This document shows positions 1 to 47,725 of a stretch of 47,725 bases of DNA, in pieces (within the stretch, counting starts at the first letter, position 1; the number at the start of each line of letters is the position of its first letter). A program made the position numbers and the translations under genes. The stretch is from Comamonadaceae bacterium (lineage in GTDB: Bacteria > Pseudomonadota > Gammaproteobacteria > Burkholderiales > Burkholderiaceae_C). Below the pieces are notes generated by a model. It ran no database searches and was not told the DNA's origin. It worked only from the letters and a program-made list of their open reading frames with translations. Location: assembly GCA_014190675.1 (NCBI GenBank), contig BJGT01000012.1, positions 1-47,725 on the forward strand, written 5' to 3'.

Positions 1-327
1 GCTTTTGCCGAGCGCAAACTCAAGCCGCGCATTGCGCTGGAGGCGATCGATTCAGATGTCATCAAGACCTATGTCAGGCTTGGCCTGGGCGTGGGCATCG
101 CCGCCGAAATGGCGCTGCGTGACACGCTGTCAGACGGCAGCGCCAGCGAATTTGTGGTGCGCCCGCTGGGCCATCTGTTTGGCCTGAACGTCACTCGGGT
201 GGCCTTCAAGCGCAGCGCCTACCTGCGTAATTTTGTCCTCAAGTTTGCCGAGCTCATCAGCCCGCGCCTGAGCCCGGAATTGGTCGCACGGGCGATGATC
301 AGCCATGTGAGCGACCGCGACCTTTAA
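1..327 (+). CDS. cysB: CysB-type LysR regulator, C-terminal part
   Basis: The 5' end is cut by the window; 108 codons and the stop are visible. The stretch around EAIDSDVIKTYVRLGLG followed by GIAAEMA is characteristic of the effector-binding domain of CysB/Cbl-type LysR regulators, and the ending with LRNFVLKFAELISPRL also fits. CysB regulates sulfate and sulfite assimilation genes in response to O-acetylserine/N-acetylserine (family knowledge). In many Comamonadaceae this gene sits next to cysI; here cysI is about 29 kb away. The DNA-binding domain is outside the window. The closely related Cbl cannot be excluded. Confidence 0.85.
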   Translation, partial: AFAERKLKPRIALEAIDSDVIKTYVRLGLGVGIAAEMALRDTLSDGSASEFVVRPLGHLFGLNVTRVAFKRSAYLRNFVLKFAELISPRLSPELVARAMISHVSDRDL

Positions 328-387
328 TCCTGTGTCGGACAGCTGCCAGCCCAGGCCTGTAGCCACCGGCGAATCACCCTCAAAGCC

Positions 388-1542
388 ATGAACCCAAGCC
401 CTAGCCTGAAAACCAAATTACCCAAGGTCGGCACCACTATTTTTACTGTGATGTCGGCGCTGGCCACGCAGCACCAGGCGGTGAACCTGGGCCAGGGCTT
501 TCCTGATTTCAATTGCGATCCGCGTCTAGTCGAGGGCGTGACCTCGGCCATGACCCAGGGCCTGAACCAGTACCCGCCCATGACCGGTGTGCCAGCCCTG
601 CGCGAGGCGGTGGCCGCCAAAGTGAAGGCCATGTACGGGCGCCACTATGACCCCGCAACCGAGGTCACCATCACGGCTGGCGCCACGCAGGCCATCATCA
701 CTGCAGTCCTGGCCGTGGTGCATCCGGGCGATGAGGTGATCGTGCTCGAGCCCTGCTACGACAGCTACATCCCCAACATCGAACTCGCTGGCGGGGTGAC
801 CGTGCCGGTGCCACTTACGCCCGGCACCTTCCGCCCGGATTTCGACAAAATCGCCGCCGCCATCACCCCCCGTACCCGCGCCATCCTGATCAACTCGCCG
901 CACAACCCCAGCGGCATGGTCTGGACCGCGCAGGAAATGTTGAGCCTGCAGGACCTGCTGGCGCCGACCGACATCCTGCTGATCAGCGACGAGGTGTACG
1001 AGCACATGGTGTTCGACGGCGTGCAACACGAAAGCGCGGCGCGCTACCCCGGCCTGGCGGCACGGGCCTTCATCGTCTCGAGCTTTGGCAAAACCTACCA
1101 CGTGACTGGCTGGAAAGTGGGCTATGTGGCCGCCCCGGCGCCCCTGAGCGCCGAGTTCCGCAAGGTACACCAGTTCAATGTGTTCACCGTCAACACCCCG
1201 GTGCAACACGGCCTGGCCGCCTACATGGCCGACCCGGAGCCCTACCTGGCATTACCCGCTTTTTACCAGCGCAAGCGCGACCTGTTTCGCGCCGGCCTAG
1301 CCCACACCAAATTCAAATTGCTGCCGGGTGAAGGCACCTACTTCCAGTGCGTCGACATCTCTGATGTGAGCGACCTGAGTGAAGCCGAGTTCTGTCAATG
1401 GCTCACCCGTGACATCGGCGTGGCGGCCATCCCGCTGTCGGCTTTTTACGGCGACAGTTTTGACCAGCGCGTGGTGCGGTTTTGCTTTGCCAAGAAAGAC
1501 GAGACTCTGAACGCGGCGCTGGCGCGGCTGGCGAGTTTGTAG
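388..1542 (+). CDS. PLP-dependent aminotransferase, methionine aminotransferase (YbdL)-like
   Basis: This is a class I/II fold-type I aminotransferase of 384 residues, full length for the family. Visible motifs are NLGQGFPDF near residue 33, NSPHNPSG near 169, DEVYEHMVFDG near 201 and the PLP-lysine motif SSFGKTYHVTGWKVGY with Lys about 235. The family members YbdL and kynurenine aminotransferase-like enzymes transfer the amino group of methionine or aromatic amino acids to 2-oxo acids; the exact substrate cannot be read from sequence. No strong ribosome-binding site precedes the ATG. It converges on hrpA with only about 20 bases between the stop codons and no obvious terminator. Confidence 0.88.
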   Translation: MNPSPSLKTKLPKVGTTIFTVMSALATQHQAVNLGQGFPDFNCDPRLVEGVTSAMTQGLNQYPPMTGVPALREAVAAKVKAMYGRHYDPATEVTITAGATQAIITAVLAVVHPGDEVIVLEPCYDSYIPNIELAGGVTVPVPLTPGTFRPDFDKIAAAITPRTRAILINSPHNPSGMVWTAQEMLSLQDLLAPTDILLISDEVYEHMVFDGVQHESAARYPGLAARAFIVSSFGKTYHVTGWKVGYVAAPAPLSAEFRKVHQFNVFTVNTPVQHGLAAYMADPEPYLALPAFYQRKRDLFRAGLAHTKFKLLPGEGTYFQCVDISDVSDLSEAEFCQWLTRDIGVAAIPLSAFYGDSFDQRVVRFCFAKKDETLNAALARLASL

Positions 1543-1563
1543 CCAGCGGCGGGGGCTTGCCTC

Positions 1564-4500
1564 TCAGCTGACCAGCTGCGCCCAGGCCTTGTCCAGCCGC
1601 TTCACACTGACCGGCTGTGGGGTGCGCAGCTCTTGGGCGAAGAAGCTCACGCGCAGCTCCTCCAGCAGCCAGCGGAACTCCAGCATGCGCTCATCGGTCA
1701 CGCCCTTGCGCTCTGCCAGCAGCCGCCAGTAGCGCTGCTCGAGCGGCCGCAGTTCGGCCAGCCGGGCGGTATCTCGCGCCGGGTCAGCGCGCAGCTTCTC
1801 CAGCCGCAGCGTGATGGCCTTGAGGTAGCGCACCATGTGCTGCAGCGCGCCCCAGGGGGTTTGCGCCACGAAGCGTTTGGGCAGCAGGCGCGCCAATTGC
1901 TGCGCGGCATCGGCACTGGCCTCTGCGGCCTGCTTGCTGTCGCGGATCTTGCGCGCCGCGACCGCGTACTCGGCCAGAATCAGCGCGGTCAGCCGTGCGA
2001 CTTCGGTCGCGATCAGGGTCAAGCGGCCGCGGCCCTCGTCGAGCCGGCGCTTGAAATCAGCTTCCTGCGTCGGCAAAGGCTCCAGCAGAAAAGCCCGATC
2101 CAGCGCCACGGCAATAATTTGCTCGCGCAATTCCTCCAGTGTGCCGCCGCCCGAGCCGTCTGCGGCCTTGCCCAGCTGCATGAAGGCGGCCGCCATTTTT
2201 TGCAAGTCAGGGATATTTTTTTCCAGGTACTTGAGCGCATCCTTGATCTGCAGTGCAAACAGCCGCCGCAAACCAGCGCGGTGGCGGGCTGCAGCGGCTT
2301 CGGGCTCATCGAACACCTCTACCGTCACCGCGTCACCGGCGTCAATCAGGGCCGGGTAGCCAATCAAGGTCTGTGCGCCCTTGCGGATCTCCAGCAGCTC
2401 GGGCAATTCGCTAAAGCCCCAGCTGGTGTAGCGCTGACTGGCCAGATCAGGCGCAGCCGTGTTCGCTAGTTTTTTAGGAGCCACCGAGGCAATACCGGCG
2501 TGGCCTGGTGCCACTTTGGGCTCTAAGTTTTCTGGGCCGGCACGCTGGCTGGCCATCTTCAGCGCGGCCAGCGCCTGAAAGGCGCCGCGCGCCTGGGCGC
2601 CGAGTTCGGCCTTGAGTGCACCCAGGTTGCGCCCGGTGCCCAGCAGGCGGCCGTGCTCGTCCACCACCCGGACATTCATGAAGGCGTGCGAGCTGAGCAT
2701 GTCGAGCTTGAAGTCATTGCGTGCAATGTCCACCGCACTGGCCTTGCGCGCGAGCTTGAGCACCGCGTCGGTCAGCGAGCCCTGGCCAAAAAGCTCGGGC
2801 GCATTCAGGGCCTCGGCCATCTGGTTGGCAGTCTCTGGCAGGGGCACCAGGCGCGAGCGCGGGCGCTGGTGCAGGGTTTTGAGCAGCGCCAGCACCTTGT
2901 CGCGCAGCATGCCGGGCACCAGCCACTCGCAGCGCTCCTCATTCACTTGGTTCAGCACAAACAGCGGCACGGTCACGCTCAGGCCGTCGCGCGCGTCGCC
3001 GGGTTCGTGCAGGTAGGTTGCAGCACAGTCCACCCCCCCCAGGCGAAGGGTCTTGGGGAAGGCACTGGTGGTGATGCCGGCGGCCTCATGACGCATCAGC
3101 TCCTCGCGCGTCAGCAACAGCAACTGCGGCTGTTTTTTGGCCTCCTGCCGGTACCAGCCCTCCAGACTGTGGCCGCTGCAGACCTCGGCCGGCAACTGCT
3201 GGTCGTAAAAGGCGTAAATCAGCTCCTCCTCCACCAGCACGTCCTGCCGGCGCGCCTTGTGCTCCAGCTCTTCCACCTGGCGGATCAGCTTTTGATTGGC
3301 CGCCAGAAACGGCAGCGGCGTTTCCCACTCGCCGGCCACCAACGCCTGGCGAATGAAGATTTCGCGGGCCCCGGCCAGGTCGATCCGGCTGTAATTAACC
3401 CGCCGCCCGCTGTAGATCACCAGCCCGTACAGCGTGGCACGCTCCAGCGCCACCACCTCGCCGGCTTTTTTCTCCCAATGCGGGTCCAACAGCTGCTTCT
3501 TGAGTAAATGAGCGCCCACCTGCTCCAGCCACTGCGGCTCGATGTTGGCCAGGCCGCGCCCGAACAGGCGCGTGGTTTCTACCAGCTCGGCCGCCACCAG
3601 CCAGCGCCCCGGTTTTTTGGCCAGATGCGCGCCGGGATGGGCAAAGAACTTGATGCCGCGCGCACCCAGGTACTCGCCCTGGGCGCCTTCGCCTTCGGTT
3701 TTGAAGCCAATATTGCCCAACAGGCCGGCCAGCATAGCCAGGTGCAGTTGCTCGTAGCTGGCTGGGCTGGCATTGAGTTGCCACTTGTGTTCGGCCACCA
3801 CGGTATGCAACTGGCTGTAAATATCGCGCCACTCGCGCACCCGGCGCAGGCTGACAAAGTTCTGGCGCAGCAGTTGCTCGTACTGGCGGTTGCTGAGTTT
3901 GTGCTCGTTGGTGGCGGCGCCTGGGTGCTTGCCCCCGCGGCTGTCGTCCAGCCACTTCCACAGCTTGAGGTAGCCGCTGAACTCACTTTTTTCGTCGTCA
4001 AACTTGGCATGCGCCTGGTCGGCCTGGGCCTGCAGCTCCATCGGCCGGTCCCGCACATCCTGCACGCTCAGGGCCGAGGCAATCACCAGCACCTCGTCGA
4101 GTGCCTGGCGCGAACGCGCCTCGAGAATCATCCGGCCAACCCGTGGGTCCAGCGGCAGCCGAGCCAGCTCCTGGCCGGTAGCGGTCAGCTCATTGGCATC
4201 GTCCACCGCACCCAGCTCTGCCAGCAATTGGTAGCCATCGGCAATGGCGCGGCCCGACGGGCGCTCCAGAAACGGAAACTCTTCCACCTCTCCCAGGCGC
4301 AGAGCTTTCATGCGCAAAATCACCCCGGCGAGCGAGCTGCGCAAAATCTCAGGGTCGGTAAAGCGTGGCCGGCCGTCAAAGTCTTTTTGGTCGTACAAGC
4401 GGATGCAGATGCCGTTGGCTACCCGGCCGCAGCGGCCAGCCCGCTGGTTGGCCGACGACTGGCTGACCGGCTCCACCAGCAGCTGCTCCACCTTGCTGCG

Positions 4501-5478
4501 AAAACTGTAGCGCTTCATTCGCGCCATACCGGCGTCAATCACATAGCGGATGCCGGGCACAGTCAGCGAGGTCTCTGCCACATTGGTGGCCAGCACAATG
4601 CGCCGGCCGCTGTGGCTGTCAAAAATGCGGTCCTGCTCGGCCTGGCTCAGGCGCGCAAACAGCGGCAGAACCTCGGCGTGACGCAGCAGCGGCTGGTGGC
4701 TTAGGTGCCGGCGCAGGTGGTCAGCGGCCTCGCGAATTTCCCGCTCACCTGGCAAAAACACCAGGATATCGCCCTGGTTGTGGGCGTCGCGCCAGAGCTC
4801 GTCCACGCCATCGGCGATGGCGTCGTTCAGATCGTAGTCACGCGCCTCTTCAAACGGCCGGTAGCGCTGCTCCACCGGGAACATGCGGCCCGACACCATG
4901 ATGATGGGCGCCGGGCCGGTCCGGGTTTTGAAGTGGTCGGCGAAGCGCTGTGCGTCAATGGTGGCTGACGTGACCACCACCTTCAGATCGGGTCGGCGCG
5001 GCAGGATCTGGCGCAGGTAGCCCAGCAAAAAATCGATGTTGAGGCTGCGCTCGTGCGCCTCGTCGATGATGATGGTGTCGTAAGCCTTGAGCAGCGGGTC
5101 AGTCTGCGTTTCGGCCAGCAAAATGCCGTCGGTCATGAGCTTGACCGAGGCGTCGCGGCTGAGCCGGTCTTGAAAACGCACCTTGTAGCCCACCACCTCG
5201 CCCAGCGGCGTGGCAAGTTCTTCAGCGATGCGTTTGGCCACGCTGCTGGCGGCAATGCGGCGCGGCTGGGTATGGCCGATCAACTTGCCCTGCCCAGCCG
5301 GATAGTTGCACTTGCCGCGCCCCATGGCCAGCGCAATCTTGGGCAGCTGGGTGGTTTTGCCGGAGCCGGTTTCACCGCAAACAATGATCACCGGGTGCTG
5401 CGCCATCGCCGCCATGATCTCGTCACGCCGAGCTGAGACCGGCAGGGATTCAGGGAACTCGATGGTCAACGCAGGCAT
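1564..5478 (-). CDS. hrpA: ATP-dependent RNA helicase HrpA (DEAH box)
   Basis: This very long DEAH-box helicase has about 1304 residues, the usual size of HrpA. Helicase motifs occur in order: Walker A GETGSGKTTQLPK near residue 35, IIIDEAHERS, TSATID, and motif VI QRAGRCGRVA. They are followed by the HA2/OB region and a long C-terminal DUF3418-type part. The start chosen is the ATG giving MPALTIEFPE. An in-frame ATG eight codons upstream (5502) is possible but looks like leader. HrpA acts on mRNA and stalled ribosomes in the cytoplasm. The opposite strand carries several long open frames that are composition shadows. Confidence 0.95.
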   Translation of the reverse strand: MPALTIEFPESLPVSARRDEIMAAMAQHPVIIVCGETGSGKTTQLPKIALAMGRGKCNYPAGQGKLIGHTQPRRIAASSVAKRIAEELATPLGEVVGYKVRFQDRLSRDASVKLMTDGILLAETQTDPLLKAYDTIIIDEAHERSLNIDFLLGYLRQILPRRPDLKVVVTSATIDAQRFADHFKTRTGPAPIIMVSGRMFPVEQRYRPFEEARDYDLNDAIADGVDELWRDAHNQGDILVFLPGEREIREAADHLRRHLSHQPLLRHAEVLPLFARLSQAEQDRIFDSHSGRRIVLATNVAETSLTVPGIRYVIDAGMARMKRYSFRSKVEQLLVEPVSQSSANQRAGRCGRVANGICIRLYDQKDFDGRPRFTDPEILRSSLAGVILRMKALRLGEVEEFPFLERPSGRAIADGYQLLAELGAVDDANELTATGQELARLPLDPRVGRMILEARSRQALDEVLVIASALSVQDVRDRPMELQAQADQAHAKFDDEKSEFSGYLKLWKWLDDSRGGKHPGAATNEHKLSNRQYEQLLRQNFVSLRRVREWRDIYSQLHTVVAEHKWQLNASPASYEQLHLAMLAGLLGNIGFKTEGEGAQGEYLGARGIKFFAHPGAHLAKKPGRWLVAAELVETTRLFGRGLANIEPQWLEQVGAHLLKKQLLDPHWEKKAGEVVALERATLYGLVIYSGRRVNYSRIDLAGAREIFIRQALVAGEWETPLPFLAANQKLIRQVEELEHKARRQDVLVEEELIYAFYDQQLPAEVCSGHSLEGWYRQEAKKQPQLLLLTREELMRHEAAGITTSAFPKTLRLGGVDCAATYLHEPGDARDGLSVTVPLFVLNQVNEERCEWLVPGMLRDKVLALLKTLHQRPRSRLVPLPETANQMAEALNAPELFGQGSLTDAVLKLARKASAVDIARNDFKLDMLSSHAFMNVRVVDEHGRLLGTGRNLGALKAELGAQARGAFQALAALKMASQRAGPENLEPKVAPGHAGIASVAPKKLANTAAPDLASQRYTSWGFSELPELLEIRKGAQTLIGYPALIDAGDAVTVEVFDEPEAAAARHRAGLRRLFALQIKDALKYLEKNIPDLQKMAAAFMQLGKAADGSGGGTLEELREQIIAVALDRAFLLEPLPTQEADFKRRLDEGRGRLTLIATEVARLTALILAEYAVAARKIRDSKQAAEASADAAQQLARLLPKRFVAQTPWGALQHMVRYLKAITLRLEKLRADPARDTARLAELRPLEQRYWRLLAERKGVTDERMLEFRWLLEELRVSFFAQELRTPQPVSVKRLDKAWAQLVS

Positions 5479-5527
5479 CTGCCGCATTATCCACGACAGC
5501 ACACCATCACATGTTCACAGGTTTACG

Positions 5528-5536
5528 TGCTACACT
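5528..5536 (+). promoter_or_regulatory. Candidate extended -10 promoter for the toxin-antitoxin/argA genes
   Basis: TGCTACACT matches the extended -10 pattern TGnTAnnnT and lies about 27 bases before the antitoxin start at 5563. No convincing -35 box is seen, as expected for an extended -10 promoter. The divergent hrpA start is only about 80 bases away, so this short region must hold both promoters. This is pattern matching only. Confidence 0.35.
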
Positions 5537-5562
5537 GAATTTTGATTTGACGGGAGATGGGC

Positions 5563-5814
5563 ATGTCCAATTTGACGATTTCGGTCGATGACGAGTTGAT
5601 CCGGCAGGCCCGGATCCGGGCCATAGAGCAGGGCACCTCGGTCAGCGCCAAGGTCCGGGAGTTTCTGACGCAGTACGCCCGGGGCGACACGCAGGCCCCT
5701 GCACCGGCATTGGCCGAGCCGCCGCCACTGCCGGTGTTTGACGGCGGCAGTGGCTTGCAGGCGGGCATCGAGCCCGGCAGCAACAAGGCCTTGTGGCAGG
5801 CAGCCGACGCATGA
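5563..5814 (+). CDS. VapB-like antitoxin (ribbon-helix-helix type)
   Basis: The protein is about 83 residues. The N-terminal 40 residues (NLTISVDDELIRQARIRA, then the SVSAKVREFLTQY stretch) look like a ribbon-helix-helix DNA-binding domain with a short beta strand and two helices. The remainder is proline- and glycine-rich and probably binds the toxin. The start at 5563 is preferred because GGGAG lies six bases upstream; in-frame ATGs at 5557 and 5560 sit too close to that site. The stop overlaps the toxin start as ATGA, the usual layout of type II toxin-antitoxin pairs. Autoregulation is likely by analogy but no operator was recognised. Confidence 0.7.
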   Translation: MSNLTISVDDELIRQARIRAIEQGTSVSAKVREFLTQYARGDTQAPAPALAEPPPLPVFDGGSGLQAGIEPGSNKALWQAADA

Positions 5815-6260
5815 CACCTGACGTCAATGTGCTGGTGGCCGCCTCGCGCGCCGACCACCCCCACCATCAGCCCGCCCTGCGCTGGTTGCGGCAGGCCATG
5901 GCTCAGGCCGCCGCTCAGGTCGGCAAGGCCGAGTTGGGCTTGCTTGGTACCGTGGTTGCCAGTTTTTTGCGTCTGGTGACGCACCCCAGGGTGTTTGCCG
6001 TTCCCACCCCGGCGGCCGACGCCGTGGCCTTTGTCGATGCCTTGCTGGGTGCAAGCGGCGTGCGCATGCTGAGCGTGAAGGACGAGTGGCCACGCCTGCG
6101 CGCCCTGTGCCTGGCGCAGCAACTCAGCGGCAATGACCTGCCGGACGCCTGGATCGCGGCCAGCGTGCTGCAAACCCGTGAGACACTGGCCACCTTCGAC
6201 CGCGATTTTCTCCGCCTGCTAGACCCCAAACACCTTGTGCTGTTGCGCCCCGACCCATGA
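5811..6260 (+). CDS. PIN-domain VapC-like ribonuclease toxin
   Basis: This PIN-domain protein has 149 residues. The acidic pattern of the PIN active site is visible: TPDVNVLVAA at the N-terminus, a central Glu in KAELGLLG, the NDLPDAWIAAS motif, and a final TFDRDF. VapC toxins are Mg-dependent ribonucleases that cut tRNA or rRNA and are held inactive by the partner antitoxin. The start at 5811 makes an ATGA overlap with the antitoxin gene. Unusually, its own stop also overlaps the argA start by ATGA at 6257-6260, so an essential-type biosynthetic gene is translationally linked to the toxin. Confidence 0.8.
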   Translation: MTPDVNVLVAASRADHPHHQPALRWLRQAMAQAAAQVGKAELGLLGTVVASFLRLVTHPRVFAVPTPAADAVAFVDALLGASGVRMLSVKDEWPRLRALCLAQQLSGNDLPDAWIAASVLQTRETLATFDRDFLRLLDPKHLVLLRPDP

Positions 6261-7606
6261 CCTCTGTCTTCAACTTCACCTTCGTGCCCTGGTTTCGCTC
6301 GGTGGCGCCTTACATCCACAAGTTCCGCAACCAGACCTTTGTGGTGGGCATTGCGGGCGAGGCGATTGCCGCCGGCAAGCTGCAGCACCTGGCGCAGGAC
6401 CTGGCCATGATTCAGAGCATGGGCGTCAAGATTGTGCTGGTTCACGGCTTTCGCCCGCAGGTCAACGAACAACTCCAGGCGAAGGGCCATGCGCCACGTT
6501 TTTCCCACGGCCTGCGCATCACCGACGAGGTGGCGCTGGACTGCGCCCAGGAGGCCGCCGGGCAGTTGCGCTACGAGATTGAGGCGGCCTTCAGCCAAGG
6601 CCTGCCCAACACCCCCATGGCCGGCTCCACCGTGCGGGTAATTTCAGGCAACTTTCTCACCGCACGACCGGTCGGCATTCTGGACGGGGTGGATTTTCAG
6701 CATTCGGGACTGGTGCGCAAGGTGGACACCGCCGGCATCATGCGCACGCTGGACATGGGGGCCATGGTGCTGCTCTCGCCGTTTGGCTTTTCGCCCACGG
6801 GCGAAGCCTTCAACCTGACCATGGAAGAAGTGGCCACCTCGGTGGCCATCGCGCTGCAGGCGGACAAGCTGATTTTTCTGACCGAGGTACCGGGCATTCG
6901 CAGCCGTCCGACTGAGCCCGAAGGCGAGGACAACCCGGTCGACACCGAGCTGCCGCTGGCACAAGCCGAATTGCTGCTCGCCGCCCTGCCGGCGGCCAAC
7001 CAGCCGACCGACACCGGCTTTTACCTGCAGCATTGTGTCAAGGCCTGCAAGAGCGGGGTGGAGCGCAGCCACATCATTCCGTTTGCGGTGGACGGTGCCA
7101 TTTTGTTGGAGGTGTATGTGCACGATGGCATAGGCACCATGGTGGTCGATGAAAAGCTCGAGAGCCTGCGCGAGGCCACGGTGGAGGACGTGGGTGGCAT
7201 TCTTCAGCTCATCGAGCCCTTTGAGAAAGATGGCACCCTGGTCACGCGCAGCCGCACCGAGATCGAACGTGATGTGGGCAACTACACGGTGATCGAGCAC
7301 GACGGTGTGATCTTTGCCTGCGCCGCCCTGTACGCCTACCCCGAAGGTCGCACGGCTGAGATGGCTGCACTGACCGTCTCACCGCAGGTGCAGGGCCAGG
7401 GCGATGGGGAGCGCGTTCTCAAGCGCATTGAGCATCGCGCCCGCGCCGCCGGTCTGGACAGCATTTTTGTACTGACCACTCGGACCGCCCACTGGTTTCT
7501 CAAGCGGGGCTTTGCGTTGGTGGACCCGGACTGGCTACCCGAGGCCCGCAAGCGCAAATACAACTGGGACCGAAAAAGCCAGGTGTTGCTGAAAAAACTG
7601 GGCTGA
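6257..7606 (+). CDS. argA: N-acetylglutamate synthase (amino-acid kinase fold plus GNAT)
   Basis: This 449-residue protein has an N-terminal amino-acid kinase-like domain (VVGIAGEAI, IVLVHGFRPQVNEQL) and a C-terminal GNAT acetyltransferase domain containing LTVSPQVQGQGDGERVLKRI. That is the layout and size of classical ArgA, which makes N-acetylglutamate from glutamate and acetyl-CoA in the first step of arginine synthesis and is usually inhibited by arginine. The start overlaps the preceding toxin stop (ATGA), suggesting coupled translation. It converges on dsbB with about 28 bases between the stops. Confidence 0.92.
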   Translation: MTSVFNFTFVPWFRSVAPYIHKFRNQTFVVGIAGEAIAAGKLQHLAQDLAMIQSMGVKIVLVHGFRPQVNEQLQAKGHAPRFSHGLRITDEVALDCAQEAAGQLRYEIEAAFSQGLPNTPMAGSTVRVISGNFLTARPVGILDGVDFQHSGLVRKVDTAGIMRTLDMGAMVLLSPFGFSPTGEAFNLTMEEVATSVAIALQADKLIFLTEVPGIRSRPTEPEGEDNPVDTELPLAQAELLLAALPAANQPTDTGFYLQHCVKACKSGVERSHIIPFAVDGAILLEVYVHDGIGTMVVDEKLESLREATVEDVGGILQLIEPFEKDGTLVTRSRTEIERDVGNYTVIEHDGVIFACAALYAYPEGRTAEMAALTVSPQVQGQGDGERVLKRIEHRARAAGLDSIFVLTTRTAHWFLKRGFALVDPDWLPEARKRKYNWDRKSQVLLKKLG

Positions 7607-7634
7607 GCAGTCCGCCAGTTGGAAAACCAAGCGC

Positions 7635-8144
7635 CTAAGCGCGGCGGCGGCGCCACAGCAGCAGAAGTACCGCCACCGCTATGCCGCTAAAGCAAAGAAA
7701 AGACCAATTGGCAATCGAGCCACCAAGGAAGACCCAGTCGACCTTGGTGCAGTCCCCGCCGCCCTTGAAGATCATCGGAATGGCCCGCTGCAGCGGAAAC
7801 GTTTCTATCATGCCGTAGAAATCCCGACCGCAGCTCACCACCTCGGGCGGGTACCACTGAAGCCAACTTTGACGCGCCGCCACATAGGCTCCAAACAGGG
7901 TGAACAGCAGGATCAACACCGAAGCGGAGGTATGCCAGATTTTCTGACGCAACGCACTGGCCATTGCAGCGGTGAGTGTGATGAAGATCAGCGCATAGCG
8001 CTGCACGATGCACATCGGGCAGGGTTCCAGGCCAAGCCCATGCTGCAAGTACATGCCAAAAGCCAACAGGCCCAGGCCAAGCAAACAGAGGAGGAAAAAA
8101 AATTGGCGCGGGGCTTCATCAAGCCAGTCGACCAAGCGCTGCAT
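7635..8144 (-). CDS. dsbB: Disulfide bond formation protein B
   Basis: This inner-membrane protein has 169 residues and about four hydrophobic helices. It carries both redox-active cysteine pairs of DsbB: CPMC at residues 42-45 and Cys105 with Cys132 in the second periplasmic loop. DsbB reoxidises DsbA and passes electrons to quinone. It lies six bases downstream of the small Cys-rich protein gene at 8151-8381 on the same strand, so the two are probably co-transcribed. No dsbA is in the window. Confidence 0.93.
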   Translation of the reverse strand: MQRLVDWLDEAPRQFFFLLCLLGLGLLAFGMYLQHGLGLEPCPMCIVQRYALIFITLTAAMASALRQKIWHTSASVLILLFTLFGAYVAARQSWLQWYPPEVVSCGRDFYGMIETFPLQRAIPMIFKGGGDCTKVDWVFLGGSIANWSFLCFSGIAVAVLLLLWRRRRA

Positions 8145-8150
8145 GCGGTA

Positions 8151-8381
8151 TCAGCTGTTGGCTTCGCCCAGCACCTTACAAGAGGGTGAGCACACTGCCT
8201 GTGATTTGCCAAGGATTTTGCGGGACATCAATTGCGAGCGTGGTCGGTGTTTGCCGCACATGAAGCAAGACATGGTTGCCGCGCCAAAGGAGGTTGCCGC
8301 CGTGAACGGGGAACCCGACACTTTGGATTTGTAGCGAAGGCCATCGGCCACCATCGTCGTTTTTGTGTCTACTTTTGCCAT
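8151..8381 (-). CDS. Small Cys-rich conserved-looking protein, possible zinc knuckle
   Basis: The protein is 76 residues and I do not recognise a function. The C-terminal half has a paired cysteine arrangement: MSCFMCGKHRPRS, then about 17 residues later AVCSPSCK, resembling a small zinc-binding knuckle. No signal peptide or membrane segment is visible, so it is probably cytoplasmic and not a periplasmic DsbB substrate. The N-terminal 36 residues are Ser/Thr/Lys-rich. A shorter form could begin at the internal Met (MSCFMCGKH). It ends six bases before dsbB on the same strand. A weak ribosome-binding site (GAGC) precedes the first ATG. Confidence 0.6.
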   Translation of the reverse strand: MAKVDTKTTMVADGLRYKSKVSGSPFTAATSFGAATMSCFMCGKHRPRSQLMSRKILGKSQAVCSPSCKVLGEANS

Positions 8382-8503
8382 AAGCTCGATTTTACTGGTT
8401 ATCTGGCCCCGGCGGCAAGGAAATACCCTACCCCAAGAAAATACCGCACTGATGGCCCCGACATCAGCAAAAAATCAAGCCCGGATCGCGCCGCAGGCTT
8501 GAA

Positions 8504-8571
8504 CCGAGATTGTTCATCCGAGATTGTCCATGAGGGTTTGAACAGCACCCAAGGTGCGCCTCATGGACAAT
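8504..8571. repeat. Tandem 14-mer followed by a nested inverted repeat
   Basis: Two adjacent 14-bp units, CCGAGATTGTTCAT (8504-8517) and CCGAGATTGTCCAT (8518-8531), differ at one base. The second overlaps the left arm of a perfect 13-bp inverted repeat, ATTGTCCATGAGG (8523-8535) against CCTCATGGACAAT (8559-8571). The loop contains a further hairpin GCACC-CAA-GGTGC (8545-8557). No T-run follows, so it does not look like a normal terminator. Another TTGTCCA occurs at 8621-8627, just before yggX. It could be an operator array, a repeat-element relic or a structured leader. Confidence 0.7.
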
Positions 8572-8637
8572 TTCGGTTGAAGGCCACCAAAGCTTGCTAA
8601 AGTCAGCCCTTACGAAAATATTGTCCAAAGGTTCCAC

Positions 8638-8910
8638 ATGGCACGCAGCGTCAATTGCATCAAACTAGGCATACCGGCCGAAGGCCTGGATTTTCCGCCC
8701 TACCCCGGGGAGCTGGGCAAGCGCATCTGGGAGAGCGTCAGCAAGGAGGCCTGGGCCGCCTGGCTCAAGCACCAAACCATGCTGGTGAATGAAAACCGCC
8801 TGAGCCTGGCCGACGCCCGGGCACGCCAGTACCTGGCGCGCCAAATGGAAAATCATTTTTTTGGCGACGGTGCAGACGCCGCCCAGGGTTACGTCCCGCC
8901 GACCGCCTGA
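8638..8910 (+). CDS. yggX: YggX-type Fe(II)-trafficking / oxidative damage protection protein
   Basis: The protein is 90 residues, the normal size. It begins [11 protein letters not shown] with the conserved Cys7 and continues with the typical [14 protein letters not shown] and [20 protein letters not shown] stretches and a [11 protein letters not shown] end. YggX protects iron-sulfur clusters from oxidation and may carry labile iron in the cytoplasm. AAAGG lies about ten bases upstream of the start. Fourteen bases separate its stop from the preferred mnmC start. Confidence 0.93.
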
Positions 8911-8923
8911 GCCGGCCTGGCGC

Positions 8924-10726
8924 ATGGCTGAGCCAGACGCCGCCGATTTTTTACGCATCTGCCGCCTGCCCGGGGCTTGGGCCCGGCAGCCGGCCTGGCG
9001 GCTGCTCGACACCTGCTTTGGCAACGCTGCGCGATTTTTGGGCGTTTGGGAAGCTTGGCAACAGGACCCCGATCGCCCGGCGCTGCTCCACTATGTGGGG
9101 CTAAGCCAGCAGGCCCTGCTGCCAGAATTGCTGCTCGGCGCGGCGCATCAAACACCGGGCCGGCGGGCACTGGCAAGCGCCTTGGCAGAACAATGCCAGG
9201 GCCTGGGGCCGGGTTTTCACCGAATCAGCTTGCACCACGGCCAACTGCTGCTGACGCTTTGCGTGGGCGAGCTGCAGCCGATGCTGCGTCAGCAGCGCTT
9301 TGACGCTGACGCGATTTTCCTGGACCCAGGCCCGGCAGGCCTGGTTGAAGGGGCACCCTGGAACCTCTTTGGCATCAAGGCGCTGGCCCGCTTGGCCCGC
9401 CGAGAGAGCCGGCTGGCCCTGCCCGCAAATCGGCCGGCCTGGACCGACGCTGCGCTCAAGCAGTGCGGGTTTGTGCTCGACCCTGGGCTTGAACTGGCGG
9501 CCGCGGGGCTCGCCGGCGCCGAATTCCAACCCGCTTGGCACTTGAAAATCGGCCCCAGCACCGCCGCTGCGGCAGTGCCGGGGGCAGGCGCACGCTGCGC
9601 GGTGGTGGGCGGGGGCTTGGCCGGCGCCAGTGTTGCCGCTGCGCTGGCCCGGCGTGGCTGGCAAGTGCAGGTGCTAGACGCCGCTGAGCTGCCCGCCTGC
9701 GGCGCCTCCAGCCTGCCAGTGGGCCTGGCAGTGCCACATGTCTCGGTGGACGACTGCGCCCTCTCCAGGCTGTCGCGCAGCGGTCTGCGGTTGTTGCTGG
9801 CACAGGCGCAGGCGCTGCTGCGCCCGGGCCAGGACTGGCATGCCAGCGGCGTGCTGGAGCGTGATTTTGAACCAGATGGCCCCGCGACAGATCGGTGGCA
9901 TGCGCAGGCCTGCTGGGTCAAGCCGGCCGCCTTGGTGCAGGCCTGGCTGGCTCAGCCCGGTGTGCAGTTTGCCGGGCGGTGTCGGGTGGCGAGCCTGCGC
10001 CGCCAAGCTCAGCACTGGGACTTGCTGGGCGACAGGGGGCAGTTACTGGCCAGCGCGCAACGCGTGGTGCTGGCCAACGCCCATGCCCTGCCCGCCTTGC
10101 TTCAGGCCTGCCGCAGAGCCGAACCGGGCCTCGACATCGCTGAGCCACCACGGGCTTTGACGGCAGTTCACGGGCAGCTTTCCTGGGCCTTGCACAGTGC
10201 CCAGGCCGGGCAGGGTCTGGGCCCTTTCCCGCCCTTCCCGGTCAACGGCGCCGGCAGCCTTCTGCCCTGGGTACCGCTGGCTGGGTCGCAGGCCTGGTAT
10301 GCCGGCGCCACTTACAGCGCTGCGCAAGACCCACAGCAGACCGAGCAGCAGGGGCACCAAGCCAACCTGGCGCGGCTCACTGCGCTGCTGCCTGAACTAG
10401 GCCGGCAGCTCGCACCGCTATTTGCCGCCCAGCAGGTGCAGGCCTGGCGCAACACGCGCTGCGTCAGCGCCGACCGCCTGCCTCTGCTTGGCCCGCTGAG
10501 CAACGGCCCCGACCTGGGTTTGTGGGTTTGCACGGCGATGGGCTCGCGCGGTCTGATGTTCTCGGTTTTGTGCGCCGAACTGCTGGCCGCCATGTGGGGT
10601 GGCGAGCCCCTGCCCGTGGAGGCCAGGCTGGCCAAGCAGCTCGAGGCCTTGCGCGGCCGACAGCGGCCGGCTCAGCCCGCAGCGGCCGGGGCGCTGGGCG
10701 TGGCCGGCCGGCCCATGCCCAGGTAG
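8924..10726 (+). CDS. mnmC: MnmC-like tRNA wobble-uridine protein with degenerate methyltransferase half
   Basis: The protein has about 600 residues. The C-terminal two-thirds is a FAD-dependent oxidoreductase: the dinucleotide motif VVGGGLAGASVAAALARRGW near residue 220 and a typical TAMGSRGLMFSVLCAELLAA end match the cmnm5s2U34 oxidase half of MnmC. The N-terminal part aligns with the methyltransferase half by position but has lost its motifs: the SAM loop expected as GFGTGLNFL reads CFGNAARFL, and the FLDGFAPAKNP region reads FLDPGPAGLVEG. The usual first 30 or so residues with the F-D-x-Y motif are also missing. The start at 8924 avoids the overlap with yggX that the 8861 alternative would require. 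Its 3' end overlaps the convergent livF end by 55 bases. Confidence 0.8.
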   Translation: MAEPDAADFLRICRLPGAWARQPAWRLLDTCFGNAARFLGVWEAWQQDPDRPALLHYVGLSQQALLPELLLGAAHQTPGRRALASALAEQCQGLGPGFHRISLHHGQLLLTLCVGELQPMLRQQRFDADAIFLDPGPAGLVEGAPWNLFGIKALARLARRESRLALPANRPAWTDAALKQCGFVLDPGLELAAAGLAGAEFQPAWHLKIGPSTAAAAVPGAGARCAVVGGGLAGASVAAALARRGWQVQVLDAAELPACGASSLPVGLAVPHVSVDDCALSRLSRSGLRLLLAQAQALLRPGQDWHASGVLERDFEPDGPATDRWHAQACWVKPAALVQAWLAQPGVQFAGRCRVASLRRQAQHWDLLGDRGQLLASAQRVVLANAHALPALLQACRRAEPGLDIAEPPRALTAVHGQLSWALHSAQAGQGLGPFPPFPVNGAGSLLPWVPLAGSQAWYAGATYSAAQDPQQTEQQGHQANLARLTALLPELGRQLAPLFAAQQVQAWRNTRCVSADRLPLLGPLSNGPDLGLWVCTAMGSRGLMFSVLCAELLAAMWGGEPLPVEARLAKQLEALRGRQRPAQPAAAGALGVAGRPMPR

Positions 10727-11430
10727 GTGTCGATGATGCGTTGGTCATGCAGCAGGGCCTGGGCCTGACCGCTCAACGCGAGGGCGCCCATCTCGAGCAC
10801 ATAGGCCCGGTCTGCCACCTGCAGGGCGGCACGGGCATTTTGCTCAACCAGCAACACAGCCACGCCAAGTTGGCGCAGCGAGGCCACCACCTGCAAGACC
10901 TCCCGAATAATCAGCGGAGCCAAGCCCAGAGAGGGCTCGTCAAGCATCAACAGGCGCGGGCGGGCCATCAAGGCACGGCCAATTGCCAGCATCTGGCGCT
11001 CCCCGCCGGAGAGGGTTGCCGCCAATTGGCTGCGCCGCTCTTGCAAGCGGGGAAAGATGGCAAACACCTCCTGCATGCGCTGAGCCTGGTCGCGCTGCCC
11101 GCGGCGCCAAGGCGAAAACCCGCCAAGCAGCAGATTGTCATGAACCGACATCTCGCCAAACAGTTCGCGCTTCTCGGGCACCAGGGCCACGCCATGCGCC
11201 ACCATCGCCTCGACCTGAATCCTGCGCATGGCCAGGCCGTCGAGCCGCAGTTGACCGCTGGCTGGCAGCAGACCCATGATGGCGCACAGCAGCGTGCTCT
11301 TGCCCGCGCCATTGGGGCCGATCACAGCCACGATCTCGCCCTGGGCAATCGACAGGCTCACTCGGTGAACCGCCTGCACAGCGCCGTAAGAGACGCAGAA
11401 GTCGCTGATCTCAAGCAGGTTCTGGCTCAT
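10672..11430 (-). CDS. livF: Branched-chain-amino-acid-type ABC transporter ATPase (LivF type)
   Basis: This ATP-binding protein has 252 residues, with Walker [10 protein letters not shown] at 38-46, signature LSGGERQM and Walker B LLMLDEPSLGL. Its size and the sequence VEQNARAALQVADRAYVLEMG place it in the LivF group. It is the last gene of the long leftward operon and its start overlaps the stop of the fused permease/ATPase by ATGA. With that partner it forms the cytoplasmic motor of a type-I-binding-protein (Liv/HAAT) importer. The operon context suggests an aromatic acid such as phenylacetate as cargo, not necessarily branched-chain amino acids. The 3' end overlaps convergent mnmC. Confidence 0.9.
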   Translation of the reverse strand: MSQNLLEISDFCVSYGAVQAVHRVSLSIAQGEIVAVIGPNGAGKSTLLCAIMGLLPASGQLRLDGLAMRRIQVEAMVAHGVALVPEKRELFGEMSVHDNLLLGGFSPWRRGQRDQAQRMQEVFAIFPRLQERRSQLAATLSGGERQMLAIGRALMARPRLLMLDEPSLGLAPLIIREVLQVVASLRQLGVAVLLVEQNARAALQVADRAYVLEMGALALSGQAQALLHDQRIIDTYLGMGRPATPSAPAAAG

Positions 11431-13256
11431 GTCTCAGGCCCCTGGAGATCGTCAACGCCGACGCCGAGGTAGGCCTCGCGCACACGGTGGTCGGCTTGCA
11501 CCTGTGCGGGCGTACCACGGCAAATCACGCCGCCAAACTCCATCACCGTGACCCGGTCGGCCAGGTTCATCACAAACTCCATGTCATGCTCGACCACCAA
11601 AATACCCAGGCCCTGGGCGCGCAGCTGTTTTAGGAGCGTAGCGAGCGCCTGCTTTTCAAGGTGCCGCAGTCCGGCAGCGGGCTCGTCGAGCAGCAGCAGT
11701 AGCGGCCCGCCGGCCAGGGCGCGGGCGATTTCGACGGTTCTTTGTTGCCCGAGGGACAGAGAGGCCGCCGGCAGATCAGCCCAGCCAGACAAGCCGCAAC
11801 GCTCAATTTGCAAACGGGCATGGGCCAACAGCGCGGCCTCCTCGGCCCGGTCAAGCCGCAACATGGCGGCAAGCCAGCCGTGGCGGCCCAGCCGGTGGGC
11901 ACCGAGGGCAACATTATCCAGAACACTGCGCTGCCCCAGCAGACGCACATGCTGAAACGTGCGGCCTAAACCAAGTTGGGCAAAAGACCGGGCGGCCCGC
12001 CCGGTCATGCCTTGCCCGAGCAGTTCAACATCGCCTGCGCAGGGCTCATCCACGCCCGAAACCAGGTTAAAAAAAGTGCTTTTGCCAGCGCCATTGGGGC
12101 CGATCAAGGCATGCACCTCGCCGGCCAGCACAGTCAAACTGACCGCGTCGTTGGCAACCAAGCCGCCAAATCGTTTGGTCAGACCGCGTGTTTCGAGCAG
12201 CACAGCGCCCGGCGCTGCCAGCGCCGGCTGCGGCCAGGGAGCATGCTGCATCGGGGTGGCGGCTGCTGGCGCCTTGACCCAGCGCCGACTGAGCCGGGCC
12301 ATGATGGGCCACAGTCCGTCGGCCGCCCGGTGCAGCATGACCAGCATCAGCAGGCCGAAAACGATGACCTCAAAATTGCCGCTGCGCCCCAGCAGGTGGG
12401 GAAGAATGTCTTGCAGCCGGGCCTTGAGCAACGTGATCAGCCCGGCCCCCAGCACCGCACCCCAGAGGTGACCCGAGCCGCCGACCACGGCCATGAACAG
12501 GTATTCGATGCCAATGTTCAGGTTAAACGGGGTTGGGTTCACAAAGCGTTGCAAGTGAGCGTAAAACCATCCTGAGACCGCTGCCAGCAGTGCGGCCAGC
12601 ACAAACACTTTGACCCGGTAGCGCGCGGTGTTCACGCCCATTGACTCGGCCATGACACGCCCGTTTTTGAGCGAGCGAATAGCACGCCCCTCGCGCGAGT
12701 CGAGCAGGTTGTGCAGCATCCACAAGCTCAGCAGCAGCACTGCCCAGATCAGCGGCCCGAGCGAGCGCGGCGAGGCCAGCGACAGCCCAGCGAGCAGCAG
12801 CGGGGGTAGGCCACCAATGCCCGTGTGTCCGCCCAAGGCGTCCATGTTGCCGAACAAAAAATACAGGCTCAGCCCCCAGGCGATGGTGCACAACGGCAAG
12901 TAGTGGCCCGAGAGTTTGAGCGTGATGGCACCCAGGCCCCAAGCCAGGCCGGCGGTTAGCGCCAAGCCCAGCAGCAAGCCCAGCCAAGGCCACAGGGCTG
13001 GCGGCAGCAGGCCAGTCAAGGCGGCTGAGCTCAGGGGCGAGACACAGACCCAGGCGGTGGCATAGGCGCCGGTACCGACAAAGGCGGCTTGGCCAAAAGA
13101 CGTCATGCCACCAACCCCAGTCAGCATGACCAGGCCGACCGCCACCAGCGCATACAGCGCAATGTAGTTCAGCAGGGTCACGGTGAACTCGGGCAGCCAG
13201 GCCCAGGCCAGCGCCAACAGTGCCACCGCGGCCACGGTGAGGTGGCGCGGCGTCAT
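11427..13256 (-). CDS. Fused LivM-type permease and LivG-type ATPase
   Basis: This single 609-residue protein joins two subunits. Residues 1-330 are a multi-span permease of the LivM family ([20 protein letters not shown] and [18 protein letters not shown] are typical). After a proline/alanine linker, residues 350-609 form a LivG-type ATPase with Walker [10 protein letters not shown], signature [15 protein letters not shown] and Walker [13 protein letters not shown]. Such LivMG fusions are familiar in Burkholderiales. The start overlaps the livH stop and the stop overlaps the livF start, both as ATGA, so the three are translationally coupled. Confidence 0.92.
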
Positions 13257-14278
13257 TCTTCGTCCTCAACATGGCGGCTGCGCAGTGAGCGCCACCACAG
13301 AACCGGGATGATCAGGGTGAAGACGATCACTTCTTTAAAAGCGCTCGCCCAAAATGAGGAAAAAGCCTCGAGCTGACCCACCAGCACAGCCCCAGCCAGC
13401 GCCAGCGGATAGCTCGCCAGGCCGCCAATGATGGCCGCAACAAAACCCTTCAGACCGATCAAAAAACCGGTGTCGTAATAAACCGTGGTAATCGGCGCTA
13501 TCAACAAACCAGACACTGCGCCAATCAGACCCGCCAGGGCAAAGCTGAGGTCACCGCAGAGTTCGGTCGGAATACCCATCAGGCGCGCGCCCACCCGGTT
13601 CATGGCGGTGGCGCGCAGCGCCCGGCCGATCATGGTTCGGTCAAAAAACAAAAACAGCACGCACACCAAGGCGAGTACCACCCCCACCACCACCAGCGAT
13701 TGCCCACTGAGCGTGATACCACCCACATCCAGGCGGGCTTCTGAGAACGCCGGCGTGCGCGAGCCTTCGGCGCCAAAAAACACCAGGCCCAGGCCGACCA
13801 GCACCCCGTGCAGGGCAACCGAAACAATCAGCAGCAGCAGCACACTGGCGTCAGCCAGCGGCCGGTAGGCCAGGCGGTAGAGCAAAGGCCCCAAAGGGCT
13901 GACCAGCAACAACGTGGCTGCGGCCTGCGCCGCCAGCGAGCGGGGCCCCAGCAACACCCACAGGGCCGCCAGGCCGGGCAACACCAGTGTCCAAACCAGG
14001 GTCGCCGCCCAGCCCACCGCAATACCCCTGGTCGAGCGCCAGATTTCTGTGGCAAGCGTGAGTGCGGCCAAGCCCAGCAACAACCAAAGCGTCAGCGGTG
14101 TGCGCCCGGTGTTGAGCATGGCCATGCTCAGGGCCGCAAAGGCTACCAACTCGCCTTGTGGAATAAAAATCACGCGGGTGACCGAGAACACCAGAACCAA
14201 GGCCAGGGCCATAAGGCCATAGACGGCACCGTTGACCAGGCCGTCCTGCATCAGTAACAGGGCAATCTGCAAATCCAT
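13253..14278 (-). CDS. livH: Branched-chain-amino-acid-type ABC transporter permease (LivH type)
   Basis: This hydrophobic inner-membrane permease has 341 residues. [20 protein letters not shown] and the downstream [12 protein letters not shown] are typical of LivH, as is [19 protein letters not shown] near the C-terminus. A ribosome-binding site, GAAGG, lies several bases upstream of the ATG. It follows livK after 78 bases that contain a strong stem-loop (14322-14340), and it overlaps the fused livMG gene by four bases. It forms the membrane channel together with the LivM half of the fusion protein. Confidence 0.92.
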
Positions 14279-14321
14279 GTTTGCCTTCAGTTCAAAGCCG
14301 AACCGCGTTGTCAGCCCGGCC

Positions 14322-14340
14322 GGGGCCCGGTCAGGGCCCC
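14322..14340 (-). other. Intercistronic stem-loop between livK and livH
   Basis: GGGGCCC-GGTCA-GGGCCCC forms a perfect 7-bp GC stem with a five-base loop. No U-run follows in the direction of transcription, so it is unlikely to be a full terminator. Hairpins just after a binding-protein gene commonly protect the upstream mRNA and raise the ratio of binding protein to permease, as in other ABC operons. That role here is inferred. Confidence 0.6.
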
Positions 14341-14356
14341 TTGCTTGGGCGATGGA

Positions 14357-15502
14357 TCAGGGCTGGTATTTCCAGGTGCCGTTCTCGATTTTGACCATCA
14401 CGTGGGCGCGGTCATCAAGGCCCAGGTGGTCGCTGACCGACATCGAAAAGATGCCGTGCGCGCCCGCCACGTCCTTGACCTGCTCCAGCGCATCGCGCAG
14501 CGCGGCGCGGAAAGCTGGCGTACCCGGCGCTGCTGATTTCAGGGCCACCGGCACCGCAGCACTCATCAACAGGCCGGCATCCCAGGCGTGGCCGCCAAAC
14601 GTAGAGACCGAACCTGCGCCGTACTTGGCTTCATAGGCTTTCACATAATTGGTGCCCGCCGCCTTGACTGGATGGCCCATGGGCAGCTGATCGACCACCA
14701 GCATCGGGCCGACCGGCAGGAAGGTGCCCTCCACGTCTTTGCCGCCCACCCGCAGGAAGTCCGCATTGGCCACGCCGTGGGTTTGGTAGAGCTTGCCTGC
14801 ATAGCCGCGCTCTTTGAGCGCTTTTTGCGGCAGGGCGGCCGGCGTACCCGAGCCGGCGATGAGCACCGCATCGGGCTTGGCGGCAACAGTTTTGAGCACC
14901 TGACCGGTCACCGAGGTATCCGAGCGGGCATAGCGCTCGTTCACCGTGATCTGGATGTTCTTGAGCGCTGCAGACTTGCTGAATTCCTGAAACCAGCCCT
15001 CGCCGTAGGCATCAGAAAAGCCGATGAAGGCAACGGTCTTGACCCCACTTTTTGCCATGTGGTTGGCGATCGCCATGGACATCATGATGTCGTTCTGGGG
15101 CGTCTTGAAGACCCAGCGTTTTTTGGCGTCCTGTGGCTCCACGATACGGGCCGAGGCGGCCATTGAAATCATGGGGGTTTGGGCCTCGGCCACCACATCG
15201 ATCATGGCCAGGGAGTTGGGCGTGATGGTCGAGCCAAGGATGATGTCGACCTTGTGCTCTGAGATCAGCTTGCGCGTGTTGCTGACGGCGGCCGTGGTGT
15301 CGGAGGCATCGTCGAGCACGATGTAATTGATTTTTTGTCCCCCAATCGATTGCGGCATCAGCTCAATGGTGTTTTTTTCGGGGATGCCCAGTGAGGCTGC
15401 CGGCCCAGTGGCCGATACGGTCACACCCACGTTGATATCGGCCTGCGCGAGCTGGCTGGCCAGTGCAAGGGCCGCAATGGCCAATGGCTTGAGAAGTTTC
15501 AT
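14357..15502 (-). CDS. Periplasmic binding protein, Liv/HAAT type, of the paa-linked ABC importer
   Basis: This secreted solute-binding protein has 381 residues. The N-terminus MKLLKPLAIAALALASQLAQA is a clear Sec signal peptide with cleavage about residue 21. The mature part starts DINVGVTVSATGPAASLGI, typical of type I periplasmic binding proteins of the leucine-binding (Peripla_BP_6) group. The strong ribosome-binding site AAGGAG lies inside the end of the upstream tetR gene, with which it overlaps by ATGA. Its place inside the phenylacetate operon suggests that it binds phenylacetate or a related aromatic acid; this is inference from context. Confidence 0.9.
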   Translation of the reverse strand: MKLLKPLAIAALALASQLAQADINVGVTVSATGPAASLGIPEKNTIELMPQSIGGQKINYIVLDDASDTTAAVSNTRKLISEHKVDIILGSTITPNSLAMIDVVAEAQTPMISMAASARIVEPQDAKKRWVFKTPQNDIMMSMAIANHMAKSGVKTVAFIGFSDAYGEGWFQEFSKSAALKNIQITVNERYARSDTSVTGQVLKTVAAKPDAVLIAGSGTPAALPQKALKERGYAGKLYQTHGVANADFLRVGGKDVEGTFLPVGPMLVVDQLPMGHPVKAAGTNYVKAYEAKYGAGSVSTFGGHAWDAGLLMSAAVPVALKSAAPGTPAFRAALRDALEQVKDVAGAHGIFSMSVSDHLGLDDRAHVMVKIENGTWKYQP

Positions 15503-16200
15503 GCTGAGTCTCCTTTTAGGTTTGGTTTCGTCACGCGCTTTTTAACATGCTTGCCGGCTTGCGCCAGGACGTCAGCCGGCAAATCCAGGCCGGGGGGCAG
15601 CGCGAGCGCCCCCAGACCACCGAGAAAAAGATCGGCCACCATGGGCGCCAGGGCGTCATGGCTCATGCTGCCGCCTGGCTTCATCCAGGTAAACAGCCAG
15701 TTGATCATGCCAAACAGCAGCATGGTGAGGGGCTTGGCCAACAGGGCCTGATGGAGGTCAGGGCGGATGCCGCCCACCAGCCTGGCAAATGCGGCCACGA
15801 TGTCGCGCTCCTTGCCCAGCACCCGCTCACGGTCCGGCGGTTGGAGAAACTTGACATCTTCTGTCAAGACCCGGTGCGCGTCCTGAGCATGGACATACTC
15901 AGCCACAAAACTACAAATCAAGGCATGCAGTTGCTGCTGTGCCTGCGCCGGGGTCAGGCTGTCCCGGCTCGCCGGGGAGACCAGCAGCAACAGGCGCGAG
16001 ACCTGGCCATCGGTCAAGCTGAGCAGCAAACTGTATTTGTCCTCAAAGTAATGGTAGAGCGTGGCCTTGGAGAGCCCACAGGCCTGCGCCACTTGGTTCA
16101 TCGAGGTCGCCGGGTAACCGCCGCGGGCAAACAGGTGCGCCGCCTGCGCCAGAATGGCATCACGCTGAACCTCGTAGCCGGGGGAGCGTCCGCGTGGCAT
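15499..16200 (-). CDS. paaR: TetR-family regulator, PaaR-like
   Basis: This regulator has 233 residues, with an N-terminal TetR helix-turn-helix around residues 12-58 (AILAQAAHLFARGGYPATSM, then VAQACGLSKATLYHYF). The C-terminal ligand domain is not diagnostic. It lies 12 bases after paaE and overlaps the binding-protein gene, so it is inside the operon it probably controls. In beta-proteobacteria a TetR protein, PaaR, represses paa genes and is released by phenylacetyl-CoA. The palindrome at 21890-21903 upstream of paaI is a good operator candidate. The symbol is assigned by context. Confidence 0.75.
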   Translation of the reverse strand: MPRGRSPGYEVQRDAILAQAAHLFARGGYPATSMNQVAQACGLSKATLYHYFEDKYSLLLSLTDGQVSRLLLLVSPASRDSLTPAQAQQQLHALICSFVAEYVHAQDAHRVLTEDVKFLQPPDRERVLGKERDIVAAFARLVGGIRPDLHQALLAKPLTMLLFGMINWLFTWMKPGGSMSHDALAPMVADLFLGGLGALALPPGLDLPADVLAQAGKHVKKRVTKPNLKGDSA

Positions 16201-16212
16201 CAGGCTGGGCGC

Positions 16213-17298
16213 TCAGCGCTCGTCAAAGGACAAAACCAGGCGCTCACTCACCGGGTGGGCCTGGCAGGTGAGCACAAAACCAGCCGCCAGCTCGGCCTGG
16301 TCGAGCGCGAAATTTCGGCTCATGCGCACCTGCCCTTGCAGCACCTTGGCGCGGCAGGTGCCGCAAACGCCCGAGGTGCAGGCAAAGGGCAACTCAAGCC
16401 CGGCGGCCGCGCCACAGGCCAGCAGACTGGGCTGGCTGCGGTGAAACTCAAGCTCGCGGCGCAGTCCGTCCCGGATGATCAGCACCCGGGATATTTCCGG
16501 GTCTCCCGGCAGCATCTGCGGCAGATCAGCTGCGGCCACTCCGGTGGCCTGCGCCGCCACGCCAAAGCGTTCAATATGAATGCTTTGCTCGGGCACACCG
16601 GAGGCGAGCAAAGCAGCCTGCGCCTCGTCATTCATCTGAAACGGGCCGCAAATATAGGCATGGTCAATGCTTGCGGGGGCCAGCACACTGGACAAAAACT
16701 GCGCCACCTTGTGCCGGTCGAGCAGCCCCATGTTCAGGTCAGCGTCGGTCTGTTCGTCAGAAAACACATGGTGCACCGACAGGCGCGACATATAACGATT
16801 TTTCAAGTCCTCAATATCGGCTTTGAACATGGTGGAGCGCAGCTGCCGGTTGCCATAAATCAGGGTAAAGCGGCTGTGCGGTTCGCGTGCCAGCAGTGTT
16901 TTCATGATGGACAAAATCGGCGTGATACCACTGCCCCCGGCCAGCCCCACATGGTGCCGGCGTTGCGCCGGCGCAAGCGGGACAAAAAAGCGGCCTTGGG
17001 GCGGCATCACCTGCAAGCTGTCGCCAACCCGCAATTCACTGTTGAGCCAGTTTGAAAAAACTCCGCCCTTGACCCGACGTACGGCCACCCGCAGGGCGCC
17101 ATCGTCGACCCCGGCACAAATTGAATAGGCGCGGCGCAGATCCTGCCCATGCACCTTGGCGCGCAGTGTCAGGTACTGGCCCTGGGTGAAAGCAAACACT
17201 GACGCGAGGGCCGCGGGAACCTCGAAATTCAGCACCACAGCCTCGGCCGTGTCGGGCTGCACCGCACTGACTGTGAGTTGATGGAAATCCAGGCGCAT
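16213..17298 (-). CDS. paaE: Phenylacetyl-CoA epoxidase reductase subunit PaaE
   Basis: This reductase has about 361 residues: an FAD domain (RRAYSICAG), an NAD(P)-binding region (GLAGGSGITPILSIMKTLL) and a C-terminal plant-type 2Fe-2S domain with FACTSGVCGTCRAKV plus a last cysteine in VLTCQAHP. PaaE passes NADPH electrons to the PaaABC di-iron oxygenase complex in the cytoplasm. The ATG at 17298 is preferred; an in-frame TTG two codons upstream (17304) adjoins the paaD stop. It is the last structural paa gene before the regulator. Confidence 0.93.
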   Translation of the reverse strand: MRLDFHQLTVSAVQPDTAEAVVLNFEVPAALASVFAFTQGQYLTLRAKVHGQDLRRAYSICAGVDDGALRVAVRRVKGGVFSNWLNSELRVGDSLQVMPPQGRFFVPLAPAQRRHHVGLAGGSGITPILSIMKTLLAREPHSRFTLIYGNRQLRSTMFKADIEDLKNRYMSRLSVHHVFSDEQTDADLNMGLLDRHKVAQFLSSVLAPASIDHAYICGPFQMNDEAQAALLASGVPEQSIHIERFGVAAQATGVAAADLPQMLPGDPEISRVLIIRDGLRRELEFHRSQPSLLACGAAAGLELPFACTSGVCGTCRAKVLQGQVRMSRNFALDQAELAAGFVLTCQAHPVSERLVLSFDER

Positions 17299-17304
17299 GG
17301 TCAA

Positions 17305-17859
17305 TCAGATGGGCTTGAAGTGTTCAAACGGCTCCAGGCAATCCAGGCAGCGGTGGAGCGACTTGCAGGCTGTCGAACCAAAAGCCGACAGACGCTCGGT
17401 GCGGTGGCTCTCGCACCGGGGGCAGGCCAGTGCAGCCGGCTTGGCACGGTAGGCCACAAAATGCATAGGCTGCGTCAAAGCGCTCGCCACCGGGCCGGGG
17501 GGTGCAATGCCGTAGTCCTGCAATTTGCGCCGTCCTGCCGGGCTGATCCAGTCGGTGGTCCAGGCCGGTGCCCGCTGCAGCAGCACCCGGGCCGGGCCCA
17601 GGCCGGCGTCGTCCAGGGCCTGGAGCACTTGGCGCTCTATGAGCTCGGTGGCCGGGCAGCCCGAGTAGGTTGGCGTGAGCACCACCTGCAGTCCCTCACC
17701 GGCGAGCTTGATGTCGCGCACGATGCCCAGATCACACACCGAGAGGGCCGGCACCTCGGGGTCAAGCACGCCCGCCAAGGCCTGCCAAGCCTGCTCGATT
17801 CTGCTTTGGTCAGTCAGCCCGCTGCCATAGGACCTTGCAAGCACTGCCTGCGGGCTCAC
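17305..17859 (-). CDS. paaD: Phenylacetyl-CoA epoxidase accessory protein PaaD
   Basis: The protein has about 184 residues. The N-terminal half is a DUF59/MIP18-type domain (LDPEVPALSVCDLGIVRDI, TPTYSGCPATE), and the C-terminal half carries a zinc-ribbon-like set of cysteines (ACPRCESHRTE, then CKSLHRCLDC). PaaD is needed for PaaABCE activity, probably in metal or Fe-S centre maturation, which fits the SufT-like domain. A GTG at 17859 is the likely start because it overlaps the paaC stop as GTGA; a TTG lies one codon upstream. Confidence 0.92.
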   Translation of the reverse strand: MSPQAVLARSYGSGLTDQSRIEQAWQALAGVLDPEVPALSVCDLGIVRDIKLAGEGLQVVLTPTYSGCPATELIERQVLQALDDAGLGPARVLLQRAPAWTTDWISPAGRRKLQDYGIAPPGPVASALTQPMHFVAYRAKPAALACPRCESHRTERLSAFGSTACKSLHRCLDCLEPFEHFKPI

Positions 17860-18635
17860 CAAGCACCTCCGGGATAGGCCCGCTGCAGGTACTGCAGTTC
17901 GCTCAGGATAAAGCCCATGTGCTCACTGTGAACACCCTGTTTGCCGGCACTGCGAAAACCGGTTTCAGCCGGCGCCGTCAAGCTCGCAGGCCGCAAAATA
18001 AGGCCCATCTCAGCCAGCCAGGCCGGCTGCAGATCGCACCAGCGCGGACCCAGCCCAGTTTGCGCCGCCTGCTCGTCAATCGCATCGCTGTCAAACAACT
18101 CATGGGTATAGGGCCACAGCTGCACCAGCGCGGCTGCCATTCGGCGCTGCGATTCGGGTGTGCCATCACCCAGACGAATCACCCAGTCGGCGGCATGCTG
18201 CTGGTGGTAGCGCGCCTCTTTGAAAGCCTTGCCCGCAATTGCGGCGAGCTCTGGGTCGCAGGAAGGCGCCAAGCGCTGCCACAACAGCTTTAAAAAAGTC
18301 GCCACCATGGTGGTGCGCAATACGGTGAAGCCGAAATCGCCACGCGGCAACTCGACCAGGGTGATGTTGCGGTAGTCCCGCTCTTCGCGCAAAAAAGCCA
18401 GCTGGTCTTCGTCATATTTCGGGTCGCCCATTTGTCCGGCATGGCTGAGCAGCGCGCGGGCCTGACCGACCAGGTCGAGTGCAATATTGGTCATGGCAAT
18501 GTCCTCTTCCAGCACCGGGGCATGGCCGCACCATTGGGACAAGCGGTGGCTCAAAATCAGGCAGGTGTCTGCCAGGCGCAGCACATACTGCACGCCCGGT
18601 TCACCCCCGAGCCTCACCGAGGTGGGCAGGGCCAT
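17856..18635 (-). CDS. paaC: Phenylacetyl-CoA epoxidase subunit PaaC
   Basis: This helical ferritin-like protein has about 259 residues, the structural partner of PaaA in the phenylacetyl-CoA 1,2-epoxidase. Typical stretches are LRLADTCLILSHRLSQW, EEDIAMTNIALDLVGQARAL, and KEARYHQQHAADWVIRLGDG. The ATG at 18635 shares one base with the paaB stop (TGATG), a usual coupling arrangement; a GTG one codon upstream is possible. PaaC stabilises PaaA but lacks the catalytic iron (family knowledge). Confidence 0.93.
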   Translation of the reverse strand: MALPTSVRLGGEPGVQYVLRLADTCLILSHRLSQWCGHAPVLEEDIAMTNIALDLVGQARALLSHAGQMGDPKYDEDQLAFLREERDYRNITLVELPRGDFGFTVLRTTMVATFLKLLWQRLAPSCDPELAAIAGKAFKEARYHQQHAADWVIRLGDGTPESQRRMAAALVQLWPYTHELFDSDAIDEQAAQTGLGPRWCDLQPAWLAEMGLILRPASLTAPAETGFRSAGKQGVHSEHMGFILSELQYLQRAYPGGAW

Positions 18636-18925
18636 CACATGTGGTCCACCGCGCCGGGCAGGCGATAGAAGGTCGGGTGCCGGTAGACCTTGTCCTCCAT
18701 GGGGTCAAACAGCATGGCCTTGTCGCCCGGGTCGCTCGCCACAATTTGGTCCGAGCGCACGACCCACAGGCTGCAGCCTTCTTGGCGTCGGGTGTAGACA
18801 TCCCGCGCCATATGCAAGGCCATCTTGGCGTCGGTGGCATGCAGGCTGCCGCAGTGTTTGTGGTCCAGACCCGCTTTGGTGCGTACAAAAACCTCCCAAA
18901 GCGGCCATTCATGCTGAGTTGTCAT
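18635..18925 (-). CDS. paaB: Phenylacetyl-CoA epoxidase subunit PaaB
   Basis: This small protein has 96 residues, full length for PaaB. It starts with WPLWEVFVRTKAGLDHKHCG and contains the SLHATDAKMALHMARDVYTR and LWVVRSDQIVAS stretches characteristic of the family. PaaB bridges PaaAC units in the epoxidase complex. AGGGAG lies six or seven bases upstream of its ATG, and 19 bases separate it from paaA. Its stop overlaps the paaC start. Confidence 0.93.
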   Translation of the reverse strand: MTTQHEWPLWEVFVRTKAGLDHKHCGSLHATDAKMALHMARDVYTRRQEGCSLWVVRSDQIVASDPGDKAMLFDPMEDKVYRHPTFYRLPGAVDHM

Positions 18926-18944
18926 GCTGCTCCCTGCTGATCAA

Positions 18945-19955
18945 TCAGGCTGCCTGGGCAATGGCATCGCGCTTGGCGGCATGGGCCAGCGCGGCCTCGC
19001 GCACCCAGGCGCCCTCTTCCCAGGCCTTGCGCCGGGCGCCGAGCCGCTCCTGGTTGCAGGGGCCGTCACCTCCCACCACGCGCCAAAACTCGGCCCAGTC
19101 AATCGGTCCGTGGTCATGCTGCTGGCGTGCCTCGTTCCAGACCAGACCGGGGTCAGGAAAACTCACCCCCAATTCGCGCGCCTGTGCCACCGCAGCATCG
19201 ATGAATTTTTGCCGCAGGGCGTCGTTGCTGATGCGCTTGATGCCCCAGCGCATCGACTGCGCGGTGTTGGGCGACTGCTCATCTGGTGGGCCAAACATCA
19301 TGATCGACGGCCACCACCAGCGGTTCACAGCATCCTGAACCATCGCCCGCTGCGCCTCGGTGCCTTGGCGCATCATGGTCAGCAGGGCCTCGTAGCCCTG
19401 GCGCTGATGAAAACTCTCTTCGCGGCAAATACGCACCATGGCCCGGGCATAGGGCGCATAGGAACAGCGGCACAAGGGCACCTGGTTCATGATCGCAGCC
19501 CCATCCACCAGCCAGCCGATGGTGCCCATGTCGGCCCAGGTCAGGGTGGGGTAGTTGAAGATTGAGCTGTACTTGGCCCGCCCGTCCAGCAGGGCGTCTG
19601 TCATGTCCCCGCGCGAGGTGCCCAGGGTCTCGGCTGCGGCATACAGGTAGAGGCCGTGGCCGGCCTCGTCCTGTATCTTGGCCAGCAGGATGGCCTTGCG
19701 CTTGAGGGTGGGCGCACGGGTAATCCAGTTGCCCTCGGGCAACATGCCCACCACCTCAGAGTGCGCATGCTGGCTGATCTGGCGCACCAAGGTCTTGCGG
19801 TAGTGCTCGGGCATCGAGTCCTTGGCCTCGATGAATTCACCCGCCGCAATGCGGGCTTCAAAACGCTGCTCGGCTTGCACCGTCTCGGCGCTCACCTGGG
19901 GCTGACGCCCAGGCACGGCCTGCGGGCGCTGGGTGTCCATTGCTTGTGTGTACAT
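18945..19955 (-). CDS. paaA: Phenylacetyl-CoA epoxidase catalytic subunit PaaA
   Basis: This catalytic di-iron subunit has 336 residues. Carboxylate and histidine ligands are visible in the motifs [16 protein letters not shown] and [15 protein letters not shown], the expected EAxH-type pair. The enzyme adds one oxygen atom of O2 across the aromatic ring of phenylacetyl-CoA to form the 1,2-epoxide. The start used is the first ATG ([12 protein letters not shown]); the Met at position 6 is an alternative and neither has a strong ribosome-binding site. It follows paaK after 30 bases. Confidence 0.95.
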
Positions 19956-19985
19956 GGTTGGCTTGTTTGATTTAATCGCGCCGAC

Positions 19986-21308
19986 TCAGGGCGGCGCCAC
20001 CCGTTTGTCAAAAACCCGCCTGGCCTTGCCGGTCAGCGTGCGCTCGATCGCCTCGGGAGCAAGCACCGCCACCGCGCAGGAAATTCCCACCAGGTTTTTG
20101 ATGCGTTGCTGCAAAGCCGCAGCAATCTCGGCCACCGCCGCCTCAGACAGGTGGCGCGCAGCCGGCTGGAGCTCGCAGCGCACCTGCACCTCATCGAGCA
20201 GGGCCTCGCGGCTCACCACAATCTGGTACTGCCCCGACAAACCAGGCTGCTGCAACACGATTTCTTCAATTTGGGTGGGGAAAACATTCACGCCCCGGAT
20301 GATCAGCATATCGTCGCTGCGCCCAACAATCTTGCCCATGCGCCGAAATGCGCGGGAAGTCGGGGCCAGCAGGCGAGTCAGGTCGCGGGTGCGGTAGCGC
20401 ACCATGGGCAAAGCCTCTTTGCTCAGCGAGGTAAACACCAGTTCTCCCTCGCTGCCGTCGGGCAGCACCTCGCCGCTCAAGGGGTCGATCACCTCGGGGT
20501 AGAAGTGGTCCTCCCAAATCACCGGTCCGTCCTTGGATTCGACGCATTCGCTCGCCACGCCCGGCCCCATCACCTCGGACAAGCCGTAGATGTCCACCGC
20601 GTCGAGGCCGGCCCGGGCCTCGATATCGCGGCGCATCGCCTCAGTCCAAGGTTCAGCACCAAAAATACCGACTTTGAGGGATGTTGCGGCCGGGTCTAGC
20701 CCCTGACGCTCAAACTCTTCGATGATCACCTGCATATAGCTCGGTGTCACCATGATGATGTCGGGCTTGAAGTCTTGGATCAGCTGCACCTGCCGCTCGG
20801 TCTGCCCGCCAGACACCGGTATCACGGTGCAGCCCAGCAATTCGGCGCCATAGTGGGCCCCAAGCCCACCAGTAAACAGGCCGTAACCGTAAGCCACCTG
20901 AATCATGTCGCCGCGCCGACCTCCGGCTGCGCGTATCGAGCGGGCCACCAGCTGCGCCCAGGTGTCGATGTCGTTTTGCGTGTAACCCACCACGGTGGGC
21001 TTGCCCGTGGTGCCCGAGGACGCATGCAAACGCACCACCTGCTCACGAGGCACCGCAAACAGGCCAAACGGGTAGTTGTCGCGCAGGTCTTTTTTGACCG
21101 TGAAGGGAAAGCGCGACAGATCGCAGAGCGCCTTCAGGTCGGCCGGGTGAACCCCCTTCTCGTCAAACGCCCGGCGGTAATGGGGCACATGGTCATAGGC
21201 GCGCTGCAACGTGGTGCGCAGGCGCTGTAACTGGAGTGCGGTGATCTCGTCCCGGCTGGCGGTCTCAATCGGCTCCAGGTCGCCGGGGGCAACTGATTGA
21301 ACTGGCAT
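19986..21308 (-). CDS. paaK: Phenylacetate-CoA ligase
   Basis: This AMP-forming ligase has 440 residues and activates phenylacetate to phenylacetyl-CoA, the entry step of the pathway. Visible motifs are the P-loop ASSGTTGKPTVVGYT, GLSEVMGPGVASE, RTRDLTRLL and IIRGVNVFPTQIEE, all typical of PaaK. GGGAGG lies about six bases before the ATG. It is 15 bases downstream of paaI and precedes paaA, so activation and epoxidation are encoded together. Confidence 0.95.
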   Translation of the reverse strand: MPVQSVAPGDLEPIETASRDEITALQLQRLRTTLQRAYDHVPHYRRAFDEKGVHPADLKALCDLSRFPFTVKKDLRDNYPFGLFAVPREQVVRLHASSGTTGKPTVVGYTQNDIDTWAQLVARSIRAAGGRRGDMIQVAYGYGLFTGGLGAHYGAELLGCTVIPVSGGQTERQVQLIQDFKPDIIMVTPSYMQVIIEEFERQGLDPAATSLKVGIFGAEPWTEAMRRDIEARAGLDAVDIYGLSEVMGPGVASECVESKDGPVIWEDHFYPEVIDPLSGEVLPDGSEGELVFTSLSKEALPMVRYRTRDLTRLLAPTSRAFRRMGKIVGRSDDMLIIRGVNVFPTQIEEIVLQQPGLSGQYQIVVSREALLDEVQVRCELQPAARHLSEAAVAEIAAALQQRIKNLVGISCAVAVLAPEAIERTLTGKARRVFDKRVAPP

Positions 21309-21323
21309 CGCGATCCTCCCGGT

Positions 21324-21758
21324 TTAAACGGCCACCGTCGGCCTGCCCTTGAGGGTGTAGGAGCGGCCTCGAAACACGGCCACACGCTCGCCCCGCTGGT
21401 TAGTTACGGTCACATCGTAGACCCCGGTGCGGCCGCTGCGCGACACCTCGGCGCAGCTGGCGGTCAGCACATCGCCCAGATGCGCCGGAGCCAAAAAATC
21501 AATGCCAAAGCCCGAGGCCACGGTCAACTCGTTGTAGGAGTTGCAGGCAAAGGCGAATGCAGAATCTGCCAGGGTCGATAGCAAACCGCCATGGCAGGTG
21601 TGGTGACCGTTGAGCATGTCTTGGCGCACCAGCATGCTCAAGGTGGCAGTGCCGGGGGCCATCGCCAATATCTGCATGCCCAGGGCCTGCGAGGCCTGGT
21701 CCTGAGCCCACATGTGCAGGCGCACCTGGTCTGCGGTTTGCTGGGGTGTGAGCACCAT
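21324..21758 (-). CDS. paaI: Phenylacetyl-CoA pathway thioesterase PaaI
   Basis: This hotdog-fold thioesterase has 144 residues. The family motif HTCHGGLLSTLADSAFAFA and the following CNSYNELTVASGFGIDFLAPA match PaaI. PaaI hydrolyses CoA esters that would otherwise trap CoA when the ring-opening steps fail. It is the first gene of the leftward paa operon. Its ATG follows about 130 bases of leader downstream of the TATAAT/operator region. Confidence 0.92.
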   Translation of the reverse strand: MVLTPQQTADQVRLHMWAQDQASQALGMQILAMAPGTATLSMLVRQDMLNGHHTCHGGLLSTLADSAFAFACNSYNELTVASGFGIDFLAPAHLGDVLTASCAEVSRSGRTGVYDVTVTNQRGERVAVFRGRSYTLKGRPTVAV

Positions 21759-21889
21759 CAGCGCGCGCCCCAGATACCGGGCGCAGCACTGGCTGTAGCC
21801 CCTGCTGTGGCGCTTTTTGAAGCTGGTAGTTCGCGGTGCATGAACACAGAAAGACCTTTTTGGCTTTGATCACGGATCAGTCAATCTAA

Positions 21890-21911
21890 ACCGACCGTTC
21901 GGTAGATTATA
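21890..21911 (-). promoter_or_regulatory. paa operon promoter -10 box with overlapping TetR-type operator
   Basis: Reading leftward, a perfect TATAAT (21911-21906) is followed after two bases by the imperfect palindrome ACCGACCGTTCGGT (21890-21903, 12 of 14 positions symmetric). The expected transcription start lies within the palindrome, a classic place for a repressor. Slightly offset AATCTA and AGATT flanks add further dyad symmetry. No good -35 box is seen. The promoter directly abuts the stop of the upstream permease gene at 21913. The TetR-family protein at 15499-16200 is the obvious candidate ligand. Confidence 0.65.
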
Positions 21912-21912
21912 T

Positions 21913-22881
21913 TCAGGATTCCTTGCCGTAAGGCCGACCCAAGGCCTGCGGTGCCACCGCCGATCCGATAAAGCCAGCCAGCAAAACAACCGTCAGCACA
22001 TAGGGCAGGGCCTGGATCAACTGGACCGGCACCTCGCCCAGCCCGGCAATGCTGACCCCCTGTAAACGGATGGCGACCGAATCCAGGAAACCGAACAACA
22101 GGCAGGCCCAGAGCGCCTTGACCGGGTGCCAACGACCAAAAATCAGGGCTGCCAGCGCCATGAAGCCCCGCCCGGCGGTCATGTTCTGGGAAAAAGAGGC
22201 GCTCTGGGCCAACACCAGGTAGCTGCCAGCCAGGCCGCACAAAATACCATTCATGGTCAGGGCTGCGTAGCGCAAACCGCTCACCGATACCCCGGCCGCG
22301 TCGACCATTTGCGGGTTTTCTCCGACCGCCCGCAGGCGCAACCCAAAGCGGGTGCGAAACAACAGCCACCATACCGCGGGCACCATCGCAAAGGCCAAAT
22401 ACACCAAGGCGTCATGGCCAAGCAGGCCGGGGCCAAGCACAGGGCCGATGATGGCGATGCCCTGTACCCAATCAGCCAGGTCTGGCATCAGCGGGCTGAT
22501 GCGCACCGCAGCACTCACCGCCGGCGTTTGCCCGCCCTGGGCAAACCAGGCCATGCCCAGCACCACGGTCAAGCCCGCCGCAATGATGTTGGTTGCCACC
22601 CCCGAGACCACCTGATCGCCGCGGTAGCTGACACAGGCCAGCCCGTGCAGCCATGACAGCCCGGTAGCGACGCCAATGGCCAGCGCAACAGCCACGGCAG
22701 TGGATCCGTAAACCGCACCCGCAGCGCCAGACGCAAAGGCGGCAAACAGCATTTTTCCCTCCAGGCCAAGATCGATCACGCCCGAGCGTTCGGCCAGCAG
22801 GCCGGCCAGGGCACAAAGAATCAGGGGCGTGGCCATCCGCAAGGTCGAGGCCAGCAGCGCACCCCACAGCGCCTCATCCAT
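21913..22881 (-). CDS. Nucleoside-type ABC transporter permease (second permease)
   Basis: This multi-span permease has about 322 residues. LLAERSGVIDLGLEGKMLFAAF is characteristic of the permeases that work with BMP-family binding proteins in nucleoside uptake (NupQ/YufQ group). The ATG at 22881 (MDEALWGALL) is chosen because it starts the hydrophobic homologous part; the longer frame to 22965 adds an Arg-rich stretch that is only the shadow of the upstream gene. It overlaps the upstream permease by eight bases. It is the last gene of the transporter operon; the paa promoter lies at its end. Confidence 0.9.
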   Translation of the reverse strand: MDEALWGALLASTLRMATPLILCALAGLLAERSGVIDLGLEGKMLFAAFASGAAGAVYGSTAVAVALAIGVATGLSWLHGLACVSYRGDQVVSGVATNIIAAGLTVVLGMAWFAQGGQTPAVSAAVRISPLMPDLADWVQGIAIIGPVLGPGLLGHDALVYLAFAMVPAVWWLLFRTRFGLRLRAVGENPQMVDAAGVSVSGLRYAALTMNGILCGLAGSYLVLAQSASFSQNMTAGRGFMALAALIFGRWHPVKALWACLLFGFLDSVAIRLQGVSIAGLGEVPVQLIQALPYVLTVVLLAGFIGSAVAPQALGRPYGKES

Positions 22882-24019
22882 GCTCGCCCCCCGCCGCCGG
22901 AGCAGCCTGCCGGCGCCGCCCCATCGCCGCCAGCCGGGCCAGCAACCAGGCCAAGGCCGGCGCAATCACATACACCATCGCGCCGGAGAACAACACAATG
23001 AAACCCTGCAGCATCACCACCATGTTGCGGCTGAAACCCCGCACTTCAAAAGCCACCTCCGCACCGCCTTGAAACAGCGCGCCAAACAAGACACTGGCAA
23101 ACACGATGCCCAGCGGATGGTTGCGCCCCATCAGTGCCACTGCAATACCCGTAAAGCCCGCACCGCTGACAAACTCGAGCAACAGCCGCCCGCTCACACC
23201 AGCAATTTCATTCATACCGACCAGGCCGGCCAATGCCCCGGAGATGGCCATCGCCAACATCACCTGGCGCTGCGGGCCAATGCCTGCATAGCGGGCCGCC
23301 GCCGGGCTGGCACCCACCACCCGCAGGTGGTAACCCGACCGGGTATGCCAAAGAAACAGGTACACCAGCCAGCAGGCCAGCAGCGCGAGCAGCAGGCTTA
23401 GGTTCAAGGGGGAGGTCGGCCAGTCCAGGCCTAGCCAGCCCAGGGCGTCTCGCATGCTCGGCAGGCGCGCCGATTCGGCAAAGGCCCGGCTCTCCACCGC
23501 CATGGTGCCCGCCGGCCGCAACTGATGAACCAGCAGGTAAACCAGCAGGCTACTGGCTATGAAATTGAACATGATGGTGGTGATCACCACATGGCTGCCG
23601 CGGTAGGCCTGCAAGTAGGCCGGAATGGCGGCCCAGGCCATGCCAAACAGGGCACCCGCGAGCAGCATGATGGGCAGCATCAGCCAAGCCGGCAGGCTTG
23701 GCGACAGCCACAGTGCCACCAAGCCGGTGCCAAGACCGCCCAAAATCGCCTGACCTTCGCCGCCGATGTTGAATAAGCCGCCATGAAAAGCGACCGACAC
23801 AGCCAAGCCCGTGAAGATAAAGGTGGTGGCGTAATACAGCGTGTAACTGATGCCGCGCGGCGAGCCCAGGGCACCACTGACCAACACCAGCATCACCTCG
23901 ATCGGGTCTTGCCCAACCAACGCCACCACAGTACCGGCGGCGGCCAAGGCGACGGCCAAGCAGACCGCGGGCAGCAGCAGCAGATCAGCCCAGCGCGGCA
24001 GACCGTGGGTCGGGCTCAT
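22874..24019 (-). CDS. Nucleoside-type ABC transporter permease (first permease)
   Basis: This hydrophobic permease has 381 residues. FHGGLFNIGGEGQAILGGL and GYHLRVVGASPAAARYAGI are hallmarks of the BMP-associated permeases (NupP/YufP group). It overlaps the ATPase stop by four bases (ATGA) and the second permease start by eight bases, so the transporter genes are translationally coupled. With the second permease it forms the membrane channel for nucleosides or related purines; the exact cargo is inferred from the divergent nucleoside hydrolase and ribokinase genes. Confidence 0.9.
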   Translation of the reverse strand: MSPTHGLPRWADLLLLPAVCLAVALAAAGTVVALVGQDPIEVMLVLVSGALGSPRGISYTLYYATTFIFTGLAVSVAFHGGLFNIGGEGQAILGGLGTGLVALWLSPSLPAWLMLPIMLLAGALFGMAWAAIPAYLQAYRGSHVVITTIMFNFIASSLLVYLLVHQLRPAGTMAVESRAFAESARLPSMRDALGWLGLDWPTSPLNLSLLLALLACWLVYLFLWHTRSGYHLRVVGASPAAARYAGIGPQRQVMLAMAISGALAGLVGMNEIAGVSGRLLLEFVSGAGFTGIAVALMGRNHPLGIVFASVLFGALFQGGAEVAFEVRGFSRNMVVMLQGFIVLFSGAMVYVIAPALAWLLARLAAMGRRRQAAPAAGGEHG

Positions 24020-25545
24020 GCGCCGTCTCCAGTCATCAGCAGGCCCAGACCGGCTTCGGTGCAGTCGCCAATCGGCAATTCGCCGGCGATACGTCCCTGG
24101 TTCATGACAATCACCCGGTCTGAGAGGGCCAGGATTTCATCTAGCTCGCTTGACACCACCAGCACCGCGCAGCCGGCATCGCGCAAGGCCCGCAGGTGTG
24201 TGTAGATGAACTCGATGGCGCCAATGTCCACGCCGCGAGTCGGCTGGCCGACCAACAGCACCCGCGGGGCTTGGCCAAGTTCGCGCGCGAGCACCAGCTT
24301 TTGCTGATTACCGCCAGAAAACTTGCGGCTGCCCAACTCGGTGTTGGCTGGCCGGACATCAAAGCGCTGCATCATCGCCAGCGTGGCAGCGCGCATGCGG
24401 CCGTGGCGCAGCCAGCCCAGGTGGTTGTAGGCGGGCAGGCCGTCATAACCCAGTACCGCTGACTCCCAAGCCACAAAGGCCATGACCAGGGCCCGCGCCT
24501 GGCGATCTTCCGGCACATGGGCCAAGCCCAGCTGGCGGGCGAGGTGTGGCTGCAACCAGGCCGTGGACGTGAAGCTCTGGCCGCACAGCAGCAGTTGCCC
24601 GCTGTCCGGCACGCTCAGACCGCACAGCACATCGAGCAATTGACTCTGCCCGTTGCCCGAAACACCGGCCACGCCGACGATTTCTCCGGCATGCAGACTC
24701 AGGTTCAGTCCGGCCAACCGCTGCACGCCCAGGTCGTCGCGCAAGCCAATGTCGGAGGCGACCAGCAATGCCTGCGAAGCCGCCGGCCGAGCGGCATTCT
24801 CAAGCCGGCCCATTTGCACCTTGCGCCCGACCATGGCCAGGGCCAGGCCTTCGATGCTGGCCTGTGCCACCGGCGTGTCTAGCACCACCCGGCCAGCGCG
24901 CATCACGGTGACCTCGTCGCACAGGCGCATGACCTCCTTGAGTTTGTGTGTGATCAGCACAATCGTGCTGCCCTGTTCGCGCAGTGCGCGCAACACCGCA
25001 AACAATTGCTCGGCCTCTTGCGGCGTGAGCACCGCTGTGGGCTCATCGAGGATCAGGATGCGTGCGCCGCGGTACAGGGCTTTGAGAATCTCCAGGCGCT
25101 GACGGTCACCAACGGACAAATCCTGCACCAGCGCATCGAGCTTGACCCGCAGGCCGGTGGCCTGCATGAGGGGCTCGAGTTCCTGCTGCACCTGTCGCTG
25201 GGCCCGCGCCAGCTGCCAGTGCGGCTCAGCGCCCAGCAGCACATTGTCCAGGGCACTGAGCGTGTCAACCAGCATGAAGTGCTGGTGCACCATGCCAATG
25301 CCCAGGGCAATCGCGTCATCGGCATGGCGGATGGTGGCAGCTTGGCCGAACACTGCAATCTGGCCGCTGTCGGCCGCATAAAAGCCGTACAACACCGACA
25401 TCAGTGTGCTTTTACCGGCACCGTTTTCTCCCACAATGCCGTGCACCGTACCCCGGCGCACCGACAGGTTGACCCGGTCGTTGGCCTGCACAGCGCCGAA
25501 GCGCTTGCTGATGCCTGTCATGCACACCGCGAGATCAGGCTGCAT
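24016..25545 (-). CDS. Nucleoside-type ABC transporter ATPase with two nucleotide-binding domains
   Basis: This double ATPase has 509 residues. The first domain has Walker A GENGAGKSTLM, signature LSVGDRQRLEILKAL and Walker B ILILDEPTAVL. The second domain has the divergent loop GVSGNGQSQLL in place of a canonical Walker A, and signature FSGGNQQKLVLAREL, as is normal for RbsA/NupO-like proteins. It follows the binding-protein gene after 55 bases that can fold into hairpins, and its stop overlaps the first permease. Confidence 0.92.
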   Translation of the reverse strand: MQPDLAVCMTGISKRFGAVQANDRVNLSVRRGTVHGIVGENGAGKSTLMSVLYGFYAADSGQIAVFGQAATIRHADDAIALGIGMVHQHFMLVDTLSALDNVLLGAEPHWQLARAQRQVQQELEPLMQATGLRVKLDALVQDLSVGDRQRLEILKALYRGARILILDEPTAVLTPQEAEQLFAVLRALREQGSTIVLITHKLKEVMRLCDEVTVMRAGRVVLDTPVAQASIEGLALAMVGRKVQMGRLENAARPAASQALLVASDIGLRDDLGVQRLAGLNLSLHAGEIVGVAGVSGNGQSQLLDVLCGLSVPDSGQLLLCGQSFTSTAWLQPHLARQLGLAHVPEDRQARALVMAFVAWESAVLGYDGLPAYNHLGWLRHGRMRAATLAMMQRFDVRPANTELGSRKFSGGNQQKLVLARELGQAPRVLLVGQPTRGVDIGAIEFIYTHLRALRDAGCAVLVVSSELDEILALSDRVIVMNQGRIAGELPIGDCTEAGLGLLMTGDGA

Positions 25546-25600
25546 GGCTGCTCCGGGCAGGCCGCGGGGGCCAGCGCTCGCGCTCAGGCTCCCGGCAGCA
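25546..25600 (-). other. Intercistronic stem-loop region between the BMP binding protein and ATPase genes
   Basis: The outer arms GGCTGCTCCGGG (from 25546) and CCCGGCAGC (25591-25599) can pair with one bulge. Inside them AGCGC-TC-GCGCT (25573-25584) is a perfect inverted repeat. No U-run follows. As with the livK-livH gap, it may protect the upstream binding-protein mRNA and so give more binding protein than ATPase. The function is inferred. Confidence 0.45.
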
Positions 25601-26581
25601 TCAGTACTTGCAGGCGCTCGCTGTCATGTAGTCAACCACCTTGATCTTGCCGCTGAGGATGTCGGCCTTGGCTGCCTCAACTTTTTTACCCATATCAGCG
25701 CTCACCAGTTTTTCATTGTTTTTGTCCATGGCGTAGCCGACTCCCTCTTCTTTCAAGCCAAACACCGACAGGCCAGGCTTGTGCCCCTTGGCCACGTTGT
25801 ACACCGCCACATCCACCCGCTTGAGCATGGAGGTCAGCATGGTGCCGGGCTGGATATGGTTTTGGTTGCTGTCCACGCCGATGGCCAGTTTGCCGCCGTC
25901 CTTGGCAGCCTGGTACACACCAATGCCGGTGCCACCAGCGGCGGCAAACACCACATCGGCGCCCTTGGCAAACTGCGCCTTGGCCAGCTCACCACCGCGG
26001 GCGGGGTCGTTCCAGGCGGCGCCAGTGGTGCCGGTCATGTTGGCAAACACCTCGGCCTTGGGGTTGGCCCACTTGGCGCCCTGCTCGTAGCCGCACTGGA
26101 AGCGGCGGATCAGCGGGATGTCCATGCCACCCACAAAGCCGACCTTGCCAGTCTTGCTGGCCATGGCCGCCATGGCGCCGACCAGAAAACTGCCCTCATG
26201 CTCCTTGAACACCAAGGACTGAACATTGGGCAGCTTCACCTCGTCATCGATGATCGCGAAATTGAGTTTGGGGAATTCTTTGGCGATTTTTTCAACGCTC
26301 GAGGCCATGCTGAACGACATGGCGATGATCGGGCTGGCGCCCTTCTCGGCCATCCGGCGCAGGGCCTGCTCGCGCTGTGATTCGTTGGCAATTTCGAACT
26401 CAAGGTATTGCTTGCCGGTTTCTTTCTTCCACTTTTCCATGCCGTTGTAGGCCGCCTCATTGAACGATTTGTCGAATTTACCGCCCATATCAAACACGAT
26501 GGCCGGTTCGGCAGATACCGCGAAGCTGGTGGCCAAGGCTGCCGCCAAAACGCCCATACGGGCCGTGGTCTTGAATTTCAT
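25601..26581 (-). CDS. BMP-family nucleoside-binding periplasmic protein
   Basis: The protein has about 326 residues and an N-terminal Sec signal (MKFKTTARMGVLAAALATSF, cleavage near AVSA). The mature part contains FDMGGKFDKSFNEAAYNGM and GFVGGMDIPLIRRFQCGYEQ, typical of the BMP/PnrA/Med family that binds purine nucleosides. The start at 26581 begins the signal peptide; the longer frame upstream has no such character. It is the first gene of the leftward transporter operon, divergent from the ribokinase gene. Confidence 0.93.
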   Translation of the reverse strand: MKFKTTARMGVLAAALATSFAVSAEPAIVFDMGGKFDKSFNEAAYNGMEKWKKETGKQYLEFEIANESQREQALRRMAEKGASPIIAMSFSMASSVEKIAKEFPKLNFAIIDDEVKLPNVQSLVFKEHEGSFLVGAMAAMASKTGKVGFVGGMDIPLIRRFQCGYEQGAKWANPKAEVFANMTGTTGAAWNDPARGGELAKAQFAKGADVVFAAAGGTGIGVYQAAKDGGKLAIGVDSNQNHIQPGTMLTSMLKRVDVAVYNVAKGHKPGLSVFGLKEEGVGYAMDKNNEKLVSADMGKKVEAAKADILSGKIKVVDYMTASACKY

Positions 26582-26665
26582 GATCGCTCTTTCAGTGGTG
26601 GTTGGAGTGGACTTGTTTTCAGCAGTGCGGCTGCAATGACACCGGGCTTGGGTTAACACCCGCCA

Positions 26666-26733
26666 AGTTAAGCATAACAAACTTGCCCGTCAAGCGGGCC
26701 CTGATCAGGGTATTCATACAATGCGTTTTGACA
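26666..26733. promoter_or_regulatory. Divergent regulatory region of the nucleoside module
   Basis: Between the two operons lie a hairpin GCCCG-TCAAG-CGGGC (26685-26699) and, touching it, a perfect 12-bp palindrome CCCTGATCAGGG (26699-26710). Leftward, TTGACG (26693-26688) and TTAACT (26671-26666) are 16 bases apart, a weak sigma-70 candidate overlapping the hairpin. Rightward, a perfect TTGACA (26728-26733) exists but lacks a clear -10 at the right distance. The palindromes are reasonable operator candidates; no regulator gene is adjacent. Confidence 0.4.
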
Positions 26734-26797
26734 AACAGTCCTGCGGGTCTGCCCAATGCGGCAGCAGGCCAGGCCAGATGCATGCAAAGGTGATTCA

Positions 26798-27688
26798 ATG
26801 ATACTGGTGGCGGGTTCTGCCAACCTGGACTTCGTGGTCCGGGCGCCTCATATTCCCAGCCCCGGCGAGACGGTTCTGGGTGACGATTTCAAGACCTATC
26901 CCGGCGGCAAGGGTGCCAACCAGGCGGTCGCCTGTGCCCGTGCTGGCGGCGCCAAAACCCATCTGCTGGCGGCCTTGGGCGCAGACGCCTTCGCCGCGCC
27001 CATCGAGGCGTCCCTAGCCGACGCCGGGGTGGTGCTGCACGTGGTGCGGGCGGCCGAGCAGGCCACTGGCACAGCCTTCATCTGCGTCTCAGCCCAGGGG
27101 GAGAACGCCATCACTGTAGCCCCCGGCGCCAACCAAAGCTTGGCGCCTGCCCACCTGCCTGCGCTAGCCGGCTTCAGCCACCTGTTGCTGCAGCTCGAAA
27201 CTCCACTTGAAACCGTTGCCGCTTACGCCCGGGCCGCCCAGTCCCAGGGGCTTACCGTCGTGCTCAATGCAGCACCGGCGCAACACTTGTCGGCCGAGTT
27301 GCTGGCTGACGTGGATATCCTGATCGTCAACCAGGGTGAACTCGCCGCTCTGGCCGACGGCTGCGCCAGCCAAGACGAACAAATCTCACGCATAGCCGTT
27401 CCCTGCTTAATCGTCACCCTGGGCCAAGAGGGTTGCGTGGCGCGCAGCGGACAACACCGGTTTGTGCAGGCGGCCTTCCCGGTCAAAGTGCTTGACACCA
27501 CGGGTGCCGGAGACACTTTTTGTGGCACGTTGGTGGCCGCGCTGAGCCAGGGCGAGACCATGCCAGACGCCCTGCGCCGCGCCAGTGCTGCCGCCGCCCT
27601 GGCCTGCACCAGTTTGGGCGCACAGTCTTCCATACCCACCGCCCAAGCAGTTGCGGCCATGCTGGCCCAAGGTAAGAAAACCACATGA
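26798..27688 (+). CDS. rbsK: Ribokinase (PfkB family)
   Basis: This PfkB-family sugar kinase has about 296 residues. GSANLDFVVRAPHIPSPGET and YPGGKGANQAVACARAGG are the N-terminal ribokinase motifs; DTTGAGDTFCGTLVAAL is the C-terminal anion-hole and catalytic-Asp motif. It phosphorylates ribose, here probably the ribose freed by the next gene's nucleoside hydrolase. The ATG at 26798 has AAAGGTG seven bases upstream; the longer frame from 26756 is not supported. Its stop overlaps the nucleoside hydrolase start by ATGA. Confidence 0.92.
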   Translation: MILVAGSANLDFVVRAPHIPSPGETVLGDDFKTYPGGKGANQAVACARAGGAKTHLLAALGADAFAAPIEASLADAGVVLHVVRAAEQATGTAFICVSAQGENAITVAPGANQSLAPAHLPALAGFSHLLLQLETPLETVAAYARAAQSQGLTVVLNAAPAQHLSAELLADVDILIVNQGELAALADGCASQDEQISRIAVPCLIVTLGQEGCVARSGQHRFVQAAFPVKVLDTTGAGDTFCGTLVAALSQGETMPDALRRASAAAALACTSLGAQSSIPTAQAVAAMLAQGKKTT

Positions 27689-28680
27689 ACAGCAGCCAAG
27701 TACATCGGGTTATTTTCGATACCGACCCCGGCGTGGACGACGCCATGGCCCTGTATTTCGCACTCGCCCATCCGGCCATCGAGGTGCTTGGAATCACCAC
27801 CAGCTTTGGCAACGTGACCGTGGCGCAGGCCGCCCAAAATGCCCTCTACCTGTGTGCCTTGGCCGGGCGTCGCATTCCGGTCACACAGGGGGTGGACCGG
27901 CCCTGGCTGAAACCAGCTGAGGCGCCACCGGCCTACATTCATGGTGCCGACGGCCTGGGCAATTTACCCGATCGCATGGCGGTGTCTGAGCAACTCGACT
28001 TGCGCCCATCGGCCCAGTTCATCGTCGACATGGCGCGCGCCAACCCCGGCGAGATCACCCTGGTGGCTGTGGGTCCCCTGGGCAACCTCAGCCTGGCGCT
28101 GCTGCTCGAGCCTGCCTTACCCAGTTTGCTCAAACAGGTGATTCTGATGGGTGGCACGGTGCTCGAGCCAGGCAATGTCTCCCCCGTGGCCGAGGCCAAC
28201 ATCTGGAACGACCCGCACGCCGCCGACCGGGTGTTTACTGCCGGTTGGCCGCTCACCATGGTTGGACTGGATGTGACCCACCGCCTGGTTTTACCGGTTA
28301 CGCTGTTTCAAAAAATTGCCGACCACCATCGACACCGCGCCACCGACGCACTGCACCACGCGGTGTCTTTTTATGCTGATTTTTATGGCGCGCGCTTTGC
28401 GCATGTGGCTGCCGTTCGAGGCTGTTTTGGGCATGATGTGCTGGCCTTTATTTACCTGGTTGCGCCCTATCTGTTTGAGACGCAAAGCGGCCAGGTTCGT
28501 GTGGTGAGCGACGGCCTGGCCCAGGGGCAGACGATTCTCAAACGCCAGCCTGGCATCGACTACCCCCACCCCGGCTGGGATGCCAGCCGGCCCGCCAGCA
28601 GCGTGTGCATGGCGCTTGACGCCCCGGCCTGCAGCGCGCTCTTCGAGACCACGCTGATGCGCTCGTGGTTGCCAGCCTGA
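27685..28680 (+). CDS. Inosine/uridine-preferring nucleoside hydrolase
   Basis: The protein has 331 residues. The N-terminal Ca-binding motif DTDPGVDDAMAL (from about residue 12) is diagnostic of the family; MGGTVLEPGNVSPVAEANIW, and GLDVTHRLVLP also match. It splits ribonucleosides into base and ribose. Tight coupling with rbsK (ATGA overlap) and divergence from a BMP-type transporter define a nucleoside import and cleavage module. Which of the Rih-type specificities it has cannot be read from sequence. Confidence 0.93.
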   Translation: MNSSQVHRVIFDTDPGVDDAMALYFALAHPAIEVLGITTSFGNVTVAQAAQNALYLCALAGRRIPVTQGVDRPWLKPAEAPPAYIHGADGLGNLPDRMAVSEQLDLRPSAQFIVDMARANPGEITLVAVGPLGNLSLALLLEPALPSLLKQVILMGGTVLEPGNVSPVAEANIWNDPHAADRVFTAGWPLTMVGLDVTHRLVLPVTLFQKIADHHRHRATDALHHAVSFYADFYGARFAHVAAVRGCFGHDVLAFIYLVAPYLFETQSGQVRVVSDGLAQGQTILKRQPGIDYPHPGWDASRPASSVCMALDAPACSALFETTLMRSWLPA

Positions 28681-28714
28681 GCCTACCCGGCCCGCGCCTG
28701 TGTTCAGCCACGCC

Positions 28715-29560
28715 ATGCACTTGCCTGTGATCGATTTTCAAAACCAGGGGGCGCCTGAGGCGTTTTGCCGCAGCCTGCACAGCACCGGATTCGCGGTACT
28801 GACCAAGCACCCCCTGCAGCCGGACCTGGTGGCAGGCATTTATGCCGAGTGGCTGGATTTCTTTCAGGGCCAGGCTAAGCATGCCTATGCCCATGATGCG
28901 CTGCGGCACGATGGCTATTTCTCCACCGCGGTGTCGGAAACCGCCAAAAACCACACACAGCGCGATCTCAAAGAGTTCTTTCACATCTACCCTTGGGGGC
29001 GGTACCCGAGCGAAGTGTCCGACGCCGCGCGACGTTACTACGCCCAGGGCAATGCGCTGGCGCAAACCCTGCTGGGCTGGGTCCAAGCCCATTCACCGCC
29101 GGCAGTGCGGGCCGGCTACTCAATGCCTCTGCCTGCGATGCTCGATGGCAGCGAGCACACGCTGCTGCGGGTGCTGCACTACCCGCCACTGACTGGCCAT
29201 GAAAATCCCGGCGCCCTGCGCGCTGCCGCCCATGGCGACATCAACCTCTTGACGCTGCTGCCCGCGGCCACCGAACCCGGCCTTCAGGTACTGGCCCAAG
29301 ACGGCAGTTGGAAGGACGTGCCCTGCGACTTCAATTACCTGATTGTCAATATCGGCGACATGCTGGCCGAAGCCTCGGGCCACCACTACCCATCCACGGT
29401 ACACCGCGTGCTCAACCCGGTGGGTCTGGCGCGAACCAAGCCACGTATTTCTCTGCCACTGTTTCTGCACCCCCGGCGCGAGGTGGTGCTGTCGCAGCGC
29501 TACACCGTGGGCAGCTACTTTGATGAACGCATGCAGGAGTTGCGCAGGCCGGGCAGCTGA
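28715..29560 (+). CDS. Isopenicillin N synthase-like 2-oxoglutarate/Fe(II) oxygenase
   Basis: This double-stranded beta-helix oxygenase has about 281 residues. The iron ligands are visible as HGDINLLTLLP (HxD) and STVHRVLNP (distal His), with RISLPLFLHP supplying the RxS motif that binds the co-substrate. The N-terminal domain (LPVIDFQNQGAPEAFCRSLH) is of the DIOX_N type. It lies 34 bases after the nucleoside hydrolase. The ATG at 28715 is chosen over a GTG five codons upstream. The substrate is unknown; the neighbourhood suggests a nucleobase or nucleoside derivative. Confidence 0.85.
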   Translation: MHLPVIDFQNQGAPEAFCRSLHSTGFAVLTKHPLQPDLVAGIYAEWLDFFQGQAKHAYAHDALRHDGYFSTAVSETAKNHTQRDLKEFFHIYPWGRYPSEVSDAARRYYAQGNALAQTLLGWVQAHSPPAVRAGYSMPLPAMLDGSEHTLLRVLHYPPLTGHENPGALRAAAHGDINLLTLLPAATEPGLQVLAQDGSWKDVPCDFNYLIVNIGDMLAEASGHHYPSTVHRVLNPVGLARTKPRISLPLFLHPRREVVLSQRYTVGSYFDERMQELRRPGS

Positions 29561-29632
29561 GCTGGCCGGCAGCAGACCTGGCACATATAGCGCAACAACA
29601 TATTCAAATCATAAATAAGTTGTTTGTGAATC

Positions 29633-29659
29633 GGGCCGGGGCGCCTACAGTGCCGGCCC
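29633..29659 (+). promoter_or_regulatory. Hairpin ending at the cysI start codon
   Basis: GGGCCGG (29633-29639) pairs perfectly with CCGGCCC (29653-29659), and the second arm abuts the ATG at 29660. No Shine-Dalgarno sequence is visible between them. The stem could block initiation or mark a leaderless or unusually initiated mRNA. Upstream, the AT-rich stretch with AACAAC (29594) and GTTGTT (29619) arms is a possible CysB-type activator region. Confidence 0.5.
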
Positions 29660-31441
29660 ATGTACCAATACACAGACTTCGATCGGCAGTTCGTGCGCAG
29701 CCGGGCTGCCCAGTACCGAGACCAATTGCAGCGCCACCTGAATGGACGGCTCAGCGACGACGACTTCAAGCCGCTGCGGCTGCAAAACGGCTGGTATTTG
29801 CAACGCTACGCGCCCATGTTGCGGGTGGCGATTCCCTACGGCGAGCTCTCCAGCGACCAGCTGCGCGCGCTCGCCACGATCGCCCGCATCTACGACCAGC
29901 CCAAGCCTGAGATCTACCAAACGGCCAGCCTGGCCCAGGCCAAACTGGGCACCTCGCATCTGCCTACCGGCTGCGCCCATTTCACCACCCGGCAAAACGC
30001 CCAGTTCAACTGGATACCCCTGGACCGAAGCGCCGATGTGATGGACCTGTTGGCCAGTGTGGACATGCACGGCATTCAGACCAGCGGCAACTGCATACGC
30101 AACATCACCAGCGACGAGCGGGCCGGCATTGCGGTGGACGAAATCACCGACCCGCGACCGTTTTGCGAGATCCTGCGCCAGTGGAGCACGCTACACCCAG
30201 AGTTTGCCTTTTTGCCGCGCAAGTTCAAGATAGCGGTGTCTGGCGCCCACGAAGACCGGGCCGCCACCGCCTGGCACGATGTCGGCCTGCAGGTGCTGCG
30301 CGATGAGCAGGGCGAGGTAGGCTTCAAGGTGTTGGTAGGCGGCGGCATGGGACGTAACCCGGTGATTGCCAGCACCATCCGCGCCTTTTTGCCCTGGCAT
30401 CAAATCCTGAACTACCTCGAGGCCCTGGTGCGGGTCTACAACCGCTGGGGCCGCAGAGACAACATCTACAAAGCGCGCATCAAAATTCTGGTCAAGGCCG
30501 AGGGCCAGCGCTTTACTGACGAAGTGGAAGCCGAGTACCAACAAATACTGACACAAGACGGCGCTCCTCACAGCATCACCCAGGCTGAACTCGATCGGGT
30601 GAGCGCCTCGTTTGTGCCGCCTGCGCTGCTCGCGCAGCAGCCTGAGCGCGCGCACAGCTTGGCCGACCAGCCGGATGTCACGGCCGCCGAGCAGCTTGAC
30701 TATGCCCGCTGGTTGCAGCAAAACGTGGCCGCACACAAAAATCCTGACCTGCGCATCGTGACCCTGTCGCTCAAGCGTCTACGCCAAGCGCCGGGCGACG
30801 CCAACGCCGAGCAGCTCGAGCAGGCGGCAAAATTGTCCGACCAGTTTTCCGCCGGCGAAGCCCGGGTCAGCCACGACCAAAACCTGCTACTGCCCTGGGT
30901 CAGCAGCCAGCAGTTGCCCGCGCTCTGGCATGCCGCACGAGAGTCTGGCTTTGGCCGTGCCAACATTCGACTGCTGAGCGACATGATTGCCTGCCCCGGC
31001 GGCGATTTTTGCGCCCTGGCGAATGCCCGGTCCCTCCCGATTGCCGAGGCCATCACCGAGCGCTACCAAGACATGGACGAGCTGCATGACCTGGGTGAAA
31101 TCGATCTGCACATCAGCGGCTGCATCAACTCCTGCGGCCACCACCACAGTGGCCATATCGGTATTTTGGGCGTGGACAAAGACGGGCAGGAGTGCTACCA
31201 GGTATCCCTTGGCGGCTCGGACGGCTCCCGCCTCAGCGGGGCGCCAACCCCGGGGAAAATTGTCGGGCCATCCTTTGTTGCCACCGAAGTCCCCGACGTG
31301 ATCGAAGCCCTGCTGGAGACCTACCGCTTGCAGCGCCTGAGCGACGAGAGCTTTGTTACCACCCTTCGCCGGGTCGGCTTGGATCCTTTCAAACAGTCCG
31401 CCAACCGGGTGCGCCGCAGCCTGGCCGCTGAGCCGGGCTGA
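29660..31441 (+). CDS. cysI: Sulfite (nitrite/sulfite) reductase hemoprotein
   Basis: This siroheme and 4Fe-4S reductase has 593 residues. The cluster cysteines are Cys445 and Cys451 in ACPGGDFCALAN and Cys488 and Cys492 in CINSCGHHHSGHIG. It reduces sulfite to sulfide in the cytoplasm. No cysJ flavoprotein gene is nearby; the downstream ferredoxin and ferredoxin reductase could supply the six electrons. The start MYQYTDFDRQFV is typical of Burkholderiales CysI but has no clear ribosome-binding site. DUF934 follows after eight bases. A nitrite reductase role is less likely given the DUF934 partner. Confidence 0.9.
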   Translation: MYQYTDFDRQFVRSRAAQYRDQLQRHLNGRLSDDDFKPLRLQNGWYLQRYAPMLRVAIPYGELSSDQLRALATIARIYDQPKPEIYQTASLAQAKLGTSHLPTGCAHFTTRQNAQFNWIPLDRSADVMDLLASVDMHGIQTSGNCIRNITSDERAGIAVDEITDPRPFCEILRQWSTLHPEFAFLPRKFKIAVSGAHEDRAATAWHDVGLQVLRDEQGEVGFKVLVGGGMGRNPVIASTIRAFLPWHQILNYLEALVRVYNRWGRRDNIYKARIKILVKAEGQRFTDEVEAEYQQILTQDGAPHSITQAELDRVSASFVPPALLAQQPERAHSLADQPDVTAAEQLDYARWLQQNVAAHKNPDLRIVTLSLKRLRQAPGDANAEQLEQAAKLSDQFSAGEARVSHDQNLLLPWVSSQQLPALWHAARESGFGRANIRLLSDMIACPGGDFCALANARSLPIAEAITERYQDMDELHDLGEIDLHISGCINSCGHHHSGHIGILGVDKDGQECYQVSLGGSDGSRLSGAPTPGKIVGPSFVATEVPDVIEALLETYRLQRLSDESFVTTLRRVGLDPFKQSANRVRRSLAAEPG

Positions 31442-31449
31442 GACTGACC

Positions 31450-31845
31450 ATGAAACTCATCGCCCACCACCTTCACGCCGCCGAGCCCCAGAGTTCTGGC
31501 AGGCTAACCATCACCAATGATGTTGATCCCCGCGACTTGGCGCTCAGCGGCCTGACGCGCATAGACCTGTGCTTCCCAAAATTTACCGACGGCCGTGCCT
31601 ACAGCCAAGCCTATCTGCTGCGACGGCGCCTGGGCTTTGTGGGCGAATTGCGCGCCACAGGCGATGTGCTCCTCGATCAGCTGCTGCTGATGCAGCGCAA
31701 CGGTTTTGACTCAGCGGTGCTGAGAGCCGACCAGGACAGCGGGGCAGCTTCGGGCCAACTCGGATACTTTCCTGACTTTTACCAAGCCGACGCGCGCGGC
31801 TGTATGCCCAGGTTTGCCCTGCCGGCACAACAGCACGGCGCTTGA
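31450..31845 (+). CDS. DUF934 protein linked to sulfite reductase
   Basis: The protein has 131 residues. The sequence LALSGLTRIDLCFPKFTDGR followed by AYSQAYLLRRRLGFVGELRA is the signature of the DUF934 family, which almost always follows cysI in beta-proteobacteria. Its biochemical role is not established; it is assumed to assist sulfite or sulfate reduction. In related genomes cysH, cysD and cysN normally follow; here ferredoxin genes do. It starts eight bases after the cysI stop, so the two share a transcript. Confidence 0.9.
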   Translation: MKLIAHHLHAAEPQSSGRLTITNDVDPRDLALSGLTRIDLCFPKFTDGRAYSQAYLLRRRLGFVGELRATGDVLLDQLLLMQRNGFDSAVLRADQDSGAASGQLGYFPDFYQADARGCMPRFALPAQQHGA

Positions 31846-31945
31846 GCCGCAGCGCTGCCTCGCCTGCCAGCCGCAAGGGCTATCGGCGGGGCGGATACGA
31901 AAGTCAATAAAATAAGGGTTTTTCCGAAACTCGTTGCATCTCAAC

Positions 31946-32275
31946 ATGACCCATACCGTCACCGAAGCTTGTATCAAATGCAAGTACACCGACTGCGTCG
32001 ACGTCTGCCCCGTAGACTGCTTTCGCGAAGGTCCGAATTTCCTGACCATAGACCCCGATGAGTGCATCGACTGCGCGGTGTGCATCCCAGAGTGCCCGGT
32101 GAACGCAATTTATGCCGAGGAAGACGTTCCCGCTGACCAGCAACACATGACCGCCCTGAATGCCGAGTTGTCGCGTCTGCCAGGCTGGAAAAGTATCACC
32201 AAACGAAAAATCCCCCCGGCTGATGCCGACGACTGGAAAGACAAAACCAACAAGCTCCCCCTGCTGGTCCGCTGA
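31946..32275 (+). CDS. fdxA: Seven-iron type ferredoxin FdxA
   Basis: This ferredoxin has 109 residues. The N-terminal cysteines in [18 protein letters not shown] and the second set in [13 protein letters not shown] fit the 3Fe-4S plus 4Fe-4S (7Fe) arrangement, and the long C-terminal tail ([13 protein letters not shown]) is typical of FdxA in Proteobacteria. The start at 31946 gives MTHTVTEAC; four extra codons upstream are possible. No good ribosome-binding site is seen. It sits between cysI-DUF934 and a ferredoxin-NADP reductase gene, 100 bases after DUF934. Confidence 0.93.
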
Positions 32276-32292
32276 GAGCGGGCGCACCACCC

Positions 32293-33387
32293 ATGGATTT
32301 AAAAATGAATGAAGCGCTGCTGTCAGCAGCCGCTGGCGAGCCGATAAGCACAGATGCATTGATCGTCGGTGCCGGCCCGGTGGGTCTGTTCCAGGTGTTT
32401 GAGTTGGGTCTGCTTGAGATCAAATCCCATGTGATTGATTCACTGGCCTACCCTGGTGGCCAATGCGTTGAGCTTTACCCCGACAAGCCAATTTACGACA
32501 TACCCGCCGTGCCGGTGTGCACTGGCCAGGAGCTGACCGACAGCCTGCTCAAGCAAATTGCCCCCTTCGGCGCCACCTTCCACTACGGCCAAGAGGTGAG
32601 CATCGTTCAACAACAGGCCGACGGCCGCTTCTTTGTTGAAACCTCCAAGGGAACCCGGTTCCTGAGCAAGACTATTTTCATTGCGGCTGGTGTGGGCGCC
32701 TTCCAGCCGCGCACCCTCAAGGTGGACGGCCTGGACGGGTTTGATGGCAGTCAGCTGTTTTACCGCGTCAAGAACCCCGATGACTTTGCCGGCAAAAATC
32801 TGGTGATCGTCGGCGGCGGTGATTCAGCGCTGGACTGGGCACTCGATTTTGTCAAAGACAGCCCGCACAAAGCCCAAAGCGTGATCTTGATCCACCGGCG
32901 CGACGGCTTCAAGGCCGCACCGGCCAGCGTGGCCAAGATGAAAGCGCTGTGCGATGCCTTTGAAATGCAATTCGTGGTTGGCCAGGTTACTGGCCATGAA
33001 GAACGCGAGGGCACACTCACCGGCGTCAAGGTGACTGGCGCAGACGGGGTCACACGCCTGGTGCCTCTCGATGTGTTGCTGGTATTTTTTGGTTTGAGCC
33101 CCAAACTCGGACCGATTGCGCAATGGGGTCTGGACATCGAGCGAAAACAGCTCAAGGTTGACACCGAAAAGTTCTCCACCAATATCCCTGGTATTTTTGC
33201 TGTTGGCGATATCAACATCTACCCGGGTAAAAAAAAGCTGATCCTGAGTGGCTTCCATGAGTGTGCGCTGGCCGCCTTTGGCGCCATGCCCATCATTGCG
33301 CCAGATAAAAAAGTGTTTCTGCAGTACACCACCACCAGCCCCAAACTCCACAAGGTACTGGGCGTTGAAAGCCCGGTGTTCGACTAA
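32293..33387 (+). CDS. Ferredoxin-NADP reductase, thioredoxin-reductase-like type
   Basis: This flavoprotein has 364 residues. It has an N-terminal FAD motif ([18 protein letters not shown]), the PGGQC region close to the re-face of FAD, and an NADP-binding [13 protein letters not shown]. The active-site CxxC of thioredoxin reductase is absent, which assigns it to the TrxR-like FNR class. It moves electrons between NADPH and ferredoxin. Eighteen bases separate it from fdxA, so both are probably one transcript. It converges on the SDR gene after about 100 bases. Confidence 0.9.
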
Positions 33388-33475
33388 ACCCGCTTGGTGC
33401 GCACCCCAAACAACTGCGCGCTGTTGCCGCTGGACACCTGGACATCTGGTCAGGTCGAAAACCTCTGGCGGGTTT
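33386..33475. other. Long-span inverted repeat between convergent genes
   Basis: AAACCCGC (33386-33393, covering the end of the FNR gene) pairs perfectly with GCGGGTTT (33468-33475). Inside lies the short palindrome GGTGCGCACC (33396-33405). The loop is long (74 bases), so a simple terminator is doubtful, though GCGGGTTT resembles the descending arm of one. It might end transcription from both sides. Confidence 0.3.
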
Positions 33476-33490
33476 GCAAAGCCTTGGCGC

Positions 33491-34285
33491 TCACTGCGCC
33501 AGAAAACCACCATCAATAGCCAAGGTGTGGCCTGTCACCATGGCGGCCGCAGGGCTGGCAAGATAAATCACAGCCCCCACAATGTCTTCAACTTCGGCAA
33601 TGCGGCCCAACGGCGTCATCGCCTGAATGCGGGCCAGCAATTCCGGCTGCTGCAACAGTGGCGCGATGAAATCGGTGCGCACCCAGGTCGGGGCAATCGC
33701 ATTGACCCGAATACCATGAGCAGCCCACTCCACGGCCAATGCCCGCGTCAAGTTGACCACTGCGCCTTTGCTCGATTGGTAGGAGATATTCGGGTACAGG
33801 CCACCGCCCGAGAGCCCCATGATGGAAGCGGTGTTGACGATCACACCCCGGCGGTTTGGAATCATGTGGCGCGCCGCTGCTCGAGCACATAGAAACACCC
33901 CGGTCAGATTAACTTTGAGCACAGCCTCCCAGTCGGCCAGGCTCAACTCGAGCGAGGGCCGCCGGATCGCCAGGCCGGCATTGTTAACCAGGCTGTCAAT
34001 GCGGCCCTCACTGCTGGTAATTGCTGCCATGGCAGCATCGACCGCAGACTCATCGCTGACATCAACACCATGTGCCACCGCAAAAAACCCCTGCGCCTTA
34101 ATCAGTTCGGCCACCGTGTTGGCAGCTCTTGAATCACGGTCCAACACATGCACCCGGGCACCGGCCCGCGCCATGCCTATGGCAATGCCGCGCCCTATCC
34201 CGTTACCGCCACCAGTGATCACGGCAACACTGCCGTCCAGCGAGAAAGCGCGCTGCGGATCAAAGCCTGCCAATGTCGTCCCCAT
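33491..34285 (-). CDS. Short-chain dehydrogenase/reductase
   Basis: This classical SDR has 264 residues. Visible are the cofactor motif TGGGNGIGRG near residue 24, NNAG near 96, and the catalytic Ser with YQSSKGAVV (Tyr-x3-Lys). DRDSR after beta strand 2 suggests NAD preference. The C-terminus TGHTLAIDGGFLAQ is typical. The substrate is unknown. The aldo/keto reductase gene upstream on the same strand, 204 bases away, suggests a shared sugar or polyol oxidation role, but this is weak. Confidence 0.85.
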   Translation of the reverse strand: MGTTLAGFDPQRAFSLDGSVAVITGGGNGIGRGIAIGMARAGARVHVLDRDSRAANTVAELIKAQGFFAVAHGVDVSDESAVDAAMAAITSSEGRIDSLVNNAGLAIRRPSLELSLADWEAVLKVNLTGVFLCARAAARHMIPNRRGVIVNTASIMGLSGGGLYPNISYQSSKGAVVNLTRALAVEWAAHGIRVNAIAPTWVRTDFIAPLLQQPELLARIQAMTPLGRIAEVEDIVGAVIYLASPAAAMVTGHTLAIDGGFLAQ

Positions 34286-34489
34286 GGGCTAGCGCTCCGA
34301 CAAAAGGCTATCGCAAGGCCATGAAAGCAAACCATTCAGGCTTAGGTGCAGACCCAAATCGCAAACACCAACACAGCGGTGGCGAGAACTGGCAACGGCG
34401 GTATCGGTAGGCAGGCGGGTTTGCATGTTTAGGTGTTATTGGCCAGGGGGTATCCGGTGGTGATGTGTTTTGTTGTGATGTGTTGAGCT
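34286..34489. other. Non-coding gap between AKR and SDR genes
   Basis: No credible gene is seen. The only pattern is a 10-bp direct repeat GTGATGTGTT at 34460-34469 and 34475-34484, close to the aldo/keto reductase stop. No clear terminator or promoter could be recognised. Confidence 0.4.
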
Positions 34490-35527
34490 TCAGTTGGTGG
34501 GCGTCGGGGCTGCCGGCTTGAGCAGTCCGGCGCTCTTAAGATCAGTCCACAGCGCTGCAGGTACGCGGGCCGTAGCCGCCGCTACATTGTCGACCACCTC
34601 GCTGGGCTTGACTGCCCCCAACACCACCGACACGACCGCCGGATGAGCCATCGCAAACTGCAGGGCCGCGGCGCGCAGCGTGGTACTGTGAGCGGCGCAA
34701 ACTGCCTCAATCCTGCGCACCCGGTCCATGATGTTAGGCGGGGCTGGCGCGTAATTGAAGCGCGCACCCGGCAGGGCACCCACCGCAAGAATGCCGGAGT
34801 TGTAAACCCCAGCCAGCATCACGCCAATTTTCTTCTCCAGCGCCAGCGGCAAAAAATCATCAAGACCAGTCTGAACCAGCAGCGAATAGTTGCCGGCCAT
34901 CATCATCACATCAAAATCACCGGCACGGGCAAACTTGGCGCACCTATCGGCCTCGTTGAGGCCGACCCCGATGGCACCGACCACCCCTTGGGCACGCAGC
35001 TCATCCAGCGCGACATAGGCCCCAGACATGGCCTCTTTGAAGCGCTGATCCACATCGGCCGGGCCATGGGTCCACACATCGCAATCATGAATCAGCACCA
35101 TGTCAAGCCGGTCGAGCCCGGTTCGCAGCAAAGATTGCTCGATTGAACGCATCGCCCCGTCATAGGAATAGTCAAAGCGGGCCGCATGGGCAAACCCCCC
35201 CGCAAAACCGGGTGAAACAACATCTGTTTTTAAACTCGCAGGCGCGCCCATGGGGTCCATGGTTCGTCCTATTTTGCTAGACACCAGCAGGCCGTTGCGC
35301 CCAGCATGTCGCAAGCCCGACCCCAGGCGCACTTCGGCCAGGCCATTGCCGTAATGGGGCGAGGTGTCAAACAGTGTCACGCCGCAGGCCAATGCCTGCT
35401 CGACTGTGCTGATAGCGGTTTTTTCATCCAGCTTGGCATACAGGTCGCCGATGGGAGCCGTGCCAAGCCCGACAACAGAAAAATTCATGGTGCCTTGCTG
35501 GCGCGTTTTGAACTGCCTGATTTCCAT
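34490..35527 (-). CDS. Aldo/keto reductase, aldose (D-threo-aldose/L-fucose) dehydrogenase-like
   Basis: The protein has about 345 residues. VGLGTAPIGDLY, LFDTSPHYGNGLAEVRLG (Asp, Tyr of the active site) and MVLIHDCDVWTHG (His) are typical of the AKR group that includes D-threo-aldose 1-dehydrogenase, which oxidises aldoses such as L-fucose to lactones with NAD(P). The ATG at 35527 has AGAGAGG seven bases upstream; the 18 extra codons of the longer frame are unsupported. The pathway context is incomplete here because no lactonase or dehydratase gene is adjacent. Confidence 0.85.
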   Translation of the reverse strand: MEIRQFKTRQQGTMNFSVVGLGTAPIGDLYAKLDEKTAISTVEQALACGVTLFDTSPHYGNGLAEVRLGSGLRHAGRNGLLVSSKIGRTMDPMGAPASLKTDVVSPGFAGGFAHAARFDYSYDGAMRSIEQSLLRTGLDRLDMVLIHDCDVWTHGPADVDQRFKEAMSGAYVALDELRAQGVVGAIGVGLNEADRCAKFARAGDFDVMMMAGNYSLLVQTGLDDFLPLALEKKIGVMLAGVYNSGILAVGALPGARFNYAPAPPNIMDRVRRIEAVCAAHSTTLRAAALQFAMAHPAVVSVVLGAVKPSEVVDNVAAATARVPAALWTDLKSAGLLKPAAPTPTN

Positions 35528-35662
35528 AAAAAACCTCTCTTGGCCCTTCAGCCGGCATGGTGCGCCAGCGGCTTGAATCAATCTTTCTGTGCCCTCGTGG
35601 CGAAAAAATTGTAATCTCTGCGGTTACGAGCCTGACAGTCGTCGCGTCAACCAGGAAAGTCC

Positions 35663-35854
35663 ATGAACCAGCTCAGCTGCGCACTTGTCCGAATCTTTTT
35701 TGTCTGCGCGGCAGCCGCCTGCAGCGCCTGCGCGGTGGTCGCAGTGGCCGACATGGCAGTGACAGTGGGGGCCACGGTTGTCAAAACAACGGTCAAAGCC
35801 GCAGGCGCAGTGGTCGACGCTATCACCCCAGAATCCAAGAACGCCAAACAGTAA
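35663..35854 (+). CDS. Tiny lipoprotein-like protein
   Basis: The protein has 63 residues. An N-terminal hydrophobic segment with a cysteine cluster (VCAAAACSACAVVAVAD) looks like a lipoprotein signal with the lipidated Cys near residue 22. The mature part alternates Val/Ala/Thr (AVTVGATVVKTTVKAAGAVV) as in a small family of short bacterial lipoproteins that begin CAVVAVAD. AGGAAA precedes the ATG by six bases. The function is unknown. Confidence 0.65.
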   Translation: MNQLSCALVRIFFVCAAAACSACAVVAVADMAVTVGATVVKTTVKAAGAVVDAITPESKNAKQ

Positions 35855-35957
35855 CTAGAGCGAGCTTGCCTGTTTCGAGCTTACCCAGTCGGGGTACCAT
35901 CCCGCCCACGACAGCCTCGAAGGCAATCTCGAGGAAGTCGCAGCCGACAAATCTGCC

Positions 35958-36710
35958 ATGAATTTAAAAATCTCACCCTCTGAAATCCCTCGCGGCCACA
36001 CGGCTCGTGGTGTGCTTCAAGCCATCATTGGGTATTTGGTAAACACGGGCCTCACATGGCATGGAAAAAACATACTTGACATACCCTGTGGTCAGGGAGA
36101 CTTGATGGCGACGCTGCGTCAGTTTTTCCCCGGCGCCAGGGTTCTGGGCTGTGATGTTCAGGCTCCGCAAAGGATATCGCCCACAGACTTTGCGCTGGTG
36201 GATGCCAGCCGCAGCTTCAATGTTTTCCCGCCCACAAAGTTTGACTTGGTACTTTCGGTCAGTGGCGTGATGGAGTTCGACAACACCTTGCAGTTTTTTG
36301 AACAATGCAAGAGCCACCTGAATGTTGGCGGCATGTTCCTAGTGAGCAACGACAACCTGATGTCGGTTCGTGATCGGCTGTCTTTTTTCTGGCTAGGGAA
36401 ATTTCGTCAGTATCACATCTTCACGCAACAGCGACAACCAACCTGGAAGGTCATAACCATTTACAACATGATCCGCATTTTGCAGGACGCGGGTTTCACG
36501 ATCAAAGAGGTCCGGTACTGTTCGGTGCGCGGCAAAGACTACCTGATGCTGCCCCTGGCTTTGCTCATCTATCCGGTTCAATGGGTTTATGTGCAGTTTG
36601 CCAAGCATGCCATGCCGGTTGCTTTGCGGCATGCCATGTATCCCTTTTCCTGCCTGCTGTACCGTCACTACTTCATTGTTTGCGAGAAACCGGCCGGCCC
36701 GGCCTCGTAA
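35958..36710 (+). CDS. Class I SAM-dependent methyltransferase
   Basis: The protein has 250 residues. The SAM motif ILDIPCGQGDLMATL is near residue 39, followed by VLGCDVQAP (acidic end of beta 2) and FDLVLSVSGVMEF (motif around beta 4). The C-terminal third is hydrophobic and basic (LMLPLALLIYPVQWVYVQF), which could place it at the membrane and fits methyltransferases of glycan or lipid pathways. No partner genes support a specific substrate. Base composition is slightly more AT-rich than its neighbours. Confidence 0.8.
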   Translation: MNLKISPSEIPRGHTARGVLQAIIGYLVNTGLTWHGKNILDIPCGQGDLMATLRQFFPGARVLGCDVQAPQRISPTDFALVDASRSFNVFPPTKFDLVLSVSGVMEFDNTLQFFEQCKSHLNVGGMFLVSNDNLMSVRDRLSFFWLGKFRQYHIFTQQRQPTWKVITIYNMIRILQDAGFTIKEVRYCSVRGKDYLMLPLALLIYPVQWVYVQFAKHAMPVALRHAMYPFSCLLYRHYFIVCEKPAGPAS

Positions 36711-36764
36711 GCACCTGTTCCTGTGGAAGGGGCCGGTCGCGGTGGCGCCGCTTGCCCGCCTCGG

Positions 36765-38234
36765 TCAAAAAATCAGCCCGGGCGCGGTGACTTCATCCAA
36801 GGGCCAGATCGGGCGCTGCACCTTGGTGTAAGGCAACTTGGCATAGTCGCGCAACAGCGGGCCATCGGAGTCGACATAAATCACTTTTGCTGCAATCGGG
36901 CCAAAAGCGCCCATGAAATGGTTGGTTGATTTGACCGCCAAAATTTTCTTCTGCGCAGGCTCAATCCCGAGGTTCGAAAAAAGTTCCAGCCCAAGAGCCT
37001 GCGTTCGGTTGGTGATCAGCACCACATCAATGCCGTCCAGGCGCACCAAGGCGCAATCGCCCAAGGGCACCAGGGTGGGACCAAAACTTTGCCAGCAATC
37101 CCGCTTGATCGCCATCACCTCTACCACCGCGTCAACCGCAGGCCCGGAGGCCGGGCCGATCTTGCCGCCAAAACGCAAAGGGAATTTGGCGCCAAGCCCG
37201 GCATCAAAACACAGTCGCACGGCGATCGGGTCCCAAATCGGACCTATGGCCGCGTTGACCGCCCGCTGCTTCATCAATTCAAGCAGCAGGGTGGTGTTGT
37301 CTGAAGGCGCGCCGCCGCCAGCATTGTCAGCCGGGTCGGCTATTACCACGGGGCCACCCACAAAGCCAATGGCAGCACTGACCCCATCGGCAACCGACAG
37401 ATAGTCTGGCGCGGTGCGTCCGCGCAGGCTGACCAGCTCTTGGCCCAGGCGGGTGGCCAGCGCGTCAGCTTTTGATTTATCGCCGTCGGCCACCACCAGA
37501 ATGCGCCCGCCGAGTTCGGCCACGTCGGCGTAAGGAAAACAATGCACCGCTGACACCGACAAGATGCCGTCCCGGCCCTCCAGCGCCATCATGCGGTCCA
37601 CAAAGCCGCGCATCAGCGGCAAGGTGGTCGGGTAACTGCCAATCTGTCGGCAATCGTAAAGCGACATCACTGGACGCACCTCTGCACGCAAGGTGCGCAG
37701 CATGAGGTCAAGCAGGTCTTGGGCCCGCTCGACCACGTCGGTATGTGGAAACTCCTTGTAGCAAATGATCAGGTCAGCGTTGCGCATGCGCTTGAGGGTC
37801 AAATGGCAGTGTGGATCAAGCTCGACGCCGATCACGCAGTCAGGGCCTGCGATGGCGCGTGCGCGCTCCAGAATATCGCCCTCCACATCGTCATAGCCGT
37901 GAGCCACCATGGCACCGTGCAGGCCAAACAACAGGCCGTCCAGTGGCAACGCGGCGCGCAACTGGTCGAGCACTTCGTCGCGCATCGACTCGTAGTCGGC
38001 CCGGTTGACCGTGCCCGCAGGGCTGGCAGCGAAGCAACTCCCTTCAATCAAGGTAAAGCCATCCTTGGCGGCACGCTGACGCGCCACAAACAGCGGCGCG
38101 GTGCACATGCGCGGCGCATCGTCTGGATGCTCGCCAGGGCGCAAAAACACACCCTCCCGGAAGGCCTCTATGCTGGTGGGCAGCGGAGAGAAAGTGTTGG
38201 TCTCGGTGGCAATGGTGGCTGAAAAAAGTCGCAT
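36765..38234 (-). CDS. M81-family metallopeptidase, MlrC-like
   Basis: The protein has about 489 residues. ATIATETNTFSPLPTSIEAF at the N-terminus, GLHGAMVAHGYDDVEGDIL, GVELDPHCHLT and CYKEFPHTD are the conserved and probably zinc-binding stretches of the M81/DUF1485 family that includes microcystinase MlrC. Most members are not microcystin enzymes; the true substrate is likely a small modified peptide or amide. The ATG at 38234 has AGGAG six bases upstream. It converges on the methyltransferase gene. Confidence 0.88.
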   Translation of the reverse strand: MRLFSATIATETNTFSPLPTSIEAFREGVFLRPGEHPDDAPRMCTAPLFVARQRAAKDGFTLIEGSCFAASPAGTVNRADYESMRDEVLDQLRAALPLDGLLFGLHGAMVAHGYDDVEGDILERARAIAGPDCVIGVELDPHCHLTLKRMRNADLIICYKEFPHTDVVERAQDLLDLMLRTLRAEVRPVMSLYDCRQIGSYPTTLPLMRGFVDRMMALEGRDGILSVSAVHCFPYADVAELGGRILVVADGDKSKADALATRLGQELVSLRGRTAPDYLSVADGVSAAIGFVGGPVVIADPADNAGGGAPSDNTTLLLELMKQRAVNAAIGPIWDPIAVRLCFDAGLGAKFPLRFGGKIGPASGPAVDAVVEVMAIKRDCWQSFGPTLVPLGDCALVRLDGIDVVLITNRTQALGLELFSNLGIEPAQKKILAVKSTNHFMGAFGPIAAKVIYVDSDGPLLRDYAKLPYTKVQRPIWPLDEVTAPGLIF

Positions 38235-38326
38235 GGCGTCTCCTGGTGTGTTCAGTGGCCGCAACACGCAAGCGCACTACAGGCTCACTCAAATCAGTAT
38301 CTCATGATTGCCGCCACTGCTACAAA

Positions 38327-38353
38327 CCATCCATCGGCAGCCATCCATCGGCA
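38327..38353. repeat. Short tandem direct repeat
   Basis: CCATCCATCGGCA occurs at 38327-38339 and again at 38341-38353, one base apart. It lies in the 243-base gap between the divergent M81 and YiiX-like genes, where it could affect either promoter. It may simply be a small duplication. Confidence 0.6.
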
Positions 38354-38477
38354 TAATGCACAGAGTGCGGTACGAGGTCTCGCATCAAGGCGTGATCTGG
38401 ATGAACCAACTGTGTCGACGCACGTCGCATTTGCGTGTGCCGCCCCTTCATCACAGCCTGCTCAAAAATTCTGCTCT

Positions 38478-39230
38478 ATGGACCAAGCCAAGTTCTCAAT
38501 CGGCAAATACCTGGCCAGCTACCTGAGCAAAGAGATCAGCATCAATGGGACCGCGCCACCATCGAACCCGCTGCATTTGCAGGCCACCCTGCGCCCGGGT
38601 GATGTGCTGCTGGTTGAAGGCAACACCAGAATCAGCACCGCCATCAAATACCTCACGCAATCCACCTGGTCGCACGCCGCCCTTTTTGTAGGCGCCGATT
38701 TTTCCGGCTCGAATGCGGATTTGGACCACTGCCTTGTAGAAGCAGACACGGTGCATGGCGTCAGAAGCACCAGCCTGGAGAAGTTCGCCCATTTGCACAC
38801 CAGAATTTGCCGGCCTATCGGTCTGACTGAGGAAGAGTGCGTTCGGGTCACACAAGCCGCAATCTCGCAAATAGGCCATCAGTACGACCTGCGCAACGTG
38901 CTGGATTTGGCCCGATTTCTAATGCCAACGCCACCCATTCCGACCCGCCTCAGGCGCCACCTGCTGACCCTTGGCAGCGGCGACCCGACCCGCGCGATTT
39001 GCTCGACCATGATCGCGCAGGCATTTCAAACCATTCACTACCCCATCATTGCCCTGGAGGGATATCAGGGCGACGCCAGCGCCGACCCAGGCTTTGGGCC
39101 GCAGCGCTTCAAGCCCAAGCATTACAGTTTGCTCACACCCAGAGACTTCGATGTGTCGCCCTATTTTTCAATAGTCAAGCCAACCGTTGAAAGCGGCTTT
39201 AACTTTCGTGATCTGGAGTGGGTGGACTGA
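38478..39230 (+). CDS. YiiX-like NlpC/P60-type cysteine hydrolase
   Basis: The protein has about 250 residues. The permuted papain-fold signature is visible: LRPGDVLLVEGNTRIS, WSHAALFVG with the catalytic-type His, GHQYDLRNVLDLARF, and the Cys in AICSTMIAQAF. YiiX/YebB-type proteins are predicted amidases or acyltransferases. No signal peptide is evident at this start. The ATG at 38478 is chosen because the preceding 58 codons of the open frame lack family features and cover repeats; its ribosome-binding site is poor, so the start is uncertain. Confidence 0.75.
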   Translation: MDQAKFSIGKYLASYLSKEISINGTAPPSNPLHLQATLRPGDVLLVEGNTRISTAIKYLTQSTWSHAALFVGADFSGSNADLDHCLVEADTVHGVRSTSLEKFAHLHTRICRPIGLTEEECVRVTQAAISQIGHQYDLRNVLDLARFLMPTPPIPTRLRRHLLTLGSGDPTRAICSTMIAQAFQTIHYPIIALEGYQGDASADPGFGPQRFKPKHYSLLTPRDFDVSPYFSIVKPTVESGFNFRDLEWVD

Positions 39231-39294
39231 TCAATTTCCAGGCCTGGCCTTGGGGTCATAATGTTTTTCCCTTCAAACTCCCCAGGAGCCTGTC

Positions 39295-40284
39295 ATGCGA
39301 CTTGTTTTTTCACTGCGATCCCCGCTTGGCACTTGGGCGCTGCTGGCACTGAGCGTTCTGTGCACGGGCACAGCCCTGGCCCAAACCATGTACCCCGACA
39401 AGCCACTGCGCTTTGTCGTGCCCTACCCGCCCGGTGGCGGTACGGATGTGATTGCGCGCATCGTGCAAGAGCGCTTTGGGGCGGCACTGGGCCAGGCCAT
39501 CATCATCGACAACAAGGGTGGCGCAGGAGGCTCGGTGGGCTCGGAGCTGGTGGCACGCGCCGCGCCCGATGGCTATACCGTTCTGTTCACGCTGAGCTCG
39601 CACACCATCAACCCAGCCATCTACCCCAAGCTCTCGTTTGACACCATCAAGGACTTTGAGGCGATTGGCACGGTGGCCTCGTTGCCGCAAATTCTGGTGG
39701 CCAACCCGCAGGTACCCGCCAACACCGTGGCCGAGCTGGTGGCACTGGCCAAGGCCAAGCCTGAGCTGCTGGCCTATGCGTCTGTGGGTAATGGATCCCC
39801 CGGGCACCTGGCCGGCGAGTTGTTCAAGCTGCGCACCGGCACCCAAATGACACACATACCCTACCGCGGCGGCGGACCGGCAGTGGTCGATGTCATCAGC
39901 GGACAGGTGCCGCTGCTGTGGGTATCGATCCCGGCCGCAGCCCAGTTCGTCAAAGCCGGTAAGTTGCGCGCGCTGGCAGTCTCCACACTGAAACGCAGTG
40001 CTGCTTTTCCGGATGTACCTACGGTACAAGAGAGCGGCGTGCCAGACTTTGAAGTGGATTCCTGGTACGCCATGTTTGTGCCTGCGCGCACGCCCCAGCC
40101 GGTGATCGAGCGGCTCAACCGCGCCCTCAACAGCGTGTTGGCCGATGCCACGATCCGCGAGAAACTGCTGGCCCAAGGCGCCGAGGGCGTGGGCGGCACG
40201 CCGCAGGCGCTGGCCCGCATCGTGGCGGCAGAGTTGCCAAAGTGGGCCAAGCTGGCCAAAGACGCCAACATCAAGGCCGATTGA
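39295..40284 (+). CDS. TctC/Bug-type periplasmic binding protein
   Basis: This secreted binding protein has 329 residues, with a signal peptide ending near ALAQ. YPDKPLRFVVPYPPGGGTDV is the hallmark of the tripartite tricarboxylate transporter (TctC/Bug) family, expanded in Burkholderiales. AGGAG lies seven or eight bases upstream of the ATG. No TctA or TctB membrane partner is adjacent. It ends one base before the aldehyde dehydrogenase start, so it probably binds the substrate of the downstream module, an organic anion such as sulfoacetate by inference. Confidence 0.9.
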   Translation: MRLVFSLRSPLGTWALLALSVLCTGTALAQTMYPDKPLRFVVPYPPGGGTDVIARIVQERFGAALGQAIIIDNKGGAGGSVGSELVARAAPDGYTVLFTLSSHTINPAIYPKLSFDTIKDFEAIGTVASLPQILVANPQVPANTVAELVALAKAKPELLAYASVGNGSPGHLAGELFKLRTGTQMTHIPYRGGGPAVVDVISGQVPLLWVSIPAAAQFVKAGKLRALAVSTLKRSAAFPDVPTVQESGVPDFEVDSWYAMFVPARTPQPVIERLNRALNSVLADATIREKLLAQGAEGVGGTPQALARIVAAELPKWAKLAKDANIKAD

Positions 40285-40285
40285 C

Positions 40286-41701
40286 ATGCGCCCAGCAGAC
40301 AGCCCACTGGATCAGCTGGTGGGCCAACTCGTCGCCCGCGCCCGCTTGGCACAGCAGGTGGCCAATGGCTATGACCAAAGCCGCGTGGACGAAGTGGTGG
40401 CGGCAGCCGGCTGGGCGATTCTTGAGCCGGGGCGAAACCAGCAGCTCGCTGAACTGGCTGTGGCCGACACCGGCATTGGCAATGTGGCTGACAAAGTGCG
40501 CAAAAACCACCGTAAAACGCTGGGTCTGCTGCGCGACTTGCAAGGCGCGCGCTCGGTGGGCGTGATTCACGAAGACAGAGCGCTGGGCCTGACCGAAATC
40601 GCGCGGCCGGTGGGGGTGGTTTGCGCTGTCACGCCGTCCACCAACCCGGCGGCTACACCGGCCAATAAAATCATCAACGCCCTCAAGGGCCGTAATGCGG
40701 TGATTCTGGCGCCCTCGCCCAAGGGCTGGAGCACGTCGGCGCGTTTGCTTGAATTCATCCATGCGCAGTTCGGTCGCATCGGTGCCCCACCCGACTTGGT
40801 GCAGCTGCTGCCTGACCCGATAAGCAAAGCCAGCACCCAGGCCCTGATGCAGCAATGCGATTTGGTGGTGGCCACCGGCTCACAAGCCAATGTGCGGGCC
40901 GCATATGCCAGCGGCACGCCAGCGTTTGGCGTGGGCGCGGGCAATGTGGCAGGCATCGTTGACGAAAGCGCAGACCTGCAGGCCGCCGCCGAGCGCGTGT
41001 TGCGCTCCAAGACCTTTGACAATGCCACCAGTTGTTCGTCTGAAAACAGCCTGGTGATCGTGGCTGCTGTGTATCCGGCGATGTTGCAAGCGCTGCGTGC
41101 TCAGGGCGCGGTATTGCTGAGTGCCACGCAAAAAGCTCGGCTCGAAGCCCTGATGTGGCCCCAGGGCAAGCTCTCGGCCGCCGTGATCGGGCAGTCCGCC
41201 GGGCTGATTGCCAGCCGTGCCGGCCTGGCCAGCCTGGCCGCGTTGTCACCAACCATGCTGCTGGTGGAGGAAGATGGCGTTGGCCAGGCGCATCCCTTTT
41301 CGGGCGAAAAATTGTGCCCGGTCCTCACGATGTACCAGGCGCAAAATTTTGATGCAGCCGCCGCCCTGGTTGCCCGCATTTACGCATTTGAAGGTGCCGG
41401 ACATTCGGTTGGGCTGCACAGCGCGAAGCCTGAGCGCGCCTTGCAACTTGGGCTGTCGCTGCCGGTGTCGCGCGTGATTGTGAACCAGGCCCACAGCATT
41501 GCCACCGGTGGCAGCTTTGACAATGGCTTGCCGTTTTCGCTGTCGATGGGCTGCGGCACCTGGGGCAAGAACAATTTCTCTGACAACATGAACTATCGGC
41601 ACTACCTCAACATCACCCGCATCGCGCAGCCCATCGCGGAACGTCTGCCCAGCGAACAGGCTATTTTTGGCAGGTTTTTCGACAAATTCGGCCGCGCATG
41701 A
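40286..41701 (+). CDS. CoA-acylating aldehyde dehydrogenase, SauS-like candidate
   Basis: The protein has 471 residues. The overall pattern (VGVVCAVTPSTNPAATPANK, GAGNVAGIVDESAD, and the catalytic Cys in FDNATSCSSENSLVIV) is that of acylating aldehyde dehydrogenases of the EutE/AdhE type, which interconvert an acyl-CoA and an aldehyde with NAD(P)H. Its coupling by ATGA to a CoA ligase and a following TauE/SafE exporter matches sulfoacetaldehyde dehydrogenase (acylating), SauS, of sulfoacetate catabolism. The start at 40286 follows the binding-protein stop by one base. Other short aldehydes remain possible substrates. Confidence 0.8.
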   Translation: MRPADSPLDQLVGQLVARARLAQQVANGYDQSRVDEVVAAAGWAILEPGRNQQLAELAVADTGIGNVADKVRKNHRKTLGLLRDLQGARSVGVIHEDRALGLTEIARPVGVVCAVTPSTNPAATPANKIINALKGRNAVILAPSPKGWSTSARLLEFIHAQFGRIGAPPDLVQLLPDPISKASTQALMQQCDLVVATGSQANVRAAYASGTPAFGVGAGNVAGIVDESADLQAAAERVLRSKTFDNATSCSSENSLVIVAAVYPAMLQALRAQGAVLLSATQKARLEALMWPQGKLSAAVIGQSAGLIASRAGLASLAALSPTMLLVEEDGVGQAHPFSGEKLCPVLTMYQAQNFDAAAALVARIYAFEGAGHSVGLHSAKPERALQLGLSLPVSRVIVNQAHSIATGGSFDNGLPFSLSMGCGTWGKNNFSDNMNYRHYLNITRIAQPIAERLPSEQAIFGRFFDKFGRA

Positions 41702-43206
41702 GCGCAGGCGTGCGCCAACTCATCGCGCAGCAGGCCAGTCTGCGCCCCGATGCGCTGTACGCGATGGACGGCGAGGGTCGCCAGCAGCTCAGCTTTGGGG
41801 CGCTGGCAGGCCGTAGCCGGCAGGTGGCGGCACTGCTGATGGCCCAGGGGACGATGCCTGGCGACACAGTATCGCTGGTCATGCCCAATGGGCTGGCCAC
41901 GCTGCAGTGGTTGTTGGGAGCGATGCAAGGCGGCTGGTGCGTCAACCCGGTCAACCTGCTCTCGCAGCCCGAGCAGATGCGCTACGTGCTCGAGCACAGC
42001 GACTGCAAACTGGTGATCGTCAGCCCAGATTGGGAAGAGCGGGTGCGTGCGCTTCTAAAGGGCACGGCAGGCTGCATCCGCCTGCTGGTCAGCGCGCCGG
42101 ATATCTACCACTGGCCCCCGGCTGAGGCCGAACCGCCGGCTCCGTTGCCCGAAGCATTGGCCCTGCTGATGTACACCTCGGGCACCACCGGGCAGCCCAA
42201 GGGGGTGATGCTGACCCAGGCCAACCTGGCTGCCAACGCAGCCGCCATCAGCACCGAGCATGCACTGCTGCCCGCCGACCGGGTGCTGGCGGTGCTGCCT
42301 CTGTACCACATCAACGCCTTTGCGGTGACCATGCTGGCGCCGTTGGCCCATGGCGGCAGCCTGGCCATGCCAAGCAAGTTTTCCGCCGCGCGCTTTTGGG
42401 AGCAGGCCAGCCACAGCGGCTGCACCTGGCTCAATGTGGTACCGACCATGATCTCTTACCTGCTCGAAGGCGCCGCACCAACCCCAGACCAAACCCGGGG
42501 CCTGCGTTTTTGCCGCTCGGCCTCGGCCGCGCTGCCGCCAGAACACCTGCGCGCCTTCGAGGCCCGCTTTGGCCTGGGCATCATCGAAACCATGGGTCTG
42601 ACCGAGACCGTGGCGCCCTCGTTTTCCAACCCGCTGGATCCCCAGCTGCGCAAACTGGGCGCGGTCGGGCGCGCCTCGGGTTGCGAGGCGCGGGTGGTTG
42701 ACGCCGCACTGGCCGAGCTGCCCGACGGCCAGACCGGCGAGATTGCCATTCGCGGCCCCAATGTGATGCACGGCTATTACAAAAACCCTGAGGCTACCGC
42801 AGCCGCCTTCACCCCGGACGGCTGGTTGCGCACGGGTGATCTGGGCCACCGCGACCCGGATGGCTTCTTCTTTGTGACCGGGCGTATCAAAGAGCTGATC
42901 ATCAAGGGCGGCGAGAACATTGCGCCGCGCGAGATAGACGAGGCGCTGCTTAAGCACCCCGCCGTGCTGGATGCTGCTGCGGTTGGCATCCCGGACCGGC
43001 ACTACGGCCAGGAGATCATGGCCTGTGTGGTGCTGCGGCCCGGCCACAGTGCCGATGAGGCGGCGCTGCACAGTTTTTGCCTGGCGCAGCTGGGCCGCTA
43101 CAAAACGCCCAAGCTGTTCCGGCTGGTGAGCGACCTGCCGCGCGGCCCGTCGGGCAAAGTGCAAAGGCTCAAGCTGGCCGAGTTATACGCGCCGGCGCCG
43201 GGCTGA
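41698..43206 (+). CDS. AMP-forming acyl-CoA ligase, SauT-like candidate
   Basis: This ANL-superfamily ligase has 502 residues. Motifs are the P-loop YTSGTTGQPKGVMLT, the adenylate-binding MGLTET, GRIKELIIKGGENIAPREID and the final catalytic Lys in PSGKVQRLK. It would activate a carboxylic acid to its CoA ester, which the preceding acylating dehydrogenase could reduce to the aldehyde. Together they match the sulfoacetate-CoA ligase and sulfoacetaldehyde dehydrogenase pair (SauT/SauS). Start and stop overlap: ATGA with the upstream gene. The substrate is inferred only from context. Confidence 0.85.
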   Translation: MSAGVRQLIAQQASLRPDALYAMDGEGRQQLSFGALAGRSRQVAALLMAQGTMPGDTVSLVMPNGLATLQWLLGAMQGGWCVNPVNLLSQPEQMRYVLEHSDCKLVIVSPDWEERVRALLKGTAGCIRLLVSAPDIYHWPPAEAEPPAPLPEALALLMYTSGTTGQPKGVMLTQANLAANAAAISTEHALLPADRVLAVLPLYHINAFAVTMLAPLAHGGSLAMPSKFSAARFWEQASHSGCTWLNVVPTMISYLLEGAAPTPDQTRGLRFCRSASAALPPEHLRAFEARFGLGIIETMGLTETVAPSFSNPLDPQLRKLGAVGRASGCEARVVDAALAELPDGQTGEIAIRGPNVMHGYYKNPEATAAAFTPDGWLRTGDLGHRDPDGFFFVTGRIKELIIKGGENIAPREIDEALLKHPAVLDAAAVGIPDRHYGQEIMACVVLRPGHSADEAALHSFCLAQLGRYKTPKLFRLVSDLPRGPSGKVQRLKLAELYAPAPG

Positions 43207-43262
43207 GCCAGGGCACCGGCTGGCCCGCTCCGCTGCCCTGCGATCTGCCCTGCGACCAGCCC

Positions 43263-44072
43263 TTGGATTTGCTCGCCTCACCGCCCCTGCCGCCCGCCCT
43301 GCTGCTGGCGGCGCTGCTGATCGTGCTGGCTGCGGGCGTCGTGCGCGGCTTTGCCGGCTTTGGCTTTTCTGCGCTGTGTGTGGCTGGGCTGTCGCTGTTT
43401 GCGCCGCCAGCCCAGGTGGTACCGCCCATTTTTGTGCTGGAGGTGCTGGCCAGCCTGACGCTGTTGCGCGCGGCGCTGCGTGACGTCGACTGGCCCTGGC
43501 TGAGCTGGCTGGCGGTGGGCAACGCCCTCTGCATTCCGCTTGGCATTGCGGTACTGGCCTGGCTGGACGAGCTGCCGCTGCGCCTGCTGATCGGCGGGCT
43601 GCTGCTGGGCGCGGCCCTGCTGCTGCGCAGCGGGTGGCGGCTGGCCTTGACGCCGACCCGGGGTATGCGGCTCGCCACCGGGCTGGTGTCGGGCCTGGTC
43701 AACGGTGTGGCAGCCATCGGCGGCATTGCGGTGGCGGTGCTGCTGAGCACCACGCAGATGGCGCCGGCAGTGATGCGCGCCACCTTGGTGCTGCTGTTCC
43801 TGCTCACCGACCTGTATGCTCTGGCCTGGGCTGGCCTGCTGTCGGCGAGCGCGCCGCATGGCACGGCCCTGCTGGGGCCCGACACCCTGCGCTGGGCCCT
43901 TTGGCTGGCGCCGGCCATGCTGGTCGGCATCTGGCTGGGCGACCGGTCGTTTCGGGGCGTGTCGCCTGCACAGTTTCGGCGCTGGGTGCTCAACCTGCTG
44001 ATCCTGATCGCCCTGCTCAGCGTGATCCGGGCGCTATGGGCACTGTCGGCCTTGTGGGGGTCAGGCGCCTGA
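43263..44072 (+). CDS. TauE/SafE-family sulfite/sulfonate exporter
   Basis: This hydrophobic protein has about 269 residues and seven or eight membrane segments. LAAGVVRGFAGFGFSALCVA near the N-terminus and GLVSGLVNGVAAIGGIAVAV in the middle form the internal duplication of the TauE/SafE family, implicated in sulfite or sulfoacetate export. No ATG exists between the ligase stop and the first membrane segment; a TTG at 43263 is the best in-frame start and CTG codons nearby are alternatives, so the start is uncertain. It lies directly downstream of the CoA ligase. Confidence 0.82.
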   Translation: MDLLASPPLPPALLLAALLIVLAAGVVRGFAGFGFSALCVAGLSLFAPPAQVVPPIFVLEVLASLTLLRAALRDVDWPWLSWLAVGNALCIPLGIAVLAWLDELPLRLLIGGLLLGAALLLRSGWRLALTPTRGMRLATGLVSGLVNGVAAIGGIAVAVLLSTTQMAPAVMRATLVLLFLLTDLYALAWAGLLSASAPHGTALLGPDTLRWALWLAPAMLVGIWLGDRSFRGVSPAQFRRWVLNLLILIALLSVIRALWALSALWGSGA

Positions 44073-44090
44073 AGGCGCTCACGCGCCGCC

Positions 44091-44139
44091 ATCCGCCATC
44101 CGCCATCCGCCATCCGCCATCCGCCAGCCGCCAGCCGCC
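44091..44139. repeat. Seven-copy heptamer tandem repeat
   Basis: Five perfect copies of ATCCGCC (44091-44125) are followed by two of AGCCGCC (44126-44139), with degenerate units at both ends. It begins 19 bases after the exporter stop and lies about 230 bases before the Rieske oxygenase start. Such short tandem repeats change copy number by slippage. The remaining bases to 44366 show no gene. Confidence 0.9.
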
Positions 44140-44366
44140 AGCGCGCAGCAGGGCAGTGCCGGGGTTTTGCTGACATGGTCTTTCTTTGCTGTGGGTGCGA
44201 CTGTCCACTGCAGTGCGCCATGGCTGCGCCACACGATCTGGATCATGGTCGGTGGCGCCGGGGCGCAAGGCGGTGTTTTTGGTAATCTACCAAGGTGTTC
44301 GGGTCAAGCCTGCCGTGCCGATACTCAACTCGGCTACCCAATTGCCACCCAAAAAGAGTAACAAAG

Positions 44367-45434
44367 ATGTTTTTACGCAATGCCTGGTATGTCGCCGCCT
44401 GGGACCGCGAACTGGGCCAGGTGCCGCTGGCGGTGCGTGTTCTGGGCGAAGACATCGTTCTGTATCGCCGCTCTGACGGCCGGGCTGTGGCGCTGGAAGA
44501 TGCCTGCCCCCACCGCAAACTCCCGCTTTCCCAGGGTCGCATCCAGGGCGACTTGCTGGAGTGTGGCTACCACGGCCTGCGCTTTGACTGCAGCGGGCGC
44601 TGCGTCAAGGTGCCAGGTACCCACAACATTCCTGCCGCTGCCCTGGTGCGGGCTTTTCCACTGGAAAACCGTTACGGTCTGCTGTGGATCTGGATGGGCG
44701 AGCCGGCCGGCGCAGCCAGGCAGGCCATTCACCAGATCCCGCACTGGGACGACCCCACCTGGGGCCGCAACCAGGGTGAGGCCATGACCATAGCCTGCAA
44801 TTACCTGCACATCACCGACAACTTGCTGGATCCCTCGCATGTCTCTTGGGTGCATCAAAGCTCTTTTGGCAATGCTGACTACCAAGAGACCGAGGTGGAC
44901 ACCTTGGTGGCCGAAAACGGGATCACCGTCTCACGCTGGATGCACGATCTTGCGCCCGCGCCGTTTTATGAACCCTTCTTGAAGTTCAAGGGCAACTGCG
45001 ACCGCAAGCAGCAGTACGAGGTGCGCTTTCCAAGCCATGCATTCATCCGGGCGATTTTTACCCCGCCAGGCAGCGGCGGGGACGGCCAAGCCCTGCACCA
45101 AGACGCTTTTATCATGGACAGCTACAACTTCATGACGCCCATCGACGCTGGCAACACCCGGTATTACTGGTTTCAATTGCGTAACTTCGCACCGGGCGAC
45201 GCGGAGGTATCGCGCCAGTTCACCGAATCGGTAGGCTTTGCGTTTGCCGAGGACAAAAAGATTTTGGAAGCGGTTCAAAAAGGCATAGACAAAGCGCGCG
45301 TTGCGCCCATCGGTCTCAAAATTGACCTTGGTCCCACCCGCTTTCGCCGCGCCTTGGCGCAGTTGATTGCCAACGAGCAGGCCGAGCTCGCTGCTGCAGC
45401 CCACAGTGGGAATACCTTTGGCCCGAAACCCTAG
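44367..45434 (+). CDS. Rieske oxygenase, VanA (aromatic O-demethylase)-like
   Basis: The protein has about 355 residues. MFLRNAWYVAAWDREL is the typical VanA-type start. The Rieske cluster ligands are CPHRKLPLSQG and CGYHGLRF. The mononuclear iron site is in NYLHITDNLLDPSHVSWVH. Such enzymes demethylate methoxylated aromatics like vanillate, or oxidise related rings, with electrons from a VanB-type reductase. No reductase gene is adjacent, so the partner must be encoded elsewhere. The ATG at 44367 is preceded by AAGAG, a moderate site. Its stop shares the sequence CTAG with the convergent nuclease gene stop. Confidence 0.88.
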   Translation: MFLRNAWYVAAWDRELGQVPLAVRVLGEDIVLYRRSDGRAVALEDACPHRKLPLSQGRIQGDLLECGYHGLRFDCSGRCVKVPGTHNIPAAALVRAFPLENRYGLLWIWMGEPAGAARQAIHQIPHWDDPTWGRNQGEAMTIACNYLHITDNLLDPSHVSWVHQSSFGNADYQETEVDTLVAENGITVSRWMHDLAPAPFYEPFLKFKGNCDRKQQYEVRFPSHAFIRAIFTPPGSGGDGQALHQDAFIMDSYNFMTPIDAGNTRYYWFQLRNFAPGDAEVSRQFTESVGFAFAEDKKILEAVQKGIDKARVAPIGLKIDLGPTRFRRALAQLIANEQAELAAAAHSGNTFGPKP

Positions 45435-46330
45435 CCAAGCAAGCACCCCGCGGGCAAGGGCCAACTCACCCCAGGCCGAGCGGCCTTGACCGCCACCGGC
45501 GCATCAATGCCAACAGTTGCCACGCCCAACTTGCGCTCAAGCTCTGCGATGCTGACCAAATAACTGTCAAGCCCCGCGACCTCGTTGCTGTTGGGTATGT
45601 ACCAAGCGATGACCTTGAGGTTGGTAGTTCCGGGCTCTGTAGTCAGGATAAGTTTCCAGAAAAAATCAGGCGTTCGAATGCCGTGGCTGATTAAAAAATA
45701 GTCATTCGCCGAACTGCTGTAAACCACGCCGCCAAGCACCCGCACCGGGGCCAGATCACGGTAGCATTCGGCCAGATTTTCGGTGGCCAGCCAAATCCCC
45801 CGGTTCAAGACCGAGGCTTGCGGAACGATGTTGCTCATGTAGTTCGCTCGCAGCAAGTAGTCGGCGTCATTGTCCATGTGGTTAGAGGCCACCAAGTGGC
45901 CACGGTCCCAGCCCGGCATGACCGAGGCATAGCTGCTGGTGCTGGTCTGCTGGCCGCAACCCGTGGGCAAGGTGGGGTCAAACATATAGCTGTCTGGCCG
46001 GGTCAAATTGCCGGCGTCAGCCCTGAGGGTGTAGTCGTATCGCAGGGCGCTGTGCAGGCTGCAGTCGTAGTTGATTGTGAAGCCAGCGTGGTTGAGTAGA
46101 ACCACCGGCCCGCTTGAATCGGCATTTGCGCTGCCGCCGCCACCGGCTGCCAGCGGATCGCCCCCGCCGCATCCGGCCAACAGCAGCGCAAAAAACCCCG
46201 CTGCGATGCCATGCGCCCAGCCGCGCCGACAAGCCAATATCCTGCGGCTCCAATGCTTCAAAAGTCGCCAGATCCGGCGCAGCAGCTCGCTCTTTTTGCA
46301 GCTCTGCGGCAGGCAATACAGTGACAACAT
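45431..46330 (-). CDS. Lipoprotein DNA/RNA non-specific endonuclease (NUC1 type)
   Basis: The protein has 299 residues. After a basic N-terminus, AAGFFALLLAGCGGG is a lipoprotein signal with lipobox LAGC, so the mature protein is membrane-anchored in the periplasm or outside. The catalytic motif DRGH is seen in MPGWDRGHLVASNHMDN, and the following ANYMSNIVPQ is also typical of beta-beta-alpha metal nucleases (NucA/Serratia type). It probably degrades extracellular or periplasmic nucleic acids. The true start may lie downstream of 46330 because the leader is long. Its stop overlaps the convergent Rieske gene stop. Confidence 0.85.
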   Translation of the reverse strand: MLSLYCLPQSCKKSELLRRIWRLLKHWSRRILACRRGWAHGIAAGFFALLLAGCGGGDPLAAGGGGSANADSSGPVVLLNHAGFTINYDCSLHSALRYDYTLRADAGNLTRPDSYMFDPTLPTGCGQQTSTSSYASVMPGWDRGHLVASNHMDNDADYLLRANYMSNIVPQASVLNRGIWLATENLAECYRDLAPVRVLGGVVYSSSANDYFLISHGIRTPDFFWKLILTTEPGTTNLKVIAWYIPNSNEVAGLDSYLVSIAELERKLGVATVGIDAPVAVKAARPGVSWPLPAGCLLG

Positions 46331-46526
46331 TGCCTCGAATTATGTAGCGATTCTTTAGCTTGAATCCCAAAACTTGGCAGCAAGCAGGCGCGCCTACAAA
46401 TGAGGCGGAGTGTGGCGGCGGCCGGCACACCGAGCAAGCAAATTGCCAGCCCATGGAAGCCATAAAAGGGTCGATGGAAAAGAACCAGATGGACCAGAGC
46501 CAATCAACCGCGCTCAGTGGCTCGGC

Positions 46527-47414
46527 CTAGCTTGCCGAGCGGTCAAACCGGAAAGCCGACAGCTTGGTCTCCATGACTCGATCGGAAAACAACTTCTGGC
46601 CGAGGTCCTGATCGGCGGCACCGGCGACCACCATCAGCGGCAACAGGTGCTCCTCGGCGTGCAGCGGATGCGACAGCCGGGCTGACGGCGCCTGAGCCCA
46701 GTCCGTCAGGCTTTGCTCACGCTGCCGCGGTGGAGCTTGTACAGCCCCGGTGAGCCAAGCGTCAAACTCATCCGAAATCGGGCCCGACCGCGGGTCACCA
46801 TAGCCGCGCATGTTGTGGTAGCTCATGCCGCTACCAATCATCAGCACACCCTCGTCGCGCAAGGCCTGCAGCGCCCGGCCAGCGGCCAGATGCAGCGCCG
46901 GGTCCAGCGTGGTGCTGAGGGACAGTTGCACCACCGGGATTTGGGCGGCCGGAAACAGCAACAGCATCGGGATAAACATGCCATGGTCAAAACCACGGCT
47001 GCTATTTTGCTCAGCGGGTAATCCGGCAGCGGCCAGCATCCCGGCCACACGTGCCGCCAGGGCAGGCTCACCAGGCGCCGGGTATTGCAAGGCATAGGTG
47101 TGGGGTGGAAACCCGTGGTAATCAAAAATCAATTCGGGGTGCGTGCCGCAGGTGACGCTGAACGAGCCCTCAAGCCAGTGGGCGGACACCATCACGATAG
47201 CCCTTGGCTGTACCGGCAAGGTGGCCGCCAGGCCCTTGAGAAAATCAGCCATGCGGTCCCAGGCACGGGGCGGGTTCCAATCCATGAAAAAACAGGGCCC
47301 GGCGCCGTGGGGAATGAACCAAGTGGGCATGCGGCTAGCGCCTGGCGCGAGCGTACTTGAATCGTGAGCCTGCAAGGGAAGTTCTCCGGTGACTGTCAGA
47401 TAAGAGATTGTCAT
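46527..47414 (-). CDS. LigB-family extradiol dioxygenase, DODA/YgiD-like
   Basis: The protein has about 295 residues. MPTWFIPHGAGPCF, MVSAHWLEGSFSV, GFDHGMFIPMLLLFP and the His in HPLHAEEHLLPL are the conserved metal-ligand regions of the class III extradiol dioxygenases of the 4,5-DOPA dioxygenase type. The ATG at 47414 has AGAGGG six bases upstream and gives a 28-residue extension before MPTWFIPHG; a start at 47330 without a ribosome-binding site is the alternative. The physiological substrate of these bacterial proteins is mostly unknown. Confidence 0.87.
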   Translation of the reverse strand: MTISYLTVTGELPLQAHDSSTLAPGASRMPTWFIPHGAGPCFFMDWNPPRAWDRMADFLKGLAATLPVQPRAIVMVSAHWLEGSFSVTCGTHPELIFDYHGFPPHTYALQYPAPGEPALAARVAGMLAAAGLPAEQNSSRGFDHGMFIPMLLLFPAAQIPVVQLSLSTTLDPALHLAAGRALQALRDEGVLMIGSGMSYHNMRGYGDPRSGPISDEFDAWLTGAVQAPPRQREQSLTDWAQAPSARLSHPLHAEEHLLPLMVVAGAADQDLGQKLFSDRVMETKLSAFRFDRSAS

Positions 47415-47660
47415 GCATCCCTCTCGCGCCAACTGTCGCTCCAATCCCTGCAACACTTGGAAGCGGTAGGTTCCCGGTCGTAGCTGGGAATGACAGGCTT
47501 GTATCATCCCCTTTTTTTTGTGCCAGACCTGATCGGGGCTTGAAGCATGGCTACAACATGAGCAGAGTCTGTGAGGCACTCATTGGGCTTGAGTTGGGGG
47601 GCAACCAAGGCAAAACACGCAATCGCGCCAAGACTGCCCTGGCCGTTAAAAAAACAAAAG
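47415..47660. other. Upstream region of the dioxygenase gene, no gene seen
   Basis: No open frame here has family character. An in-frame extension of the dioxygenase reading frame reaches 47579 but is not conserved-looking. A run of eight T (about 47513-47520 on this strand) marks an AT-rich point that may belong to the leftward promoter. No clear -35 or -10 pair was found. Confidence 0.4.
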
Positions 47661-47693
47661 CCCAGCCTTGCGGATCAAGGCCAAGTTGTTTTT
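47651..47693 (-). terminator. Rho-independent terminator downstream of the tRNA
   Basis: Read leftward, the stem GCCTTG-ATCCG-CAAGGC (47681-47665) is followed by a GC-containing spacer and a long T-rich tract (TTTTGTTTTTTT, about 47659-47648). An A-rich stretch (AAAAACAA) precedes the stem, so it could work in both directions. It lies 11 bases beyond the tRNA 3' end, as expected for the terminator of that tRNA. Confidence 0.75.
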
Positions 47694-47704
47694 ATCAGAA
47701 ATTT

Positions 47705-47725
47705 TGGAGGCGCGACCCAGAGTCG
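47705..47725 (-). tRNA. tRNA 3' end, probably tRNA-Cys, cut by the window
   Basis: The complement reads CGACTC-TGGG-TCGCGCC-T-CCA: the end of a T-loop (of the TTCGACT type), a T-stem strand, the 3' acceptor strand, discriminator U and an encoded CCA. A U discriminator with an acceptor pairing to GGCGCGA fits tRNA-Cys and resembles the E. coli tRNA-Cys end. Only 21 bases are inside the window, so the anticodon is not seen and the identity is provisional. A terminator follows directly. Confidence 0.7.

Follow-up and report, generated by a model that had tools for sequence, protein, structure and literature searches.

An isopenicillin N synthase-fold oxygenase of the SO_2589/3ON7 family encoded with genes for nucleoside import and cleavage

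Introduction

An Fe(II)/2-oxoglutarate (2OG) oxygenase with the isopenicillin N synthase (IPNS) fold is encoded beside nucleoside import and cleavage genes in a Comamonadaceae bacterium, and at about even odds (roughly 0.5) it converts a non-canonical free nucleoside to a canonical ribonucleoside. The enzyme retains the iron and co-substrate ligands, lies in operons with nucleoside genes in separate lineages and co-occurs with uridine kinase (Udk) across genomes; from these features we infer the reaction and its direction. In the literature searched, which was without preprints and included few subscription papers, no description of this oxygenase together with nucleoside genes was found. The window is the whole stretch of DNA that was analysed, 47,725 nucleotides of contig BJGT01000012.1 (assembly GCA_014190675.1).

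Organization of the locus

The genes concerned are as follows.

21913..22965, minus strand: ABC permease 1 of a BMP-type importer, BPD_transp_2 (PF02653, E 8.7e-36)
22874..24019, minus strand: ABC permease 2, BPD_transp_2 (PF02653, E 3.4e-35)
24016..25545, minus strand: ABC ATPase with two ABC domains (PF00005, 2 stretches, E 7.3e-47)
25601..26581, minus strand: BMP/PnrA-like substrate-binding protein (PF02608, E 1.4e-57)
26582..26797, no strand: divergent intergenic region, defined on the DNA
26798..27688, plus strand: PfkB-family, ribokinase-like kinase (PF00294, E 3.5e-56)
27685..28680, plus strand: nucleoside hydrolase, NH (PF01156, E 5.3e-85)
28715..29560, plus strand: Fe(II)/2OG oxygenase of the SO_2589/3ON7 family (PF03171 and PF14226)

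By Pfam, all the genes named in the initial annotation are present, that is, a BMP-type ABC operon divergent from a ribokinase-like kinase, NH and the oxygenase, but the range of 25601-29560 given there is too narrow, the operon spanning 21913-26581 on the minus strand. Alignment of homologues together with the DNA places the likely starts at ATG 26581 (minus) for the BMP gene, against TTG 26680 from the ORF tool, at ATG 26798 for the kinase gene and at ATG 28715 for the oxygenase gene, not at the tool's GTG 28700. The real start codon of the permease 1 gene (21913..22965, minus) may be internal. Within the intergenic region 26582-26797 lie a stem-loop at 26685-26699 and, at 26699-26710, the 12-bp palindrome CCCTGATCAGGG; the region also gave a terminator-like match in a scan whose count of such matches did not exceed the shuffled expectation, and a promoter scan found no sigma-70-like site.

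The kinase passes the PfkB Pfam model and reaches 264.2 bits against the NCBIfam ribokinase equivalog TIGR02152, below the cut-off of 299.65; "ribokinase" is a fair name for it. The NH gene, whose start overlaps the 3' end of the kinase gene by 4 bases, encodes a member of the inosine-uridine preferring nucleoside hydrolase family (PF01156, 286.1 bits, cut-off 34.2), and its product stays below the NCBIfam equivalog cut-offs for RihC (188.3/382), RihA (153.9/433) and UriH (170.7/450). Its best solved relatives are 6zk1, annotated as RihA, and 4kpn, Nucleoside N-ribohydrolase 1.

The oxygenase and its family

The oxygenase belongs to the IPNS-like group defined by the DIOX_N and 2OG-FeII_Oxy domains, since it exceeds both Pfam cut-offs (PF03171, E 6.6e-16, 58.9 bits, cut-off 23; PF14226, E 1.6e-8, 35.7 bits, cut-off 27.3). 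IPNS itself cyclises the tripeptide ACV without 2OG, and in the Foldseek ranking IPNS structures stand below thymine-7-hydroxylase (T7H) as neighbours of the window enzyme. The statement of the initial annotation that the iron and co-substrate ligands are kept holds throughout: the HxD...H triad (H178, D180, H235) and the RxS motif for 2OG (R249, S251) are invariant in 48/48 orthologues, as are R157, Y161 and F255, and in a wider alignment of 85 rows all of these remain invariant except S251, which is found in 81/85.

The window oxygenase is an orthologue of SO_2589 of Shewanella oneidensis (PDB 3ON7, released in 2010), with 51-53% identity, a phmmer E of 4.9e-102 and, for the AF2 model (pLDDT 90.8), the same fold over the whole length (VIA Z 35.9, rmsd 2.1 over 270); no feature among those compared distinguishes the two proteins. 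A 2023 review gives SO_2589/3ON7 without a defined function (PMC10467617). Second by VIA is CC_0200 of Caulobacter (PDB 3OOX, Z 29.4), at 30% identity, which has H95 and two motifs, HGDIN and FLH, in common with the window oxygenase. Related stretches number at least 531 when distant relatives are counted in.

Between nucleoside-linked and other copies no difference in the Fe/2OG ligands was found except at S251 in 4/85, and the residues which best separate these groups, V106, L238 and A109 at the top, include no ligand position. However, the positions of H70 and H95 vary between copy groups in the 85-row alignment; H95, which corresponds to a substrate-contact position of T7H, is Q or N in 4/8 copies linked to DusA versus 4/45 others. 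Because H95 varies between groups, a single substrate for the entire family is not certain.

Gene neighbourhoods of the oxygenase

The neighbourhoods of 136 oxygenase copies in 135 loci were compared, in a set biased towards close relatives of the window enzyme (80/135 are best matches to a profile of them) and thus not an unbiased sample; NH directly adjoins the oxygenase in 47/136 of these copies, on the same strand in 47/47 and upstream in 46/47. This adjacency is not due to chance. As to whether the neighbour set is conserved, a point which the initial annotation had raised, the pairing recurs in these 47 copies, and in class- and phylum-wide samples NH, BMP or NupC lies near the oxygenase in 3/33 and 6/20 loci, respectively. 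The same annotation would have given up its proposal if orthologues stood mainly in unrelated contexts, and this is partly the case, as most loci of the wider samples are without adjacent nucleoside genes. At least 10 loci with an oxygenase match were left out of the examination of wide flanks.

The nucleoside contexts themselves are unlike one another. With RK for the ribokinase-like gene and OXY for the oxygenase, the Comamonadaceae arrangement is BMP|RK-NH-OXY, that of Undibacterium is RK-BMP-ABC-perm-perm-NH-OXY, a genome outside the class (G612, locus L199) has RK-NH-OXY-BMP-ABC-perm, locus L128 has BMP-ABC-perm-perm-OXY, Kaistia has NH-ECF-OXY-NH, and six loci have Udk-NupC-OXY. NCBIfam cut-offs are exceeded by Udk and NupC (copies of L189) and by Cdd (copy of L063). 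Xanthine dehydrogenase genes, for which the initial annotation had suggested a search near orthologues, gave no support: seeds from the window genome matched no examined locus, though distant enzymes could escape seeds taken from one genome, and the six MoCoBD_1 genes of that genome all lie off the window contig.

Co-occurrence with nucleoside genes

For co-occurrence, the oxygenase-positive (OXY+) set comprised 35 of the 39 class-sample genomes with an oxygenase match at E <= 1e-60, leaving out G367, which is 58% complete, and three genomes whose matches are split or partial (G105, G151, G248). The OXY- set comprised 40 genomes taken by handle number in G061-G112, skipping G064, G067, G071, G076, G090 (G071, G076 and G090 being weak-match genomes), G105 and the OXY+ genomes; genomes of the class sample that match more weakly (E 1e-25 to 1e-60) entered neither group, and G018, G035 and G612 were searched outside these counts.

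Udk (E <= 1e-30) was found in 27/35 OXY+ versus 3/40 OXY- genomes (Fisher 4e-10), an association which is computed on chosen genomes and confounded by phylogeny. It persists at the curated cut-off (23/35 versus 3/40, 1e-7) and by family (18/21 OXY+, or 15/21 if Udk is required in every member, versus 3/40 OXY-), with the best 34 of more candidates scored in some genomes. Udk or NH is present in 33/35 OXY+ genomes (32 at the curated cut-off), G225 and G302 and, at the cut-off, also G397 having neither. Within the OXY+ set, the only one in which NH was counted, NH is commoner without Udk than with it (6/8 versus 6/27, p 0.011; at the curated cut-off 9/12 versus 3/23, p 0.0005). Because DeoC also co-occurs with the oxygenase (22/35 versus 3/40), the signal may mark nucleoside users generally.

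Two other schemes were rejected. A simple deoC/deoA bypass does not fit the positive correlation of deoC, and PYNP_C occurs in 4/35 versus 12/40 (p 0.09). Replacement of the oxygenase by PhyH in relatives that lack it was not seen; among same-genus genomes with an NH orthologue PhyH occurs in 6/6 OXY+ and 0/18 OXY- genomes, a distribution which may be a clade difference. As 18/24 of these genomes are without the oxygenase, it is an optional add-on.

Candidate reactions

The initial annotation had suggested that the oxygenase may hydroxylate a nucleobase or nucleoside released in the pathway. The link to nucleoside metabolism is supported by the unlike gene sets and the Udk co-occurrence, but the base released by NH is not a common denominator, because any NH at E 1e-10 occurs in only 17/45 oxygenase-bearing genomes in one search and 14/26 in another. 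Udk and NH both consume ribonucleosides, and therefore action on a nucleoside is favoured. The BMP importer would take up nucleosides, the oxygenase would normalise unusual ones (2'-O-methyl, dihydro or deoxy), NH would cleave the ribonucleoside, and the ribose set free together with the base would be phosphorylated by the PfkB kinase; in other lineages uridine kinase would use the oxygenase product in place of NH.

Any one chemistry is doubtful by itself. Oxidative 2'-O-demethylation of 2'-O-methyl nucleosides, a rather unlikely candidate level with conversion of dihydrouridine to uridine, would be our choice if one were named, because a published precedent on free nucleosides exists: PMC12709175 describes 2OG oxygenases of another family, FJS/PHYHD1, that demethylate free 2'-O-methyl nucleosides. 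The likeness is a functional analogy only, for those enzymes belong to PF05721, which has no match in the window oxygenase at E 0.001, and the latter matches PF03171 and PF14226 only.

Dihydrouridine freed by tRNA turnover, to be turned into uridine by desaturation or by hydroxylation and then dehydration, is suggested with the same low probability by DusA, which directly adjoins the oxygenase in 5 loci, with both genes on one strand and gaps of -16 to 43 bases, and stands nearby in 7/33 class-sample loci, and by a PsuG-like cluster, for another tRNA nucleoside, in 12 related loci (the L028 copy is PF04227). However, DusA forms dihydrouridine within tRNA, so the link is indirect; the tree, built from the 84/135 copies of usable length after removal of near-copies at 85%, is compatible with a single ancestral DusA-oxygenase arrangement, and H95 is changed in half of the DusA-linked copies. 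Neither 2'-O-demethylation nor 2'-hydroxylation accounts for this adjacency.

An equally improbable view is that the oxygenase is a general housekeeping or detoxifying enzyme with no nucleoside role and that the operons are lineage-specific coincidences, as its separation from nucleoside genes in Vibrio, Roseateles and Chromobacterium loci and its identical Fe and 2OG ligands in every context would allow; the co-occurrence with Udk and the recurrence of the oxygenase in unlike nucleoside contexts, on branches of the tree that lie apart, argue against it.

Still less probable, and after the two chemistries above in order, is 2'-hydroxylation of deoxyribonucleosides to serve a ribose-specific NH, ribokinase or Udk. 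NH and Udk require the 2'-OH, deoC is absent from four NH-linked genomes (G000, G018, G133, G612) and from the BMP-linked G364, and 7w5s, a halogenase acting on nucleotide substrates, is a structural neighbour (Z 26.8). Against this, 22/35 OXY+ genomes have deoC and would have no use for a bypass, and G035 is NH-linked yet has deoC.

The comparison with T7H bears on hydroxylation of an NH-released nucleobase such as thymine. Of the structures with a characterised function, T7H is one of the nearest (Foldseek E 4e-22, VIA Z 29.2), with rice GA2ox3 (28.9) and SpoC (28.7) tied within 1 of its Z. The Neurospora crassa enzyme (5C3P-S), with residue roles taken from PMC4787775, resembles the window oxygenase in the fold, the Fe triad and the equivalents of R190, Y194, R286, S288 and F292, but 4/6 of its substrate contacts differ, N87, E122, Y217 and N294 being replaced by H70, H95, I181 and H257; the H70 position is Q in 52/85 copies, and Q could substitute for N87. 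Base hydroxylation in the manner of this fungal enzyme is thus improbable, in spite of the retention of R190 and F292 as R157 and F255 (85/85 rows), given these replacements, NH in just 31/71 searched oxygenase genomes and a genome association with Udk, a nucleoside kinase.

Concluding remarks

Returning to conversion of a non-canonical nucleoside to a canonical one, it is quite conceivable, at a little under even chances, that this oxygenase represents a widespread, undescribed salvage step by which odd nucleosides, arising in this reading from RNA or DNA breakdown, would become canonical ribonucleosides feeding NH or uridine kinase according to lineage. Catabolism of 2'-O-methyl nucleosides is a subject with very few data, according to PMC12709175. 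Gene context and co-occurrence direct the SO_2589/3ON7 family towards nucleosides and yield a short list of candidate substrates, and if the reading is true, a gap in the bacterial reuse of modified nucleosides would be filled.

Oxygenase Locus

The window is a complete contig of its source genome, which has Rhodoferax and other Comamonadaceae MAGs as its nearest named relatives. The initial annotation had described a BMP-type ABC operon divergent from ribokinase, nucleoside hydrolase (NH) and oxygenase genes, and this arrangement is real, all the named genes being present.

Features of the window
21913-29560: BMP-type ABC importer (minus strand) and divergent PfkB/ribokinase-like kinase, NH and Fe(II) oxygenase (plus strand)
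26699-26710, divergent region: 12-bp palindrome CCCTGATCAGGG, by its sequence a possible operator
44295-45431 and 40145-43203: Rieske/VanA_C oxygenase with an AMP-binding enzyme and an aldehyde dehydrogenase-like gene nearby, perhaps an aromatic degradation set

The plus-strand trio is packed like an operon: the kinase gene shares 4 bases with the NH gene, whose stop is separated by 34 bases from the likely oxygenase ATG at 28715. The oxygenase is the sole PF03171 match in this genome (E 0.001).

Family, Fold and Active Site

The oxygenase matches the Pfam domains 2OG-FeII_Oxy and DIOX_N, and NCBIfam models gave no match to it at E 0.001. Among solved relatives, sequence ranks Shewanella SO_2589 (3ON7; E 4.9e-102) first, Caulobacter CC_0200 (3OOX) second and Neurospora crassa thymine-7-hydroxylase (T7H) third, and an AlphaFold2 model built from 48 sequences (mean pLDDT 90.8) matches them with Z scores of 35.9, 29.4 and 29.2, respectively. 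T7H does not stand out structurally, as many further 2OG oxygenases, among them rice GA2ox3 and SpoC, come next at Z 26-29.

When residues are matched by profile alignment to the T7H roles given in PMC4787775, the Fe ligands (H178, D180, H235) and 2OG contacts (R157, Y161, R249, S251) are all present, and F255 is the counterpart of the stacking F292 of T7H. In contrast, N87, E122, Y217 and N294 of T7H are replaced by H70, H95, I181 and H257, the position of H70 being Q in 52 of 85 aligned copies. Judged by these residues, the enzyme is a 2OG oxygenase and not a T7H. Across the 85-row alignment, nucleoside-linked, DusA-linked and other copies share identical Fe and 2OG ligands, save S251 in four, and I181 and H257 are each conserved in 83; the family is treated here as one substrate class. 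H95 is kept in 32/32 nucleoside-linked and 41/45 other copies and in 4/8 DusA-linked ones, which may differ in substrate.

Gene Neighbourhoods

Neighbouring genes were labelled by our own ORF caller and BLAST. In the best 80 loci of at least 531 relatives (one genome per species), NH adjoins the oxygenase in 44, mostly in Comamonadaceae, Oxalobacteraceae and unclassified betaproteobacteria, and also in Kaistia. The order is divergent in Comamonadaceae, on one strand in Undibacterium (kinase-BMP-ABC-permease-permease-NH-oxygenase, followed in seven loci of this group by a cytidine deaminase-like gene) and NH-ECF S component-oxygenase-NH in the Kaistia locus L089, upstream of which lies an 8-oxoguanine deaminase (L089:3825-5165, NF006055, above cut-off). 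The BMP operon of locus L061 has diverged (30-49% identity). A PsuG-family protein cluster is represented in 12 loci, in seven at a distance of at most 8 genes and 8 kb; the copy in L028 is PF04227, and the kinase beside that in L022 scores highest, below cut-off, as pseudouridine kinase. Locus L047 has a 5'-nucleotidase, an S1/P1 nuclease and, by BLAST label, an adenosine-deaminase-like gene, Pfam having been run on the L048 copy.

The other 36 loci show different contexts, chiefly sucAB/zapE-like genes in 15 loci of Roseateles and relatives and cysE-like genes in ten of Aquitalea and Chromobacterium, both named by eye. In loci L131 and L132 the oxygenase immediately follows genes resembling purM and purN, the identity of PurN being confirmed for the L131 copy, and in L004 (G028:C526:6666-7508) it lies inside an open frame of 897 aa, which may be no more than a long stop-free stretch.

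Wider and less biased draws gave oxygenase matches in 50/369 genomes of the class (E <= 1e-25) and 31/398 of the phylum (E <= 1e-60). Among 34 copies at the 33 class loci examined, NH adjoins one, BMP is near one and NupC adjoins one, and DusA (tRNA-dihydrouridine synthase A) is near seven loci. DusA adjoins the oxygenase on the same strand with gaps of -16 to 43 bases in L139 (confirmed by NCBIfam), L140, L141, L142 and L146, and is near it in L137 and L138. Locus L138 also holds a tandem pair of oxygenase copies (5138-6882). In the 20 phylum loci examined, five read uridine kinase (Udk)-NupC-oxygenase, and one outside the class, L199, reads kinase-NH-oxygenase-BMP-ABC-permease with a cytidine-deaminase-like gene. 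The initial annotation had held that orthologues mainly in unrelated contexts would speak against its proposal; nucleoside sets do recur, but most orthologues in the class and phylum samples do not adjoin nucleoside genes, and by that criterion this speaks against it. Nucleoside-linked copies fall on several separated branches of a quick-method tree with several long branches, 32 of 82 inner branches open and an unsure placement of L199.

Co-occurrence with Salvage Genes

Within the class sample, Udk (TIGR00235, E <= 1e-30, only 34 candidates being scored in some genomes) was found in 27/35 oxygenase-positive and 3/40 negative genomes (Fisher 4e-10), the negative genomes having been picked by handle number and families not being independent; by family the counts are 18/21 and 3/40. 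Four of the 27 matches lie below the curated cut-off, and without them the count is 23/35 (1e-7). Among the oxygenase-positive genomes, in which NH was searched, NH is commoner in those lacking Udk (6/8 vs 6/27, p 0.011; 9/12 vs 3/23, p 0.0005, at the curated cut-off), and one or the other is present in 33/35 (32 at that cut-off). Such a pattern had been anticipated ahead of the Udk search, since a ribonucleoside product would need one or other enzyme. DeoC is likewise enriched (22/35 vs 3/40), and thymidine phosphorylase is not (4/35 vs 12/40).

The Oxygenase as an Optional Step

Among 60 relatives including the window's genome, 24 genomes of the same genus have an NH orthologue (at least 59% identity), and six of these 24 have the oxygenase (E 1e-20), several of the others being incomplete MAGs. 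Seventeen oxygenase-negative loci were labelled: in 15 the visible gene downstream of NH is not the oxygenase, and the contigs of L240 and L246 stop short of that gene. In L230, L232, L242 and L243, NH is followed by a 263-aa membrane protein and a reductase, both of which also follow the oxygenase in several positive loci. The oxygenase has thus been gained by, or lost from, a module that occurs without it, a pattern more in keeping with a peripheral funnelling step than with a central role. PhyH-family oxygenases, with 14 matches in the window's genome, occur in 6/6 oxygenase-positive and 0/18 negative same-genus genomes having the NH orthologue.

Proposed Role

The link of the oxygenase family with nucleosides is a good one. 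The enzyme had been suggested to hydroxylate a nucleobase or a nucleoside; nucleobase hydroxylation is the less likely, and action on nucleosides is predicted as the likelier. On the favoured reading, non-canonical nucleosides would be supplied by import or internal release, the oxygenase would oxidise them to canonical ribonucleosides while 2OG is converted to succinate and CO2, and NH or Udk would consume the products. Such oxidative chemistry on free nucleosides has a precedent in the PhyH family, according to PMC12709175. The data do not choose among 2'-O-methyl, dihydro and deoxy substrates: adjoining DusA favours dihydrouridine, and the analogy with the published PhyH-family reaction favours 2'-O-methyl nucleosides. 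The fold and enzyme class are already known; the pathway role, if shown, would be new.
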